A stretch of DNA of 64,000 nt. It comes from Heyndrickxia coagulans 36D1 (GTDB taxonomy: Bacteria > Bacillota > Bacilli > Bacillales > Bacillaceae_C). The translations under genes and the position numbers were made by a program. The number at the start of each line of letters is the position of its first letter. Within the stretch, counting starts at the first letter, position 1. Positions 1 to 64,000 of this stretch are shown here, one piece after another. The notes beneath the pieces were generated by a model, which was given only the letters and a program-made list of their open reading frames with translations, had not been told where the DNA came from and searched no databases. The DNA lies in assembly GCF_000169195.2 (NCBI RefSeq), contig NC_016023.1, positions 992,001-1,056,000 on the forward strand, in the 5' to 3' direction.

Positions 1-1107
1 CGCAATCCCTGCAACCGGGATAACCGGGAACGCAGACAAAGTCGCAGCAAGGGTAATGAAACCGGAACCGGTCACGCCGGCCGCCCCTTTTGATGTCAGC
101 ATTAAAATCAGCAGCAGCATAATTTGGTGCCCGATCGTCAGGTGCACATTATACGCCTGCGCAATGAAAATGGATGCCATCGACAAATAGATGGCGGTGC
201 CGTCAAGGTTAAACGAGTATCCGGTTGGAACGACAAGGCCGACAACGGATTTTGAGCAACCAAAGTTTTCGAGTTTTCTCATCAGGGAAGGCATCGCCGA
301 TTCCGATGAAGAAGTCCCGAGCACGAGTAAAAGTTCTTCCTTTATATAAGCGATGAACTTGAAAATGTTGAAACCGAACGCTTTTGCAATCCCGCCGAGG
401 ACAAGCAAGATAAAAATGATCATCGTCAGGTAGACAGACCCCATTAATTCGCCGAGATTGATCAGCGAGCTTGCGCCAAACTGGCCAACTGTATATGCCA
501 TTGCCCCGAATGCAGCGATCGGTGACACTTTCATGACAATACCGACAATTTTAAAGAAAACTTCCGTCATGTCTTCAAAAAAGCGGATAACCGGTTTTGC
601 CCTCTCCCCGAGGGATGCGGCAGCAACCCCGAACAGTACCGCAAAAAATAAAATTGGTAAAAGATCTCCCTTGACAAAAGCCCCGGCGATGCTTTCCGGA
701 ATAATACCGGAAATAAAACCGATAAAACCGTGTTCGCTGTCTTTTGCCTGTGTGACGAATTGTGAAACCTTGCTTGTTTTCGCATGGCTTGTATCAATGC
801 CGTGGCCGGGTTGGATCAAATTCACGATAATCAGACCGATGGCGAGCGCAACCGTGCTGACGACTTCAAAATAGATAAGCGCCTTGCCGCCGATTCGACC
901 GACTTTTTTCAAATCCCCCATGCCGCCGATCCCGATAATGACCGTAAAGAAGATAATCGGTGGGACGAGCATTTTGATCAGTTTAATAAACCATTGCGCG
1001 AGAATATTCAGTTCCGCGCCGAATTTAGGTGAAACAAGTCCTACAATAATACCCAGAATGATGCCGATAATGACTTGTACTGTAAGATTCCGAAAGTTGA
1101 TCCTCAT
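1..1107 (-). CDS. dctA: C4-dicarboxylate/proton symporter, DctA-like (3' end missing)
   Basis: Sodium/proton:dicarboxylate symporter (DAACS family) of the cytoplasmic membrane; DctA members import succinate, fumarate and malate. The 369 visible codons start MRINFRNLTVQVIIGI and carry the family's serine-rich re-entrant loop (SSSESAMPSLMRKLENFG) followed by the conserved VPTGYSFNLDGTAIY stretch, which fits DctA better than the glutamate carriers. ATG at 1107 is chosen because GAGGGG lies 7 nt upstream; the ATG at 1114 is in another frame. Relatives are about 420 residues, so some 50 C-terminal residues lie beyond the window edge. A promoter and a cre site sit just upstream. Family assignment is firm; dicarboxylate over glutamate specificity is inferred. 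Confidence 0.85.
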   Translation of the reverse strand, partial: MRINFRNLTVQVIIGIILGIIVGLVSPKFGAELNILAQWFIKLIKMLVPPIIFFTVIIGIGGMGDLKKVGRIGGKALIYFEVVSTVALAIGLIIVNLIQPGHGIDTSHAKTSKVSQFVTQAKDSEHGFIGFISGIIPESIAGAFVKGDLLPILFFAVLFGVAAASLGERAKPVIRFFEDMTEVFFKIVGIVMKVSPIAAFGAMAYTVGQFGASSLINLGELMGSVYLTMIIFILLVLGGIAKAFGFNIFKFIAYIKEELLLVLGTSSSESAMPSLMRKLENFGCSKSVVGLVVPTGYSFNLDGTAIYLSMASIFIAQAYNVHLTIGHQIMLLLILMLTSKGAAGVTGSGFITLAATLSAFPVIPVAGIA

Positions 1108-1120
1108 TTTCCATCCCCTC

Positions 1121-1190
1121 TGTTTGCGCTTACATTTTAGCGTCACGAACTATATTTCTATTATAGTACAGGTTTATCCCGTTTTCACTA
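1121..1190 (-). promoter_or_regulatory. dctA promoter with cre site
   Basis: On the minus strand a TATAAT box (1165-1160) has a weak -35 (GTGAAA) 17 nt upstream. A cre site for CcpA, read on the minus strand as TGTAAGCGCAAACA (1134-1121), matches 13 of 14 positions of TGWAANCGNTNWCA. It falls about 20-30 nt after the expected transcription start, a roadblock position for carbon catabolite repression. Confidence 0.6.
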
Positions 1191-1243
1191 TTTTTATATT
1201 AAAAAAATTTTGCTTTTAAAAAATATCGGTGCAAGCAAAGCGC

Positions 1244-1277
1244 AAAAAAGCAGCGGAACAGTGCCCGCTGCCTTTTT
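1244..1277 (-). terminator. glpD terminator
   Basis: Stem GCAGCGG/CCGCTGC (1250-1256 with 1265-1271) flanked by A-rich and T-rich runs. On the minus strand it ends in a T tract about 110 nt past the glpD stop. Confidence 0.75.
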
Positions 1278-1377
1278 CCAGCTGTCTTTGCAAGAAAGCT
1301 GAGACGTATGCTTCCAATATGAATAGTCAACCAATCCTTTTTCGCCACCAAGGTCTGTGCCCTTTCCCGGAACAAGT

Positions 1378-3006
1378 TTACACTTCCGGGACCGCTTCCC
1401 GCAATGCTTCTTCCAATTCTTTCCTGTACGCCTGTTCTGTCTCTTCATCCCAGGAAAATTCAGCGGCCATCCATGCTATAACCGGCTCTTTCCATTTGCG
1501 GACCCAGTTGATATCGAAGAAAAGGGCACCGGTACGGCGAATGAAGAAATCGACCGGTTTTACCACCATTTCTTGTTCCACTGCATATTTCAATACGGCG
1601 TACACTTCCCGCGGTAGCGGATAGTCGTCTTTCCAGCTTTTCGCATATGCATATACGTGATCCGCGTTCGTGCCGTATTTTTCCGCAATCGCCCGGCTTG
1701 CTTCCGCAGACAGGCCGCTTGCTTCGCCTTCTTTTGTTTTTGCTTTGACAAACGCCGGCAAATTTTCAGAGCCGCCCACATCACCGCCGGAAATCGGCAA
1801 GTGCTTCGTTTGGCACGGCTGAAAATTGCCGCCAAGCCTGCGTGCTACAAGATCTACAACCGTTTCCGCCATTTTCCGGTAACCGGTCAGTTTGCCGCCT
1901 GCGATTGTCACGAGGCCGCTGTCGGATTCCCAAATTTCATCTTTACGCGAAATTTCGGAGGCGTCTTTTCCTTCTTCGTAAATCAATGGACGGACGCCGG
2001 CCCAGCTTGATTCGACATCACGGGCTGTCACTTTGACTTTTGGAAACATAAAGTGGATCGCTTTTAATAAGTAATCAATATCTTTCGGGAGCGGTTTTGG
2101 GTGAATCGGGTCTTTGTCGTAAAATGTATCCGTTGTGCCGACGTACGTTTTGCCGCCGCGCGGAATGGCAAACACCATGCGGCCGTCCAGCGTATCAAAA
2201 TACACGGCCTGCCGGAGCGGAAAGATACTTTGGTCAAACACAATATGCACGCCCTTTGTGAGGCGGAGGCTTTTGCTCCCTTTCCCGTCTTTATTGCGCA
2301 TTTTATCACTCCACGGCCCGGTCGCATTGACGACCATTTTCGCCCGCACGTTTACGGTTTCCCCGCTGATCTGGTCACGAACAGTAGCACCCGAGATACG
2401 GCCGTTTTCGTACAAATACTCTTCCGCTTTTGTATAGTTGACAGCCAGCGCCCCGTGTGCGACTGCTGCTTTCATCACTTCAATGGTCAGCCGCGCGTCG
2501 TCCGTCCGGTATTCGACATAATAACCGCCGCCTTTCAGCCCATCTTTTTTGATCAGCGGTTCCTTGTTTAAGGTTTCCGAAGCCGACAGCATTTTCCGGC
2601 GTTCCGTTTTTTTCACGCCGGCTAAAAAGTCGTACAGCCGCAAGCCGATATTCGTTGTAAATGCGCCGAACGTCCCGCCCTTATGGAACGGCAGCAGCAT
2701 CCATTCCGGCGTTGTCACATGCGGGCCGTTTTCATAAACGATGGCGCGCTCTTTTCCGACTTCCGCCACCATTTTTACTTCAAATTGTTTCAAGTACCGC
2801 AGGCCCCCGTGGACAAGTTTGGTTGACCGGCTTGATGTGCCCGCCGCGAAATCCTGCATCTCGACAAGCGCTACAGACATGCCGCGCGACACTGCGTCAA
2901 GCGCAATGCCGGCCCCTGTAATGCCGCCACCGATCACAAGCAGATCGAACGTTTTATCCTTCATGTTTTGTAAAACTGTCCCGCGCTGTTTTCCTGAAAA
3001 TTCCAT
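1378..3006 (-). CDS. glpD: Aerobic glycerol-3-phosphate dehydrogenase
   Basis: FAD-dependent, membrane-associated oxidation of sn-glycerol-3-phosphate to dihydroxyacetone phosphate, feeding the quinone pool. The 542-residue product has the N-terminal dinucleotide fold ([19 protein letters not shown]) and the family signature around GGLRYLKQF, with the usual C-terminal extension. An in-frame ATG at 3090 lies inside the leader hairpin; ATG 3006 has AGGAGGGG 7 nt upstream and gives MEFSGKQRG, so it is preferred. B. subtilis GlpD is about 555 residues. It stands alone behind its own attenuator leader next to glpFK and glpP, the usual glycerol regulon arrangement. Confidence 0.95.
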
Positions 3007-3146
3007 TTTCGTCCCCTCCTTCAAAATAAAAAGAGACCTGAACCATGCATTATGGAAAACTCCCATAAAACAAGCCAGGTCTCTCTGCATCTCTTGACAT
3101 TTTATGAACTTGTTTTTATTATAACAGACCTTCCACTGATTTTCAG
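3007..3146 (-). promoter_or_regulatory. glpD promoter and GlpP-type antitermination leader
   Basis: Minus-strand promoter: TATAAT (3123-3118) with CTGAAA 17 nt upstream (3146-3141). The leader then forms a hairpin with 9-bp arms AGAGACCTG/CAGGTCTCT (3084-3076 with 3040-3032) followed by a T-rich run, placed before the ribosome binding site. In Bacillus the GlpP protein with glycerol-3-phosphate lets polymerase pass such a terminator; glpP is present at 6384. The structure is seen; GlpP control is inferred from the family. Confidence 0.75.
3094..3122 (+). promoter_or_regulatory. Strong sigma-A-type promoter pointing away from glpD
   Basis: TTGACA (3094-3099), 17 nt, TATTAT (3117-3122) on the plus strand. 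Its -10 overlaps the -10 of the glpD promoter on the other strand. No plus-strand gene follows; a transcript would enter the repeat region at 3285-3650 and then run antisense to glpK. Confidence 0.4.
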
Positions 3147-3284
3147 CTGTTATGCACCGGGAAAATGTAGTAATCCCCGTTTCTTGCCGTTGCCCCGTTA
3201 GATAAGGCAGCGCATCAAAACATAGAAGGCAATGGCGCCCGAATCATGCGAGGCAACAAAGCAATAGCTGGCCACGTAAACTCA

Positions 3285-3650
3285 CAGGTTAAGCTGGCGC
3301 AGAACTATTGATTGCCTGCTAGTATTGCGGCTACAAAGAATCCAAGGTGTTATTGCCATGGTATCCCTGCAAGCTTTTTAAAAGCAGGGACCGCCTGCAA
3401 CAGCTATGCTGCACAGGTTAAGCGAGATAAACTGTGTTGCCTACTGCGTGCCCGCTTCCGTATGGCTGCCCAGTTCAGTGGCAGGGTAGCAAGATAAGCC
3501 GTGTTGCCTCTACATACCCGGTTCCGTACAGCTGCTCAATTTGGGTCGCAGGTTAACCTAGATAAACCACGTTGCCTACTGCATGCCCACTTCCGTATGA
3601 CTGCCCAATTTGGTCGCAGGCTAAGCCAGATTACCGCGCTGCCTGCAGCA
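3285..3650. repeat. Tandem repeat, about 68-bp unit
   Basis: Three consecutive full units start with CAGGKTARC at 3414, 3482 and 3549 (68, 67 and 68 bp) and a partial fourth starts at 3617. Shared words are GATAAAC, GTTGCCT and TTCCGTA. A more diverged stretch beginning CAGGTTAAGC at 3285 looks like an older copy. No reading frame fits. The array fills the glpD-glpK gap. Confidence 0.7.
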
Positions 3651-3660
3651 ATCTGCAAAT

Positions 3661-5166
<1,506 letters not shown>

Positions 5167-5967
5167 TTACGCTCTCGTTTTCTTGTTTTCTATCATCCAT
5201 ACTATCAATAATACAAGCAAACTCGTTAGCAAAACACCCCAAAACGCGGGTGTCCAATCATTCTTAAATACAGCCCGGTAAAAAACACCCCCGAGAGAAC
5301 CCCCGAGCAGCGGACCGGCAACCGGCACCCACGCATAGCGCCAATTCGAAGGCCCTTTTCCTGCAATCGGGAGCAGAAAATGGGCAATTCTCGGGCCAAG
5401 ATCGCGGGCAGGGTTGATCGCATAACCCGTCGTCCCGCCAAGCGATACCCCGATCGCGACAATCAGCATGCCGACGATGAACGGGTTCAGCCCTTCCGTA
5501 AACTTATTCGCGCCGATTGTCAGTACGCCGAGCACGAGAACAAAAGTCCCGATGATTTCACTGATAAGATTCGCAAAATAATTTGGAATGGCCGGCCCGG
5601 TTGAAAATACGCCAAGTTTGGCGCCGGGATCGTCCGTCTCCTTCCAGTGCGGCAAAAAATGAAAAAATACGACGGCAGCACCGATCATGGCCCCGACCAT
5701 TTGCGCCAGAATATATCCGGCCACTTTCGGCCATGGAAAATCCCCGTTAAATGCAAGCCCGACTGTAAGCGCAGGATTTAAGTGAGCGCCGCTGTATTTT
5801 CCGACTGCATAAGCCGCCATGGCCACGCCAAGCCCCCACCCGAACGAAATGACAATCCAGCCGCTCTGGTAGGCGAATGATTTTTTCAAATTGACATTGG
5901 CGCAGACACCGCCGCCAAAAATAATGAGTATGGCTGTGCCAACCAATTCTGCGAAATATGGATTCAT
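5167..5967 (-). CDS. glpF: Glycerol uptake facilitator
   Basis: Aquaglyceroporin of the cytoplasmic membrane for facilitated glycerol entry. The 266-residue MIP-family protein has both half-pore boxes: NPA in GAHLNPALTVGLAF and the second box in YAINPARDLGPR, whose extra Asp after NPAR is typical of glycerol rather than water channels. About six membrane segments are visible. The start at 5967 follows GGAGG. It is first gene of glpFK. Confidence 0.95.
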   Translation of the reverse strand: MNPYFAELVGTAILIIFGGGVCANVNLKKSFAYQSGWIVISFGWGLGVAMAAYAVGKYSGAHLNPALTVGLAFNGDFPWPKVAGYILAQMVGAMIGAAVVFFHFLPHWKETDDPGAKLGVFSTGPAIPNYFANLISEIIGTFVLVLGVLTIGANKFTEGLNPFIVGMLIVAIGVSLGGTTGYAINPARDLGPRIAHFLLPIAGKGPSNWRYAWVPVAGPLLGGSLGGVFYRAVFKNDWTPAFWGVLLTSLLVLLIVWMIENKKTRA

Positions 5968-6151
5968 ACCCCTTCCTCCATTTCCAATGAATTAAAAGCT
6001 GATCCGACAACACTCCGGTCCCTTTCATCAAAAAAGAACAAAAAGACCCACGACGCCCGCAAATTTGTTGCGAATGGAGTGGATCTCTTTGTTCTCCTGC
6101 CAAGTTTATTAACTTATGTATGATGATAACGCTTACTTTAAATTTTGTCAA
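5968..6151 (-). promoter_or_regulatory. glpFK promoter, cre site and GlpP-type leader
   Basis: Minus-strand promoter TTGACA (6151-6146), 17 nt, TATCAT (6128-6123). A cre-like site AGTAAGCGTTATCA (6137-6124, 13 of 14 positions) covers the -10, so CcpA binding would block initiation. The leader carries a long inverted repeat (6095-6079 with 6051-6035, arms AGAACAAAGAGATCCAC and GTGGGTCTTTTTGTTCT, about 15 of 17 pairs) ending in a T run: an attenuator of the same design as that of glpD. Confidence 0.8.
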
Positions 6152-6383
6152 TCCATGTTCACAAAAAAATATATACCGGATTTTTCCAGATTTTGTTGAA
6201 AGAAGCGGACATCCTTGCCAGCAGACTTAGGATTCCGCTGGGCTGCATTCGGCTCCAATGGGAGAATGTTTCACATCGCTTCCACTTCTGGTTAGGAGTC
6301 GGCTTGTCAATATGCCCGCTGTACACCCGGGTGCCGTCCCATGCAAAAAAACCACTGCGGCCGCCCGGAACAGCCGCTTATCT
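6152..6383. other. Gap between glpF promoter and glpP
   Basis: No supported gene. A GC-rich imperfect hairpin with a T7 run on the minus strand (about 6328-6375) may end glpP transcription. Confidence 0.35.
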
Positions 6384-6944
6384 TTATTTCTTTTCCAAAA
6401 AGGCTTCCCACAATTCCGTGTCCGAGGTGGTGATGCCTTCCGCTCCGGCTTTCAATGCTTTTTCCACATCTTCCCGCGTACGGATCAACCCGCCTGCAAA
6501 AATTGGAATGCCAAGCCGTTCCTTTACTTCGGTGATCATCCATGGCGCTATTCCCGGCAAAACTTCAATATAATCAGGTTTCGTCCGTTCAATTAATTTG
6601 TAACTTTTCTCGAGCGCATGCGAATCAATTAAAAACATTCTTTGGATCGAGACGACTCCCTTTTGCTTTGCTTTTTGTATGACATTGGCTTTTGTTGATA
6701 TCAGCCCGAAAGGTTGATACTCCTGGCATAAATATTCCGTTGCGTAATCATCACTCTTTAGGCCTTGGATCAAGTCCACATGGTAAATCATTTTTTTGCC
6801 TTCCGCCTTCGCCATTGCCGCAACGTATTTGAGCTGTGAGATGTGCAGCTCGAGAAAAATCCCGATTTCATAATCACTTTTTAAAAACCTTTCAAACTCC
6901 TTCATGTTAACAGAAGCCGGAAGAATTCTTTGAGAAAAGGCCAT
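6384..6944 (-). CDS. glpP: Glycerol-3-phosphate-responsive antiterminator GlpP
   Basis: RNA-binding antiterminator that, with glycerol-3-phosphate, prevents termination in glpFK and glpD leaders. The 186-residue product matches the family in length (B. subtilis about 192) and conserved blocks: YHVDLIQGL, DYIEVLPGIAPWMI and IFAGGLIRTREDVEKAL, a TIM-barrel-like fold. ATG 6944 follows TAAGGAGGAG. It is a separate unit upstream of glpFK, with its two likely targets present at 5968 and 3007. Confidence 0.93.
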   Translation of the reverse strand: MAFSQRILPASVNMKEFERFLKSDYEIGIFLELHISQLKYVAAMAKAEGKKMIYHVDLIQGLKSDDYATEYLCQEYQPFGLISTKANVIQKAKQKGVVSIQRMFLIDSHALEKSYKLIERTKPDYIEVLPGIAPWMITEVKERLGIPIFAGGLIRTREDVEKALKAGAEGITTSDTELWEAFLEKK

Positions 6945-7340
6945 TTTTTCTCCTCCTTATATTAGTGCAAATTTAGTTTACCACGTACGATGGGCCGGTA
7001 CGCATTGTGTATATGACAAGATTTTCCCGGCTGTGTGTGAATCGTGTCTTTTGAGGGGACTGTCCCCGGGAATTTTTCATTTTCTGCTGTCATCGTGAAA
7101 AAGATGAGTGAATGTTTCACGCAGCTAAAAACAGATGAATCAGACCAAGTGGCTCATTTGGTTGCATAAAAGCCAGCTCTCTTTTTATTCAGTTTAGGCC
7201 ATTTTCCACGTGTATATTGTATATGATCGGGTTTTAAAAGCAACATATTTTGAAAGAGGGTTTTTTTATAGGTAATTTTGCATCCCCAAAATTGAGTTTT
7301 CAAACAAAAACGGTAAAGACATTCATTGAGATTTCTTGAT
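6945..7340. other. Gene-free AT-rich stretch
   Basis: No convincing coding region. A short inverted repeat GGGGACTGTCCCC (about 7058-7070) is visible, without a clear T tract. The stretch marks the edge of the AT-rich accessory patch. Confidence 0.4.
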
Positions 7341-7416
7341 GTAAAGGTGTCTTTACGTAAAAAGATATTTACATTTTTGAATAAACCGGATATACTGTTT
7401 GTAAAGATACTCTTAC
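7341..7416 (+). promoter_or_regulatory. Promoter with three 16-bp repressor operators
   Basis: Promoter TTTACA (7368-7373), 17 nt, TATACT (7391-7396). Three copies of a 16-bp inverted repeat GTAAAG-N4-CTTTAC surround it: GTAAAGGTGTCTTTAC (7341-7356), GTAAAAAGATATTTAC (7357-7372, overlapping the -35) and GTAAAGATACTCTTAC (7401-7416, at the start point). The first two abut with no gap. This is the layout of an autorepressed promoter; the HTH protein encoded next is the obvious candidate repressor. Confidence 0.7.
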
Positions 7417-7472
7417 TTTATTGAGGAAAGGAAAAATCATTTAAACTTATACATATCAGGAGATACTCAGCT

Positions 7473-7688
7473 ATGGTTAAAAACAACATTAAGTTACTAA
7501 GAAAAGAAATCGGGATAACGCAAGAACAGCTTGCAAAAGAATTAAAAATTACGCGGCAAACAGTCATTACGATTGAAAATCACCGTTATAATCCCAGTCT
7601 TGAGCTTGCGCTTAAAATTGCTAAGTTTTTCGGCAAAAATGTAGAAGAAATATTCTTTTTAGAGGAGGGTGAAGACAGTGCCGTCTAA
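7473..7688 (+). CDS. Small XRE-family HTH transcriptional regulator
   Basis: A 71-residue stand-alone helix-turn-helix protein. The DNA-binding motif is TQEQLAKELKITRQTVI near residues 15-31, and the end LKIAKFFGKNVEEIFFLEE is typical of the YgzD-like subfamily. There is no ligand or oligomerisation domain. Its stop overlaps the start of the following membrane gene (7678), and the three operators upstream suggest it represses its own operon. In this subfamily the regulator is often paired with a small membrane protein, as here. Target genes beyond its own operon are unknown. Confidence 0.85.
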   Translation: MVKNNIKLLRKEIGITQEQLAKELKITRQTVITIENHRYNPSLELALKIAKFFGKNVEEIFFLEEGEDSAV

Positions 7689-8072
7689 TTATAAAAGAAA
7701 GCCAATAAATATTTGGTTATGTATTGCTACTGTAATTGTAATTAATATATTTGTTGCTATATTTGAGCATCCCTTCCCAATTTGGTCACTTGTTGGTGAT
7801 GTAATTGCAATCTTTGGAGTCTGGGAATACAATACGGATTTAAAAAAACAAGAGGACGATGATGAGGTAGTAGAAGATGAACGTACTATGAAAATCGAAA
7901 AAAATACAACAGAATATTTCTTTTTTGGGTTATGATCTTTGTAATAGCTGCTTTAGGAGTAATGGCTGTACTTGGTATAAAGTCTGTTTCAATTGAGGAT
8001 ATGATCTTAGCTCTATGCATTCTATTGCTTGGTAGTTTTACTCTTACCAGTTATCTATCCAGAAAAAAATAG
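7678..8072 (+). pseudogene. Frameshifted small membrane protein, partner of the HTH regulator
   Basis: Starting at GTG 7678 (AGGAGG 9 nt upstream) the frame encodes two membrane segments, an acidic linker (EDDDEVVEDERTMKIEKNTTE) and then stops at 7935. In the +1 frame the protein continues directly (WVMIFVIAALGVMAVLG and a further segment) to TAG at 8072. The switch lies at a C-T6-GGG run (7920-7929); one more T would restore one frame of about 131 residues with four membrane segments. DERxxxIxxxA-type linkers followed by two segments recall DUF2178-like proteins. A real mutation, programmed slippage or a sequencing error in the homopolymer are all possible. Confidence 0.6.
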
Positions 8073-8216
8073 GAACCCGGTTACTTAATTGTCAGGCTGG
8101 TTATACCAAAAGAAAATAGTAAAAGACAAGCGGTGATACCTTTAGCTTATAAAATTGGAATCGTATCCAATGCTGAAGTATCGGTGCCCCAACACCATAC
8201 AGAAAGGGGGAATATT

Positions 8217-8762
8217 GTGATCAATGTAGAAGATGTGATTTCTTATAACTTTAATTTTTTAATCTATATTCATAACGCTTATACCAATTTGGAAAATGAA
8301 GGCGATAAGTTTCCTTATCTGCCTCTTGAAAGAGAAGGTTTTATTGATAGGAAGTCTTTCTTAGAAAAGGGTAAAGAGATATGGGGGGAATGTTTGCGTT
8401 CTGATATACAGGAAGAAGATATTCAATATTGGCTAGCGGAAAAATTTGATTTTCGAGTTTTATTTTCCAAAAATGATTATGGTGAAAGGAATTATCGATT
8501 GTTACGAAAGACATTTAATTCTTGGTTTGGGGAAATCGGATATCGAAGCTTAGAATTGCAGGGAGAAGTATGGGTACCCTATGTTTACGAACAATTGGCT
8601 GAAAATAGCAAAAAATATGATTGCGATATTTTTTTGGAAATTATCTTTGATGAGGGGCCTAAAGAGTGGAAAATATATTCTGATCAGCATTACTTTATTA
8701 CGATCCACGATCATCCAATGAATGGATCTCATATTCTGCTCGATATATTTAAAAATGATTGA
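8217..8762 (+). CDS. Hypothetical protein
   Basis: Not recognised. The frame is open from 8133, but GTG 8217 has AAAGGGGG 6 nt before it, giving a soluble acidic protein of 181 residues starting MINVEDVISYNF. It is rich in aromatic residues (YNFNFLIYIHNAYTNL; WLAEKFDFRVLF; GEVWVPYVYEQL), has no signal peptide or membrane segment, and ends in a beta-rich part (FITIHDHPMNGSHILLDIF). Codon use is AT-rich like its neighbours and unlike the flanking core genes, suggesting acquired DNA. Size, acidity and setting would fit an immunity-type or phage-derived protein, but nothing proves it. Confidence 0.6.
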   Translation: MINVEDVISYNFNFLIYIHNAYTNLENEGDKFPYLPLEREGFIDRKSFLEKGKEIWGECLRSDIQEEDIQYWLAEKFDFRVLFSKNDYGERNYRLLRKTFNSWFGEIGYRSLELQGEVWVPYVYEQLAENSKKYDCDIFLEIIFDEGPKEWKIYSDQHYFITIHDHPMNGSHILLDIFKND

Positions 8763-8807
8763 AAAATATGAGGTATGATATATTCGTCACACCCCTAAAA
8801 TTCCGTT

Positions 8808-9051
8808 CAACCCATATGGATCAAGTAGCTGTATCCAAATTCTTTCCCAGTTCCCAACTGTGTTCGTGCTGCAAGCTACCAAAATAAAGACGTTTAAAAC
8901 CTGGCAGTATGGGGATGGGAATGGCCGAATTGCCATATCTAATACCCACCATATAAACCGGGATTTGACCGCAAGTATCAATCTTAAAAACGAGGTCATA
9001 AGGTTTCTAACCGTAGGAACTTCGGGATTCGCCTGCTCAACAAATATTTAA
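8808..9051 (+). pseudogene. Remnant of a TnpB (IS200/IS605 family) C-terminus
   Basis: Pieces of the canonical TnpB zinc-ribbon end are spread over three frames: SKFFPSSQLCSCC from about 8834, then YQNKDV and NLAVWGWEWPNC in a second frame with in-frame stops, then THHINRDLTASINLKNE and FLTVGTSGFAC in a third frame ending at 9051. Order and spacing match the family. At least two frameshifts and two stops make it dead. The rest of TnpB and any TnpA are absent. Confidence 0.75.
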
Positions 9052-9073
9052 CAAAAAAGAGAGGGGAAATTTT

Positions 9074-9343
9074 GTGAAAAACTTTGAAGGAATATCTTTT
9101 GCGCTCTTCATTTTTTCGGCATTGGTTTATTTAATTTTTATGTTTGGAAATGTAGACTTATTTCCCGGACAAATAATATTAATAATTTTGACTGTGTTCC
9201 CTATTGTCGGATTAATTCTTGCCTTTAGTAGCAAAAGTGACGGCTTCATGAAAGTAATTAGCATTATCGGGAATCTTGCTGTTCTAATGATTGCTGTTAT
9301 TGTGCCGGTCATCGTTACTTCATTTTTTTGGAATCAACCATAG
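9074..9343 (+). CDS. Small hydrophobic membrane protein
   Basis: An 89-residue protein starting at GTG 9074 (GAGAGGGG 7 nt upstream), made of three predicted membrane segments (residues about 7-27, 32-52 and 62-84) joined by short polar loops. No family was recognised. A clear terminator follows, so it is probably a single-gene unit. It begins 22 nt after the TnpB relic in the AT-rich patch. Confidence 0.6.
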   Translation: MKNFEGISFALFIFSALVYLIFMFGNVDLFPGQIILIILTVFPIVGLILAFSSKSDGFMKVISIIGNLAVLMIAVIVPVIVTSFFWNQP

Positions 9344-9354
9344 CGAACTGAATT

Positions 9355-9390
9355 AAAAAGCAACATGGCCAAAACCACGTTGCTTTTTTA
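9355..9390 (+). terminator. Intrinsic terminator
   Basis: AAAAAGCAAC/GTTGCTTTTT stem with a 14-nt loop and a T run, directly after the small membrane protein gene. Confidence 0.8.
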
Positions 9391-9531
9391 TTAGCATCGC
9401 AAACCACGAGGTTGGAGGGCGCTTGCTGGTGTTTGAAACCGAAAGTGCGTTTATCCAGATTGGGATCCGTTTTCCTTTTAGGCAGAGCACATTAAAACAG
9501 AGTCAACAGGTATAAATGAAGAGCTGTCTAT

Positions 9532-9740
9532 TCAATTCCTTGTCAGTATTTGGAATCTCCCATAAAGCAGTGATGGGAATACTTTAGCCAGAAGTTCAAC
9601 AGATTTACTAAGGTTTCGAGCGTAAAGAGAACCGTCGATAACAAAAGCCGTTACCCGGTCTATAGATGTCAAAGTTTTGTGGCTGTGACTCCATACACGA
9701 AATCCCCCGGGCAACTGCCTTGGTGGTCTCAATAAACAAA
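9532..9740 (-). pseudogene. Fragment resembling an IS4-family transposase
   Basis: The minus strand encodes SIDRVTAFVIDGSLYARN followed by LSKSVELLAKVF, which resembles the catalytic-Asp region of IS4-type DDE transposases (pattern DR..FVIDDSLY.RNRSK.VELLARVYDH). Only about 65 residues remain, with no partner segments or terminal repeats nearby. The assignment rests on memory of the motif. Confidence 0.4.
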
Positions 9741-9956
9741 GCTAAAATAAAGAAAAATCAAGATCAAGCAGACAGTGCCAATTTTTTGCCTGGCTGCAAC
9801 TTTTTTATAAAATTCTATGATAAGGTGAACAAAGAAATAAAAGGCTAAGATGAAAAAAGAAATATGGACATGATCGAAAGTTGCGAATAAAAGAACCGGT
9901 AGAAAGATCAAAAGCCAAATATAAGTACTCCTCCATATTTTAATAAACTTTTCCAT
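9729..9956 (-). CDS. Small membrane protein
   Basis: A 75-residue protein from ATG 9956 (AGGGGG 5 nt upstream). It has three hydrophobic segments (about residues 12-29, 31-48 and 58-74) and a basic stretch YKKVAARQKI between the last two. No family recognised. Its 3' end touches the IS4-like fragment, so its C-terminus may have been altered by the insertion. Confidence 0.45.
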   Translation of the reverse strand: MEKFIKIWRSTYIWLLIFLPVLLFATFDHVHISFFILAFYFFVHLIIEFYKKVAARQKIGTVCLILIFLYFSFVY

Positions 9957-10169
9957 AAGTTCCCCCTAAATAAAAAAAGCATCTACGCTTTCTAATATTT
10001 CTACATCCAGTCCAAAAACTCCTGCTAAATTCCCTAAACAGTAATGTCTGTTTCGTGACGCCATCACACCTGTAAACGATTTAAAGATTCTCAAGGACCA
10101 TCCATTTGATTCTCACATCATGAACATTACGAACCATTCTGCATTCTGATTTACTTCCTGGAAAAGATC

Positions 10170-10201
10170 ACGGCCGGCTGATGCGTTTGGCAGCCGGCCG
10201 T
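10170..10201 (-). terminator. helD terminator
   Basis: Perfect 11-bp stem ACGGCCGGCTG/CAGCCGGCCGT (10170-10180 with 10191-10201), followed on the minus strand by TGATCTTTTCC, 15 nt past the helD stop. Confidence 0.7.
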
Positions 10202-10215
10202 TGTTATCCTGTTTC

Positions 10216-12507
10216 TTATTCCTTAACGTATAGCGCCTCAGGCACTTTATCTAAAAGCGGGGTCACCGGACCGTTGCTGACAAGGGCGAGGTGGTGCATT
10301 GCCCGCGTTCCGACTGTATATAGCAGGGTGCGTTCTGCTTCATCTTTATACACAGACGCGGAAGCATCGAGCACGATGACGCTGTCAAATTCCAGCCCCT
10401 TCGCAAGATAAGACGGGATCAGGATGATGCCTTCCGGAAGATCGCTGTATTCTTTTTCAATAAAGGTCAGATCCAGTTCTTCCCGCAATGTTTCATACGC
10501 TTCGGCACACTGTTTCCGTGACTTGCCGATGATCGCAACGGTATTGCTATCTTTTGCGTATTTTTTCGCAAACCGTACAACTTTTGCCAAAGCTTCTTCC
10601 TTGCCGCGGGCCACCGTAACAACCGGCAAATCGCCTTCGCGTTCAAACCATTCAATCTTCTCCCCGCCCGCTAAAATTTCTTTCGTAAAGCGGGTGATCT
10701 GGGCAGTCGAACGGTAGCTTTTCGTCAAGTATACGACCTGCGCTTTTTCTTCACCGAAAATTTCCTTAATCAGCTCCATCTGCGAACGGCCGCTTGTGCC
10801 GAATATGGACTGGTTCAAGTCACCGAGCATCGTAAACTTGCTGTACGGGAACAAATAGCGCAAATAGGCAAGCTGGACCGGCGAATAATCCTGGATTTCA
10901 TCAATAAACACATATTTGATCGAACTGCTCGTAGCTTTGCCTGTCAAAAGGTCAAAGAGATACAAAAACGGCACGGTATCTTCATAGGGCAACCAGCCTT
11001 CACGGAAAGCGGCGCGCGTTTTTACATCAAGCCGTTCTTCCGTACCGGGAACAAATTCTGGTGCGCGCCGTAAAAAATCAAGATACTGGGCACGGATATG
11101 GAGATAATGGAACGTTTTAATTTGTTTTCGGATCGAGCTGAAGCGGCGGTTGACAATTTTACGTGCCAGAAATTCTTTCTCATAATTGGACTCGCTGAAC
11201 GAATCATGGTTCTTGCGCGATTTGCGCTCGGCATATTGATGGGCGGCAAGATAGGCTTCCGTCCCGAGCAGTTCCATTTCTTCTTCGACCCAAGGCTTTT
11301 TCCGCTCTTCTTTTGCAATCTGTTCCAGTTCTTTCAGCAGCTTTTTGCTGACAAGCTGAAACCGGTTCGGCAGCGAGTAACTTTTATCATAGGCATAAAA
11401 CAGCTCAGAAATTCTTTCCTTCGGGATAATCGTCTCGCCTTTAAAACGAATGTCACGGAAAATGATGCCGCCGTTTAAAAGTTTTTCCGCATAATCCCGA
11501 ACGGCATGGAAAAAGGCAAGGCTGCCTTTGATTTGTGCTTCTTTCCTGTTTTCGGCTTTGCCTTCGAGCGCTTCTTCCATTTGCTCGAGCAGGCTTTCGA
11601 CTTTTAGCTTTTTGCCAGCGCGTGCCTGGGCAAACTCCAGGAAAGTCGTCTGCTGCATATTATTTTCCCCGAGCTCCGGGAGCACTTTTGACACATAATG
11701 ATTAAACAGCTGGTTCGGCGAAAATAAAACAATTTGCTCGGAGTTGAGCGAATCGCGGTACCGGTACAGCAAATACGCAATCCGCTGCAGGGCAACCGAT
11801 GTTTTTCCGCTTCCGGCGGCCCCTTGCACGAACAGAAGATTGCTTGAAACATCACGGATAATCCGGTTCTGCTCTTTCTGAATCGTCGCCACAATATTTT
11901 TCATATGGGTGTTTGCGTTTGCCCCAAGCATTTCCTGCAGCATTTCATCGCCGATCGAGATCCCGGTATCAAACATCGCTTCAATATGGCCGCGCCGGAT
12001 TAAAAACTGCCGTTTCAAATCCATGATGCCTTCGCGCCTGCCGTCCGGCGCCTGGTACGAAACCGGGCCGGGCACCCCGTCATAGTAAATACTGGAAATC
12101 GGCGCACGCCAATCGTACACGAGATACTCATCCTCATCCCGGTAGGAAGCAATACCGATGTAGATGGGCTCGGAAGGTTCCCCTTCTTCATGAAAATCGA
12201 CGCGGGCAAAATACGGCGAATAAATGAGGCGGTCAAGTTTTTTCACGTCTTTTTCCATATGCCCGTAGCTCCGTTCGCGTTCAGCAAGCAGTTCTGCCTG
12301 CTGGCGGACGCTCGCCGATGTTTCCACGACATCATCCGGCTCATCGAGGTTCACCGTTACGTCTTCCCAGAACGTATTGCGGATTTCCTGTGCCTCGCCG
12401 CGGACAGCCCTTACTTTGGAAAGCAGTGTTTCTTTTTCCTGCTTCATTTTTTCAATTGTATAATCAACGCGTTTTTGTTCCTTTAACCATTCTTCATCAT
12501 GTGGCAT
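10216..12507 (-). CDS. helD: RNA polymerase recycling helicase HelD
   Basis: UvrD/Rep-like ATPase that strips stalled RNA polymerase from DNA and promotes its recycling. The 763-residue product has an N-terminal coiled arm (residues about 1-90) that reaches into the polymerase channel, Walker A GAAGSGKTSVALQRIAYLL near residue 230, a long insertion between the two RecA halves, and the Walker B/helicase motif FIDEIQDYSPVQLAYL. Length is close to B. subtilis HelD (about 774). ATG 12507 (AGGAAGGGG upstream) is preferred over an earlier in-frame ATG at 12567 with no ribosome site. It is monocistronic. Confidence 0.93.
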   Translation of the reverse strand: MPHDEEWLKEQKRVDYTIEKMKQEKETLLSKVRAVRGEAQEIRNTFWEDVTVNLDEPDDVVETSASVRQQAELLAERERSYGHMEKDVKKLDRLIYSPYFARVDFHEEGEPSEPIYIGIASYRDEDEYLVYDWRAPISSIYYDGVPGPVSYQAPDGRREGIMDLKRQFLIRRGHIEAMFDTGISIGDEMLQEMLGANANTHMKNIVATIQKEQNRIIRDVSSNLLFVQGAAGSGKTSVALQRIAYLLYRYRDSLNSEQIVLFSPNQLFNHYVSKVLPELGENNMQQTTFLEFAQARAGKKLKVESLLEQMEEALEGKAENRKEAQIKGSLAFFHAVRDYAEKLLNGGIIFRDIRFKGETIIPKERISELFYAYDKSYSLPNRFQLVSKKLLKELEQIAKEERKKPWVEEEMELLGTEAYLAAHQYAERKSRKNHDSFSESNYEKEFLARKIVNRRFSSIRKQIKTFHYLHIRAQYLDFLRRAPEFVPGTEERLDVKTRAAFREGWLPYEDTVPFLYLFDLLTGKATSSSIKYVFIDEIQDYSPVQLAYLRYLFPYSKFTMLGDLNQSIFGTSGRSQMELIKEIFGEEKAQVVYLTKSYRSTAQITRFTKEILAGGEKIEWFEREGDLPVVTVARGKEEALAKVVRFAKKYAKDSNTVAIIGKSRKQCAEAYETLREELDLTFIEKEYSDLPEGIILIPSYLAKGLEFDSVIVLDASASVYKDEAERTLLYTVGTRAMHHLALVSNGPVTPLLDKVPEALYVKE

Positions 12508-12576
12508 AAAACCGGCCCCTTCCTGACAAGTAAGAGTATAGAAAATTTTTCTTAAAAAAATGAACAAACTATCTTA

Positions 12577-12650
12577 GCTCTGTTGCCTGCTGTAAAAGTA
12601 GTCATCATGCAAATTGGCTTGATGTCAAAACATAAGTTCATTTTATATGG
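12577..12650 (+). repeat. Dispersed intergenic repeat, copy 1
   Basis: Begins GCTCTGTTGCCTGCTGTAAA and ends near TTTTATATGG. It shares order and spacing of conserved words (GTTGCCTGC, CATGCAAA, TTTTATAT) with copies at 12860, 47441 and 61628. All four are in the same orientation and none encodes a protein. Confidence 0.7.
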
Positions 12651-12715
12651 CATGAAGCGGTATACCCCGGCATCCCAACCAGTAGGGAAAAATGTAGCAC
12701 CGCAAGCAAATAAAT

Positions 12716-12744
12716 TTGACAATGGGATGAGGAGATGCTATAAT
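12716..12744 (+). promoter_or_regulatory. Perfect consensus sigma-A promoter without an adjacent gene
   Basis: TTGACA (12716-12721), exactly 17 nt, TATAAT (12739-12744). The next plus-strand gene starts 314 nt downstream. The presumed early transcript contains the inverted pair TAAGATG/CATCTTA (about 12746-12792). It could drive the glycosyltransferase gene with a long leader, or a small RNA. Confidence 0.55.
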
Positions 12745-12859
12745 TAAGATGGTAAAATGTATATTCCCCATCCGTTGCACTCCGCATCTTAGTATACCAC
12801 GTTTCCGCCTGATTTTCCAATGTCTGGTCTGTTCTCTTTTGCCATTCCATGTTTTTTCC

Positions 12860-12942
12860 GCTCTGTTGCCTGCCACAAAAAGTAGTACTCATGCCAAATG
12901 GGCGCTCGGGGTTGAAGTAAAAATTTAAGTTATTTTATAGAG
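12860..12942 (+). repeat. Dispersed intergenic repeat, copy 2
   Basis: Begins GCTCTGTTGCCTGCCACAAA. It is the most diverged of the four copies but keeps the order of shared words, including a GAAGTAAAAATTTAAGT segment and TATTTTATA. It lies 283 bp after copy 1 in the same intergenic region. Confidence 0.65.
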
Positions 12943-13057
12943 AAGACCGCATAATCTCTCATCTTGCCATTCTTTTTCTTCATTTCCCTTTTTCAAGCAT
13001 AAAGTGATGCACGCTGGCAAAACCTATCCGTAATACTGTTTGTTGGAGGTTGCTAAC

Positions 13058-14065
13058 GTGGAAAATCCAGTACTGACCATTGTCGTTCCCTGTTACAACG
13101 AAGAGGCTGTTTTATACGAAACGGAACGCCAGCTGACGGAAATGGTGTATTCCTTGATGAACGAAGGCCTGATCAGCCCGAAAAGCAGTATTTTGTTTGT
13201 CGATGACGGCAGCCGTGACCAAACATGGCCGATGATCGAGGAAATTGCAAGGAAAAACCGACTTGTCAAAGGATTGAAGCTTTCGCGCAATTTTGGGCAC
13301 CAAAAAGCACTACTTGCCGGGCTCGAAACAGCAAAAGAAGAGGCTGACTGTGTCATTTCCATCGATGCCGATTTGCAGGATGACATCTCGGTTATGCGCG
13401 AATTTCTATTGAAGTTTCACGACGGCTGTGACATTGTGTACGGCGTGCGGAAAAAGCGGGAGAAAGATACCTTTTTTAAAAGAGCGACTGCCCAGGGGTA
13501 TTACCGGGCAATGAAAAAACTCGGTGTTGATCTCGTATACAATCATGCGGATTACCGGCTGATGAGCAAGCGTGCGCTCGAGGAGCTTTCCCGCTTTCCT
13601 GAGCAAAATTTATTTTTGCGCGGTGTGGTGCCGTTAATCGGCTTGCAAACGGCCGAAGTGCTTTACGACCGGAAAGAACGGGCAGCCGGCGAGAGCAAGT
13701 ATCCGCTCAAAAAAATGCTGGCGTTTGCCTTTGACGGCCTTACTTCTTTTAGTGTGGTGCCGATTCACTTTATTACCCTTGTCGGTTTGTTTACTTTTTT
13801 ATCAAGCACCATCGCCGGCTTGTATGCACTTTTTGTAAAAATTTCCGGCCATGCGGATGACGGCTGGGCTTCGATTATCATCTCCATTTGGTTTTTAGGC
13901 GGCTTTATGTTAATGAGTATGGGGTTAATCGGCGAGTATATTGGTAAAATTTACCAAGAAACAAAAAGGCGTCCGCGCTACACGATTGCGCAGGATGCAC
14001 AGCAGGAGACAATCAGCCAGCAATTGTTGCGGACACAGCAGGATTCGGCAAAAAGGATTAATTGA
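13058..14065 (+). CDS. Membrane glycosyltransferase, GT2 family (GtrB/CsbB-like)
   Basis: Transfers a sugar from a nucleotide sugar to a lipid carrier such as undecaprenyl phosphate. The 335-residue protein has a GT-A domain (residues about 5-225) with VVPCYNEE, VDDGSRD and the metal-binding SIDADLQDD, then two membrane segments near residues 230-260 and 270-300. This is the DPM1/GtrB arrangement seen in B. subtilis CsbB, YkcC and YkoT. GTG 13058 has GGAGG 8 nt upstream; a TTG at 13040 is less likely. No flippase or second transferase is adjacent, so the acceptor is unknown. Confidence 0.85.
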   Translation: MENPVLTIVVPCYNEEAVLYETERQLTEMVYSLMNEGLISPKSSILFVDDGSRDQTWPMIEEIARKNRLVKGLKLSRNFGHQKALLAGLETAKEEADCVISIDADLQDDISVMREFLLKFHDGCDIVYGVRKKREKDTFFKRATAQGYYRAMKKLGVDLVYNHADYRLMSKRALEELSRFPEQNLFLRGVVPLIGLQTAEVLYDRKERAAGESKYPLKKMLAFAFDGLTSFSVVPIHFITLVGLFTFLSSTIAGLYALFVKISGHADDGWASIIISIWFLGGFMLMSMGLIGEYIGKIYQETKRRPRYTIAQDAQQETISQQLLRTQQDSAKRIN

Positions 14066-14300
14066 CAAGCCTGTTGTCGCTTTTTACGTCGTATCAGAAG
14101 CGGTGGTTGGCTTGTTCCACCCCGCCGCTTCCTTCTATCTCGCTTTTTTGGGAAGCCGTGTTTTCGTATGCGGCAAAGCACCTCGGTGAACGCGTAAACA
14201 CGGGCTTCTTTTCTTTCAGGTCATTTTACGAAAAGAGCCGCGAAAACCACAGACCAGCCTGTAAGGACCGGAACGAAACCTAGGCTCCCTCAAGTGCAAA

Positions 14301-14332
14301 AAAGCGAAAGGCACACATCATCCTTTCGCTTT
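14301..14332. terminator. Bidirectional terminator
   Basis: AAAGCGAAAGG/CCTTTCGCTTT stem with a 10-nt loop, A-rich on one side and T-rich on the other, between the convergent glycosyltransferase and citM genes. The preceding 230 bases hold no gene. Confidence 0.75.
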
Positions 14333-14339
14333 TCCTGCT

Positions 14340-15641
14340 TCAAAATGGAATCACGCCAATCACCAATGCCACAATGATCATAACGAGTGCCGATACGCAC
14401 GCCCATTTTAAGAAAGCACGTTGCAAATCACCAAACTCGGCACCGACCATGCCGACCAGCAGATAGGTGGATGGGACGAGCGGGCTCAGCAAATGGACCG
14501 GAAGCCCGAGCAATGATGCCCTGCCAATTGCCTCCGCACTAATGCCGTACGCTGCTGCTGCTTTTGCAACGAGCGGGAGAACGCCGTAATAAAATGCATC
14601 ATTGGACATGAAAAAGGTAAACGGTGCACTGATGACTGCCGTGATGACGGCAAAATGCGGTCCCCAGGCTGCTGGAACGTGGGTAATCAATGTGTTTGCC
14701 ATTGCATCAACCATTTTTGTCCCGGACAAAATGCCTGTAAAAATCCCGGCTGCAAAAATCATCCCCACAACCGACATCGCATTTCCAGCATAGGCTGCAA
14801 CCCTTTCTTTCTGGACATCCATATTCGGATAGTTGACCATCGCCGCAATGGCAAAACCGAGCATAAACAAAACCGCTGTCGGCAGCACTTCCATAATGAG
14901 CCCAACAAGCAGCGCAATCGTCAAAAGGCCGTTGAACCAAATGAGTTTCGGGCGCTTTAATTCATTCCCCTCACCGACTGCAACTGCTGCAGCCTGTTCC
15001 AAAATTGCTTCATTTTCTGAGCTGATGATCCCCAGCCGTTTTCTTTCTTTACGCCCGAGATAAAAAGCAAGGAGAAAGACAAATAGCAAGCCGCCGATCA
15101 TAGACGGAATCACCGGCGTGAACAGATCTGACGTCTCGAGGCCGAGCGCGCTCATTGCCCTGGCTGTCGGGCCTCCCCATGGCAGCAGGTTCATCACGCC
15201 CGATCCGGAAACGGCAATGCCCGCAAGCACGAGCGGTTTCATGCCGATCCGCTGGTAAAGCGGCAGCATCGCGGATATAGTAATCATATAGGTGGTCGTG
15301 CCGTCCCCGTCAAGCGATACCAAAACGGCTAAAACCGCTGTCCCGATCGCAATTTTGAGCGGATCCCCTTTTACGAGTTTTAATATTTGCGAGATCACCG
15401 GGTCAAATAACCCCGCGTCGATCATGAGTCCAAAATAAAGAATGGCAAATAAAATCATAATGCCGGTCGGCGCGACGCTTGTAACCCCCTCGATCGCCAT
15501 CTTCCCGATTCCTTTCCAAAACCCGCCGATAACCGCAAAAATGACCGGCACCAACATCAACGCAATCATGGCGGAAAGCCGCTTCGTCATGATCAAAAAC
15601 ATGAAAACAATAATCATCAAAAAACCCATGAACGCCAACAA
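14340..15641 (-). CDS. citM: Divalent metal-citrate transporter, CitM/CitH family
   Basis: Secondary carrier of the CitMHS family that imports citrate complexed with a divalent metal. The proposed TTG start at 15641 gives MLAFMGFLMIIVFMFLIMTKRL, which lines up with the N-terminus I recall for B. subtilis CitM, and exactly 433 residues, the CitM length. GAAGGGGTGG precedes it by 5 nt. The open frame extends to 15755, but that extension contains the cre site, so upstream starts are unlikely. Conserved parts include SLDGDGTTTYMITISAMLP and NLLPWGGPTARA. It lies just behind citS-citT on the same strand, as in B. subtilis. Confidence 0.88.
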   Translation of the reverse strand: MLAFMGFLMIIVFMFLIMTKRLSAMIALMLVPVIFAVIGGFWKGIGKMAIEGVTSVAPTGIMILFAILYFGLMIDAGLFDPVISQILKLVKGDPLKIAIGTAVLAVLVSLDGDGTTTYMITISAMLPLYQRIGMKPLVLAGIAVSGSGVMNLLPWGGPTARAMSALGLETSDLFTPVIPSMIGGLLFVFLLAFYLGRKERKRLGIISSENEAILEQAAAVAVGEGNELKRPKLIWFNGLLTIALLVGLIMEVLPTAVLFMLGFAIAAMVNYPNMDVQKERVAAYAGNAMSVVGMIFAAGIFTGILSGTKMVDAMANTLITHVPAAWGPHFAVITAVISAPFTFFMSNDAFYYGVLPLVAKAAAAYGISAEAIGRASLLGLPVHLLSPLVPSTYLLVGMVGAEFGDLQRAFLKWACVSALVMIIVALVIGVIPF

Positions 15642-15692
15642 AACAGCCACCCCTTCGTTCATTTCTTTCAGTTTACCCAATGAACCAACCAT

Positions 15693-15706
15693 TGTAAGCG
15701 TTTTCA
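15693..15706 (-). promoter_or_regulatory. cre site upstream of citM
   Basis: TGAAAACGCTTACA on the minus strand matches all 14 positions of the CcpA operator consensus. It lies about 50 nt before the citM start, downstream of an AT-rich promoter-like region (about 15710-15755) that contains a repeated AAAATGAAC word and could hold the CitT binding site. Confidence 0.8.
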
Positions 15707-15774
15707 ACATATTTGGTATAAAATCTATTTTGACTATTTTGTTCATTTTGTTCACGAACAGAAAAGGGGGAAGG

Positions 15775-15868
15775 GTGCAAAAGCAACATGTGCCCAGTAC
15801 TCGCTAACGAAGCCGGCCGATCTAATGGTCGGTGAGCCTCGTGCAAGAGCAACACGTACCCAGTACTC
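15775..15868 (+). repeat. Direct repeat pair upstream of citM
   Basis: Two 28-bp copies (15775-15802 and 15841-15868), 66 bp apart and differing at about five positions, share GTGCAARAGCAACA and CCCAGTACTC. The gap between them has an imperfect hairpin (CCGGCCGAT/ATGGTCGG). No gene is present in 15642-15957. Confidence 0.55.
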
Positions 15869-15957
15869 CCCAGTATCCCGTCACGGTCCCAACACTTATG
15901 GAAAACCCGATTTCCATTTTTTGTAACCCTCGTTTTCACAACCTGCCGTACAGGCGT

Positions 15958-16638
15958 TTAAACAAGATAATATTTCCGCTCCGGCCTGCCGACGATGCCG
16001 TATTCGACTTCTGCTCTGCACGTCCGGATGGAAACCAGGTATTCCAAATAGCGGCGGGCGGTTGTCCGGGAGGCGCCGATTTTTTCAGCGACCTGTTCGG
16101 CGGACTGCCCCTGGTCCGGAATTAGCACTGCTTTTACTTTGCTCAGCGTAATCGCATCAATTCCTTTCGGCAGCTCCGTTTCCTGCGTCCCCGCTTCCCG
16201 GCGTGGCGACCCGAACAGCGAATCAACCCAGGCCTGATCCACCGTACCCGCTGTTTCCAGGAGGCGCTTTTTATCCAGATACTTTTCGACCGCCTCCTTA
16301 AACTGCTTAAGTGAAACCGGCTTGATTAAATAGTGTTCCACCCCATAATGAAGCGCCTTTTCGATAAAATCCTTTTCCGCAGCGGCTGTAATCATCATAA
16401 TATCGAGATGCGGCGACAATGCCCGCAGGTCAGGAAGTAGATCAACACCGAGCCGGTCGGGAAAATATACATCCAGAAGCAAAAAATCCGGAGACTTTTC
16501 CTCCACAAGCGCCAGCGTTTCTTTTGCATTCAAGGCTTTGCCAACCACTTCGAAACAAGGGAACTCCGCCAGAAATTTTTCATGGACAAGCGCCACGCGG
16601 AAATCATCCTCGGCGATCACCGCTTTTATTGTTTTCAA
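15958..16638 (-). CDS. citT: Two-component response regulator, CitT-like
   Basis: CitB/CitT-family regulator, 226 residues. The receiver domain (about 1-120) has acidic residues near positions 10-11, the phospho-acceptor Asp in DFLLLDVYFPD and the conserved Lys in HYLIKPVSL. The C-terminal part (about 150-226) holds a helix-turn-helix (SAEQVAEKIGASRTTARRYL) of the family's type. It overlaps citS by 4 nt (ATGA), so the two are translationally coupled. By position it should activate citM in response to extracellular citrate or a related carboxylate. Confidence 0.88.
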   Translation of the reverse strand: MKTIKAVIAEDDFRVALVHEKFLAEFPCFEVVGKALNAKETLALVEEKSPDFLLLDVYFPDRLGVDLLPDLRALSPHLDIMMITAAAEKDFIEKALHYGVEHYLIKPVSLKQFKEAVEKYLDKKRLLETAGTVDQAWVDSLFGSPRREAGTQETELPKGIDAITLSKVKAVLIPDQGQSAEQVAEKIGASRTTARRYLEYLVSIRTCRAEVEYGIVGRPERKYYLV

Positions 16639-18236
16639 CTGTCGACACCCTCCCTTTTCGGCAAATAAACCGTAAAAACCGTTCCTTCCCCGGGGTGGCT
16701 GTGGACTTCAATAAAACCCCCGAGTTCGGACACAGCATGAGCGGCATTGGATAAGCCAAACCCTCTGTTCGTTTCTTTTGTTTTTGTTGAAAAACCCCTT
16801 TCAAATATATGTGCGAGGACCGCTTCTTCCATGCCAGGCCCGTTATCGCTGATTTCAAATACAATGTCATCCCCCATATCTGTCGCAAAAAACAAGACAG
16901 TCGGGTGATCGGTTTTCCCTGCTGCTTCAAAAGCATTGTCGAGCAGATTGCCAAGCATGACAATCAGCCGCATCACATCGATTTGCTTTGGCAACCTTTC
17001 TAAAGAACTGTTCGGATCAATATCAAAATGAATCTTTTTTTCGGATGCTTTGCCAAGTTTGCCGAGCAAAACCGCCTGGACTTTCATGTCTTTTATCTTC
17101 TCAAAAACACGGGCGTGCTGGTTTTTCAAAGATGCCGTCTCTTCCCTGATAAATTCAATTGCGTCTTCATAAGCCCCAAGCTGCAACAGCCCGGAAAGGA
17201 CATGCAGCTTATTTGCGTATTCATGGGACTGGGCCCGCAAATCTTCCGAGTATTGGCGGACTTCGCTCAATGTATTGGCCATTCGTTCAATTTCCGAACG
17301 GTCGCGAAAAGAAGCAACCGCCCCCTGCACTTTCCCTCGTTCATTCAGAATCGGAGTACTGTTTACAATGAGCGTCCGGTCTTTCCATACCATTTCCCGG
17401 TCCTTTTGCGGCTTGCCGGATTTTAACACGGCGTAAAAAATGGAAGCCGGTATCAGCTTGTCAATCTTTGTACGCCTGACCGATCCGTCAATATGCAGCA
17501 TTTTTTTCGCTGGCTGATTCATGGTAGTGACAAACCCTTCCCGGTCAACAGCAATAATCCCTTCTTTAACCGCATGTAAAATGGCCCGCTTTTCTTTGTA
17601 AAGCGACGCGATTTCGAACGGTTCAAGCCCCATTGTGTCTTTACGGATATCCCGGGCAAGCAGCACGCTTCCGATGATTGCCCCGAAAAAAGCAAGCAGT
17701 GCGACGCCAGCCACTTTCATCATGTGGATGTTGGTCTGCCGGTTCACATCACTTAACATGAACCCGACCGACACGATACCAATAATGTTTCCGTCCCGGT
17801 CGCGTACCGGTGTTTTCCCTCTTAATGACGGGCCAAGTGATCCTTTTGCGCTTGAGATATAGGATTCCCCTTTCAAAATGGCCCGTTCATTGTCCCCGCC
17901 AACCATCTTTTTGCCAATCCGGCCCGGGAGCGGATGGGAGTAGCGGATCCCTTCCCTGTTGCCGACAACGATAAACTCGGCGCCGGTTTCTTTGCGGATT
18001 TTTTCCGCAAGCGGCTGGATCGTTTTAGATGGGTCCTTGCTTTGGAAAGCACGCACAACAGCCGGCATTGCCGCCACCGTTTTCGCAATATTTAACGCCA
18101 GGCGCCCTTCCTGTTGTTCGATTTGGCGCTGCTCCAGCACCATAAAATAACCGGAAAGCGCGCCGATGATCAAAAAAGACAAAAGCAGCACAAGCCCCAG
18201 TATTTTTGTCTGCAATGAAACCTTTCTTTTACGCAT
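16635..18236 (-). CDS. citS: Sensor histidine kinase, CitS/DcuS family
   Basis: Membrane sensor of the CitA/DcuS type, 533 residues from ATG 18236. It has one membrane segment at residues 8-30, an extracellular ligand domain (about 35-170, with HPLPGRIGKKMVGGD typical of citrate/C4-acid sensors), a second membrane segment near 175-195, a cytoplasmic PAS domain (about 215-315), a phospho-His motif in QSHEYANKLHVLSGLLQLG, and a HATPase domain with DNAFEA, DNGPGM and RGFGLSN. The in-frame ATG at 18242 sits directly on the Shine-Dalgarno GGCGGGGG. Ligand identity (citrate) is inferred from adjacency to citM. Confidence 0.87.
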   Translation of the reverse strand: MRKRKVSLQTKILGLVLLLSFLIIGALSGYFMVLEQRQIEQQEGRLALNIAKTVAAMPAVVRAFQSKDPSKTIQPLAEKIRKETGAEFIVVGNREGIRYSHPLPGRIGKKMVGGDNERAILKGESYISSAKGSLGPSLRGKTPVRDRDGNIIGIVSVGFMLSDVNRQTNIHMMKVAGVALLAFFGAIIGSVLLARDIRKDTMGLEPFEIASLYKEKRAILHAVKEGIIAVDREGFVTTMNQPAKKMLHIDGSVRRTKIDKLIPASIFYAVLKSGKPQKDREMVWKDRTLIVNSTPILNERGKVQGAVASFRDRSEIERMANTLSEVRQYSEDLRAQSHEYANKLHVLSGLLQLGAYEDAIEFIREETASLKNQHARVFEKIKDMKVQAVLLGKLGKASEKKIHFDIDPNSSLERLPKQIDVMRLIVMLGNLLDNAFEAAGKTDHPTVLFFATDMGDDIVFEISDNGPGMEEAVLAHIFERGFSTKTKETNRGFGLSNAAHAVSELGGFIEVHSHPGEGTVFTVYLPKREGVDS

Positions 18237-18347
18237 CCCCATCCCCCGCCAAACAGGATTTATCTCCATTTTACATGATTTTTGGAAATGTTGCGGCGAC
18301 AATGGCATGATGCGCTAAACCGCGTTCCCAATCCAAGCAAAATAAAA

Positions 18348-18370
18348 GCCGCCGGGAATGTCCCGGCAGC
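18348..18370 (-). terminator. amtB terminator
   Basis: GCCGCCGGGA/TCCCGGCAGC stem, 3-nt loop, followed on the minus strand by TTTTATTTT. Confidence 0.75.
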
Positions 18371-18406
18371 CTGGAAAGTGGCGGATATACCCGCTCTTTT
18401 CTTCTA

Positions 18407-19660
18407 TTATTTAGCTGCAGCCTGTTCGTAAACCCCATCTTCGTACGGCTGGCCGTAAGCATGTTCGCCGTGCAACGTGATATCAAGGCCTCTTTTTTCC
18501 GCTTCTTCATCAACACGGATCGGCATAAACAATTGGATCGCTTTGATGATAATAAAGGAGGCAATACCGACGAAAATATAGGTGGACACAATGGCGACGA
18601 GCTGTTTCCAGACGAGCGACGGATCACCGTAGAACAAACCGTTCGCGCCGGCGGAATTGACCGCTTTAGAGGCGAACAGGCCGGTTGCAATGCCGCCCCA
18701 TGTGCCGCCGATGCCGTGAATGCCGAATGCATCCAGCGTATCATCATAGCCGAGTTTCGATTTCAAATACGTGACGCCCCAGAAGCAGACGATGCCGCCA
18801 ACCAGGCCGATCAGAATCGAAGCCATTGGCGTTACAAACCCTGCTGCCGGTGTGATCGCTACAAGCCCTGCAATGCCGCCCGAGATCGCGCCTGACAATG
18901 TCGGCTTTTTATTGACAATCCATTCCACCGCGGCCCAGCCGATTAACCCGCAAGCCGCCGCAGTATTGGTATTGATGAAAGCATACATGGCAACTTCATT
19001 TAACGATAAGGCACTTCCGACGTTAAATCCGAACCACCCGAGCCAAAGGAGACTGCCGCCGATCAGGACAAGCATTAAGTTATGCCGTCCGGTCTCGGAT
19101 TCTTTCCGTTTTCCGAGCACAAGCGCGAGGATGAGGGCCGCCACGCCGGAAGAAATATGAACCACATTGCCGCCTGCAAAGTCGAGTGCGCCAAGGTTGC
19201 GGATCCAGCCGCCAACGCCCCATACCCAGTGGGCAACAGGCGCATAGACGAGCACGCACCATAAGGAAATGAAAATCAAGTATGCCGAAAACCGCATCCG
19301 TCCGACAAAACCGCCTGAAATAATGGCAATGGTTAAAACCGCAAACGTCATTTGGAACATCATGAATAAGTTATGCGGAATCGTCGCACTGTAATCTGCA
19401 TTCGGTTTAAACGTGACATCGTGCAACCCCGCCCAGCTTAAATCGCCGAGAATCGCGTTGCCGCCGGTTGAAAACGCCAGCGAATAACCAACAAGAATCC
19501 ATAATACCGATACAATCCCAAGCGAACCGAAGCTGTACATCGCGGTGCTTAAAACGTTTTTGCTTTTCACCATCCCCCCGTAAAACAGCGCAATCGCAGG
19601 TGTCATGACCCAAACAAGCGCCGTCGATACAAACATAAAGACCGAATCTGCAGGAACCAT
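18407..19660 (-). CDS. amtB: Ammonium transporter AmtB/NrgA
   Basis: Ammonium channel of the cytoplasmic membrane, 417 residues with 11 membrane segments. The pore twin-histidine regions are visible (NVVHISSGVAAL and DAFGIHGIGGTWGG), as is the Amt signature block around DFAGGNVVHISSG. GGAAGAGG precedes ATG 19660. The usual partner glnK/nrgB, a PII protein, is missing: the gene ends in its own terminator and citS follows. Two GlnR/TnrA boxes overlap and follow the promoter. Confidence 0.95.
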   Translation of the reverse strand: MVPADSVFMFVSTALVWVMTPAIALFYGGMVKSKNVLSTAMYSFGSLGIVSVLWILVGYSLAFSTGGNAILGDLSWAGLHDVTFKPNADYSATIPHNLFMMFQMTFAVLTIAIISGGFVGRMRFSAYLIFISLWCVLVYAPVAHWVWGVGGWIRNLGALDFAGGNVVHISSGVAALILALVLGKRKESETGRHNLMLVLIGGSLLWLGWFGFNVGSALSLNEVAMYAFINTNTAAACGLIGWAAVEWIVNKKPTLSGAISGGIAGLVAITPAAGFVTPMASILIGLVGGIVCFWGVTYLKSKLGYDDTLDAFGIHGIGGTWGGIATGLFASKAVNSAGANGLFYGDPSLVWKQLVAIVSTYIFVGIASFIIIKAIQLFMPIRVDEEAEKRGLDITLHGEHAYGQPYEDGVYEQAAAK

Positions 19661-19678
19661 TTGCCTCTTCCTTTCTGA

Positions 19679-19743
19679 TGTTAGATTTTATAACGCATCT
19701 TTGTTATATAAATTATCATATGTGATGTCAGCCATTTTTTCAA
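19679..19743 (-). promoter_or_regulatory. amtB promoter with two GlnR/TnrA boxes
   Basis: Promoter TTGAAA (19743-19738), 17 nt, TATGAT (19720-19715) on the minus strand. Two 17-bp inverted repeats match TGTNANAWWWTNTNACA: TGTTATATAAATTATCA (19702-19718, covering the -10 and start point) and TGTTAGATTTTATAACG (19679-19695), 23 bp apart, about two helical turns. Overlap with the promoter predicts repression, by GlnR, rather than TnrA activation from an upstream site. Confidence 0.65.
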
Positions 19744-19930
19744 TACTTTTTCGTTAATTTTTTTAAAATTTTTATATTTGTTGTCAGGTTTTCTTACATA
19801 CCGATCAGAACGCGCTTTCAAATTTTAAACGAAAAGGACTGTTTTCCTCATGCAAGCTTTTAAAATGATTGGCGCATCCTAAAATGTGGTACAATCTGTC
19901 TGTAAAACTCCAAAGAAAGAAGGGAATTGG

Positions 19931-21088
19931 ATGAACCCGTTTACGTTTTACAACCCGACTGAACTGATTTTCGGAAAAGGGCAGCTCGAAAAGCTCGATG
20001 AAAAAATCGACCAGCTCGGAAAACGGATCTTGCTTGTATATGGCGGCGGCAGCATCAAACGTTCCGGCTTGTATGACAAATTGCAGGCAATTTTTGAGAA
20101 GAAAGGCTGCCATGTGCGCGAACTTGCGGGCGTTGAACCGAATCCGCGCCTGTCCACCGTTAAAAAAGGCATCTCCCTGATTCGCGAACATGAACTCGAC
20201 TGGATTCTTGCTGTCGGCGGCGGCAGCGTCATCGACTGTTCGAAAGCAATCGCAGGCGGTGCCCTGTATGACGGCGATGTATGGGATTTTTACGAAAGAA
20301 AGGCGAAAGTGGAAAAAGCGCTGCCGCTTGGCACTGTGCTGACGCTGGCTGCGACGGGTTCAGAAATGAACAAAGGCTCGGTGATTACAAACTGGGAAAC
20401 GCAACAAAAACACGGAGCGAGCATGACTTTCCCGACGTTCTCGATTTTAGACCCGGAAAATACGTTTACCGTGCCGCGTAACCAGACTGTTTACGGCATT
20501 TCGGATACACTTTCGCACGTGTTTGAACAATATTTTTCGCATACAAAAGAAATTCCGCTGCAAACCGGTTTTGCAGAAACGATTATGAAAACAGTGATCG
20601 AAAATGCGCGTAAAGTGCTGCAAAACCTTGAGGACTATGATGCGCGCGCAAACTTAATGCTGAGCTCCACTTTTGCGCTCAACGGCCTGCTTGCGACCGG
20701 CGTGGAAACCGACTGGGCAACGCACTCGATCGAGCACGCCGTCAGCGCTGTTTACGATATCCCGCACGGCGGCGGGCTTGCGATCATCTTCCCGAACTGG
20801 ATGAAGTACGTCTATAAAGAAAATATCCCGCGTTTCAAACGGTTTGCCGTTGAGGTATGGGGCGTGGATCCTGCAGGGAAAACGGATGAGGAAATTGCAC
20901 TTGCTGGCATTGATGCAGTCCGCGCTTTCTTTAACGAAATCGGCGCGCCAAGCCGGCTTGCAGATTACAATATCGGCGATGACAAGCTCGACGTCATGGC
21001 AGAAAAAGCTTTGCCATTCGGCCCGATCGGCAACTTTAAAAAACTGGGCAAGGAAGATGTGCGGGAAATTTTGAAGATGAGTTTGTAA
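19931..21088 (+). CDS. Iron-containing alcohol dehydrogenase, YugJ/butanol dehydrogenase type
   Basis: NAD(P)-dependent group III alcohol dehydrogenase, 385 residues, close to B. subtilis YugJ/YugK. Evidence: the nucleotide motif [13 protein letters not shown] near residue 100, the metal-site block [14 protein letters not shown] (Asp and His ligands) and [22 protein letters not shown] (further His ligands). ATG 19931 follows GAAGGGAA; a GTG at 19886 is in frame but has no ribosome site. It is monocistronic with a terminator right after the stop. Substrate is unknown; relatives reduce butyraldehyde and other aldehydes. Confidence 0.9.
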
Positions 21089-21128
21089 AAAGAAAAGGAT
21101 GTCCTTTATAGGGCATCCTTTTCTTTTT
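21087..21128 (+). terminator. Intrinsic terminator
   Basis: Long stem AAAGAAAAGGATG/CATCCTTTTCTTT with a 12-nt loop and a T run, starting at the stop codon of the alcohol dehydrogenase gene. Confidence 0.85.
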
Positions 21129-21134
21129 GATGGG

Positions 21135-21620
21135 AGCCTGCGAAATGAGAGGATTAAAACCCGCCTCCGCTTCCGAACCATCTGACCATAGCGTCGGACC
21201 GTTGGAAACCGGTACATGAATGGAGAATGCGAAACGGGGGTTGAACCCGTCTCCGTACGAATCATCTCGCAATAGCGGCGGCCCATTGGAAACTGGCACA
21301 AGAATCGAAATGGGGTTACAACCCGCCCCCACTTCTGAATCATCTGGCCATAGTGTCAATCCATTGGAAACCGGTACATGAATGGAGAATGCGAAACGGG
21401 GGTTGAACCCGTCTCCGTCCGAATCATCTCGCAATAGCGGCGGCCCATTGGAAACTGGCACAAGAATCGAAATGAGGTTACAACCCGCCTCCACTTGAAT
21501 CAACTGGTCATAGTGGCGGACCGTTGGAAACCGGCCAAGAAAGGAACCTAAGAAATGGGGGTTACAATCCGCCTCCACTTCTGAATCATCTCGCAATAGA
21601 GGTGGCCGGGTGACTAGCCT
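21135..21620. repeat. Tandem repeat with a 160-bp dimeric unit
   Basis: About six subunits of 75-88 bp. Subunits alternate between two types, and the pair spanning about 21160-21320 is nearly identical to that of about 21320-21480. Each subunit carries GTTGGAAAC or ATTGGAAAC followed by a short palindrome of the form GGGGTTRNAACCC. Codon-like periodicity creates long artificial frames on the minus strand, but no start site or protein family supports them. Confidence 0.8.
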
Positions 21621-21666
21621 AAGCAAAGGAACCCCGTCAGGAAGCAGTCTTCCCAACGGGTTGCAG

Positions 21667-23070
21667 TTACTCCAACACTTCTTTATATACTTTATTTTCC
21701 CGCATCAAAACCGGGTATAAAACCAGGCCGATGACAAACAGCCCGATGCCGAGGAAGAACGTTTTTAAATCGGCAGTGCCGGTAATGATAACCCATACCG
21801 AATACACTAGCGCAATACCGGTAATGATACCGTCTGTTGTGCGAGCGCCTAGCGACGTATAAGTTTCACCGGCTGCCACCAGCTTCAACTGGTAAATAAC
21901 CGATACAAGATACGGAATCAAATAGGCCAGTGTTGCCACGACAATGGCAAAATCGTACGCTTCCGAAATGGTGTCCGACACAGTGGAGAATAAAAAGATT
22001 TGCGTCATGATATTCGTTACCAATAGCGAACGGGACGGTGATCCTTTTCTGTTCGTTTTCCCGAAAAATGCCGGAAAAAGGCCGGCCTTTGCCGCCTGGT
22101 ATGGCACTTCGGAGCTGACGATAATCCAGCCGACAGTTGAACCAAACAAGGAAATGAGCGCCAGTGCGGCTAATATATACTGGCCGTTTGCACCGAGCAC
22201 CTGACCGAGCGCATCGACAAGCGGTTTATGTGAAACGCGCAGTTCCGCCTGGGACAAAGCGCCCATTGTCAGTAGTGTAATGCCGACATAAATCAGGATC
22301 GAGATCAACAGGCCGAGAAGTGTTGCCTTTTTCACATCTTTTTGTGATTTGGCGCGGTTTGACAGCATCACTGCCGATTCTATGCCGATAAACGCCCACA
22401 ATGTGGAGATGGCGCCGCCGTTAATTTGCCCGAAGAGAGAAACGGCGTGGCCGTCCGCATCGGTAAAAGCTTTCGCATTGCCGAAGTTCGCGGCATCGAA
22501 TGCAAAAACGGTAATGACGATAAACATCATAAAGCCGAGTACTTTTGTGACCGTCGCGATAAGATTCATTTTTCCGCCACTGTTAAAGCTATGCGACAGG
22601 ATCGATTGAATCCCCCAAAGCATGACTGTACACACAGCAAATGTCAAAAATTTTCCGGTCTCCATTTGGAAAGATCCGAGCGTAAACAGGATTTTCGTGC
22701 TTTGCATAATCGGGAAAAATGTCGTTAAATAACCCGCAAACGAAATAATGACGGAAGCCGTTGCCGCCCAGTTCGCTGCCCAGTAGCCCCATGCCATGCT
22801 GTAGCCGGCGACCCGGCCTGCCTGTTTCGATTTAAAAAGCGACTGTGCGTAGCTTTGCGGTCCTGCTTTCAGTTCCGGTTTCCGGATGGCCAGGTTTCCG
22901 AACACGAGCGCAATCATCAAAACGCCAAAACCGGTCAGCACCCACGCAAGTGTAGAACCGAGCGCCCCGGCCTTATTTGCGAGATTAGCCGGCAGCATGA
23001 AGACCCCGCCGCCCACCATATTACCGACGACGAACGTGGTTAATGTCCAAAGTCCCCATTTTTTATTCAT
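21667..23070 (-). CDS. yvsH: Basic amino acid antiporter, APA family (YvsH/ArcD-like)
   Basis: APC-superfamily carrier, 467 residues and about 12-13 membrane segments, probably exchanging lysine, arginine or ornithine. The N-terminus (VGNMVGGGVFMLPANLANKAG) is the substrate-binding unwound helix of the APA group, and the length equals that of B. subtilis YvsH. GAGGGTGAA precedes ATG 23070. The 5' region is short (about 120 bp to the next element) and shows no lysine riboswitch, unlike what is reported for some yvsH genes. Substrate is inferred from the family. Confidence 0.82.
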   Translation of the reverse strand: MNKKWGLWTLTTFVVGNMVGGGVFMLPANLANKAGALGSTLAWVLTGFGVLMIALVFGNLAIRKPELKAGPQSYAQSLFKSKQAGRVAGYSMAWGYWAANWAATASVIISFAGYLTTFFPIMQSTKILFTLGSFQMETGKFLTFAVCTVMLWGIQSILSHSFNSGGKMNLIATVTKVLGFMMFIVITVFAFDAANFGNAKAFTDADGHAVSLFGQINGGAISTLWAFIGIESAVMLSNRAKSQKDVKKATLLGLLISILIYVGITLLTMGALSQAELRVSHKPLVDALGQVLGANGQYILAALALISLFGSTVGWIIVSSEVPYQAAKAGLFPAFFGKTNRKGSPSRSLLVTNIMTQIFLFSTVSDTISEAYDFAIVVATLAYLIPYLVSVIYQLKLVAAGETYTSLGARTTDGIITGIALVYSVWVIITGTADLKTFFLGIGLFVIGLVLYPVLMRENKVYKEVLE

Positions 23071-23197
23071 ATATGTTCACCCTCTGTGTTGTTCTCGGTA
23101 AAATTTATGACTTTATTTTAGCGTGTTTCTTTAGTTTAGTAAAGTGGTAAATTAGTAATTCGTTAAAATAAATTTTGGAATAGATTTTCTGGAAATG

Positions 23198-23230
23198 GGA
23201 AACCCGATTGCATCAAGCAATCGGGTTTCC
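23198..23230. terminator. Bidirectional terminator of the pyrimidine operon
   Basis: GGAAACCCGATTGC/GCAATCGGGTTTCC, perfect 14-bp stem with a 5-nt loop, just after the last small gene of the minus-strand operon. Confidence 0.75.
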
Positions 23231-23236
23231 GATGGA

Positions 23237-23428
23237 TCAAATTTTTAATGGAAAATACTTTCTTCCTTCCGTGGTCACGATCTGCCGCACTGAGCATCGG
23301 TTTTCTTTCGTAAAGGTGACCAGAGAACCGTTCAGGTCCTCTTCTACCGCTGTAATTCGAAATCCGCAATCCAGCAGACGGTCAATCTCCGCTTTTTCTT
23401 TCAGGAATAAAATGGATTCGCGCATCAT
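23237..23428 (-). CDS. Small hypothetical protein at the end of the pyrimidine operon
   Basis: 63 residues, starting MMRESILFLKEKAEIDRLLD with AAAGGAAAAA upstream, 9 nt after the hydantoinase stop and directly before the operon terminator. Soluble, alternating charged and hydrophobic, with one cysteine in DRLLDCGF and another in NRCSVRQIV. No family recognised. Position and ribosome site argue that it is translated; a link to pyrimidine catabolism is only positional. Confidence 0.55.
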   Translation of the reverse strand: MMRESILFLKEKAEIDRLLDCGFRITAVEEDLNGSLVTFTKENRCSVRQIVTTEGRKYFPLKI

Positions 23429-23437
23429 TTTTTCCTT

Positions 23438-24853
23438 TTACACTGTGGCTGCTGTCGGGGACTGCAGAGCACCCTGGTTAATTTTTTTGCGTTTCAAATA
23501 TTTCCCACTTCCCGGCTGGCCAATAAATTTTTTGTCTTTGATGACAAAATTGCCACGGCATAAAACAGAGATTGGCTCTCCTGTGATTTCCATGCCTTCA
23601 AACGCGCTGTAATCCACGTTCATATGATGGGTTTTTGCAGAAATTACGCGCTTTACTTCCGGATCAAAAATAACGAGATCTGCGTCCGCCCCGACAGCTA
23701 TTGTTCCTTTTTCCGGGAACAGGCCGAACAGTTTCGCCGGTTGGGTGGAAACAATGTCCACAAACTGGTTCAAGGATAAGATCCCCTTTTTCACGCCTTC
23801 TGAAAAAAAAATACTGAACCGGTCTTCGATAAACGGGCCGCCGTTCGGGATTTTAGAAAAGTCATTGCGTCCGAGCTGTTTTTTTCCGTTAAAGTTAAAA
23901 GAGCATTGATCCGAGCCAAGGGTTTGCAAAATGCCGGCCTTTAAAGCGTCAAACAACACTTTCTGGTGATGCTTTTCGCGGAGCGGCGGCGACCAGACGT
24001 ATTTGGCACCTTCAAAATCCGGTTTTTCCAAATAAGACTGGTCAAGGACAAGGTATTGCGGGCATGTTTCTCCCCATACTTTGTATCCTTTGGCGCGCGC
24101 TTCGGCGATTTGCTTGACGGCTTCGGCACAGGTGACATGGACGACATACAGCTGGGAATCCGCCATGTGGGCCAGCTCAATTGCCCGGTGTGTCGCTTCC
24201 CCTTCCGCTTCAGGGGGCCTGGTTAAAGCATGGTAAATCGGTTCCGTGTGTCCCTCTGCAAGCGCCTTTGTAACCAGTTCGTCAATGACGCTTCCATTTT
24301 CGCAGTGGACCATTACGAGCGCGCCTGCTTCTTTTGCGGCTTTAAATGCGCGGAACAGGGTGCGGTCGTCAGCTTGGAATTCTTTTGCGTATGCCATAAA
24401 AACTTTCAGCGAGGTGATTCCTTCTTTTTCCAGCAAGAGTGGCAATTCTTCCAGCACCTTTTCATCCAGATTGGCAAGCATCAAGTGGAAACCATAATCA
24501 ATGGCAGCTTTGCCCTCCGCTTTGCCATGCCAGCGCGCAACGGCTTTTTCCAACGTATCATCCCCTGTTGTAAGGCAGAAATCAATGATCGTGGTGGTGC
24601 CGCCGAATGCTGCGGCAATTGTGCCGGTTTCCCAGTCATCATCGGTTACCGTATTGTTGAACGGCATGTCTAGGTGTGTATGCGGATCGACCCCGCCCGG
24701 AAAAATATAAGCCCCCTTTGCATCTATGATTTCTGCATCATCTACTGTGAGATTGCGTCCTATTTCTGTAATTTTCTCCCCATCAACCAGCAAATCAGCT
24801 TCATAAGTGTCCGCTGCGGTTACAACAATTCCATTTTTAATAAGTTTTTTCAT
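23438..24853 (-). CDS. hydA: Dihydropyrimidinase / D-hydantoinase
   Basis: Opens dihydrouracil or dihydrothymine to the N-carbamoyl beta-amino acid, second step of reductive pyrimidine degradation. The 471-residue cyclic amidohydrolase has the zinc ligands of DPHTHLDMPF (His58, His60), the carboxylated bridging lysine in SLKVFMAY (Lys150), further ligands in MVHCENG and YVVHVTCAEA, and the catalytic Asp in LGSDQCSFN. Length is typical. It is 14 nt downstream of preA in the operon, which settles dihydropyrimidinase over an unrelated hydantoinase role. Confidence 0.94.
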   Translation of the reverse strand: MKKLIKNGIVVTAADTYEADLLVDGEKITEIGRNLTVDDAEIIDAKGAYIFPGGVDPHTHLDMPFNNTVTDDDWETGTIAAAFGGTTTIIDFCLTTGDDTLEKAVARWHGKAEGKAAIDYGFHLMLANLDEKVLEELPLLLEKEGITSLKVFMAYAKEFQADDRTLFRAFKAAKEAGALVMVHCENGSVIDELVTKALAEGHTEPIYHALTRPPEAEGEATHRAIELAHMADSQLYVVHVTCAEAVKQIAEARAKGYKVWGETCPQYLVLDQSYLEKPDFEGAKYVWSPPLREKHHQKVLFDALKAGILQTLGSDQCSFNFNGKKQLGRNDFSKIPNGGPFIEDRFSIFFSEGVKKGILSLNQFVDIVSTQPAKLFGLFPEKGTIAVGADADLVIFDPEVKRVISAKTHHMNVDYSAFEGMEITGEPISVLCRGNFVIKDKKFIGQPGSGKYLKRKKINQGALQSPTAATV

Positions 24854-24867
24854 GTATTTCCCTCCAT

Positions 24868-26148
24868 TTAACTGATTGTGATTTCGTCGGCTTCAAGACC
24901 GGATATTTTTCGCTGACGTTCATTCCAGGTAAGCGGCATTTCCCCTCGTAACGGTATCATTGTGATGGCGCCGTCCGACGGGCAGACAAGCGAGCAAAGA
25001 TTGCAGCCGACGCAGTCTTCTTCGCGCACCCTTAAAATGCTTTTTCCGGAAGTATCCACCAGTCTGTCAATACACTGGTGAGCCGTATCTTCACAGGCGA
25101 TATAGCATTTATTGCAATGAATGCAATGCTCCTCGTTAATGCGGGCGACTGTCCTGTAATTAAGGTCGAGTTCTCCCCAGTTTTTGTATTTCGGTACGGA
25201 TTTTCCAATAAGGTCCGAAGCTGATTGCAACCCTTTTTCATCCAAATAATGGTTCAATCCGTCAATCATATCCTCTACGATTGAGAATCCGTGGTGCATG
25301 ACGGCTGTGCAAACTTGGACATTGGAGGCGCCCATCAGCATAAATTCAGCTGCGTCTTTCCAGGTGGCGATCCCTCCGATTCCGGAAATCGGGACGGGGA
25401 TGTCAGGGTCGCGGGCACATTCTGCCACCATACTTAATGCGATCGGCTTCACGGCCGGGCCGCAGTAGCCGCCGTGTGTGCCAAGGCCTGCTACGTGGGG
25501 GACGGTCTGCCAGGTATCGAGATCCACCCCCATCAGGCTGTTAATTGTATTGATCATACTGACGGCATCGGCTCCACCCTGTACAGCAGCGAAGGCAGTG
25601 GCTGTAATATCCGTTATATTCGGAGTCAGTTTTACAATCACCGGGGTTTTTGCGGCTTCCTTGACCCAGTAAGTCTGCTGTTCAACCAGCTGCGGGACCT
25701 GGCCGGATGCCGCACCCATCCCGCGCTCCGCCATGCCGTGCGGGCAGCCAAAATTTAATTCGAGTCCATCAACACCGGCATCCTCCACCCTTTTGACAAT
25801 TTCATGCCATTTTTCCCGTTTTGGCTCCACCATCACCGAGGCAATAATTGCTCGATCAGAAAATTTCTTTTTCGTTTCAGTAATTTCTTTCAGGTTTACA
25901 TCCAGCGGCCGGTCTGTAATCAGTTCAATATTATTGAAACCGGCCATTCTTCTTCCGCTATAGGAAAGTGCGGCGAACCGGGACGTGACATTTAAAATCG
26001 GATCGCCGAGCGTTTTCCAAACCACCCCGCCCCATCCGGCTTCAAATGCACGCTGTACCTGGTAGCCGGAATTGGTCGGCGGCGCCGATGCCAGCCAGAA
26101 AGGATTGGGCGAACGGATGCCGGTAATCTCAACGTTTAAATTTGCCAA
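24868..26148 (-). CDS. preA: NAD-dependent dihydropyrimidine dehydrogenase, subunit PreA
   Basis: Catalytic subunit that reduces uracil or thymine to the 5,6-dihydro form. The 426 residues comprise an FMN-binding dihydroorotate-dehydrogenase-like barrel (about 1-310, with PNPFWLASAPPTNSGYQV and the active-site Cys in GCPHGMAERGMG) and a C-terminal ferredoxin domain with two 4Fe-4S motifs, CIHCNKCYIAC and CVGCNLCSLVCP. It starts 3 nt after preT ends, so the subunits are co-translated. Confidence 0.95.
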   Translation of the reverse strand: MANLNVEITGIRSPNPFWLASAPPTNSGYQVQRAFEAGWGGVVWKTLGDPILNVTSRFAALSYSGRRMAGFNNIELITDRPLDVNLKEITETKKKFSDRAIIASVMVEPKREKWHEIVKRVEDAGVDGLELNFGCPHGMAERGMGAASGQVPQLVEQQTYWVKEAAKTPVIVKLTPNITDITATAFAAVQGGADAVSMINTINSLMGVDLDTWQTVPHVAGLGTHGGYCGPAVKPIALSMVAECARDPDIPVPISGIGGIATWKDAAEFMLMGASNVQVCTAVMHHGFSIVEDMIDGLNHYLDEKGLQSASDLIGKSVPKYKNWGELDLNYRTVARINEEHCIHCNKCYIACEDTAHQCIDRLVDTSGKSILRVREEDCVGCNLCSLVCPSDGAITMIPLRGEMPLTWNERQRKISGLEADEITIS

Positions 26149-26151
26149 AAA

Positions 26152-27504
26152 CTAAACCTCCTCTCTCATGTAACGCGTCTGCATGGCGCGTTGAATGGCA
26201 TATGCTGCCTTCTTTCCCTGTTCAACCGCACTGACTACCATCGCTTCCGTGGGGCCGATGCCAAAAATAACGTCTCCGGCCGCATAAATTTTTTCATTGG
26301 AAGTTTGATAAGTTTCCGGATCCACTGCAAGAATACCATGGTGATGCACAAGGCCGAATGCATTGATTAGATCAGTACGGCGGTTTTGGCCAATCGCCCG
26401 GACCACCACGTCTGTTTCTAGCCTAAATTTCGGATCTTCTGTTGCCTGGATCTTGCGTTTTCCAGAGGCATCAGGTGCGCCAAGCACGACCCGGCTCAAA
26501 GAAAGCGCCGTAACATTGCCGGATACATCGCTGATGATTTCTGCGGGCTGCCACTGCCATCTGAATTCAATTCCCTCCCGCTTCGCAAATTCGTATTCAC
26601 TTTTGTAAGCCGTCATTTCCGCTTCGGTTCTGCGGTAGACAATTTTTACATCCGCCGCCCCCGCGCGCTTCAGGCAGGTGGCAGCATCGATCGCTGTATT
26701 CCCGGCACCGATGACAACCGCCCTTTTGCCCTTAAATTCATTCGTTATCCTGCCTTCTTTGATATTCTCGATCAATTCAATTGCATCCAAAACGCCGTTG
26801 TACTCCTCTCCGGGGATGCCGAGGCGCGGAACATTTCCCATTCCGCATGCAACTAGCACGGCATCATAGCGGGAGAGGATTTCCTCCGCTGAAATGTCTT
26901 CGCCGACCCTTATTTCTGTCAAAATCTCCACGCCCAAAGCTGTCACTTGGTCCGCTTCCCAGAGCGGAATTTCCTGGGGAAGGCGGAACGGGACAATCCC
27001 GTATGTATCGAGTCCGCCCGCTTTTTCCTTTGCTTCATAAACAGTGACGCCAAAGCCGTGCCTCGCCAGTTCCCTAGCCGCGGATAAACCGGCTGGGCCG
27101 CTGCCGATAATGGCAACCTTCATGCCGTTTGACGTGCGTTTTTCAAAAAGAGTCTCCCCGGACTGCATCGCCCAGTTAACGGCATGCCGCTGCAAATCGC
27201 CAATCATAATCGGCAGGGAAAGCTCGTTCAGCACGCATGCCCCTTCGCACAATTCTTCGGTAGGGCAGACGCGGGCACAGGTCGCCCCCATCGGATTGGC
27301 TTCCAGAATCGCACGCGCGGAACCTTTCAAATTGCCCGTGGCGATTTTCCGGATAAAAGAAGGAACGGGAATGCCGGTCGGGCAGGCTTTCGTACATGGC
27401 GCATCATAACAGTATAAACAACGGTTTGCTTCTTCCACTGCTTCCTGTGCGGATAAATCTCGCCGAACTTCTTTAAACACGGCTGAGACCGTCAAAGATT
27501 CCAT
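26152..27504 (-). CDS. preT: NAD-dependent dihydropyrimidine dehydrogenase, subunit PreT
   Basis: FAD and NAD(P)H-binding subunit that passes electrons to PreA. 450 residues: an N-terminal 4Fe-4S domain (about 1-110) with CLYCYDAPCTKACPTGIPVP and CARVCPTEELCEGAC, followed by a GltD-like flavin domain with IIGSGPAGLSAARELA and a second dinucleotide fold VVIGAGNTAIDAA. ATG 27504 has an A/G-rich upstream. Downstream spacing to preA is 3 nt. Confidence 0.94.
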   Translation of the reverse strand: MESLTVSAVFKEVRRDLSAQEAVEEANRCLYCYDAPCTKACPTGIPVPSFIRKIATGNLKGSARAILEANPMGATCARVCPTEELCEGACVLNELSLPIMIGDLQRHAVNWAMQSGETLFEKRTSNGMKVAIIGSGPAGLSAARELARHGFGVTVYEAKEKAGGLDTYGIVPFRLPQEIPLWEADQVTALGVEILTEIRVGEDISAEEILSRYDAVLVACGMGNVPRLGIPGEEYNGVLDAIELIENIKEGRITNEFKGKRAVVIGAGNTAIDAATCLKRAGAADVKIVYRRTEAEMTAYKSEYEFAKREGIEFRWQWQPAEIISDVSGNVTALSLSRVVLGAPDASGKRKIQATEDPKFRLETDVVVRAIGQNRRTDLINAFGLVHHHGILAVDPETYQTSNEKIYAAGDVIFGIGPTEAMVVSAVEQGKKAAYAIQRAMQTRYMREEV

Positions 27505-27522
27505 TCAAACACCCCCTGCAAG

Positions 27523-29058
27523 TTATATTTGATTGCTTTGTTCCGCAACGGTTGCGGTCACCGCACCGCCTTTTTCATGACGGCTGACAAAAACGGTGAT
27601 GTCTTCATATGCTTTCTGGGACAACAAACTCCTGTCATTGCGCATCAGCCAGCTGTAGGCAACAGCGGCAACTAAGATTCCGACTGTCCACGCATTGTCC
27701 CACAAAAATCTAAGGCCCGGGACAAGAAGCCCCACAACCGGAACCGCAATGCCGATCACAAGCGCAAATACCCCGCTCGTATTAATTCCGGAAGAATAGT
27801 TGTAGCGCCCGTTCGTCTCATACAGTTCTTTCAGGTCAAACCTCCGGCGCCTTACAATCCAGTAATCGGCGATCGCAATACCGTCAATCGGGCCGAGGAG
27901 CGCACCGTATGTGCCAAGAAAACCGTAAATCAGATTTTGAAAGTTTGACATGAGGTACCATGGCTGCATGGCAATGGCAAAAAGGCCTGTCACAATTGCG
28001 CCCGACGCAAATGTCAGGCGCCGCGGCCATAAATTTTCAACTGCCCGGGCCGGGGCCACCAGGTTCGCGCCGACATTGACCGTAATGGATGAAATGGCGA
28101 CAACAATGGCCCCGATAAAAACGACAAGAGTCGGGAATTTTGAAAGCAGATCAACCGGCTGCCAAAGTGCCTGACCAAAAATCACAACGGTGGCGGAAGT
28201 GACGAAAATGCCGATAAAAGAGAATATTGTCATCGTCAGCGGCAGCGCAAACGACTGGGAAATCATCATCGATTTTTGGTTCACCGCATGGCGGGCAAAA
28301 TCGGGAATATTAAGCGCAAGCGTTGCCCAAAAGGCTATGACGCCGGTCAGTGCCGGGAAGAACACCGCGAGAAATTCGCCTGTCGTCTGGAACTTGCTCG
28401 GCGCTGTGAGTATTGGCCCCCAGCCATTGACATGGGTGGCCGCCCAGATAAATAAAATTATGGACGAGACCCCAACCACCGGTGTAGAAATGGTGGCAAG
28501 CCATTTAATCGCTTCAGGCCCTTTGATCCCAATGCCAACATTTAACGCCCAGAAAAGCAGAAATACAATTCCGGTATGAAAAGGCAGGCCGGACCAGCCC
28601 GAGACCATGCGCGACATCAAGGCGTCAATACTTGTCGTGCCGATCCAGGTATTAATCCCGAACCAACCGGCTGCCACGATCGCACGAGCCAAAGTCGGAA
28701 TATGTGCGCCTTTTGATCCGAACCAGAGCCTTGCAAATACCGGATAAGGAATCCCAAATTTTGCACCGGCATGCGCATTTAACAAAATCGGGACCAGCAC
28801 AACGCAGTTTCCAAGAAAAATGGTCAGAAGTGCCTGCCACCAGTTCATCCCAAGCGAGATCATGCCGCTTGCCATTGTATAGGAAGGAATGATCAGGCAC
28901 ATGCCGATCCATAAAGCTGCAAAACTCCTTCCTGTCCAGGTATGCTCTTCTTTTGTTGCAGGGCGCAGGTCATCATTCCAGAGGTTTGAGTGCTGCAATT
29001 GTTCTGCCGTTTCCTTCGTCAGGATGACAATACCGTTTTCTTCAATTTGTGATTTCAT
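27523..29058 (-). CDS. NCS1-family nucleobase/hydantoin/allantoin permease
   Basis: Sodium- or proton-coupled importer with 12 membrane segments, 511 residues. The N-terminus NSNLWNDDLRP-like block (HSNLWNDDLRPATKEEHTW) and SIDALMSRM region are typical of the Mhp1/PucI branch. ATG 29058 follows GGAGGGGAA. Being inside the pyrimidine operon it most likely imports uracil, thymine or dihydropyrimidines; allantoin or hydantoins cannot be excluded from sequence alone. Confidence 0.88.
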   Translation of the reverse strand: MKSQIEENGIVILTKETAEQLQHSNLWNDDLRPATKEEHTWTGRSFAALWIGMCLIIPSYTMASGMISLGMNWWQALLTIFLGNCVVLVPILLNAHAGAKFGIPYPVFARLWFGSKGAHIPTLARAIVAAGWFGINTWIGTTSIDALMSRMVSGWSGLPFHTGIVFLLFWALNVGIGIKGPEAIKWLATISTPVVGVSSIILFIWAATHVNGWGPILTAPSKFQTTGEFLAVFFPALTGVIAFWATLALNIPDFARHAVNQKSMMISQSFALPLTMTIFSFIGIFVTSATVVIFGQALWQPVDLLSKFPTLVVFIGAIVVAISSITVNVGANLVAPARAVENLWPRRLTFASGAIVTGLFAIAMQPWYLMSNFQNLIYGFLGTYGALLGPIDGIAIADYWIVRRRRFDLKELYETNGRYNYSSGINTSGVFALVIGIAVPVVGLLVPGLRFLWDNAWTVGILVAAVAYSWLMRNDRSLLSQKAYEDITVFVSRHEKGGAVTATVAEQSNQI

Positions 29059-29084
29059 CCGTTCCCCTCCGTTTTCATTTGCTG

Positions 29085-30314
29085 TTATTGCCCTGTAAGC
29101 AAAGACAACACGGTATCCAGTGCCACGTTTGCGCCGCGCGCGCAGTCTTCATATGACGTCAGTTCTTCCTCACAGTGGCTTTTGCCACCTGCACTCGGTA
29201 CAAAAATCATCGCGGTTGGCAGGTAGCTTGCAATAAATTGCGCATCATGGCCAGCGCCGCTGTACATTCTTTTGGCGGAAATCCCAAGCGACTGAGCCGA
29301 TTTTTCAAGCCGGCTGACAATGCCCTGATCAAATGCAACGGTATCACGGGACCATAATTTTTTTGAAGCAATCGTGCATCCGCCCATTTCCTGCGGTAAC
29401 GTCCTGATTGTACTCACCACCTGCGACACTACTTGAGGATCTTTGTGCCTTGCTTCAAGTGTGAACACCACTTTATTCGGAATGACGGTATGGATATTCG
29501 GATACACATTCATCCGCCCCATCGTATAAACAAGTTCCGGGTCAAGCATACTCAATTGTTCACGAACATCCCTGATGATGTCACAAGCAACGAACAATGC
29601 ATCCCTCCTCATGCCCATCGGCGTCGTGCCAGCATGGTTGGATTCGCCAGTGACTTCAATTTCATAATTGACCATGCCGACGACCCCTTCGACAATTCCG
29701 ATTTGTTTGTCTTCACTTTCCAGGACCGGACCTTGCTCGATATGCATTTCAAGAAAGGCGGCTGCTTTCTTCAGGCGGTTTTCAACGCTGCCGGCATAAC
29801 CGCTCGCCGAAAGCGCCTCTCCGAATGTCATCCCCGTCTCATCCCGGCTTTGAAGAACGGTTTGCTTATCAAATTTGCCCGAAATGACCCCCGAGCACAT
29901 CATCGCCGGCTCAAATCTTGCCCCTTCTTCATTTGTAAAATTGACGATGGTAAAAGGGATTTCCAATTTGATCCGGTTGTCATGAATCGTGCGAGCCACT
30001 TCCAATGCCGCCGCGACACCAAGAACGCCATCAAAGCGTCCGCCCTTCTTGACGGAATCGAGATGGGAGCCCATCACCACAGGCGGCTTGCCTTCTTTGC
30101 CGGGCATTGTAGCATACATGTTTGCCATGTCATCGTATTTCACTTCCATCCCGATTTCCTTACAGCAAGTTTCCAAGTACTCCCTTGCTGTAAGATCTTC
30201 CTGCGACAATGATAACCGTGTAACCCCGTTATTCGGCGTCCGCCCGAATGACGCAAACTTTTCCAGCGTTTCCTGTAACCTTTGTGCATTAACCAGCATT
30301 TTTTGTTGCTGCAT
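29085..30314 (-). CDS. Beta-ureidopropionase-type amidohydrolase, M20 family
   Basis: Zn-dependent hydrolase that removes the carbamoyl group from N-carbamoyl-beta-alanine, giving beta-alanine, CO2 and ammonia. 409 residues of the HyuC/AllC/PydC type: metal ligands in MGSHLDSVKKGGRFDGVLG, the NFTNEEGARFEPAMMCSGV block, EMHIEQGPVLE, and a dimerisation domain with NHAGTTPM. First gene of the minus-strand operon with the permease, preTA and hydantoinase. Sequence alone does not separate it from allantoate amidohydrolase; the operon does. Confidence 0.88.
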   Translation of the reverse strand: MQQQKMLVNAQRLQETLEKFASFGRTPNNGVTRLSLSQEDLTAREYLETCCKEIGMEVKYDDMANMYATMPGKEGKPPVVMGSHLDSVKKGGRFDGVLGVAAALEVARTIHDNRIKLEIPFTIVNFTNEEGARFEPAMMCSGVISGKFDKQTVLQSRDETGMTFGEALSASGYAGSVENRLKKAAAFLEMHIEQGPVLESEDKQIGIVEGVVGMVNYEIEVTGESNHAGTTPMGMRRDALFVACDIIRDVREQLSMLDPELVYTMGRMNVYPNIHTVIPNKVVFTLEARHKDPQVVSQVVSTIRTLPQEMGGCTIASKKLWSRDTVAFDQGIVSRLEKSAQSLGISAKRMYSGAGHDAQFIASYLPTAMIFVPSAGGKSHCEEELTSYEDCARGANVALDTVLSLLTGQ

Positions 30315-30457
30315 GCCTTTCTCCTCCTTTTGTTGAATATCACTGAAAAAACAAAATCACTATTTTTATTGTTTTAATGTTTATTTTTAAGCTAATTTTC
30401 AGTTTATTTTTTGTGAAAAAATCTACTGTTCACCGCTAATGAACGCCGAAGCTTTTA

Positions 30458-31609
30458 TCAAGCCAGTTTAACTTTTCCGCCTGCGAGCCGGCTGTACATA
30501 ACTTTCAATTTGTCTTTTGTTATATTCACTGGGCTATTCTGCATATTTGGTGCAAAGCTCGCTGCGACAAGCCGGTCCAGATCTGCTTCCGTTTCAATAC
30601 CTGCTTCCTCAAGCGTCGTGATAAGCCCCATTTCTTTTTTCATTTCATCAATACGACCGGCAAGCGCGTCCGCATCTTTGAACCCGAGGCAGCGGCTGAA
30701 CGCTTCAAGGCGCCCGCTTTCCGGTCCTTCCACACTGTTCAAACGCCAGAACGACGGCAGGGTAAAAGCGCATGCTTCCCCGTGCGCAATGCCGAATTCC
30801 TGAGTCAGCGGGTAAGAGCAGGCATGGGCGGCGGCCGTCTGCGTCATGTTAAAAGCAAGCCCGGCTGTGACGGATGCCTCACTCATTTTTGCCCGCGCCT
30901 GCAGATTTCCAGGTTCATGGTAAGCCGGGAGCAGGTATTCAAACACGAGCGCTGCAGCCCGTTCAGCCGCCATATCTGTATAAGGCTGGTGCTTTTTCCC
31001 ATAATAGGCTTCAAGGGAATGTGCAAGCACATCAAGCCCGCTTGACGCTGTAACATGTTTCGGGCACGAGAGCGTCAATTCAGGATCCACGAGAGCATAC
31101 GCGGGGTAAAGGAAATCACTTGAAATCAGCGCCTTAATGCCTTTTTTGGTATCGGTCAGGACCGACACATTGGTCACTTCGCTCGCAGTCCCTGAAGTTG
31201 TGGGAATGGCGATCAGCGGAATGCCCGGTTGCACAAGCGTTTGTGCTTTTGCCAGAAACGCAGACGCGCTGTATGGCGTCTGCGCGATGCAGGCAGCAGC
31301 TTTCGCGCAATCGAGGACACTGCCTCCCCCGATGGCAACCGCGAAATCTGCTCCTTCTTCACGCAGCATCCGCGCGCAATCATCCGTGTTTTTTACGGTC
31401 GGATTTTGCTGAATACTTGAAAACACCGCCGTAAGCGCACCACCAGCTTCTTTCATGATATCCTGCGCAATTCCCTGTCTGAGCATCGACGGGGCGCTGA
31501 TTAAAATGCCCTTTTTTCCGCCTGTCTGTTTGATGATTTCAGGTAGCTTCCTGATCTTGCCGGCCCCGAAATCAATCGGGACGGGCTGTTTATAAAAAAA
31601 GTCCTCCAT
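30458..31609 (-). CDS. Iron-containing alcohol dehydrogenase, probable malonic semialdehyde reductase (PydE-like)
   Basis: Group III metal-dependent dehydrogenase, 383 residues: GGGSVLDCAKAAACIA, TTSGTASEVTNVSVL, and metal-ligand region TASSGLDVLAHSLEAYYGKKHQPYTD plus IAHGEACAFTLPSFWRLN. It lies between the pyrimidine operon and a class III aminotransferase. In the extended reductive pyrimidine pathway described in Bacillus, an enzyme of this type (PydE) reduces malonic semialdehyde, the product of beta-alanine transamination, to 3-hydroxypropionate. That function is inferred from family and neighbours. Confidence 0.85.
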   Translation of the reverse strand: MEDFFYKQPVPIDFGAGKIRKLPEIIKQTGGKKGILISAPSMLRQGIAQDIMKEAGGALTAVFSSIQQNPTVKNTDDCARMLREEGADFAVAIGGGSVLDCAKAAACIAQTPYSASAFLAKAQTLVQPGIPLIAIPTTSGTASEVTNVSVLTDTKKGIKALISSDFLYPAYALVDPELTLSCPKHVTASSGLDVLAHSLEAYYGKKHQPYTDMAAERAAALVFEYLLPAYHEPGNLQARAKMSEASVTAGLAFNMTQTAAAHACSYPLTQEFGIAHGEACAFTLPSFWRLNSVEGPESGRLEAFSRCLGFKDADALAGRIDEMKKEMGLITTLEEAGIETEADLDRLVAASFAPNMQNSPVNITKDKLKVMYSRLAGGKVKLA

Positions 31610-31694
31610 TTCAACAATCCCTTACCTTTCCGCAGTTCACCGGCCGGCGCCAATGAAGTTTTTGAAAAACTTTCTATCCCAACAATGCTTTTCC

Positions 31695-33062
31695 TCATTT
31701 TACCGTTAAAGTATTTGCAGGAAACAATACGTTCTCTTCAAACTCGCGAAGGGCCGTTTCAAACAAGTTCATCGCTTCATTCACCTGTTCGGCTGTAATG
31801 ATCAGCGGCGGGGCAATAATCACACTTGACTCATGCGAATAGGTATAAAAACCTTTTTCTGCAAGCAGCGCTACAAATTTCTTCATAAGGCCGGACGGAT
31901 CTTTTCCGTAATCCATGCCATATGCCTGAAGCGGTTCCTTCGTTTCCTTATCTTTTACGAGCTCGACTGCGGCAAAGAGGCCGATCGAGCGGACATCTCC
32001 GACTGCGCGAAATTTTTTCAACTGTTTGAGCCGTTCTGCCAGCACACCCCCGGTTTCGCGGGCATTTTCAAGCAGATTCTCTTCCTGGTAAATGTCCATC
32101 GAGGCACAGCCAATTTGAGCTGAAACCGTGTGACCGCTGTAGGTCAGGCCAGTCAGAAAAATATGCTCATCGAAGTATTCCGCTACGTCCCGGCTGAGAA
32201 TGACACCGCCAAGCGGGCTGTATCCGCTTGTCACTCCTTTTGCGAAAGTAATCATATCTGGTTCAAAAGGATAGTGCTGGACAGCAAACATTTTGCCCGT
32301 CCGACCAAAGCCGGTCATCACTTCGTCGCAGATCATCAGGATTCCGTAGCGGCTGCACAATTCGCGCACGCCTTCAAGATATCCTTTCGGCGGGATGAGG
32401 ACGCCATTTGAGCCCGGAACCGGCTCAAGGAAAACAGCGGCAATCTGATCAGGCCCTTCATAGAGGATCTGGCTGTGCAGACGGTTAAGGTAAAAAGCGG
32501 ACGCCGCTTCCTCACTTTCAAAATCCAGCGTTTCGCGGTACAGATAGGGTGTTTCAAATTTTACAAAACCGGGGATCCCTGGTTCCACGAGAAAGCGCCG
32601 CGATTCCCCTGTCAGGTTGCCGGCTCCAAATGTCGCGCCATGGTAGGAACGATAGCGCGAAAAAATTTTATAACGCCCGGTGGCCATCCGCGCAATTTTC
32701 ACAGCATGGTCATTGGCGTCCGCACCCCCATTTGTAAAAAATACTTTGGCCATGTTTTCCGGTGCCGCCTTAACAATTTTGCGGGCAAGTTGAGATTTTG
32801 GCGCGGTGGCAAACGCCGGCGCGGCGAGCGGAATTTCCCCGACCGATTTAAACGCCTCCAACAATTTTGGGTGCCGGTGCCCGACATTCAAATAAACAAG
32901 CTGGGAGCACATGTCATAGCACTTATGATCCCTTTCATCCCAGAAAAAAATGCCTTTTGCTTTCGTTATTACCGTTGGCCGCACATACGCCTGTTTCGCC
33001 CACGAGTGCATGACATACTGCCGATCGTCTTGCTGGATTTGCGTAATCTCCGCTTCATTCAT
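31695..33062 (-). CDS. Class III aminotransferase, probable beta-alanine aminotransferase (PydD-like)
   Basis: PLP enzyme, 455 residues from ATG 33062 (GGAG 9 nt upstream; the ATG at 33077 has no ribosome site). PLP-binding Lys in DMITFAKGVTSGYSPLGG near residue 275, the cofactor Asp in LMICDEVMTGFGRTG, and SYHGATFGAGNLTG are visible. The family includes taurine- and beta-alanine-pyruvate/2-oxoglutarate aminotransferases. Next to dihydropyrimidine breakdown genes its likely role is beta-alanine to malonic semialdehyde, releasing the last pyrimidine nitrogen. Amino acceptor unknown. Confidence 0.86.
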   Translation of the reverse strand: MNEAEITQIQQDDRQYVMHSWAKQAYVRPTVITKAKGIFFWDERDHKCYDMCSQLVYLNVGHRHPKLLEAFKSVGEIPLAAPAFATAPKSQLARKIVKAAPENMAKVFFTNGGADANDHAVKIARMATGRYKIFSRYRSYHGATFGAGNLTGESRRFLVEPGIPGFVKFETPYLYRETLDFESEEAASAFYLNRLHSQILYEGPDQIAAVFLEPVPGSNGVLIPPKGYLEGVRELCSRYGILMICDEVMTGFGRTGKMFAVQHYPFEPDMITFAKGVTSGYSPLGGVILSRDVAEYFDEHIFLTGLTYSGHTVSAQIGCASMDIYQEENLLENARETGGVLAERLKQLKKFRAVGDVRSIGLFAAVELVKDKETKEPLQAYGMDYGKDPSGLMKKFVALLAEKGFYTYSHESSVIIAPPLIITAEQVNEAMNLFETALREFEENVLFPANTLTVK

Positions 33063-33101
33063 GATTGACAGCTCCATTTCTATTTTGTAAATGATAACCT
33101 C

Positions 33102-33130
33102 ATTATAAAAAGGTTTTTTTCAGAATGTAA
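33102..33130 (-). promoter_or_regulatory. Promoter of the aminotransferase gene
   Basis: Minus strand TTACAT (33130-33125), 17 nt, TATAAT (33107-33102), about 45 nt before the start codon. Probably the site of PucR-type control, but no operator could be recognised. Confidence 0.5.
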
Positions 33131-33169
33131 TGATGATTGGAACAAATTATTTTGTGCGGTTGCACATAC

Positions 33170-34330
33170 TCATTGGAGAATGTCTTCAATCATGAACGCA
33201 AGCGAAAGATTGGTCTTTGTAAAACTGCGGGTCAGGTCTGCATCCAGTATCGTTTCTATTTTTTTCGCCTTATACAGCACGGTGTTGCGGTGAATAAATT
33301 CGCGGCGGCTGATCGCAGCAGTCTGGCCGTCTTCTTCCAAATAAATTTTCAGGAAATGGACATAATCTGTGCCGTGCAACTCATCGTAGCGGTACAAGTT
33401 GCCAAGCATATCCCCGTGGAACCCTGCAATCCTTTCGCGATCCTTGACTTCCATTAGAATTTTATAGGCGCCGATTTCCTTGTATTTGCAAATAGGCGGT
33501 ACAGCTTGGCGCTTGGCAAGCTGGATGACCATTTTTGCTTCGTGGTAGCTTTTATGGATCCCGGCAATATCCCGGTAAAAATTTCCCATCCCCACAAGCA
33601 GGCTTTCCATATTCCGTTTATAAATGGATTCCTGAATTTTTGCCGCTGCCCTTGCAAACGGGATATCTGGCGTCCGCACTTTTGAACGGTCGACAAGGTA
33701 AATAATCTGGTCTTCATAAACGCCGGCCAGATACTGCGCATAACGGGCATGGAAAACATCTTCCACCGTTTGTGCAAACGGCAACATATCAGGCTTTTCC
33801 GTGTCCTGGGTACAAACGATGATGCCGTAATCTGCATCTTCCCCAAAACCGAGTTTGAACAGCCCGTTCCGCATATACGCCCGGTCCATCCCCGGGTTAA
33901 AAAGGAGTTCCGCAAGTATTTGCTGGGAAAGCGCTTCTTTACCTTGCTCAATCATCAAAAATTGGACGGTAATTTTTATAAAATCTGCTACCCGGTAATC
34001 CCATGGCATTTGAAAAACCGGAAAATGTTGTGAATCGGCAAACCGGATGACCGCCTCTGGAATTTCAGGAATATACGGGCCCGTGTTAATGACAATCCCG
34101 GCTGCGCGCCGACCGCAGGCAAACGCCACCATCTCCTCCAATTTTTCAGGATCATTGCCCATGGTGACCCCAGTGGTGACAAGTAGTTCGTTCGGCTTAA
34201 AAAAATCCGCCCAATCAACGCTCTCCGTCACATTGACCCCCGTAACCGCCCGGCTGATTCCTGACTTTCCGGCGGCAAGCACAATCCGGCCAAACGCAGG
34301 CAATTCGACAAGTTTTTCCAAAGTGACCAA
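33170..34330 (-). CDS. PucR-family transcriptional regulator
   Basis: 386 residues. N-terminal PucR ligand-sensing domain (about 1-125, with TLEKLVELPAF and the VTTGVTMGNDPEKLEEMV block), a central GGDEF-like degenerate domain (about 160-280), and a C-terminal helix-turn-helix of the PucR type in FLKIYLEEDGQTAAISRREF followed by IHRNTVLYKAKKIETIL. Start is TTG 34330 with AAAGGGG 8 nt upstream; no in-frame ATG is nearby. Transcribed toward the aminotransferase, it is the probable activator of the pyrimidine/beta-alanine genes, as PucR relatives respond to nitrogenous ring catabolites. Confidence 0.88.
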   Translation of the reverse strand: MVTLEKLVELPAFGRIVLAAGKSGISRAVTGVNVTESVDWADFFKPNELLVTTGVTMGNDPEKLEEMVAFACGRRAAGIVINTGPYIPEIPEAVIRFADSQHFPVFQMPWDYRVADFIKITVQFLMIEQGKEALSQQILAELLFNPGMDRAYMRNGLFKLGFGEDADYGIIVCTQDTEKPDMLPFAQTVEDVFHARYAQYLAGVYEDQIIYLVDRSKVRTPDIPFARAAAKIQESIYKRNMESLLVGMGNFYRDIAGIHKSYHEAKMVIQLAKRQAVPPICKYKEIGAYKILMEVKDRERIAGFHGDMLGNLYRYDELHGTDYVHFLKIYLEEDGQTAAISRREFIHRNTVLYKAKKIETILDADLTRSFTKTNLSLAFMIEDILQ

Positions 34331-34652
34331 ATCATCATCCCCTTTCCAAACATGTTCATATATTTATATCGTAAAGAGACAAGGATAAAATGTAAATAAG
34401 TATCTAAAATTTTTGAATTATTTACAGGAAGGCAGCATCTTTTCCGTTAAGAGAACTGTTCGGCTTGACTAAAAAGGCTGGGCTCTCCAGAAAGGTCACT
34501 AAAGATAGAAAAAGCGGTAAATCAGGTGTTTTATTTGTATCTTTCCATTAAAATAAACATATAGAATGGAATTAACTTTTCGATTCCGGAATGGAAACCA
34601 ATCAGAACTGCCGTTTCGTAGGGCAAAAGTTTTAAAACCTATATTTCTTTCA
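34331..34652. other. Gap between the divergent pucR-like and lutA genes
   Basis: AT-rich, with no supported gene. Apart from the lutA promoter that follows, no clear regulatory element was found. Confidence 0.4.
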
Positions 34653-34712
34653 TTGCCAAGTTTTCACTATAAGGAGTATAATAACTGTAATCCGGTCATC
34701 TGATGATTGACC
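34653..34712 (+). promoter_or_regulatory. lutABC promoter and putative LutR operator
   Basis: TTGCCA (34653-34658), 18 nt, TATAAT (34677-34682). Just after the start point lies a perfect palindrome TCATC-T-GATGA (34696-34706) within a wider GGTCA...TTGACC symmetry, the kind of site bound by FadR-type GntR repressors. In B. subtilis LutR represses lutABC; no lutR is in this window. Confidence 0.6.
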
Positions 34713-34736
34713 TAATACTTTAAGAAGGTGAATATT

Positions 34737-35456
34737 GTGAGAGTGAGTTTGTTCATCACTTGCCTTGTCGACATGTTCAAAGCGGATGTCGGGAAAGCAA
34801 TGGTGGAAGTGCTGGAGCGGCAGGGCTGTGAAGTTGATTTTCCAAAGGGCCAAATTTGCTGCGGGCAGCCGTCCTATAACAGCGGTTATCTGGAAGATAC
34901 AAAACCTGCGATGAAACAAATGATGAAAGCGTTTGAAAACGCAGATTACGTTGTATCCCCTTCCGGCTCATGCGCATACATGTTTAAAGAATACCCGGAA
35001 ATTTTTGCAGGCGACCCGGTGTGGGAACCAAAAGCAAAAGCGCTCGCTGCGAAAACATACGAATTTACACAATTTCTCGTGGATGTATTAAAAGTGGAAG
35101 ACGTCGGGGCAAGCCTGCACGTAAAGGCCACCTACCATCCATCATGCCATATGACGCGCCTGCTCGGAGTAAAAGACGCGCCTATGAAACTGTTAAAACA
35201 TGTGGACGGCCTTGAATTTGTGCCACTACCTAATGCATTGTCATGCTGCGGATTTGGCGGCACGTTCTCCGTGAAAATGAGCGAAATCTCCGAGCAAATG
35301 GTGGACGAAAAAGTGGAGCACGTCGAAGAAACCGGTGCCGACGTTTTAATCGGCGGCGACTGCGGCTGTTTAATGAATATTGGCGGCCGGATGACGCGTA
35401 AAGGAAAACCGATGAAAATTATGCATATTGCAGAAGTTTTGAACAGCAGAGATTAA
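34737..35456 (+). CDS. lutA: L-lactate utilisation protein LutA
   Basis: Iron-sulfur subunit of the LutABC complex that oxidises L-lactate to pyruvate. 239 residues with two CCG (heterodisulfide-reductase type) modules: [12 protein letters not shown] with a preceding Cys in FITCLVDMF, and [18 protein letters not shown] with [14 protein letters not shown] 34737 has AAGGTG 7 nt upstream. First gene of the operon, 23 nt before lutB. Confidence 0.95.
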
Positions 35457-35479
35457 AAAACGGCAAAGGGGTGAAAAAA

Positions 35480-36910
35480 ATGGGTTTATCGATTAGTGAT
35501 GAAAAATTTAAAGGCAGGGTCGAAGAAGGCATCAACGATGATTTTATGCGCGGTGCCGTCCGCAGTGCCCAGGAACGGCTGCAAACCAACCGGCTGGCGG
35601 CGGCGAATGAACTCGGAAACTGGGAAGACTGGCGTTCGCTCGGCGAAGAAATCCGCCAGCACGTTTTAAACAATCTGGACTATTATCTTTATCAATTAAG
35701 CGAAAATGTATCAAAACGCGGCGGCCATGTCTTCTTTGCCCAGACCGCTGAAGAAGCGAGCCGGTATATTAAAGAAGTCGTGCAGAAAAAAAACGCGAAA
35801 AAAGTGATTAAATCGAAATCGATGGTGACGGAAGAAATCGGCATGAATGAAGCCCTGATGGAAGCGGGCAGCACTGTTGTTGAGTCCGACCTCGGCGAGT
35901 ACATTTTACAGGTGGCCGGCGACCATCCTTCCCATATCGTCGCGCCGGCTTTGCATAAAAACAAAGATCAAATCCGCGACGTGTTTCGCGACCGTCTCGG
36001 CTATACCGGCACGGAAAAACCGGAGGAACTGGCCGCGTTTGCACGTAAAGTTTTGCGCGAAGAATTTTTATCGGCGGAAATTGGGATTACCGGCTGTAAC
36101 TTTGCCATTGCCGAAAGCGGTTCGGTCGGCCTTGTCACAAATGAAGGGAATGCCGACATGGTCACAACCCTCCCGAAAACACAGATCGCTGTGATGGGGA
36201 TGGAACGGCTTGTCCCGACTTACGAAGAGTTCGAAGTTTTGGTGAGCCTGTTAACGAGGAGCGCGGTCGGTCAGCGGCTGACGAGCTATATTACAACTGT
36301 GACCGGCCCGAAAGAAGCAGGCGAAGTCGACGGGCCGGAAGAATTCCACCTCGTGATTGTCGACAACGGGCGTTCCGATATTCTCGGGACGGAATTCCAA
36401 CAGGTGCTGCAGTGCATCCGCTGTGCAGCCTGCATCAATGTATGCCCGGTTTACCGGAATATCGGCGGCCATTCGTACGGCTCCATTTACCCAGGACCGA
36501 TCGGCGCGGTATTAAGCCCACTTTTAGGCGGATACGACAAATACAAAGAACTCCCGTACGCCTCTTCGCTTTGCGGAGCCTGCACAGAAGCCTGCCCGGT
36601 GAAAATTCCGCTGCATGAGCTTTTGATTAAGCACCGCCAAGTGATCGCGGAAAAAGAAAAACGCTCACCGGTAGCAGAACGGCTGTTGATGAAAGCGTTC
36701 GGCGTCGGCGCTTCAAAACCTGGACTTTACGGGGCCGGGGCAAAAATGGCTTCCAAAGTCGTCCGTCCGTTTTTAAAAGACGATTTGATCCATAAAGGAC
36801 CGGGGCCGATGAAACCGTGGACGGATGTGCGCGATTTCCCTGCGCCGAACAAAGAACCTTTCCGTGACTGGTTTGAAAAGCGGGAGAAAGACAGGGGGCA
36901 GAAAAAATGA
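35480..36910 (+). CDS. lutB: L-lactate utilisation protein LutB
   Basis: Ferredoxin-like subunit of the lactate oxidation complex, 476 residues. An N-terminal LUD domain (about 60-290) is followed by two 4Fe-4S motifs, [15 protein letters not shown] and [13 protein letters not shown], and a C-terminal tail with [21 protein letters not shown] 35480 has AAAGGGG 8 nt before it; the GTG at 35471 is too close to that site. The end overlaps lutC by 4 nt. Confidence 0.96.
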
Positions 36911-37626
36911 ACGGAGCCATCCAAAACCGGGATGCATTTTTAAATAATATTGCCGGCAGGCTCGGCCGCAAACCGGTTGTATCCGGCGTTGCCCGTCCGG
37001 ATTACAAGCATAAGCCGCAATATGATGTACTGCCAAATGCAAACCAGGAGGAACTGCTGGAAGTATTGCGCCAGCAGTCGCTCAGTGTCCATGTTGATTT
37101 TTTTGAAACGGATGCAAAAACTTTGCCCGGAAAATTAAACGAAGTCGTAGAACTGTACGGCGGCGGGCCTGTCTCGCTTTGGAATGACAAGCGGTTCGGG
37201 GAATTCGGCTTAACCCCGCTGATTGAGGAAGGCTGGCCGGAAATGGGAATCGAAACCCATGTCTGGGATCCCGAAATCGGCGAAAAAAATATTGCGCTGT
37301 GCGAAAAAGCGAATGTCGGGATTACGTTCAGTGATATCACATTGGCGGAATCCGGCACAGTGGTTTTGTTCAGCAGCAAAGAACGCGGCCGGTCGGTCAG
37401 CCTGCTGCCGAAGACGTATATCGCGATTGTACCGAAAAGCACGATTGTCCCGCGCATGACGCAGGCCGCCTTACAGATCCGCGAAAAGATCAAAAACGGG
37501 GAAACCGTCCCGTCATGCATCAATTTTATTACCGGCCCAAGCAACTCTGCTGACATTGAAATGAACTTGATCGTCGGCGTGCACGGGCCAGTCAAAGCGG
37601 CTTACATTGTTGTGAACGACAAATAA
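36907..37626 (+). CDS. lutC: L-lactate utilisation protein LutC
   Basis: LUD-domain subunit (239 residues) of LutABC. Conserved blocks are [41 protein letters not shown] and [21 protein letters not shown], the standard LutC C-terminus. Start ATG 36907 overlaps the lutB stop (ATGA), indicating coupled translation. A terminator follows at once, so the operon is exactly three genes. Confidence 0.95.
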
Positions 37627-37644
37627 TAAAACGCAAAAAATTCA

Positions 37645-37682
37645 AAAAATAGATGACCTGTTGAAACAGGCCATCTATTTTT
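37645..37682. terminator. Bidirectional terminator between lutC and the permease
   Basis: AAAATAGATGACCTGTT/AACAGGCCATCTATTTT with a 2-4 nt loop; A and T runs on both sides serve the convergent genes. Confidence 0.85.
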
Positions 37683-37686
37683 GGTT

Positions 37687-39096
37687 TTACGCTGTTTTTT
37701 TCGCTTCTTGTTGCAGCTCACTGTGGCGGATGCTGTATCCGAAGTAGATCACCATGCCGATTGCGAACCAGACAACGAAGCGGATCAGGGTTGCCGGCTG
37801 TAGGCTTGCGATCAATATGCCGCAAGTAATTGCACCGAGAGCCGGTATAACCGGGGCAAGCGGTGTTTTAAACGGACGTTCCAGATCCGGGCGTTTATAG
37901 CGGAGCACAATGACTGCCACGCATACAATCACAAATGCAGCAAGCGTCCCAATATTGGTCATCTCAGCCACAATATTGATCGGGAGGAACCCGGCTGTGA
38001 TCGCGGTGACGATTCCGACCAAAACAGTTGAAGTCGCTGGAGTTTTTCTCTTTTCACTGACTTTTGAAAAAATTTTAGGCAAAAGTCCGTCACGCGACAT
38101 GGCAAACAATACACGCGTCTGCCCGTATGCCATAACAACCAATACGGAAGTAATCCCGCAAATGGCCCCAACGGAAACCAGTGCCGCACCCCAGTGAATG
38201 CCAATTTGCTGCAATGCATACGCAACGGGAGCAGAAGCAGCTTCCGGCCTGCTGAAAATGCTGAATTTGACAACGCCTGTCAAAATGGCGGAAACGATGA
38301 TATACAACACGGTACAAATTAACAAGGAGAACAAAATTCCGCGCGGCACGTCTTTTTGCGGGCGGCGCGTTTCTTCTGCAGCTGTCGATACAGCATCAAA
38401 GCCGATGTAAGCAAAGAAAATAACCGCTGCGCCCGAAAGCACGCCTTTAAATCCGAACGGCATAAACGGATGCCAGTTGACCGGTTTCACATGTGCGACA
38501 GCAAGCACCACAAACAGCAGGACAACGGCTACTTTTATGGCTACGATGATGCCGTTCAGGCGAGATGTCTGCTGGACCCCTGAATACAACAGCCAGGCAA
38601 CTAGAGCGATAATGAGAATGGCCGGCAGGTTGACAATGCCACCGTCCATCGGTGCAAGCGTCAGCGCTTTTGGCAGATGAACTCCGAGATTTCCAAGCAA
38701 GTTCACGGCGTATCCGGACCAGCCGATCGCAACGGTTGAAACAGCCAGGCCGTATTCCAAAATCAAATCCCAGCCGATAATCCATGCCCAAAATTCACCC
38801 AGCGCCGCATACCCGTAAGTATAAGCACTTCCGGCAACCGGCACCATTGATGCAAATTCTGCATAACACAAGGCAGCAAATCCACATGCGAGCCCCGACA
38901 GGATAAAGGAAATAACGAGTGCAGGGCCGGAATAGTTTGCTGCAGCCACACCTGTCAGCACGAATATCCCTGTGCCGATAATGGCGCCGATCCCGAGCAA
39001 AGTGAGATCGAGTGCACCAAGCGCTTTTTTCAGCCCTTGCTTGCCCTGGGTCCCTTCTACAAGGTTTGCGATTGCTTTTGTCTGAAAGATGCTCAT
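37687..39096 (-). CDS. APC-family amino acid permease, YfnA/CAT-like
   Basis: Proton-coupled amino acid importer, 469 residues with about 12 membrane segments. It has the consensus helix-1 break GIGAIIGTGIFVLTGVAAANYSG, GLACGFAALCYAEFASMVPVAGSAYTYGYAALGE, and the CAT-type block FFAYIGFDAVSTAAEETRRPQKDVPRGI. B. subtilis relatives are YfnA and YhdG (branched-chain and other amino acids). GGGGAGG precedes ATG 39096. Monocistronic. Exact substrate not predictable. Confidence 0.87.
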   Translation of the reverse strand: MSIFQTKAIANLVEGTQGKQGLKKALGALDLTLLGIGAIIGTGIFVLTGVAAANYSGPALVISFILSGLACGFAALCYAEFASMVPVAGSAYTYGYAALGEFWAWIIGWDLILEYGLAVSTVAIGWSGYAVNLLGNLGVHLPKALTLAPMDGGIVNLPAILIIALVAWLLYSGVQQTSRLNGIIVAIKVAVVLLFVVLAVAHVKPVNWHPFMPFGFKGVLSGAAVIFFAYIGFDAVSTAAEETRRPQKDVPRGILFSLLICTVLYIIVSAILTGVVKFSIFSRPEAASAPVAYALQQIGIHWGAALVSVGAICGITSVLVVMAYGQTRVLFAMSRDGLLPKIFSKVSEKRKTPATSTVLVGIVTAITAGFLPINIVAEMTNIGTLAAFVIVCVAVIVLRYKRPDLERPFKTPLAPVIPALGAITCGILIASLQPATLIRFVVWFAIGMVIYFGYSIRHSELQQEAKKTA

Positions 39097-39138
39097 TTCT
39101 CATCCTCCCCAAGAATTTTTGGATAATTGCATAATTCT

Positions 39139-39166
39139 ATTATACTTTTCATTGAAAATTTATCAA
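39139..39166 (-). promoter_or_regulatory. Promoter of the YfnA-like permease
   Basis: Minus strand TTGATA (39166-39161), 16 nt, TATAAT (39144-39139), about 43 nt before the start codon. Confidence 0.6.
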
Positions 39167-39333
39167 TATAGAAATATAACAAATTAAGAAAAAATTTGGA
39201 TTGTAAGAAATTGTAACTCTTATCGTTCTTTTCCATCCTTCCCGGATATGCCTGCATCTGCTTGGCGGCTGCAGAAACTGTTTTGTTTGCTTCGTCATGG
39301 AACACGGCAGAGTAAAAATTTGCACATGAAATA

Positions 39334-40160
39334 GGGCTTGCTGAATAAGCAAAACCTACAGAATCGGCAAGGGATGCTGAGGATTTTGTGAAACTTTAAA
39401 TGCAAAATATAGGAAAACTTTGTGATTGAAAGCTGTTTCAATGATTAGAATATGTTAAGATAGACCTTCGTTTTTCCACGCTTCCTTAACTTAGACGTGT
39501 TCTATGTTAAGGAAGACCTCCTTTTTTCCGCGCTTCCTTAACTTAGACGCGTTCTATGTGAAGGAAGACCTCCTTTTTTCTGCGCTTCCTTAACTTAGAC
39601 GCGTTCTATGTGAAGAAAGGCCGTCTTTTTTCCACGCTTCCTTCACTTAGACGGGCTCTACGTTAAGAAAGACCTCCTTTTTTCCTTGCTTCCTTCACTT
39701 AGACGGGCTCTATGTGAAGGAAGACCTCCTTTTTTCCTCGCTTCCTTAACGTAGACGGATTCTATGTTAAGGAAGACCTCCTTTTTTCTGCGCTTCCTTA
39801 ACATAGACGGGCTCTATGTTAAGAAAGACCTCCTTTTTTCCTCGCTTCCTTCACGTAGACGAGCTCTACGTTAAGAAAGACCTCCTTTTTTTCCGCACTT
39901 CCTTAACTTAGACGGGCTCTATGTGAAGGAAGACCTTCTTTTTTCTGCGCTTCCTTAACTTAGACGGGCTCTACGTTAAGGAAGACCTCCTTTTTTCTGC
40001 GCTTCCTTCACGTAGACGGGCTCTATGTGAAGAAAGACCTCCTTTTTTCCGCGCTTCCTTAACGTAGACGCGTTCTATGTGAAGAAAGGCTATATTTGAG
40101 ACAGATCTTGTTGACAAATTGGGTACCAACTCAGAATCGGATTTGTTCAGCAAACACTAA
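39334..40160. mobile_element. Transposase-less element with inverted ends carrying a hairpin array
   Basis: Starts GGGCTTGCTGAATAAGC at 39334 and ends near 40157 with TTGTTCAGCAAACAC, an imperfect inverted copy. The first about 120 bp are homologous, with order kept (GGCAAGG, ATGCTGA, TTTAAATG, GAAAGCTG), to 52368-52500; the last part (TATTTGAGACAGATCTTGTTGAC) resembles 52533-52556. Between these halves sits the 52-bp array. There is no coding capacity. Interpreted as a MITE-like element in which a repeat array has grown or inserted. Confidence 0.5.
39451..40089. repeat. Array A: twelve 52-bp hairpin units
   Basis: Units start at 39481, 39533, 39585, 39637, 39689, 39741, 39793, 39845, 39898, 39950, 40002 and 40054: period 52 bp throughout, with one 53. 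A partial unit occupies 39451-39480. Each unit is an inverted repeat, CTTCCTTMACNTAGA, 5-nt loop, TCTAYGTKAAGRAAG (35 bp), plus a 17-bp spacer ACCTCCTTTTTTCYGCG. Both arms vary between AAC and CAC (or GTT and GTG), but the variants do not pair consistently. No coding frame. Confidence 0.9.
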
Positions 40161-40420
40161 ATAAAAGGACGTACGCGAAGTTTTTTCGTGAAGGTACTGA
40201 AATGCTGACCCGGGGCCGGAACGCATATCACTTCGTTTGGCAATTTAACCCTGTTCATTTAAAAATTGGCATTTCCCCCATGCAGCGGATTTTTTACTTT
40301 GCACAGATGAGAGGCCACGAACCTTTTACTTGTGGTTCAGAGCCAAAACCGGGCCTAAAATCTTTCTTAGAACGGCCCGCGATCCTTCAACATCGTAAAC
40401 CTGTTCCGAAATATCCGATG

Positions 40421-40449
40421 GTCGCAATCCCGCTCTCGTATGGTATAAT
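40421..40449 (+). promoter_or_regulatory. Extended -10 promoter
   Basis: GTCGCA (40421-40426), 17 nt, TATAAT (40444-40449) preceded by TG at the extended -10 position. It lies 24 nt before the start codon of the following gene, with AAGGAGGGG between. Confidence 0.6.
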
Positions 40450-40472
40450 CAAACTATCAAGGAGGGGATTTT

Positions 40473-41864
40473 ATGGCAGCCCAATTGACCATTACAGACC
40501 GCAAACATGTGGTTCACGCGGATATAGAAAGGATGGCCGTTTTTTTGCAGGGCAAATTTGTCGAGGCAACCGGTGATGATGGCCGCCTGTGGTATGTGTT
40601 TTTTTACAAGGACCATTATTTGAACGCGATACCCGCAACCAAAATCAAACGGGGGTCCAAAGTGGCACAGGCTTTCCGTGACTGCATTGTGCTCGAGCCT
40701 CCCCATCCGCTGATTGATTTGCTTTTCCAGCCGGGTTGCTCATTTAAAACCATTCATTTTGCCCAGCTTACTGGCAAAATGGAGAAACTGTTCCCGCCAC
40801 TTGAAGCCGCCTGGATTGCCACGTTTTTCGAATCGTTTGTCCCGAAACGGAAGCTCTTTGAATATATCCAATCCATCTTTTATGAATACCGCCGCAATGG
40901 CCAGCTATTGCAGTGCACGCGCATCCTTCGCATTTTAAAAGACTTTGCGCCGAAGCAAAGCTGGGTCAAGCAAATGTCCCGCGATTTAAATCTGATTAAG
41001 TACGACAAACTCTTTCAATCCTATTCACCCGAACTGATCCGGAAAGACCCCCTTTATGCCGAAAAACTTTTATATGAGAAAATGCCGGATGCCGAAGCTT
41101 TTGCAAAACTTTGCGACCTACTGCGTGCGCAAAACCGGTGGGCGGACGAAATCGCGTTAAGCCTTGAGCAAATGGAATCGTCGCCGACCGATACCGGCTA
41201 CAAAGCGCTCCTTGAACGGCTGGACGCGCATTTCGAAGAGGCGGAAAAAATGGCCATTTTGGAAAATCTCTATGCCCGCATCCGGCAGTTTGAACCGCTG
41301 CAGCAAGATTTACTAAAGTTTTATATTGAGACAAAACAACTGGAAAAAATGATCCCGATGATGCTTGAGGAACAGATTCAGTTGAGTGCGAAACAGGCAG
41401 AAAAAGTGGAAAAGATGCTTGAATCATGGAGCCCGGATGATGGTGAAACAGATGTAGAAGCACTGAACCGGCTTGCCCCGCTCTTTTCCGGGCATCCGGC
41501 ACAGGCAGAGAAATTCGTGGTAAAATGCACTTCCTATTTGTTACAGCACCGGGACACTTCCTATATACTGGAATGGCTGCTTCCGTTCAAGAAAGCAGCC
41601 GGGCATTTGCCGGCCATCCGCAAAGTGGAGCAAATGCACCAAATGGCGGACGATCCCGACAAGCAATCCCTGCTCGGGGAATTGTATTTTGAATTTGGGC
41701 AGTACGACAGAGCGCTTGACTGTTTCAGCTGGGAAATGGAGTTGCGGGAAAACGACCCCGCCCCGGTCAAATGGTTGTCAAAAATTTATCACGAACTCGG
41801 CATGCAAGCGGAATCGAACGCATACCGAAATTTGTATATTGATATGGAAAAGCGAAGAGCGTAA
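40473..41864 (+). CDS. Helical-repeat (TPR-like) cytoplasmic protein of unknown function
   Basis: 463 residues, no signal peptide or membrane segment. An N-terminal beta-rich part (about 1-75, MAAQLTITDRKHVVHADIERM) precedes helical hairpins, the last of which resemble TPRs (LGELYFEFGQYDRALDCFSWEMELRENDPAPVKWLSKIYHELGM region, about 400-455). The KRKLFEYIQSIFYEYRRNGQLLQCTRIL part is strongly basic. AAGGAGGGG precedes ATG 40473. It stands alone between repeat arrays A and B. Probably a protein-interaction scaffold; nothing specific can be claimed. Confidence 0.75.
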   Translation: MAAQLTITDRKHVVHADIERMAVFLQGKFVEATGDDGRLWYVFFYKDHYLNAIPATKIKRGSKVAQAFRDCIVLEPPHPLIDLLFQPGCSFKTIHFAQLTGKMEKLFPPLEAAWIATFFESFVPKRKLFEYIQSIFYEYRRNGQLLQCTRILRILKDFAPKQSWVKQMSRDLNLIKYDKLFQSYSPELIRKDPLYAEKLLYEKMPDAEAFAKLCDLLRAQNRWADEIALSLEQMESSPTDTGYKALLERLDAHFEEAEKMAILENLYARIRQFEPLQQDLLKFYIETKQLEKMIPMMLEEQIQLSAKQAEKVEKMLESWSPDDGETDVEALNRLAPLFSGHPAQAEKFVVKCTSYLLQHRDTSYILEWLLPFKKAAGHLPAIRKVEQMHQMADDPDKQSLLGELYFEFGQYDRALDCFSWEMELRENDPAPVKWLSKIYHELGMQAESNAYRNLYIDMEKRRA

Positions 41865-41928
41865 GGCGAAAGTGGGGCCAGACCCTGCTTTTTTTATGGC
41901 CGAGTACGCAGGTCGCCCAAATGGCTGC

Positions 41929-42740
41929 GATGAAGGACATTTCTGCGGGCGGACGGATCCCCTTTTGTCTTTCATGCCTGTGATGAAGGACATTTCTGGG
42001 GGCGGGCGGGGTCCCTTTTGTCTTTCATGCCCGCGATCAAGGACATTTCCGAGGGCGGGCGGATCCCCTTTTGTCCTTCATGCGCGGGATGAAGGACATT
42101 TCCGAGGGCTGCCGTCTCTCTTTTGTCTTTCATAATCTCGATGAAGGATTTCTATTGGTGGGCGGGTCCCTTTTGTCCTTTTGAACTCTCCAAAAAGACA
42201 TTTCGAACACTACCCAAGCCGCTTTTGGCCTTTTGAAACCTCCAAAAAGACATTTTGAACACCAACCAGGCCACTTTTGTCTTTTTGAAACCTCCAAAAG
42301 GACATTTCGATCGCTACCCGGGGTCCTTTTGTCTTTTTGAAGCCTCCAAAAGGACATTCCGAACACCAACCAGGCCACTTTTGTCCTTTTCAAACCTCCA
42401 AAAAGACATTTCGAACACTACCCAAGCCACTTTTGGCCTTTTGAACCCTCCAAAAGGACATTTCGATCGCTACCCGGATTCCTTTTGTCCTTTTGAGCCC
42501 TCCAAAAGGACATTTCGATCACTGCCCGGGTTCCTTTTGTCTTTTTGAGCTCTCCAAAAAGGCATTTCGAACACTACCCAAGCCACTTTTGGCCTTTTGT
42601 AACCTCCAAAAAGACATTTCGAACACCAACCAAGCCGCTTTTGGCCTTTTCAAACCCCCAAAAGGACATTTCGAACACCAACCAAGCCGCTTTTGGCCTT
42701 TTCAAACCTCCAAAAAATATTTCAATCGCCACCCGAGTGA
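41929..42740. repeat. Array B: about sixteen 52-bp hairpin units of two stem types
   Basis: Unit anchors recur every 52 bp (42249, 42301, 42353, 42405, 42457, 42509, 42561, 42613, 42665), while the first four intervals are 52-53 bp and one at the type switch is about 50. Units 1-4 form TGTCYTTCAT, 7-nt loop, ATGAAGGACA; from about 42140 the arms become TGTCCTTTTG and CAAAAGGACA, again with a 7-nt loop. Hairpin 27 bp plus spacer 25 bp. Several units are exact (for example 42086 and 42486 regions), others have wobble or mismatched pairs. The last unit decays at 42717. Confidence 0.88.
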
Positions 42741-42796
42741 TGTCCGTTCCCGCTTCAAAAGACATTCCGCCGGTTATTTTCGCCCGTGATCAACTT

Positions 42797-42828
42797 GAAA
42801 GCCGCCCCGCGCATCCGGGACGGCTTTC
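42797..42828 (-). terminator. potABCD terminator
   Basis: GAAAGCCGTCCCG/CGGGGCGGCTTTC (minus strand) with a 6-nt loop, immediately after the potD stop; one mismatch in 13 bp. Confidence 0.7.
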
Positions 42829-42829
42829 G

Positions 42830-43903
42830 TTATTTGGTATGCATTTTAAATTCCAAAAATAGCTCATTATAGCGGGCGAGTTTTTTCTTGCCAAGGTTTT
42901 TATATACTTCCAGTTTCTTTGTGAGTGCAGCATCCGGATAAAAACGGCGGTCGCCGGAAATCGATTTTGGCAAAATCTTCAGAGCCGCTTTGTTCGGCGT
43001 TGAATAACCGACATACTCGGCGTTTTGCGCGGCGTTTTTCGGATCGAGCATAAAATTGATAAACTTCAGGGCGCCATCCACGTTTTTCGCTGTTTTCGGG
43101 ATGACCATGTTGTCGAACCAGAGATTGGAGCCTTCGCTCGGCACAACATAGTTCAGCTTTTTATTCTCTGACATGATCTCAGCCGCATCCCCCGACCAGA
43201 CAACCCCGAGCGAAGCTTCTTCATTGGCCAGCAGCATCTTGATTTCATCGCCGACGATCGCTTTCACATTCGGCATCAGCCGATCAAGTTTTGCTTTTGC
43301 CTGCTGCAAATGTTTTTCATTCGTATCATTCAGCGAGTAATGCAGGCTGTTGAGCCCCATCCCCATCACTTCGCGGGCGCCGTCCACAAGCAGAATCTGA
43401 TTTTTCAAATCGGGATCCCACAGGTCGTCCCAGCTTGTAATTTTTTTGCCGCCAAGCATGCTTGAATTATACACAATCCCAACCGTCCCCCAGAAATAAG
43501 GCACCGAATATCGGTTTTTCGGATCAAACGGCAAATCCATAAAGCGCGAATCGATATATTTCAAGTTCGGCAGCTTCGAATGATCAAGCGGAATCAGCAA
43601 GTTCTCCTTTTTCATCTTTTCGATCATATACTCGGATGGAACCGCAACATCAAACGTTGTACCGCCCTGGGAGATTTTTGTCATCATGGCTTCGTTCGAA
43701 TCGAAAGTTTGATAAATGACTTTGATGCCGGTCTGCTTTTCAAATTTCTTAATCAAGGCGGGATCGATATAATCCCCCCAGTTGTAAATCGTGAGCGTAT
43801 TCCCGCCTGCATAGCCTTCCGTTTGGTTCATGCGTCCAGCGAGAAATTGCAGGGCAAGGGCGACAACGATTATCGCAATAAAAACACGCAGCAGCTGTTT
43901 CAT
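42830..43903 (-). CDS. potD: Spermidine/putrescine-binding protein PotD, lipobox cysteine replaced
   Basis: Extracellular polyamine-binding component of PotABCD, 357 residues. TLTIYNWGDYIDPALIKKFEKQTGIKV is the PotD N-terminal block, and WGTVGIVYNSS, LGVVWSGDAAEIM and LWFDNMVIPKTAKN line the ligand site. The N-terminal hydrophobic segment (about 4-21) ends FLAG-R where Gram-positive relatives have a LAGC lipobox: the codon is CGC, one base from TGC. It may therefore be anchored by its uncleaved segment or released rather than lipid-modified. Overlaps potC by 4 nt. Confidence 0.93.
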   Translation of the reverse strand: MKQLLRVFIAIIVVALALQFLAGRMNQTEGYAGGNTLTIYNWGDYIDPALIKKFEKQTGIKVIYQTFDSNEAMMTKISQGGTTFDVAVPSEYMIEKMKKENLLIPLDHSKLPNLKYIDSRFMDLPFDPKNRYSVPYFWGTVGIVYNSSMLGGKKITSWDDLWDPDLKNQILLVDGAREVMGMGLNSLHYSLNDTNEKHLQQAKAKLDRLMPNVKAIVGDEIKMLLANEEASLGVVWSGDAAEIMSENKKLNYVVPSEGSNLWFDNMVIPKTAKNVDGALKFINFMLDPKNAAQNAEYVGYSTPNKAALKILPKSISGDRRFYPDAALTKKLEVYKNLGKKKLARYNELFLEFKMHTK

Positions 43904-44709
43904 CTTTTAACCCCCATTCCGTTCGTGCGGGCCTGGCGCTGGTTCACGAGGTAGTATCCGATCACAAGGATAATAGAGAAGAAGAAGAGCAGCGTTGACA
44001 GCGCGTTAATCGTGAGCGAGATCCCTTGGCGCGCACGCGAATAAATTTCAACGGAAAGCGTCGAATAGCCGTTCCCGGTGACAAAAAAGGTGACGGCAAA
44101 ATCATCGAGCGAATACGTGAGCGCCATGAAAAAACCGGCAAAAATACCGGGCGTAATGTACGGGAGAATCACCTTCGACAACACATCCCACTGGCTTGCC
44201 CCAAGGTCGCGCGCCGCATCAATCAAAGTTGGGCTCATTTCCTGCAGTTTCGGCAGCACCATCAGCACAACAATCGGAATGCAAAAAGCGATGTGCGAAA
44301 CGAGAACGGATGTAAACCCGAGCTTGATCCCTGCAATCGTAAATAAAATCAGGAACGATGCACCGATAATGACGTCAGGGCTTACGATCAGCACATTATT
44401 GAGCGAAAGCAGCGCATTTTTCGTTCTTCTTCTTTTCACAAACCGGATCGCGAGCGCCCCCATCACACCGATCACCGTTGAAATCGCGGATGCGAGTAGC
44501 GCAATCACAAGCGTATTGATGACAATGATCATAAGGCGCGTGTCCTGGAACACTTCCTTGTACCATTCCCATGTAAAACCGCTAAATTCATGCATGTTCC
44601 CTGCTTTGTTGAACGAATAATACATTAAATAAAAGATCGGTGCGTAAAGGACGATAAACACAAATATCAGATATAAGTTTGACCATTTCCATCTTTTTTT
44701 CAACTTCAT
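43900..44709 (-). CDS. potC: Spermidine/putrescine ABC transporter permease PotC
   Basis: Inner-membrane permease, 269 residues and six membrane segments. The EAA loop that contacts PotA is present: [20 protein letters not shown]. The N-terminus WSNLYLIFVFIVLYAPIFYLMYYSFN is characteristic of PotC. It starts 3 nt after potB ends and overlaps potD. Confidence 0.94.
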   Translation of the reverse strand: MKLKKRWKWSNLYLIFVFIVLYAPIFYLMYYSFNKAGNMHEFSGFTWEWYKEVFQDTRLMIIVINTLVIALLASAISTVIGVMGALAIRFVKRRRTKNALLSLNNVLIVSPDVIIGASFLILFTIAGIKLGFTSVLVSHIAFCIPIVVLMVLPKLQEMSPTLIDAARDLGASQWDVLSKVILPYITPGIFAGFFMALTYSLDDFAVTFFVTGNGYSTLSVEIYSRARQGISLTINALSTLLFFFSIILVIGYYLVNQRQARTNGMGVKR

Positions 44710-44712
44710 CCC

Positions 44713-45504
44713 TCACTTCCGGTTGCCGGTCACAATCATAATGACGACCATGGCAATGATCAAAAAGACGGCGATCGTAGACCCCATGCCCCAATCCTGT
44801 GTGACAAGGAAATGCTCCTCAATTGCCGTACCGAGCGTAATGACACGGTTTCCCGCAATCAGGCGCGTAATCATAAAGAGTGACAGAGACGGAATAAAGA
44901 CAGCCTGACACCCTGATTTGACACCGTCCAGCGTGAGCGGAAACACAACGCAGCGGAACGTGGCCCATTTCGAGGCGCCAAGATCGCGCGCCGCATCCAT
45001 AAAGACCGGGTTTAGTTCTTCAAGCGCGTTATAAATCGGCAAAATCATAAATGGGATAAAAATATAAGTAGACACAAACAAAAAGCTGAAGTCTGTAAAT
45101 AAAATCTGCTTTTGCCCGATGCCCATCCATTCAAGAAACGAGTTGGCCGGGCCGAATGTGCCGAAAATCCCGAGAAACGCATACGCTTTTAACAACAAAT
45201 TGATCCATGTCGGCAAAATGATTAATAAGAGCCAGAGCTGCTTATGCCGCGATTTTGTCAAAAGATAAGCAGTCGGATACGAAATCAAAAGTGTAAACGC
45301 CGTAATCAAAAACGCATACCAAAAAGAGCTCAGCGTCATTTTCAAATAAACGGGCGTAAAAAATTTTTCATAGTTGACAAGCGACAAATGCCCTTCAATA
45401 TCAAAAAAAGAATAATAGAGAATGAGCAAAATCGGCGCGATTACAAAAAGAAGGATCCACAGCAAATACGGAACGAGATAAAAAGTGCGTGCATTTACTT
45501 TCAT
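44713..45504 (-). CDS. potB: Spermidine/putrescine ABC transporter permease PotB
   Basis: Inner-membrane permease, 263 residues and six membrane segments, with EAA loop [23 protein letters not shown] 45504 overlaps the potA stop (45501) by 4 nt. Partner of PotC in the transport channel. Confidence 0.94.
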
Positions 45505-46601
45505 GGCCGGACCTCATCGTACGCTTCCAGGCGCCGGTCGAATTCCTCTTCTGTTTCGCCGAATCTCATCACGTGGATCGCTTCCGGTTCAAAATAAAGG
45601 CCGATCGTATCCCCGACTTTTGCTTTTTTTGTCGAGTGGACAAGCCATTCATTTCCCTCTTCATCGTAGCAACAAATTTCATAATGGACGCCGCGGAACA
45701 GCTGCGTATCCACCCGCACTTTCAAGTTCCCTTTTTCCGGTGTCGTGATTTCTAAATCTTCCGGGCGGATGACAATTTCAACCGGCTCGTTCGGATGAAA
45801 GCCGCGGTCAACGCATTCGAACGCATGGCCGTTAAATTCCACAACAAAATCCTTGATCATTTTTCCCGGAAGGATATTGGACTCGCCGATAAAGTCCGCG
45901 ACAAAGCGGTTGATCGGTTCATCGTAAATATCGGTCGGCGTGCCGCTCTGCTGGATTTTCCCGTTATTGATGACAAAAATTTCATCGCTCATCGCAAGCG
46001 CTTCTTCCTGGTCGTGCGTGACAAAAATAAACGTAATGCCAAGGCGGCGCTGCAGTTCACGCAGTTCATACTGCATCTCTGTCCTTAGCTTCAAATCCAG
46101 CGCGGAAAGCGGTTCGTCCAGCAAAATCACTTCCGGTTCATTGACAATCGCGCGCGCAATCGCGACACGCTGCCGCTGCCCGCCTGACATTTCGCTGATT
46201 TCCCGGTTTTCATAGCCTTCCAGATTCACAAACTTCAAGGCTTCTTTTACTTTTTGTTCAATCACAGCTGCCTTCATTTTTTTAATGCGCAGCCCAAATG
46301 CGACGTTTTCATACACATTTAAATGAGGAAATAGCGCATAATCCTGGAAAACGGTATTGACCTGGCGCCGGTTGGCTGGCACGTCATTCACGATTTTTCC
46401 ATTGATGTAAATATTTCCTTTTGTCGGCGCAATAAATCCCGCAATCAGGCGCAAAATCGTTGTTTTTCCGCAACCCGACGGTCCGAGCAGAGTGTAAAAT
46501 TTTCCGCGTTCTATTTCAAAACTGACGTCATCCAAAATAGCAGGATCATCGTCGTATTGTTTTGTGACATGTTCAAAACGAATGATGATATCGCTGTTCA
46601 T
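45501..46601 (-). CDS. potA: Spermidine/putrescine ABC transporter ATP-binding protein PotA
   Basis: ATPase of the polyamine importer, 366 residues: Walker [11 protein letters not shown]-loop [20 protein letters not shown], signature [16 protein letters not shown], Walker [14 protein letters not shown] and the His switch [14 protein letters not shown], then a C-terminal TOBE domain (about 280-350). Lies 26 nt after potR and couples to potB. Confidence 0.95.
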
Positions 46602-46627
46602 TGCTGTCCTCCTCTTCTATGTTCAGC

Positions 46628-47170
46628 TTACAGATACGATTCCGTAGCAACGAGTACAAGCCTGGACCGGCCTTCCGCGTCATTCAGGATCTGATGCTCA
46701 TCGGATGCATGATAATAAATGGCTTCTCCGGCTTTTGCACGGTACAGGCGTTTGCCAAGCCGCACCGCAATCCGGCCTTCCAGTACATAGGCAAAGGTTT
46801 CCGATAAAGAAGGTTCAAACGTTTTAAACTCCCCTTTTTCCTCAAGCGTAAGCAGGATCGGTTCCATTTCCTTTTCATTCGATTCCGGGACGAGCCACTG
46901 GATTTTATAACCGCGCTCTTCATCGAGATAATCGGTCTGGTCTTCTTCCCCGTATACGACTTTTTGTTCACGCTCTTCTTCGTCAAAAAATTCTTTCGGC
47001 GTGCAGCCGAGCACTTCCAATATATTAAAAAACGTGTCAATCGAAGGGGAGCTTAAATCCCGCTCAAGCTGGGAAATATAGCCTTTGCTTAAGTCCGTGC
47101 GCTCTCCAAGTTCCTCTTGGGTGAGTCCTTTTTTTAACCTTAAGTTTTTAATTTTTTTCCCGATCTTCAT
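46628..47170 (-). CDS. XRE-cupin regulator of the pot operon
   Basis: 180 residues: an N-terminal XRE helix-turn-helix (TQEELGERTDLSKGYISQLE, about 15-35) and a C-terminal cupin domain (about 110-178, with YVLEGRIAVRLGKRLYRAKAGEAIYY). The architecture is that of PuuR-type polyamine-responsive repressors. As first gene of potR-potABCD it probably represses the operon when polyamines are plentiful. ATG 47170 is preferred (GGAAGG 7 nt upstream); the ATG at 47173 is also in frame. Confidence 0.87.
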   Translation of the reverse strand: MKIGKKIKNLRLKKGLTQEELGERTDLSKGYISQLERDLSSPSIDTFFNILEVLGCTPKEFFDEEEREQKVVYGEEDQTDYLDEERGYKIQWLVPESNEKEMEPILLTLEEKGEFKTFEPSLSETFAYVLEGRIAVRLGKRLYRAKAGEAIYYHASDEHQILNDAEGRSRLVLVATESYL

Positions 47171-47232
47171 CATAAAACCTTCCATTTTGTTTAGCATTTG
47201 TAAACTCAAAGGCAAGGAAGTTTTGTTTTGTT

Positions 47233-47285
47233 AAACTTTAAGTTTACTTTCATATGTATTATACAAAAAAGCAGGCAGATGTAAA
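47233..47285 (-). promoter_or_regulatory. pot operon promoter with palindromic operator
   Basis: Minus strand TTTACA (47285-47280), 16 nt, TATAAT (47263-47258). A 13-bp palindrome AAACTT-T-AAGTTT (47233-47245) lies 13-25 nt past the -10, and a second GTTTA...TAAAC pair follows at about 47195-47213. Candidate sites for the XRE-cupin repressor. Confidence 0.55.
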
Positions 47286-47440
47286 GGTTTTTTTGAAAAA
47301 AACACGCATCACGGTCGTCCCCCTGCTGTCTCGGCTCCCCTCCTTTCCAGCCGGTTTATGAAAACGAACAATCCCACTCGGGCGTTTTCTTACAGAGAGG
47401 CAGATGTTTGTAAAAATAAGCCCGCATATAAAATATGGCC

Positions 47441-47522
47441 GCGCTGTTGCCTGCTGCAAAAAGTCAATCATGCAAACTGGCGCCGGGCTTGACGTAAAAA
47501 CTGAAATCCATTTTATATAACA
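47441..47522 (+). repeat. Dispersed intergenic repeat, copy 3
   Basis: Begins GCGCTGTTGCCTGCTGCAAA after ATAAAATATGGCC and ends with CCATTTTATATAAC. It shares this 5' flank (ATAAAATAT-GC-GC) with copy 4. It lies between the divergent pot and lysP promoters. Confidence 0.7.
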
Positions 47523-47557
47523 CCTATTTTTGCCACCCCGTTCTGCTGCCTTTTCTA

Positions 47558-47586
47558 TTGATTTTCCCTAAAAACATAACTATAAT
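47558..47586 (+). promoter_or_regulatory. lysP promoter
   Basis: TTGATT (47558-47563), 17 nt, TATAAT (47581-47586). The lysine riboswitch begins about 35 nt downstream of the expected start point. Confidence 0.65.
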
Positions 47587-47627
47587 TATATGTAAATCAA
47601 ATTGAATAAAAAAATCCTCATCAAATC

Positions 47628-47833
47628 CGGTGAGGTAGAGGTCGCAGCTTTTATGAGTAAATCGGACGAGACACGGGTAAAGTTTAAGACTCCGGTTGAA
47701 AGGAAAAGCTGCCGAAATGTGGTGCCGGATCCCGCGGTGCCATGTTGGGGCTGTTTCCGAACAGGAACAGAACTGTCACATATGCGATTCCCCCTCGCAT
47801 ATGTGTTGAGCTATCTTCGGAAGGTTGATGGAG
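47628..47833 (+). ncRNA. Lysine riboswitch (L-box)
   Basis: Contains the hallmark conserved words of the lysine aptamer in order: AGGTAGAGGTCGCAGC at 47634, a GAGTAA shortly after, then AAAGGAAAAGCTGCCGAA (47699-47716) whose AGCTGC pairs with GCAGCT of the first block, and a long hairpin CACATATGCGA/TCGCATATGTG (about 47777-47803). It binds lysine and, when bound, favours the terminator that follows, shutting off the downstream lysine permease. Confidence 0.9.
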
Positions 47834-47845
47834 GGTATACGCTTT

Positions 47846-47880
47846 GATGCCGCGTCTCCACGACTGCGGCATTTTTGTTT
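47846..47880 (+). terminator. Riboswitch-controlled terminator
   Basis: GATGCCGC/GCGGCAT stem followed by TTTTTGTTT, between the aptamer and the lysP ribosome site: the expression platform of the lysine riboswitch. Confidence 0.8.
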
Positions 47881-47920
47881 ATTCCCTGCTCCTTCCTATA
47901 TAAAAAGGAGTGTATCAAGG

Positions 47921-49411
47921 ATGGATGACTTCTATCATGGGCAAAGCACTACAGCTGGAGCGGTTCCCGTTACGAAAAAGGGTGAAGTGACAAAACTAAA
48001 GCGAAAATTAAAATCCCGCCACCTGACCATGATTTCCCTCGGCGGATCAATCGGAACCGGGCTTTTTCTGGCAAGCGGCGGGGCAATCCACAGCGCGGGG
48101 CCGGGCGGGGCGCTTCTCGCTTATGCATTAATTGGCGTCATGGTGTACTTTTTAATGACAAGTCTTGCGGAAATGGCCGCCTACATGCCGGTTGCAGGCA
48201 CCTTCAGCACGTACGCGACGAAATTTGTTGACCCGGCACTTGGATTTGCGCTTGGCTGGAACTATTGGTATAACTGGGCGATCACGATTGCGGCCGAATT
48301 ATCGGCAGCAACCATTATCATGAAATTCTGGTTCCCGCATACGCCTTCGATCGTGTGGAGTGCGGCCTGCCTTCTCATCATGTTCTTATTAAATTATTTA
48401 TCTGTAAAAGGGTTCGGGGAAGCAGAATACTGGTTTGCAATCATAAAAGTCGTGACCGTCATTGCCTTTATCATTGTCGGCGCACTGATGATTTTCGGGA
48501 TTATGGGTGGAAAAGCAATCGGCTTCCATAACCTTACGATTGCAGACGGCCCGGTCCACGGCGGATTCCTGGCCGTACTCGGGATTTTTATGGCAGCCGG
48601 GTTTTCGTTCCAGGGAACAGAACTGCTCGGGGTTGCGGCCGGTGAAAGTGAAGATCCGGAAAAAACCATTCCGCATGCTGTGAAATCTGTTTTTTGGAGA
48701 ATTTTGCTTTTCTATATTCTGGCGATTTTTGTCATCGGCCTGCTGATTCCGTTCACGGATTCGAGACTAACCGCCGACGACATTACGATGAGCCCGTTCA
48801 CAATTGTATTTCAGCGTGCCGGCATTGCCTTTGCTGCTTCTGTCATGAATGCGATTATTTTAACGGCTGTTCTTTCTGCCGGCAACTCGGGTATGTACGC
48901 GTCAACGCGAATGCTCTGGGAACTGGCGCGTGACGGCAAAGCGCCGAAATTCCTCGGAAAACTGAATAAACGCGGGGTACCGGTGAATGCACTGATTGTC
49001 ACTTCGCTTGTTGGAACGGTGGCTTTCCTTGCATCTTTCTTCGGTGACGGGGCAGTGTACAACTGGCTCCTGAACGCATCCGGCTTATCCGGCTTTATCG
49101 CCTGGCTCGGGATTGCCATCAGCCATTACCGGTTCCGCCGTGCATATGTGGCGCAAGGAAAAGCGTTGAGCGACCTGCCTTACCGTTCGAGATGGTTCCC
49201 ATTCGGACCGCTATTTGCGTTTGCCGTTTGTACGGTCGTCATTCTCGGGCAAAACTACCAGGCATTTCTGGGAGACCATATTAAGTGGGAAAGCGTGTTT
49301 GTCTCGTATATCGGCCTGCCCATCTTTATTGCCGTATGGCTCATTTATAAATTTGTGAAAAAGACAAAAGTCGTTTCTTTACAGGAATGCGATTTTAACC
49401 GAGAATCCTAA
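47921..49411 (+). CDS. lysP: Lysine-specific permease
   Basis: APC-family amino acid importer, 496 residues with 12 membrane segments. SLGGSIGTGLFLASGGAIHSAGPGGALLAY is the helix-1 substrate site of the AAT group, and FQGTELLGVAAGESEDPEKTIP and NSGMYASTRMLWELARDGKAPKF are conserved motifs. ATG 47921 follows AAGGAG; the frame is open further upstream but that overlaps the riboswitch terminator. Lysine specificity is supported by the riboswitch in its leader as well as by LysP similarity. Confidence 0.92.
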   Translation: MDDFYHGQSTTAGAVPVTKKGEVTKLKRKLKSRHLTMISLGGSIGTGLFLASGGAIHSAGPGGALLAYALIGVMVYFLMTSLAEMAAYMPVAGTFSTYATKFVDPALGFALGWNYWYNWAITIAAELSAATIIMKFWFPHTPSIVWSAACLLIMFLLNYLSVKGFGEAEYWFAIIKVVTVIAFIIVGALMIFGIMGGKAIGFHNLTIADGPVHGGFLAVLGIFMAAGFSFQGTELLGVAAGESEDPEKTIPHAVKSVFWRILLFYILAIFVIGLLIPFTDSRLTADDITMSPFTIVFQRAGIAFAASVMNAIILTAVLSAGNSGMYASTRMLWELARDGKAPKFLGKLNKRGVPVNALIVTSLVGTVAFLASFFGDGAVYNWLLNASGLSGFIAWLGIAISHYRFRRAYVAQGKALSDLPYRSRWFPFGPLFAFAVCTVVILGQNYQAFLGDHIKWESVFVSYIGLPIFIAVWLIYKFVKKTKVVSLQECDFNRES

Positions 49412-49414
49412 CGG

Positions 49415-49446
49415 AAAAACCTGCGGTGGCTGCCGCAGGTTTTTTC
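49415..49446 (+). terminator. lysP terminator
   Basis: AACCTGCGG/CCGCAGGTT stem with a 6-nt loop and TTTTTT run, 4 nt after the stop codon. Confidence 0.85.
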
Positions 49447-49506
49447 CTTTCATCAGAAACTTACTTTTAACATAAATTATATGAAATTTACCTTTATTTT
49501 AATTTA

Positions 49507-49520
49507 TGAAAACGTTTCCT
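49507..49520 (+). promoter_or_regulatory. cre-like site upstream of the peptide transporter
   Basis: TGAAAACGTTTCCT matches 12 of 14 positions of the CcpA consensus and lies 240 nt before the dtpT-like gene. The rest of 49447-49759 is AT-rich with no other clear element. Confidence 0.4.
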
Positions 49521-49759
49521 TTATCTAGGAAAAAATTCATTTTAAATATTTTCCTAGCTCAGAATCCTTTATTTCATGCGGGTTCCAGCCTTTTTTAACA
49601 ATGGCGCACACAAATTTGCCAAAAAATTAATCTTTATTTTTTTCTCATTTTACGTTAATATTTTATCTATCGCATTCATTCCCCGAAAAAACCAGCACTT
49701 ATTTTTCAGTTAATTTCACAAATTATGCCAATATGTGATTTTTACAAGGAGGCAATGGC

Positions 49760-51253
49760 ATGTCAACAATCGACAAGAAAAAAGTTCTGGCAACTGTTCC
49801 ACAGACCGGATTTTTTGGTCATCCAAAAGGGTTGTCGACTTTATTTTTCCTAGAGTTTTGGGAGAGATTCTCTTACTACGGGATGAAAGGGATTCTGATT
49901 TACTACATGTATGACCGCCTGTCAAACGGCGGGTTGGGATTGGACCCGACAACAGCCGCATCGATTGCTTCGATTTACGGCGCGCTTGTTTATATGTCGG
50001 GGATTATCGGCGGCTGGATTTCAGACCGTCTGCTCGGTTCCGCCAAAACCGTTTTTTACGGCGGAGTGCTGATTATGCTCGGGCATATTGCGTTGTCCTT
50101 TCCGGGAGGGTTCCCGGCGCTGATCGTTTCCATGGTGCTGATTGTGCTTGGGACAGGCTTGTTAAAACCAAATGCCGCTTCAACCGTCGGGGAATTGTAT
50201 GATGAAAAAGACTTGCGGCGCGATTCCGGTTTCAGCATTTACTACATGGCGGTTAACCTCGGGGCCTTCATTGCGCCACTCATTGTCGGAACAATCGGTC
50301 AGGGGTACAATTACCATCTCGGCTTCAGTATTGCAGCGATCGGAATGTTTTTCGGTTTGATCGCATTCACCATGTCCAGGAAGAAAAATCTTGGGCTTGC
50401 CGGCTCTGTTGTGCACAACCCGTTGAAGCCGGAAGAAAGAAGATCGACTTTCACCAAAATCGGCGTAGGAGCTGTCGTCCTGATTATTTTGCTGGCGATT
50501 ACCATTCCGACACGGATTTTAAATCTGAACAGCTTTATTACCATCGTCAGCATTTTAGGATTTTTGATTCCTGCCTGGTACTTCTTTATGATGTACTTTA
50601 GCAAAAAAACATCGAAAGACGAACGCTCACGCATTTTGGCTTATATTCCTTTATTTATTGCTTCCATCGTCTTCTGGGCGATTGAAGAACAAGGCGCGAG
50701 TTTGCTCGCCGTCTATGCGGACAAGCGGACACAGCTGAATTTTGCCGGCATTCATATTTTACCGTCCTGGTTTCAGACATTGAATCCGCTGTTTATCGTC
50801 GTCTTTGCGCCGGTTTTGGCTTCGCTTTGGGTGAAGCTGGGAGACAGGCAGCCGTCTACACCGGTTAAATTTTCGTTTGGGCTTATCCTTGCTGGTTTGT
50901 CCTATATGGTCATGGTGGCCCCGGCTTACTTTAACGGCTCTTCGTCGCTCGTGAGCCCGCTCTGGCTTGTATTGAGCTACTTCCTTGTCGTGATCGGGGA
51001 ACTTTGCTTGTCACCGGTTGGTTTGAGTGTATCGACAAAGCTGGCGCCAGCCGCATTCTCGGCGCAAATGCTCAGCCTCTGGAACTTGTCTGATGCTGCG
51101 GCCCAAACGTTGAACGCCCAGCTTGTCAAACTGTACAGCGCCAACCATGAAGTGATCTACTTCGGCGGCGTCGGCCTTGTTTCGGTCATTTTGGGCATAT
51201 TCCTGCTCCTCTACGCACCGGTTATCAAACGGCTGATGAGAGGGATAAAATAA
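49760..51253 (+). CDS. dtpT: Di-/tripeptide transporter, POT family (DtpT-like)
   Basis: Proton-coupled oligopeptide importer, 497 residues and about 14 membrane segments. The POT signature EFWERFSYYGMKGIL (proton-coupling ExxERF) is at residues 33-47, with KPNAASTVGELY and FSIYYMAVNLGAFIAPLI being the second PTR2 signature and SPVGLSVSTKLAP near the C-terminus. ATG 49760 follows AAGGAGG by 7 nt. Single-gene unit with terminator. Confidence 0.93.
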   Translation: MSTIDKKKVLATVPQTGFFGHPKGLSTLFFLEFWERFSYYGMKGILIYYMYDRLSNGGLGLDPTTAASIASIYGALVYMSGIIGGWISDRLLGSAKTVFYGGVLIMLGHIALSFPGGFPALIVSMVLIVLGTGLLKPNAASTVGELYDEKDLRRDSGFSIYYMAVNLGAFIAPLIVGTIGQGYNYHLGFSIAAIGMFFGLIAFTMSRKKNLGLAGSVVHNPLKPEERRSTFTKIGVGAVVLIILLAITIPTRILNLNSFITIVSILGFLIPAWYFFMMYFSKKTSKDERSRILAYIPLFIASIVFWAIEEQGASLLAVYADKRTQLNFAGIHILPSWFQTLNPLFIVVFAPVLASLWVKLGDRQPSTPVKFSFGLILAGLSYMVMVAPAYFNGSSSLVSPLWLVLSYFLVVIGELCLSPVGLSVSTKLAPAAFSAQMLSLWNLSDAAAQTLNAQLVKLYSANHEVIYFGGVGLVSVILGIFLLLYAPVIKRLMRGIK

Positions 51254-51270
51254 TAGATGAAGTGATGAAA

Positions 51271-51298
51271 AACCGGGGCATTGGTCCCCGGTTTTTTT
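51271..51298 (+). terminator. dtpT terminator
   Basis: AACCGGGG/CCCCGGTT with a 7-nt loop and a T run. Confidence 0.85.
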
Positions 51299-51341
51299 AA
51301 TGGATTTGCTGGTATGTGCCGTGTAACAATTGGAGTGGATG

Positions 51342-51776
51342 CTAATCGATTGGGGTAAGCTTAACCGTTGCTTCTGTCTGGACGGTGTAGCCGTCATACA
51401 CCATAAACGTATAGGAAGCTTCGCCATTTACGCCAAGAATCGTATTCACATCTGGTACACCTTCTCCGTCAAAAGTGACGAAGTTCGATCCTTCACCAAC
51501 CGGCGTGGCTTTATACCTTCCTTCCGGGATGTCTTTGCCAACTTCATATCTGCCGGCTGCCAACGTCTTTGGTGCACTTTTCGCTTTCTGCACCTGTCCT
51601 GTCAATGAAGCAAGGTCCTTTTTCTTGGCATCCACTTTGCTTTGAGTGGATTTTAATTCTGATTTTGCATTTTTCAAGTCAGCTTGTGCAACATCGACCT
51701 GTTTGTTCAAAGTATCGAGTTGCGTTTTAAGATCATCTTGCTGGGATACAAGTTCCTCGGCTGCATCATAGTCATC
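51342..51776 (-). pseudogene. 5'-truncated coiled-coil surface protein gene
   Basis: About 144 C-terminal residues: a heptad-rich coiled coil (DLKTQLDTLNKQVDV to SLTGQVQKAKSA) and then a beta domain beginning AAGRYEVGKDIPEGRYKATP and ending VKLTPID, a module common at the end of Firmicute cell-surface lipoproteins. Reading upstream, the frame runs straight into repeat array C at 51776 and meets a stop there. Signal peptide and start are gone and were not found beyond the array. The 11-aa-offset ATG at 51710 lacks a ribosome site, so the remnant is probably not expressed. Confidence 0.65.
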
Positions 51777-52367
51777 TTCCCTTAACGTAGATGGGCCCTA
51801 TGTAAAGAAAAGCCTTCATTTTTGCACGCTTTCTTAACATAAACGCCCTCTAGGTTAAGGAAGAGCCTCGTTTTTTCACGCTTCCTTAACCTAGGCGCGC
51901 TCTAGGTTAAGGAAGGCCTTCGTTTTTCCGCGCTTCCTTAACGTAGACGCCCTCTAGGTTAAGGAAGAGCCTCGTTTTTGCTTGCTTCCTTAACCTAGGC
52001 GGGCTCTAGGTTAAGAAAGGCCTTCGTTTTTCTGCTCTTCCTTATCCTTAACGTAGACGCCCTCTAGGTGAAGGAAAAGCCTCGTTTTTTCGTGCTTCCT
52101 TAACGTAGACGCCCTCTAGGTTAAGGAAAAGCCTCGTTTTTTCACGCTTCCTTAACGTAGACGCCCTCTAGGTTAAGGAAGAGCCTCGTTTTTTCACGCT
52201 TCCTTAACGTAGACGCCCTCTAGGTTAAGGAAGAGCCTCGTTTTTTCACGCTTCCTTAACGTAGACGCCCTCTAGGTTAAGGAAGAGCCTCGTTTTTTCA
52301 CGCTTCCTTAACGTAGACGCCCTCTATGTAAAGAAAGGCCTTCATTTTTCCACGACTCCTTAACGTA
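51776..52367. repeat. Array C: eleven to twelve 52-bp hairpin units
   Basis: Units start at about 51776, 51829, 51881, 51933, 51985, 52037, 52095, 52147, 52199, 52251 and 52303, with a truncated one at 52355; the interval is 52 bp except where unit 6 carries a short duplication. Same stem family as array A, CTTCCTTAACGTAGA/TCTAGGTTAAGGAAG, but with a different spacer (AGCCTCGTTTTTTCACG). Units 7-11 are almost identical, pointing to recent expansion; outer units are diverged. Confidence 0.9.
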
Positions 52368-52556
52368 GGGCTTGCTGAACACGCAAAATTCCTAGATTTG
52401 GCAAGGATGCTGACAGTTTTGGCAAAAATTTAAATGGTTTTTTTAGAAAGTCCAGAGAAAAGCTTGCACTTGAAAGCTGATTCAAGGTATAGAGAAGACA
52501 AAATCGTATTTTCAAAGATGAAGTCTTTTATATTTTAAGACACAGGTTGTTGACCC
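52368..52556. mobile_element. Second copy of the GGGCTTGCTGAA element
   Basis: Starts GGGCTTGCTGAACACGC inside the last truncated unit of array C. It is alignable to 39334-39455 and, at its far end (TATTTTAAGACACAGGTTGTTGAC), to 40091-40114. Here the two halves are contiguous, without an array between. No matching right inverted end was found. Confidence 0.5.
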
Positions 52557-52568
52557 TATATAAAAGAG

Positions 52569-52608
52569 AAAAACCCGTTTGGAAATCCTCTTTCCAAACG
52601 GGTTTTTG
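52569..52608 (-). terminator. Terminator of the CycA-like permease gene
   Basis: AAAAACCCGTTTGGAAA/TTTCCAAACGGGTTTTT, perfect 17-bp stem with a 5-nt loop, at the stop codon. Confidence 0.85.
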
Positions 52609-53976
52609 TTAAATGCTTTTCTTCTTTCGTGTCAGGCCGTAAGCGATGACAAGCAGGATGAACCATACCGGTGTCACAAATAAGGCAACACGCGTATCTT
52701 TTGCTATCCCCAGAACCACGAGGACAAAAACAAAGAACAAGAGTACAATCCAGTTGATGACCGGGGCAAACGGCAATTTAAAAGAGATTTTGGCCGCTTC
52801 TTCCGGCATATTTTTCCGGAAACGCAAGTGGGCAACCATAATGACGCCCCACACCCAGACAAAACAGATGGATGAAATGCTTGTGACAAGCGTAAAGACT
52901 TGCGTGCTCTTCATAAAATAATTCAGCATAACGCCGATTAACAGCATGATCGTTGAACCAAGCAAAGCAGGTGCCGGGACATTCCGCTTGTTTAACTTTT
53001 TAAATATTTTCGGTGCTTTTCCATCTTCTGCAAGAGAATACAGCATACGGCTTGTACTGAAAATGCCGCTGTTGCACGAGGAAGCCGCCGAAGTGAGCAC
53101 CACAAAATTGATGATACCTGCTGCAGCCGGCAGACCGATATCAGCAAATACCCGGACAAACGGGCTCGCATCCGGATTCAGCCGGTTCCAAGGATAAATC
53201 GACATGATGACAAACAAAGCGCCGACATAAAACAGTAAAATCCGCAGCGGAATCTGGTTGATCGCTTTTGGCAGCGTCTTTGATGGATCCTCTGCTTCCC
53301 CGGCTGTTACGCCGACCAGTTCAATCCCGACAAATGAAAAGACGGCCATTTCAAACGCTAGCAAAAACCCTTTTGAGCCATTCGGGAAAAAGCCGCCGTG
53401 CTGCCACAGGTTTGTAAAAGAGGCGTGCCCCCCATTGCTTTGAAAACCAGCGAACACGAGGAGAATGCCGATAACAATCAGGGCAATAATGGTGACAACT
53501 TTAATAATAGCAAACCAAAATTCCATTTCCCCGAATGCTTTGACTGTCGCAATATTGATGAGAAACAAAACAGCGACGCAAATCAAAGCAGGAATCCACT
53601 GTGGCAGATCGGGTACCCAAAATTGAACATACATACCGACTGCGGTAATTTCGGCAATACCGGTTACAATCCAGCAAAACCAATAGGTCCAGCCGGTAAT
53701 AAAGCCTGCCCACGGTCCGATAAATGTTTCAGCAAAATGGGTAAACGATCCGGTAATCGGCTTGTACATCAGCAGTTCGCCGAGTGCCCGCATCATAAAG
53801 AAAAGGGCTAAGCCGATTACGAAGTATACGAGCATAATAGACGGGCCGGCAAAGTGAATCGATTTGCCGGAACCAAGGAAAAGCCCCGTTCCAATTGCGC
53901 CCCCGATCGCAATCAATTGAATATGGCGGTTTTTCAGCCCGCGACTCAGCTCTTGTCCATTCGGGCTTTGATCCAT
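52609..53976 (-). CDS. Amino acid permease, CycA/AapA type
   Basis: AAT-group APC transporter, 455 residues with 12 membrane segments. RGLKNRHIQLIAIGGAIGTG and LFLGSGKSIHFAGPS at the N-terminus, FSFVGIELVGVTAGEAEDPSKTLPKAINQIPLRIL and NSGIFSTSRMLYSLAEDGKAPK fit D-serine/D-alanine/glycine permeases (CycA; B. subtilis AapA/YtnA). ATG 53976 has AAGGAG 9 nt upstream; a TTG at 53985 is less likely. Monocistronic. Confidence 0.87.
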   Translation of the reverse strand: MDQSPNGQELSRGLKNRHIQLIAIGGAIGTGLFLGSGKSIHFAGPSIMLVYFVIGLALFFMMRALGELLMYKPITGSFTHFAETFIGPWAGFITGWTYWFCWIVTGIAEITAVGMYVQFWVPDLPQWIPALICVAVLFLINIATVKAFGEMEFWFAIIKVVTIIALIVIGILLVFAGFQSNGGHASFTNLWQHGGFFPNGSKGFLLAFEMAVFSFVGIELVGVTAGEAEDPSKTLPKAINQIPLRILLFYVGALFVIMSIYPWNRLNPDASPFVRVFADIGLPAAAGIINFVVLTSAASSCNSGIFSTSRMLYSLAEDGKAPKIFKKLNKRNVPAPALLGSTIMLLIGVMLNYFMKSTQVFTLVTSISSICFVWVWGVIMVAHLRFRKNMPEEAAKISFKLPFAPVINWIVLLFFVFVLVVLGIAKDTRVALFVTPVWFILLVIAYGLTRKKKSI

Positions 53977-54205
53977 ACCGATCAACTCCTTATCTATGTA
54001 TAAATTTGATTATATCACAATATTCTTATTTGTTGCGGGTAAAAAGCAAACCGTATGTGCAAGATCCTCCCACGGTTGTGTACGGGTGTTATGGGACCTC
54101 TTTTTTGTTTTCGCTTTCAAAAGGACGGATTAAAACTTCTCATTTTTGAGAAAATTTAGCATGCAGAAGCGAACCGGCCCATGAAAAGAGCCGGCAAGCC
54201 TGGGT

Positions 54206-54772
54206 TTAAGCAAACCATTGCGTTTTTTCTTCTGCTGGTGTCCGTTGCGCTTTGATGTCCAATTCTCTTTTCGGATAGCCGACATAGATGAGCCCGGCAA
54301 TTTTATCTGCCGGTTCGAGATTAAGATAGTTTTTCAATTCGGGTTCATGCGCGATGTCACCGGTCCTCACGATTGTAGCCAAACCGAGCTCGGTTGCCGT
54401 AAGCAGCAGGTTTTGAATCGCACAACCGGTCGCAACGATTTCCTCAATTTCCGGAACAATGCCGGAAGGGCTGACGGCAACCGCAATAACCACCGGCGCC
54501 CGCAGTGGCCCTTTGCGCGCTTTTTCAATCTTTTTCGCCGCTTCTTCTTCACTCAGGCCTTCCGCTTTCTGGGCTGCAATCCGAGCCATTTCCTCCCCGA
54601 GTTTGACACGCCCTTCTCCTTTAAACACGCGGAATTTCCACGGTTCTGTTTTCTTATGGTTTGGCGCCCATGTGGCAGCTTCGAGCAATGTTCCAATCAC
54701 ATCATCGGGCACCTCTTTATTGTCTGTCACACCGATGGAACGGCGCGATTTGATCAGATCCATGACACCCAT
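54206..54772 (-). CDS. Nitroreductase-family NAD(P)H oxidoreductase
   Basis: FMN-dependent nitroreductase-like protein, 188 residues of the YdjA/YfhC group. The FMN phosphate-binding SRRSIGV near residue 10, APNHKKTEPWKFRVF, and the C-terminal GYPKRELDIKAQRTPAEEKTQW are family features. ATG 54772 has AAAGGAG 8 nt upstream; the longer reading has no ribosome site. Physiological substrate unknown. Confidence 0.86.
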   Translation of the reverse strand: MGVMDLIKSRRSIGVTDNKEVPDDVIGTLLEAATWAPNHKKTEPWKFRVFKGEGRVKLGEEMARIAAQKAEGLSEEEAAKKIEKARKGPLRAPVVIAVAVSPSGIVPEIEEIVATGCAIQNLLLTATELGLATIVRTGDIAHEPELKNYLNLEPADKIAGLIYVGYPKRELDIKAQRTPAEEKTQWFA

Positions 54773-54861
54773 TTTCCCAACTCCTTTAGCCATACTAGTT
54801 TAAGTATAAGGCAGGAAAATACGTCAATCAACAAAAAACATTTTTCCACCGTGGAAATACA

Positions 54862-55794
54862 TTATTGAAAAATGGTACTGATCTTTTGCACGTCCGCTTC
54901 CGTCAGGCTGACTTCCAATGTTTTCAGATTGTCAATCACCTGTTCCGGCCGTTTGGCACCCGGAATGACAGCATCAATGGAAGGCTGGGAGAGATACCAA
55001 GCAAGGACAACATGTGCGACATCCACGCCTTTTTCTTTCGCAATCGGGCGGAGCTTTTCAACCTTTTCCAAATTACGGAGATAGGTTTCCCCTTGGTAAA
55101 GCGGATTTTTCGCACGGCCGCCTTCAAATTTGGTATCTTTTGTATATTTGCCGGCGAGCAGCCCGGATGCGAGCGGAAAATACGGGATAAACGAAATACC
55201 GTTTTCCGCTGTGTACGGAAGTAAGTCTTTTTCAGCCTCGCGTTTGAATAAATTGTACTCCGACTGCAGCACATCGACATATCCGTCTTTGTTTGCCTCT
55301 TTCAATTGTTCAATGGAAAAATTGGAAACACCGATTGCACGGATTTTCCCTTCATCTTTCAGTTCTTTTAAGGCGCCGACTGCTTCGTCTTTCGGAGTAT
55401 GGTCATCCGGGAAATGGATATAAAACAAATCAATATAATCGGTTTGCAGGCGTTTCAGGCTGCTTTCGACCGCTTCTTTTAAAAATGCAGGGGAGTTGTC
55501 GAACACCACTTTTCCATCGACAAATTTATGTGCACCTTTTGTGGCAAGCACGACCTTGTCACGGCCGCCGTGTTCTTTTAGCACCTCGCCGATCAACTCT
55601 TCCGAACGTTTTGGCCCGTAAATAAACGCAGTGTCAAGAAAATTGATGCCGTGGTCAATTGCCGTGCGCACAACTTCTTTCCCGGTTTCATCATTGAGAT
55701 TCGGGTGAATATTATGTCCGCCGACCGCATTTGTGCCGAGGCCGACCGGGTTGACATACAAATCCGATTTGCCGAGTCTTCTTTGTTTTTCCAT
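54862..55794 (-). CDS. Aldo/keto reductase
   Basis: NADPH-dependent oxidoreductase of the AKR superfamily, 310 residues. Catalytic tetrad residues are visible: Asp and Tyr in [11 protein letters not shown], Lys in [10 protein letters not shown] and His in [26 protein letters not shown] and [15 protein letters not shown] are the cofactor segments. ATG 55794 follows GGCGGAGG. Closest to the YhdN/IolS type. Substrate not predictable. Confidence 0.9.
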
Positions 55795-55943
55795 CTTACC
55801 TCCGCCTTTCTCTTCAGATTTCAATCCTTATCATAGCAAATCAAAAAGAAATGTAAAAATATTTCGGTTTCCGGTCAAACAGGCACATGTGCGAGCTGTT
55901 TGCATACAAATGGGAACGTGTGAGAGAAAAAGGAGGGGTTATT

Positions 55944-56438
55944 GTGGCAAGAACGTTAGCTTGGCATGAAACATTGGAAATTCATGAGCTGGTTGCATCC
56001 CAGACGATTTGTTTGATCCGGTTTAAATCAGTCGTAAGAAATGTGTCCGATGCAGGGCTCCGGGAACTGTATACGTTTTCGATCCGGGCACTTGAAAAAA
56101 ATATTCGCGACCTTCTGCAGTTTTATCCGCAGGCGCCGCGGGAAGAGGAAATAGAAGAAAACGAGGAGCGGCAAACCAATCCCGGTTTTCAGGCCGGTGA
56201 ACTGCTGACCGCTTCCAAAACGGCTGTACGAAATTATGCGACTGCCATTACAGAAACAGCCACGCCGGCATTGCGCACCGTGCTTGTCCGCCATTTGAAC
56301 AGCGCGATCGACTGGCATGCGCGCGTATTCAACTATATGCATGAACATGGTATGTACCAGGCCTACAACTTAAGCCAATTGCTGAACAACGATGTCCGGA
56401 ATGCCAACCGGGCGCTGCAAATGCGGGAAGAAGAGTGA
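55944..56438 (+). CDS. Spore coat protein, CotF family
   Basis: 164 residues from GTG 55944 (AGGAGGGG upstream). It begins [20 protein letters not shown], the histidine- and glutamate-rich opening helix of CotF/YraD/YhcQ-type coat proteins. The rest is a ferritin-like helical bundle including [28 protein letters not shown] near the end, with an acidic insert ([13 protein letters not shown]) at about 67-79. It supports an endospore-forming host. No sporulation promoter was identified with confidence. Confidence 0.8.
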
Positions 56439-56439
56439 A

Positions 56440-57115
56440 GAATCCGGCGCCCGTGCTGCATTAAATGCGGCACTAGCGAGTGAACCGGCACACATGCTGC
56501 AATAAATGCAGCACCAGTGCAGGAACAGAAATCAGCCGGTACCTATTTTCAGGGTAGATGCCAACGCCGCAAAGAATCTGGTACCAGCGAAAGAATGAAA
56601 ATCCCGTCGCAAATTTTCAGGGTAGACAGCCATGCATGAATACGGCATCAGCCGAACAAGGAAAGTCATTTAGCGAAATAGGCACCATGCCGCAATAAAT
56701 GCAGCACCAGTGCAAAGGAACAGAAATCAGCCGGTACCTATTTTCAGGGCAGACGCCAATGCCGCAAAGAATCTGGTACCAGCGGAAGAATGAAAATCCA
56801 GTTGCAAATTTTCGGGATAGACAGCCATGCTTGAATATGACACCAGCCGTAGAATGAAAGTCATCCAACAAGATAGGCTCCATGCCGCAATGAATGCAGC
56901 ACCAGCGCAGGAACAGAAATCAGCCAGTGCCTATTTTCAGGGAGAAAGCCATACCCATTGAATGCAGTGCCAGCAAGTCACCCACCGACATAGGCGCCCA
57001 TGCTGCAATAAATGCGTACCAGCGGTGGAACGACCCGTATTTTCAGGGTAATCGCCCGGCGGCAAAATAAATAGCGCCCGCAGAAGGATGAAAATCAGCC
57101 GGTGTAATGTTCCGG
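56440..57115. repeat. Higher-order tandem repeat, about 194-bp unit
   Basis: CATGCYGCAATRAATGCAGC recurs at 56493, 56686 and 56881 (spacing 193 and 195 bp) and in shortened form at 56999. Each 194-bp unit consists of three related subunits of about 60-66 bp, two of which end in ATTTTCAGGGTAGA-like words and share ACCAGYG and GAAATCAGCC or GAAAATC. Small hairpins such as CTGCAATAAATGCAG occur. No reading frame or promoter was found. The 3' part decays toward 57115. Confidence 0.8.
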
Positions 57116-57130
57116 ATAAAAGAATGGAAA

Positions 57131-57157
57131 ACCGCGGATCGATTGTTCATCCGCGGT
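57131..57157 (-). terminator. Terminator downstream of the sugar operon
   Basis: ACCGCGGAT/ATCCGCGGT with a 9-nt loop, followed on the minus strand by TTTTCC, about 170 nt after the hxlB-like stop. Confidence 0.6.
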
Positions 57158-57328
57158 ATATCCTTTAAACGGTACAGCGAGCAGTCCGCAACCGGAATGA
57201 ACCGGATCCGGCCCCACTATATCCAACGGTGAGACAAGCCATACCCGCTGTTTTTTTCTGTGTTCCACTTATTCAGAAGCCGAATGGCCAAATCTACCGG
57301 CTTGCTCCGGCCTATTGTTTTTAACGCC

Positions 57329-57880
57329 CTATTCGAGATTGCTGTGCCGGTTCAACGCTGCTTCATTCCCCGATTTCTGCTGTTCGGCAATTTTCAGGCA
57401 AACCGCGTCAAAAAACAGATGAACAGACTGGTCGAACAATGAGCTGAGCGGCTGTCTGCTTTCAATTTCTCCCGGCCTCCGGTATTTCGTAGCAGACGGA
57501 ATATGAACCACGCTATCCGAAGTTTGCGCAAGTCTCGAAGACGGATCAGAAGTCACACCCACAACAGATACACCATTCTTTTTCGATTTTTCCGCCGCTT
57601 GCACCACATTGGAAGTCGTGCCGGAACCAGAAACTGCAATCAATAAATCTCCCGGCTGAATCGAAGGAGTGATCGTCTCGCCGACGACAAACACATGGAA
57701 ACCAAGATGCATGAGCCGCATCGCAAAAGACTTGGCCATCAGCCCCGAACGCCCCTCGCCCAATACAAAAATGCTTTTCGGAGAAGCAAGCATATCCGCC
57801 AGCTTTTCCACTTGTTCCCCGTCTATTTTTGAAAACACCGTTTGAATTTCATTTAAAATGACTTCTATTTCCCGATTCAT
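57329..57880 (-). CDS. hxlB: 6-phospho-3-hexuloisomerase homologue (PHI/HxlB family)
   Basis: SIS-domain sugar-phosphate isomerase, 183 residues, close to B. subtilis HxlB (185). FVLGEGRSGLMAKSFAMRLMHLGF, VVGETITPSI, AVSGSGTTSNVV and YRRPGEIESRQPLSSLFDQ match the family's phosphate-binding and active-site segments. ATG 57880 has GGGAGG 7 nt upstream and overlaps the synthase stop by 4 nt. In the RuMP pathway it converts D-arabino-hex-3-ulose-6-phosphate to fructose-6-phosphate; in this operon the substrate may be different. Confidence 0.88.
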   Translation of the reverse strand: MNREIEVILNEIQTVFSKIDGEQVEKLADMLASPKSIFVLGEGRSGLMAKSFAMRLMHLGFHVFVVGETITPSIQPGDLLIAVSGSGTTSNVVQAAEKSKKNGVSVVGVTSDPSSRLAQTSDSVVHIPSATKYRRPGEIESRQPLSSLFDQSVHLFFDAVCLKIAEQQKSGNEAALNRHSNLE

Positions 57881-58497
57881 TTCAATGCCTCCCAAGCTTC
57901 TTTTATCTTTTGTGCCGCAAGCAAAGGATCACTTGCCTTGCTGATTGCTGAACCAATAATGAGCACATCCGGCTGAAGGGCGCGGACGGCAGCCAAATTT
58001 TCCAGTGAAATGCCCCCGGCTACTGCAAGCTGCTGGTTGCGTGATGCTGCGCGGCGCCCCCACGTTCCGCCTCCGCCTTCTTCCTGCTGGTCCTTGCTGA
58101 TATGCTGGCAGACGATGATGTTTTCCAAACGGGCAATCTCCTTCTGTTGATGCGCCGCTGTATTCAAAAGGTCAACCATCACTTGTCTATCAAACTGCCC
58201 AGCCGTATCCAAACACGTACGGAGCGTGACAGGAGGGGCCGCCCCCATCACAGTCGCAATGTCGGCTCCCGCCCGAAAACAAAGTTCAAATTCGTACTTC
58301 GCATTGTCGAACGTCTTGATATCGGCTACCACCGTTTTGTCCGGAAACCGGTTTTTTATGTCATAAATGCTTTTGACGCCGAATTCTTTAATTAACGATG
58401 TGCCGACTTCAATCCATTCTATCGCTTTTTCCGCTTTCGCTGCAATTTCGATTGCTTCCTGAATCGTGAATCGGTCTAATGCCAGTTGAATCTTCAT
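57877..58497 (-). CDS. hxlA: 3-hexulose-6-phosphate synthase-like protein (OMPDC suprafamily)
   Basis: Beta/alpha-barrel lyase, 206 residues. It keeps LALDRFTIQEA, EVGTSLIKEFG and the metal-site DxKxxD as VADIKTFDNAKYEFE. It departs from standard synthases after VMVDLLN: the usual tyrosine/His block is replaced by NIIVCQHISKDQQEEGGGGTW. The suprafamily also contains 3-keto-L-gulonate-6-phosphate decarboxylase, so both formaldehyde lyase/synthase and decarboxylase chemistry are possible. Coupled to its neighbours by 4-nt overlaps on both sides. Confidence 0.82.
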   Translation of the reverse strand: MKIQLALDRFTIQEAIEIAAKAEKAIEWIEVGTSLIKEFGVKSIYDIKNRFPDKTVVADIKTFDNAKYEFELCFRAGADIATVMGAAPPVTLRTCLDTAGQFDRQVMVDLLNTAAHQQKEIARLENIIVCQHISKDQQEEGGGGTWGRRAASRNQQLAVAGGISLENLAAVRALQPDVLIIGSAISKASDPLLAAQKIKEAWEALK

Positions 58498-59798
58498 TTT
58501 AAAACCGCCTTTGCTTCAAGATTTTCCGGCGCCAGGGGAGACGCCTGTTTTTTTGCCCGGACCATCAAGGTTAACAGAACCGAGACAAGGAGCGAGATCG
58601 CCATAAAGATAAAAGATGCCTGCGTGCTGCCCGTTGCCCCGTTTAAAAATCCGACAATGTATGCGCCAACAAAAGAGCCTAAAGCACCCATGCTGTTGAT
58701 AAACGCATTGGCACTTCCTGATACATTTTTCGGCAAAATTTCCGGCATGATTGCGAAAAACGGCCCGTATGGTGCATACATGGCGCCTCCTGCAATGACA
58801 AGCAGCGCGTAAGAGAACCAGAAATTGGATGAACCGATCAAATAAGAACCGTAGAAGGCAATGGTGCCGATCAATAGCGATACCCAGACAAATGTTTTGC
58901 GATTTAGCGTTTTATCGGAAAAATAGGAAACAGCGATCATCCCGATTGTCGCCAGTAAGTATGGAGCGGCAGACAGCCAGCCCGTTGCCACAATATCCAT
59001 ATGGGAGGCCGCTTTTATCATGGACGGCAGCCACATGACAAATCCGTAGACGCCGATGCTCCATGCAAAATACTGAACCGCGAGAATGAGCACCGTTTTA
59101 TTGCGGAACATTTCTTTATACCCCGCTACTTTGATCATTCCTTTTTGTTCTTCTTTCATTTCAGATGCGATGTTTTCCTTTTCCTCATCCGTCAGCCACT
59201 TTGCTTCTTCCGGCTTATTTTCAACCAGCTTCCACCAGAAAAATGCCCAAACGATGGCCGGAATTCCTTCCACAATAAACATTCCCCTCCAGTCAAGCAC
59301 CTTTAACAAATAACCGGAAACAATGGACATCCATAAAACGGTGACAGGATTGCCCAAAATTAAGAAGGTGTTGGCACGGGAACGCTCTTCTTTTAAAAAC
59401 CAGTTGCTCAAAAAGACGAGCATTGCCGGCATCACGGCAGATTCCACGACACCGAGGAAGAACCGGATCGGATACAGCCATGCGACATTATGGACCAGAC
59501 CGGTTGCAGAAGCAAGCAGGCCCCAGAGAATCAGGCTGACAAATACGAGCTTCTTGGCACTTCTTTTTTCTGCATACGCCGCGCCCGGAATTTGAAAGAA
59601 GAAATAACCGAGAAAAAATAATGCCGATAAAAAGGAGGCAACACCTGTAGTTATATTTAAATCGTGCGCCATTCCGCCCGCTGCGCCAAAGCTGTAATTC
59701 GCCCGGTCGAAATAGGCAAGGCTGTAGGTAATGAAAGCGATTGGAACCAGATGCAAAAATCTCTTCTTGCTTGCGACATTTCTCAACGACTTTTCCAT
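58494..59798 (-). CDS. MFS transporter, anion:cation symporter family (ExuT/GudP-like)
   Basis: 12-segment major facilitator, 434 residues, of the ACS family whose members carry hexuronates, aldarates and aldonates. ITYSLAYFDRANYSFG near residue 25 is the family's hallmark first loop, with GVVESAVMPAMLVFLSNWFLKEERSRAN the second. ATG 59798 follows AAGGAG. In the middle of the operon, it should import the starting substrate, suggesting a sugar acid. Confidence 0.88.
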   Translation of the reverse strand: MEKSLRNVASKKRFLHLVPIAFITYSLAYFDRANYSFGAAGGMAHDLNITTGVASFLSALFFLGYFFFQIPGAAYAEKRSAKKLVFVSLILWGLLASATGLVHNVAWLYPIRFFLGVVESAVMPAMLVFLSNWFLKEERSRANTFLILGNPVTVLWMSIVSGYLLKVLDWRGMFIVEGIPAIVWAFFWWKLVENKPEEAKWLTDEEKENIASEMKEEQKGMIKVAGYKEMFRNKTVLILAVQYFAWSIGVYGFVMWLPSMIKAASHMDIVATGWLSAAPYLLATIGMIAVSYFSDKTLNRKTFVWVSLLIGTIAFYGSYLIGSSNFWFSYALLVIAGGAMYAPYGPFFAIMPEILPKNVSGSANAFINSMGALGSFVGAYIVGFLNGATGSTQASFIFMAISLLVSVLLTLMVRAKKQASPLAPENLEAKAVLK

Positions 59799-59823
59799 TC
59801 CAAAACACTCCTTTGTTGTGGGT

Positions 59824-60783
59824 TTAACCGTTTTTCACCGAATGCCCGTTCATAAATGCCAACAGTTCTTCCCGGGTCGGAAGCCCGTTTTTATCCCCGG
59901 AAGACATGGTTTGTAAAGCGCCGATTGCATTCCCTCTTTCCGCTGCTTCAAATGGAGTTAAACCGTCGAACAGGCCGCTTAATACACCGGCTGCAAATCC
60001 GTCTCCAGCACCAACCGTATCCACCACTTTGGTAACCGGGAAGCCTGGAACGGTATGCGCTTTCTTTTCCGTTGCCACATAGGCGCCTTTTGCCCCGAGT
60101 TTGACAAACACCATTTTGGCACCGTGTTCAAGATAATATTTCGCGATATCTTCAGGCGCTTGATAGCCGGTCAAAATTTTCCCTTCTTTGATACCGGGAA
60201 AAACAATGTCGGCCTGGCAGGCGTATCTTTGAATCGTTTCCGCCATCGTTTTTTCGTCTTTCCACATGGAAGGGCGCAAATTCGGATCAAACGAAACGAT
60301 ACTGCCTTCTTTTTTGGCTTTTTGTATGAAAGCTTCGCTCAGTTCCCGTACAGACGGGGAGAGTGCGAGCGGGATCCCCGTTAAGTGATAATGTTTTGCA
60401 TGCATTTCTCTGAGTTCAGGGAAATCTTTGATCCCCATCAGGCTTGCGGCGGAGTTTTTACGGTAGTAATAAACACCCGGATCGCCTTCCGATACTTTTT
60501 CTTTCAATTGAAATCCCGTCAAGTTTTCTTCGTCTCTTTTAATCAAGGAAGTATCCACTTTTTCACGCTGCAGTTCCTGGATGATATAATCGCCAAGCGG
60601 GTCTGTTCCGACTTTGCTCAGCCACAGTACCCGGTACCCGAGGCGAGAAAGTCCGATTGCCACATTTGTTTCCGCCCCTGCCAGTTCTTTTGTAAAATGC
60701 CGGACCGAGGCGAGCTGTCCGGGTTCTTCCGCAATAAACATGCCCATCGCTTCTCCGAATGTCAGCACATCATACACTTTCAT
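59824..60783 (-). CDS. PfkB-family sugar kinase, 2-keto-3-deoxygluconate kinase-like
   Basis: Ribokinase-fold kinase, 319 residues. N-terminal GEAMGMFIAEEPGQL and the GGAETNVAIGLSRLG-like segment (LAGAETNVAIGLSRLGYRV), and the C-terminal anion hole/catalytic motif VVDTVGAGDGFAAGVLSGL with the base Asp. Closest in pattern to KdgK. The sugar acid or ketose it phosphorylates is unknown; no KDPG aldolase is in this operon, so simple KDG metabolism is doubtful. Its start overlaps the preceding gene by 14 nt. Confidence 0.86.
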   Translation of the reverse strand: MKVYDVLTFGEAMGMFIAEEPGQLASVRHFTKELAGAETNVAIGLSRLGYRVLWLSKVGTDPLGDYIIQELQREKVDTSLIKRDEENLTGFQLKEKVSEGDPGVYYYRKNSAASLMGIKDFPELREMHAKHYHLTGIPLALSPSVRELSEAFIQKAKKEGSIVSFDPNLRPSMWKDEKTMAETIQRYACQADIVFPGIKEGKILTGYQAPEDIAKYYLEHGAKMVFVKLGAKGAYVATEKKAHTVPGFPVTKVVDTVGAGDGFAAGVLSGLFDGLTPFEAAERGNAIGALQTMSSGDKNGLPTREELLAFMNGHSVKNG

Positions 60784-61525
60784 TTACGAACACCTCTTCT
60801 TTCAGCAGTTCGATGTAATCTTTCAAATCACTTGTAATCGGAAATTCTAACGCAATCGCGGCTTCTTTTGGCAACAGATGCAGCAACCGTTTCCATTTTT
60901 GCCTGCCGTTTTGGCCAATTGGGATCGTTGCATAACCGGATGCCGTTTCCACCACTTCTTTCACGTGAATGTATACTACCTCGTTTTTTAAAGCGGCAGC
61001 GGCCTCTTCAGCATCTTCCCCTGTGTAAGCCCAGTTGCCGATATCACAGGTAAAACGGATCGGAATGGCCTTGCTGCGGCATGCTGCAAAAAATGGCGCG
61101 AGCCGCTCTGTTTTTCCCCCGAGGTCCGTTTGATCATTCTCGATGGTCACCAGGATGCCGGCATTCGAAAAGCAGGCGGCAGCTTTGGCAAGCGTATCCA
61201 CATCAGATAGACCCTCCCGGTAGTTGCCCAATGAAAATTTGATGAGTTTTGCCCCGAGCTCCACAGCCTCCTGCCTATAAGGCGCCACATCGATAACTTG
61301 ATGATCCTCCCCAAATAAAGAAACCGGGCAGGAATAGTAAGGGATCAGCCCCGCCTTATCGAGCATGCCTTTCACCGCGGGTAAAAGAGAAGACGGGTCT
61401 TCAAGCAGCTCCCGCCGGATTTCCACCCCGTCACATCCGGCCTTGCGTATGGCGGCGAATAACACCGGGTAAGATAAAATGGCAGTATCCTGAAATGCAT
61501 TCATGGTGACAAATAAATGGGCCAT
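60770..61525 (-). CDS. Sugar (phosphate) isomerase/epimerase, xylose-isomerase-like TIM barrel
   Basis: AP-endonuclease-2/xylose-isomerase-like barrel protein, 251 residues. Metal ligands fit the pattern E in VEIRRELLEDPSS, E in VTIENDQTD, D/H in TCDIGNWAYTGED, and a late E in IALEFPITSD, with HVKEVVETASG between. ATG 61525 follows AGAGGAAA. First gene of the five-gene operon; probably interconverts the imported sugar or sugar acid before phosphorylation. Confidence 0.8.
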   Translation of the reverse strand: MAHLFVTMNAFQDTAILSYPVLFAAIRKAGCDGVEIRRELLEDPSSLLPAVKGMLDKAGLIPYYSCPVSLFGEDHQVIDVAPYRQEAVELGAKLIKFSLGNYREGLSDVDTLAKAAACFSNAGILVTIENDQTDLGGKTERLAPFFAACRSKAIPIRFTCDIGNWAYTGEDAEEAAAALKNEVVYIHVKEVVETASGYATIPIGQNGRQKWKRLLHLLPKEAAIALEFPITSDLKDYIELLKEEVFVNESV

Positions 61526-61564
61526 TGGTGTTTCCTCTTTTCTTGTGTGTTGGAACCGAATTTC

Positions 61565-61584
61565 TTGGGACCGATACCATTTTT
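61565..61584 (-). promoter_or_regulatory. Putative LacI-type operator 1
   Basis: TGGGACCGATACCATTT, 40 nt before the first gene of the sugar operon. It shares GGGACCG-TACCAT with operator 2 and ACCG-TACCATTT with operator 3. Confidence 0.5.
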
Positions 61585-61627
61585 CAAATGCCGGATCTGT
61601 ATTTTATAAATTGAATAAAATATCGCA

Positions 61628-61700
61628 GCTCTGTTGCCTGCTGTAAAAAATAGTCATCGTGCAAATTGGTGCTTGGGAACTTAAGTACAACTTATATAGT
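61628..61700 (+). repeat. Dispersed intergenic repeat, copy 4
   Basis: Begins GCTCTGTTGCCTGCTGTAAA after AATAAAATATCGCA and ends near CAACTTATATAG. Very close to copy 1 over the first 50 bp. It lies in the leader or promoter region of the sugar operon. Confidence 0.7.
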
Positions 61701-61813
61701 TTGCAAAATTTCCATGAGCAGTGCGATGTGGGGATGTTTTTTGGATTTTCCCGTTTACTCTATTTATCGTTTTTCCTGTTTTTGATCTTTCCGGGAGCTC
61801 TCTTTCTTTTTTT

Positions 61814-61829
61814 ATGGGACCGTTACCAT
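61814..61829 (-). promoter_or_regulatory. Putative LacI-type operator 2
   Basis: ATGGGACCGTTACCAT, an imperfect palindrome (ATGG-TA/GG-CCAT symmetry) 289 nt upstream of the sugar operon. Apart from this, operator 1 and repeat copy 4, the 449-bp gap 61526-61974 shows nothing definite. Confidence 0.5.
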
Positions 61830-61974
61830 CAAAAGGGGAAGCTGCCACTTTTGTCTTGGCCAATCCCATGTTGACAGCTTTTCAATCCTGCGAGCTGATC
61901 CTTTGATGCAGGATTTCAGCCTGTATCGTCGCCTCTTTCGGTGAAACCGATCTCATTTTTCCTTAGGGGGGAAG

Positions 61975-63021
61975 TTATCTCCCCGGGGCAGATTCCCTTT
62001 CAATCAAACGCGTCTGGTAAGAGATCGTCTGGACCGGCGATTCGTTGTCCGCCAGCCGTTTTAAAATGAGTTCCATTACTGTTTTACCAATTTGATAAGT
62101 CGGCTGTTCAATGGTGGTAATGCCTGAAAATACGGCAGCTGCCCACTCCGGATTGTCAAAGCTCAGAAAACCGGTATCGTCAGGAATTTTATAGCCCTGT
62201 TCTTTCAGTTTGATAATGATTTTTAACGCGATGACACTGTTTCCGGCAATGATGGCCCTTGGTTCTTTGCTGGTGCGGGACAAAAACGTATTGAGCTTTT
62301 TCTCCAATTGGCTTTCGTCATTGAGATCCACTTCAAACAAATCTTCCAGGCTCGGGTGACTGGGATTAACAAGCCGTAAAGCCTCCTGAAATCCTGTATA
62401 CCGTTCGTGCCGCGGGCTGAAATGTGCAACCGGCTCTGTAAAATAGCCGATTCTTTTATAATTTTTCTTTATCAGATAGGACACGGCCTGCATCACGGCC
62501 CCGCGGTTATCAATTTCAACGGTATCAAACGGCAGCTCAGGAATTTTACGGTCAACCAGGACAATCGGGGTTTTGCCGTTTTCCGACAAGGTTTCCAAAA
62601 AGTCGCTGTTTCCTCCTGTTGTTTGAATCAGCAGCCCATCAATCTTGTGGGACTGCAGCATGGAGATATACTCGCGTTCTTTTGCCGGCTGGTTATCAGA
62701 GTTGCAAATCAGCAAACTGTAGCCATGCTGCTTGCAGACATCCTCAGCTCCCCTTAAAATCGCCGTTGTATACGGGTTGGTAATATCCGCAACCAGCGCG
62801 CCAATCAAGTAGCTGTGGCTGCTTTTCAGCCCTCTCGCCAAATTATTCGGGCGGTATTGGAGTTCATCGATCACCTGCTTGATTTTTTGCTGGGTTTTCG
62901 GTGACAATTCATGAAACCGGCCGCCTAAATATCTCGAAACGGTCGATTTCGACACGCCAGCTTTTTTTGCCACATCGTAAATCGTGACTTTCGCTTCTTT
63001 TCCCCTCATGTTGTTTACCAT
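61975..63021 (-). CDS. LacI-family repressor, KdgR-like
   Basis: 348 residues. N-terminal LacI helix-turn-helix TIYDVAKKAGVSKSTVSRYL with the hinge block ELQYRPNNLARGLKS, then a periplasmic-binding-protein-like effector domain (about 70-345). It is similar in pattern to B. subtilis KdgR. The start at 63021 is uncertain; ATG 63009 is an alternative and neither has a strong ribosome site. Its gene has a candidate operator of its own and precedes the sugar operon on the same strand. Effector unknown. Confidence 0.87.
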   Translation of the reverse strand: MVNNMRGKEAKVTIYDVAKKAGVSKSTVSRYLGGRFHELSPKTQQKIKQVIDELQYRPNNLARGLKSSHSYLIGALVADITNPYTTAILRGAEDVCKQHGYSLLICNSDNQPAKEREYISMLQSHKIDGLLIQTTGGNSDFLETLSENGKTPIVLVDRKIPELPFDTVEIDNRGAVMQAVSYLIKKNYKRIGYFTEPVAHFSPRHERYTGFQEALRLVNPSHPSLEDLFEVDLNDESQLEKKLNTFLSRTSKEPRAIIAGNSVIALKIIIKLKEQGYKIPDDTGFLSFDNPEWAAAVFSGITTIEQPTYQIGKTVMELILKRLADNESPVQTISYQTRLIERESAPGR

Positions 63022-63030
63022 CCATCTTTA

Positions 63031-63050
63031 AAATGAAACCGGTACCATTT
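63031..63050 (-). promoter_or_regulatory. Putative LacI-type operator 3
   Basis: ATGAAACCGGTACCATT (63033-63049) with a central ACCGGT palindrome, directly upstream of the repressor start: an autoregulation site candidate. Confidence 0.55.
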
Positions 63051-63145
63051 GACTTCATTATAACAAAGTGAGAGGAGCTGTCAATCAAAAATGAACGGAA
63101 ATTTTTTCCGACTCCTCCCGGTTTTGTGCCGCAGCATATGAAAAA

Positions 63146-63165
63146 GAGCTCTTTTTCAAGAGCTC
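63146..63165 (-). terminator. Terminator overlapping the stop of the DUF711 gene
   Basis: GAGCTCTT/AAGAGCTC stem with a 4-nt loop, followed on the minus strand by TTTTTCAT. The first stem bases belong to the stop codon region. Confidence 0.75.
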
Positions 63166-64000
63166 AGTTTTTAAATGAGTGAATCGGGGCCGGGATTCTG
63201 CCGCCGCGGGCAATGAAGTCCGCTGATGAAAAGGAATGGACGCCCATCACCGGCGCATGTCCGAGCAGGCCGCCAAATTCGATCGTATCGCCAACCTTTG
63301 TGCCCGGTGCCGGAATGATGCGGACCGCTGTCGTTTTATTGTTAATGACGCCAATTGCAGCTTCGTCCGCGATCATTGCTGAAATCGTTTCTGCCGGAAC
63401 ATCGCCCGGAATTGCAATCATGTCAAGGCCGACGGAGCAGATCGCGGTCATCGCCTCCAGTTTTTCGAGATTCAAGGACCCGCGGTTGACCGCATCGATC
63501 ATGCCGGCGTCTTCAGAAACCGGAATGAATGCGCCGCTTAAGCCGCCAACATGGCCGCATGCCATGACACCGCCTTTTTTCACGGCATCATTCAGCAAAG
63601 CGAGCGCCGCCGTTGTTCCGTGTGTACCGACAGACGCAAGGCCCATTTCTTCCAAAATATGGGCCACAGAGTCTCCAACAGCCGGTGTCGGGGCAAGCGA
63701 CAAGTCGACAATCCCGAACGGAACACCGAGCCGTTTGGATGCTTCCATGCCGACAAGCTGGCCCATCCGCGTAATTTTAAATGCGGTTTTCTTGACCGTT
63801 TCCGCAACGACATCAAACGGTTCGCCTTTCACTTTTTCAAGGGCGCGTTTTACCACACCCGGGCCGCTGACGCCGACGTTGATGACGACATCCGCTTCAC
63901 CAACACCGTGGAACGCGCCAGCCATAAACGGATTGTCTTCCACCGCATTCGCGAACACAACGAGTTTTGCACAGCCGAGCCCTTGCGTATCGGCAGTCAG
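63164..64000 (-). CDS. DUF711/UPF0210 (PFL-related) family protein (5' end missing)
   Basis: 278 visible C-terminal residues; the frame is open to the window edge. Conserved blocks are [74 protein letters not shown] and the closing [19 protein letters not shown]. Family members are about 450 residues, with a solved fold but no assigned reaction that I know of. An ACT-domain gene usually precedes it; that would be outside the window. Confidence 0.88.

Follow-up and report, generated by a model that had tools for sequence, protein, structure and literature searches.

The 52-bp period of the intergenic hairpin arrays of Heyndrickxia coagulans looks constrained, an indication that spacing as such is important. 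This reading is based on spacers that are nearly unrelated, on stems that change on both sides, and on a 52-bp array made of an unrelated unit. Hairpin arrays of this pitch occupy dozens of intergenic gaps in this genome, and many related genera have them as well. Within the roughly one quarter of the chromosome covered by our array counts, neighboring hairpin centers in an array were exactly 52 bp apart in 406 of 445 cases, and spans of four units measured exactly 208 bp in 207 of 263. Sorted by family, the exact value was found in 209/222 A-A, 82/86 B1-B1, and 104/115 B2-B2 intervals. For each of the 42 arrays in which four or more intervals were measured, the modal period was 52 bp. Free variation within a stem family is thus not observed, and the constraint argued for in the first-pass annotation is strongly supported. 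Finally, among adjacent inverted repeats in 865,519 bp of stretches from this genome, 180 pairs of centers were 52 bp apart, and no other distance between 20 and 100 bp occurred more than four times.

Arrays A, B, and C lie in the window, the 64,000-bp stretch analyzed here (Table 1). All three were recognized as tandem arrays by Tandem Repeats Finder (TRF), with 12.2 copies in A and 11.2 in C (TRF limits 51780-52368). A and C form a single hairpin family with a 35-bp inverted repeat; B is a separate family (27 bp). The unit composition initially read from the sequence (35 + 17 bp in A and C, 27 + 25 bp in B) and the CCTT/AAGG stem common to A/C and B were borne out. The uniform 52-bp period ascribed to all three arrays did not stand entirely: A contains one interval of 53 bp, C one of 58 bp that corresponds to a 6-bp insertion, and B is made of a 53-bp and a 52-bp block. 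The first block of B comprises four units with an ATGAAG-type stem; two intervals of 51 bp lead to the CAAAAG-type stems of the second, and the right end is degenerate, with intervals of 51 and 45 bp nearby. The contrast between 35 + 17 and 27 + 25 bp, on which the claim of a constraint had been built, is weaker evidence than it appears, given that substitutions alone can move the edge of an inverted repeat. Strong evidence comes instead from the constancy of the period over many arrays despite nearly unrelated spacers.

Table 1. Arrays and associated elements in the window
Feature	Position	Strand	Description	Support
Inserted element carrying array A	39332..40159	+	Ends TAGGGCTTGCTGAA and TTCAGCAAACACTA	DSM 1 empty site; related ends elsewhere in genome
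Array A	39451..40088	+	52-bp units (35-bp inverted repeat CTTCCTTAAC..GTTAAGGAAG, 17-bp spacer)	TRF, model R1 matches
Array B, block 1	41921..42148	+	53-bp units, stem GTCCTTCAT/ATGAAGGAC	
Array B, block 2	42164..42723	+	52-bp units (27-bp inverted repeat plus 25-bp spacer), stem GTCCTTTTG/CAAAAGGAC	Model R2 matches, retained in DSM 1
Array C	51776..52368	+	52-bp units, one 58-bp interval; family as array A	
IS5-type miniature element copy	52366..52560	+	Directly 3' of array C, right end lost; right boundary estimated by eye	nhmmer match 1044366-1044436

Between arrays, the middles of the spacers were 31.6% alike, compared to 27.1% for shuffled letters, and 33 of 741 spacer pairs within the genome (six loci counted twice) were at least 70% alike. 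As for the stems, 5.08 of 6 inner pairs matched their own partner across 53 arrays, whereas the value fell to 3.67 when arms were drawn from other arrays and reached at most 4.25 in 2,000 such trials. Within the A and C units of the window, no covariation above that of shuffles was detected. The solo miniature transposons in this genome, which are roughly 85% alike, ranged from 201 to 285 bp and were of equal length in 7 of 120 pairs. Gap opens per mismatch in pairwise alignments amounted to 0.12 to 0.14 in arrays versus 0.20 in transposons, a modest difference that includes compensating gaps, and we relied on net lengths instead. A figure of 98% identity for arrays was set aside since it came from overlapping segments.

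Stems and spacers change over many arrays and genera, and the period is maintained nonetheless. Of the 397 genomes examined from the order, 47 contained the exact B hairpin, as did 27 of 135 genera. In a spacer-blind search of other genomes, gaps were exact multiples of 52 bp in 34 of 40 cases and within 1 bp of a multiple in 38. With the strict motif, 76 of 79 intervals were exactly 52 bp in DSM 1 and 70 of 90 elsewhere; in the relative G148, 72 of 73 intervals were at 52 bp. The genome G027, belonging to a sample not chosen for arrays, harbors an array in which an unrelated unit repeats every 52 bp. Dyads of the unrelated 52-bp units in G027 and G001 were no better than those of shuffled units. 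Near-random spacers from array to array, together with this repetition of an unrelated unit at 52 bp, show that the arrays did not arise by simple copying of a single unit.

Because the B hairpins share a consensus, common across genera, their descent from one 52-bp ancestor is nevertheless possible. The B arrays would then be neutral minisatellites, homogenized by unequal crossing-over and gene conversion with loss of misaligning length variants, and no function would be needed. Such a history would account for the number of units differing from strain to strain at orthologous sites (strict motif, 10 to 5, 11 to 19, 8 to 19, and 3 to 3), for the related spacers of some arrays in this genome, and for the periods of 51 or 53 bp found in a few arrays of other species. 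We consider it unlikely, albeit a serious candidate, in the sense that it leaves unexplained why length is kept although spacers between arrays are near random, why two stem families of unlike inverted-repeat length have the same period in one genome, and why the unrelated unit of G027 has it too. Moreover, solo transposon copies at similar divergence vary freely in length.

The A family has also been carried about within the genome by IS5-type miniature transposons, an association of arrays A and C that had been missed in the first-pass annotation. Array A is absent from DSM 1, where an empty site (L045, positions 9731 to 9735) matches both edges of the inserted element; the target duplication falls within AAATA, its exact length being ambiguous (2 to 5 bp). 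The carrier is thus a miniature inverted-repeat transposable element (MITE) of IS5 type by its terminal inverted repeats, short target duplication, empty site, and full-length, transposase-bearing IS5-family relative, but it differs from other MITEs in that array A is either cargo or an internal expansion. No comparable carrier was identified for array B, the ends of which were not searched systematically, and B occupies the same site in DSM 1, leaving no empty site for comparison.

A mobile hairpin could in principle set the pitch by itself, if a transposase-like or other enzyme copied units at a fixed offset; 52 bp would then reflect the copying machine and not the use of the arrays. The patchy distribution of the exact hairpin, the location of A arrays inside or adjoining miniature transposons, the empty site of DSM 1, and the conserved hairpin base TGTC/GACA agree with such a mechanism. 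Spacers recur within an array, though, indicating that whole units are copied, and all four comparable orthologous B arrays were retained in DSM 1, with altered copy number. Furthermore, no candidate enzyme was found, and PF01797 revealed no intact REP-type (Y1) transposase in this genome but a single truncated fragment with 51 amino acids open and one stop. We regard this explanation as improbable.

Five helical turns of 10.4 bp amount to 52 bp, and the phasing on five turns put forward initially is compatible with the period. It cannot be the sole account, since modal periods of 42 bp or of 62 bp were not seen in any array. Intervals of 41 to 42 and 62 to 64 bp, considered as 52 bp plus or minus one turn, could on inspection be attributed for the most part to hairpins displaced within otherwise normal units. 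The A/B junctions measured 73, 95, 189, 241, and 95 bp, which at 10.5 bp per turn corresponds to 6.95, 9.05, 18.0, 22.95, and 9.05 turns. These near-whole turns are suggestive, with five junctions of which two may be homologous; a second set of loci contained no new A/B junction. Breaks between B arrays were mixed (75 bp twice, 148, 178, 193, and 366 bp).

The reading that we prefer, and to which we give slightly less than an even chance, is that the arrays are rows of DNA dyads at fixed pitch on the same face of the helix, with 52 bp being kept by a putative dyad-recognizing factor. Each unit is an inverted repeat that could form a hairpin, and centers spaced by 52 bp, about five turns, would place successive dyads on the same face. 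The pitch would be held through selection at the DNA level, since a dyad-recognizing factor would have to meet neighboring units in the same geometry. Such a factor might be an oligomerizing dimer or a protein binding hairpins or cruciforms. The least certain step is that the lattice may serve as an insulating or topological spacer where genes end, in many cases between two convergent genes. With ORFs called by length only, convergent gene pairs flanked 21 of 50 arrays in this genome, whereas among other gaps the count was 57 of 274 (p = 0.002); the enrichment was not significant in G148 (6/18 versus 5/37, p = 0.15). Array orientation relative to replication was strongly biased in G148; in this genome, as read by eye, a clear bias was absent. 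As DNA, the hairpin of one B2 unit was weak (z = -0.9 and -0.6). More tentatively, and with greater doubt, the arrays may represent a pitch-defined class of elements in Bacillus-related bacteria: a lattice of dyads all facing the same side at five turns, grown from varied seed sequences, held at 52 bp by a putative common hairpin-binding or hairpin-extruding factor and organizing DNA at gene ends.

Alternatively, the arrays could be transcribed and their hairpins could act as RNA, for instance as a sponge or a stabilizing 3' end. The units fold well as RNA (z = -3.2 to -4.8 for A and C, -2.3 for one B1 unit), the arrays are intergenic and frequently downstream of genes, and in one relative (L122) an array abuts a ribosome-binding-site-like sequence. 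Flexible linkers, however, would need no exact pitch, and mismatches of the G-U type were similar on either strand (114 versus 84 in B, 142 versus 183 in A, and 6 versus 10 in G148). The arrays had no above-threshold Rfam match; between positions 39000 and 53000 of the window, only a lysine riboswitch (47628-47821) passed the gathering score of Rfam 15. We consider a role as RNA quite improbable. The lack of strand preference in these mismatches, together with the finding that, of the 35 arrays that reach 400 bp, a single one (960954) was open over its full length in some frame, indirectly favors the DNA-level role suggested at first.

Terminator function was unsupported: terminator-like sites separated the array from the gene end in 36 of 55 cases and occurred at 63 of 136 convergent gene ends elsewhere. 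The excess is weak in view of the wrong-strand control (40/104), and the finder has a high false-positive rate. A three-unit (156-bp) super-repeat was rejected as a coding signal, since the best lag was 1 in 20 of 30 arrays and a single long array of the 35 was open throughout, though TRF often prefers 156. The spacer motif GACCTCC of array A, which resembles the 3' end of 16S rRNA, was set aside because it is not kept in C.

As short, many-copy intergenic palindromes often clustered near gene ends, the arrays are similar to REP elements and BIMEs (PMC3733652) and to REPINs (PMC3116915). According to PMC3733652, REP/BIME palindromes carry a GTAG or CGTC tag at their base; by eye, the displayed units show no such tag, the bases inspected being TGTC/GACA or CTTCC/GGAAG. 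Unlike REP/BIME, the 52-bp arrays are always head to tail, at fixed pitch, and free to change in sequence. They share regularly spaced palindromic repeats with CRISPR but in reversed form, given that spacers recur within an array and repeats vary, in contrast to near-identical repeats and unique spacers. Tandem units in strain-variable number are likewise found in minisatellites (VNTR), from which the arrays differ by a period common to unrelated units in one genome and to many genera. In the literature searched, mostly without subscription papers and including PMC3733652, PMC2267715, and PMC11575207, no description of these arrays was found.

Palindromic repeats are common between genes, and most lack an explanation. 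The 52-bp pitch described here is a measurable physical quantity that is conserved during sequence turnover within one genome and across the hairpin-bearing genera (27 of 135), which makes a function in DNA geometry directly testable. The handles for this are hundreds of natural units, a transposon-borne family that differs in presence from one close strain to another, and a host that can be cultured and serves as a probiotic. If neutral, the arrays would represent an unusual turnover that preserves unit length to the base pair. When five proteins neighboring the arrays were compared to Pfam, two were without match, two were permeases, and one was a solute-binding protein.

The first-pass annotation had proposed three tandem hairpin arrays, A, B and C, and these were confirmed on the window sequence, as was their unit make-up: a 35-bp inverted repeat plus a 17-bp spacer in A and C and a 27-bp inverted repeat plus a 25-bp spacer in B. 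The common 52-bp period that it had claimed turned out to be predominant but with exceptions in each array (45, 51, 53 or 58 bp). Array A has a single 53-bp interval among its 52-bp intervals and array C a single 58-bp interval; in array B, a first block at 53 bp is followed by 51, 51 and then 52 bp, with 51 and 45 bp at the degenerate end. Arrays A and C form one family (mean column identity of 88% over 18 aligned units) with a largely invariant stem, and no covariation above that of shuffles was detected in the A/C units. Array B comprises two stem types, B1 and B2 (13 aligned units). No Rfam family scored above its threshold on the three arrays.

Coordinates of the arrays and other features
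Feature	Location	Remarks
Array A	window 39451-40088	A family
Array B	window 41921-42723	B family
Array C	window 51776-52368	A family
Segment missing from DSM 1	window 51274-52566	1.3 kb; holds lipoprotein-like ORF, array C and truncated miniature element
Small lipoprotein-like ORF	window 51342-51710	Frame continues towards array C; own start not evident
Lysine riboswitch	window 47628-47821	121.8 bits; directly upstream of permease-like ORF
Permease-like ORF	window 47825-49411	
Tandem repeat, 68-bp period	window 3414-3631	Not an A/B-like hairpin array, as far as inspected
Tandem repeat, 162-bp period	window 21149-21607	As above
Tandem repeat, 195-bp period	window 56487-56942	As above
Full-length IS5-family element	L185 534-2177; genome about 1980033-1981676	Left end matches the miniature transposon bearing A-family arrays
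A-to-B array junctions	genome 485757, 1299526, 1300141, 2467302, 2594859	Distances of 73, 95, 189, 241 and 95 bp; near whole multiples of 10.5 bp, n = 5 being too few to judge
Short array in relative G206	L122 about 1400-1560	Last hairpin abuts RBS-like sequence and start codon
Tandem class of ~21-bp period (two helical turns)	L104-L108 (G001); L165 17308-17743 (G027)	Units like AAATCAGCGGAAA; numerous short arrays

The genome containing the window is a single contig of 3,552,226 bp, of which the window covers bases 992001-1056000, and in which models of the A-type (R1) and B-type (R2) units gave at least 209 and at least 178 matches, respectively, at E up to 1; these counts are lower bounds because 150 candidates were scored per model. 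The stretches around the listed matches amounted to 865,519 bp (857,017 bp non-redundant), a sample selected by the two models, in which array families unlike A or B are visible only if nearby. It contained 731 inverted repeats, and adjacent centres lay 52 bp apart 180 times, 51 bp apart 4 times and 53 bp apart 3 times. A more sensitive pass, limited to 52 tandem-array loci (32,351 bp) and to intervals of 40 to 66 bp, found exactly 52 bp in 406 of 445 hairpin intervals (A-A, 209/222; B1-B1, 82/86; B2-B2, 104/115), and four-unit spans measured exactly 208 bp in 207 of 263 cases. Inverted-repeat lengths peaked at 35 or 33 in A and at 27 or 29 in B. Rather than varying freely within these stem families, the modal period was 52 in all 42 arrays with at least four intervals. 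As a yardstick, 16 full copies of the miniature transposon native to this genome, all solo and ~85% alike, vary in length from 201 to 285 bp; 7 of their 120 pairs are equally long.

The first-pass annotation had suggested that the period itself is constrained, and when this and related genomes were searched with the unit models and the bare hairpin, the period recurred with differing stems. With the own genome included, model R2 matched four of five genomes of the genus (one marginally, E = 0.0099), 6/34 of the family and, under strict filters, 18/397 of the order (14 of 135 genera). "Order" here follows the grouping of the genome search; in the NCBI taxonomy, the species belongs to the Caryophanales, long called Bacillales. 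Among the loci examined in other genomes, those of strain DSM 1 included, 143 of 181 hairpin intervals were exactly 52 bp (21 at 51, 9 at 53). Once duplicate loci had been discarded, a strict motif (TGTC-N19-GACA) yielded exact intervals in 189/199 cases in the own genome, 76/79 in DSM 1 and 70/90 in the others (15 at 51, 5 at 53). In 18 stretches around listed matches in one relative, G148, 72 of 73 intervals were at 52. To avoid the bias of a 52-position model, we also searched for the exact hairpin without its spacer. At least one copy was present in 47 of the 397 genomes (27 of 135 genera), compared to one genome for the reversed pattern and 2/360 genomes outside the order in a class-wide draw. 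Among the matches listed in genomes other than the own and DSM 1, 34 of 40 gaps below 420 bp were exact multiples of 52 (0.8 expected) and 38 lay within 1.

A neutral origin, in which the arrays are minisatellites that arose by concerted evolution of one ancestral 52-bp unit, is the less likely but still a plausible reading. Spacer middles were 31.6% identical between arrays, versus 27.1% with shuffled letters, and spacers were clearly similar in 33 of 741 array pairs, six loci being counted twice among them. Stems vary both across and inside arrays: the own genome carries CTTCAT/ATGAAG, CTTTTG/CAAAAG and AATTAG types, G002 has GCGTTCAT/ATGAACGC, G195 replaces GTCC by GATC on both stem sides, and in G148 CCAATAG/CTATTGG and CCTTCAT stems stand side by side in one array. 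In 53 arrays whose units were chosen by their outer four bases alone, 5.08 of the six inner stem bases paired with their own partner, versus 3.67 with arms from other arrays (control maximum of 4.25 in 2000 trials). A 400-kb sample taken at round coordinates from four relatives contained two 52-bp arrays, one of them with B-type units. The other, in G027 (17.7 copies), has an unrelated unit. The dyad of this unit, like that of a 52-bp repeat adjoining a B-type array in G001, was no better than in shuffled units; thus, either a weaker dyad suffices or these repeats are a separate phenomenon.

These data show a hairpin-capable dyad repeated head-to-tail at a centre-to-centre distance that is near-constant to the base pair despite turnover of stem and spacer. 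In an RNA whose hairpins are joined by flexible linkers, an exact pitch would be unnecessary, and the constraint therefore points to double-stranded DNA, in which 52 bp corresponds to five turns at 10.4 bp. Arrays of 42 or 62 bp were absent among those examined, indicating that a fixed distance is needed, beyond a fixed helix face. A factor might read the dyad and touch the neighbouring unit; alternatively, cruciforms might have to be extruded on one side.

We then compared array sites with Heyndrickxia coagulans DSM 1, one of whose proteins is 94% identical to the one encoded between arrays A and B, which places the window in the H. coagulans group. The array A site is empty there, window 39333 being joined to 40159, and the insertion is bordered by AAATA on either side. 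Sequences flanking array A match a repeated element (53 distinct matches in own-genome stretches) whose solo form is ~245 bp long with inverted ends TAGGGCTTGCTGAA, and several A-family arrays lie within this element or are flanked by two copies of it in direct orientation. Its left end also occurs upstream of a gene encoding an IS5-family transposase of 513 aa. Because of the empty site, the repeated flanks and this shared left end, we conclude that A-family arrays are carried, now or formerly, by an IS5-type miniature transposon. For six of the 52 array loci, the DSM 1 stretches examined included the flanking sequence on either side. Unlike A arrays, which were missing at both sites (one has 144 bp of other sequence), B arrays were kept at all four, with strict-motif unit counts changing from 10 to 5, 11 to 19, 8 to 19 and 3 to 3. 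The carrier of array A qualifies as a MITE, but the array itself does not. The arrays differ from CRISPR in that their spacers repeat, and the features tested (hairpin-base tag, Y1 transposase) did not match REP/BIME elements. The part of the literature covered by our search held no description of them.

With ORFs called by length alone, 21 of the 50 own-genome arrays with ORFs on both sides lay between convergent genes, compared to 57 of the 274 remaining gaps with a length of 150 bp or more (p = 0.002); in G148, the enrichment was not significant (6/18 arrays versus 5/37 gaps, p = 0.15). G-U-type mismatches were about equally frequent for either RNA strand (own genome: B, 114 versus 84; A, 142 versus 183; G148: 6 versus 10). 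Terminator-like sites showed a weak excess ahead of arrays, at 36/55 facing gene ends versus 63/136 other convergent ends (wrong-strand control, 40/104). Of the 17 G148 arrays located at 0.2-2.2 Mb (G148 loci, L186-L203), 16 share one orientation, the array at 3.83 Mb is reversed, and all 11 arrays between co-directional genes are antisense to those genes; no such rule was apparent in the own genome, where orientations were judged by eye. The short array in G206 may be located in a 5' leader.
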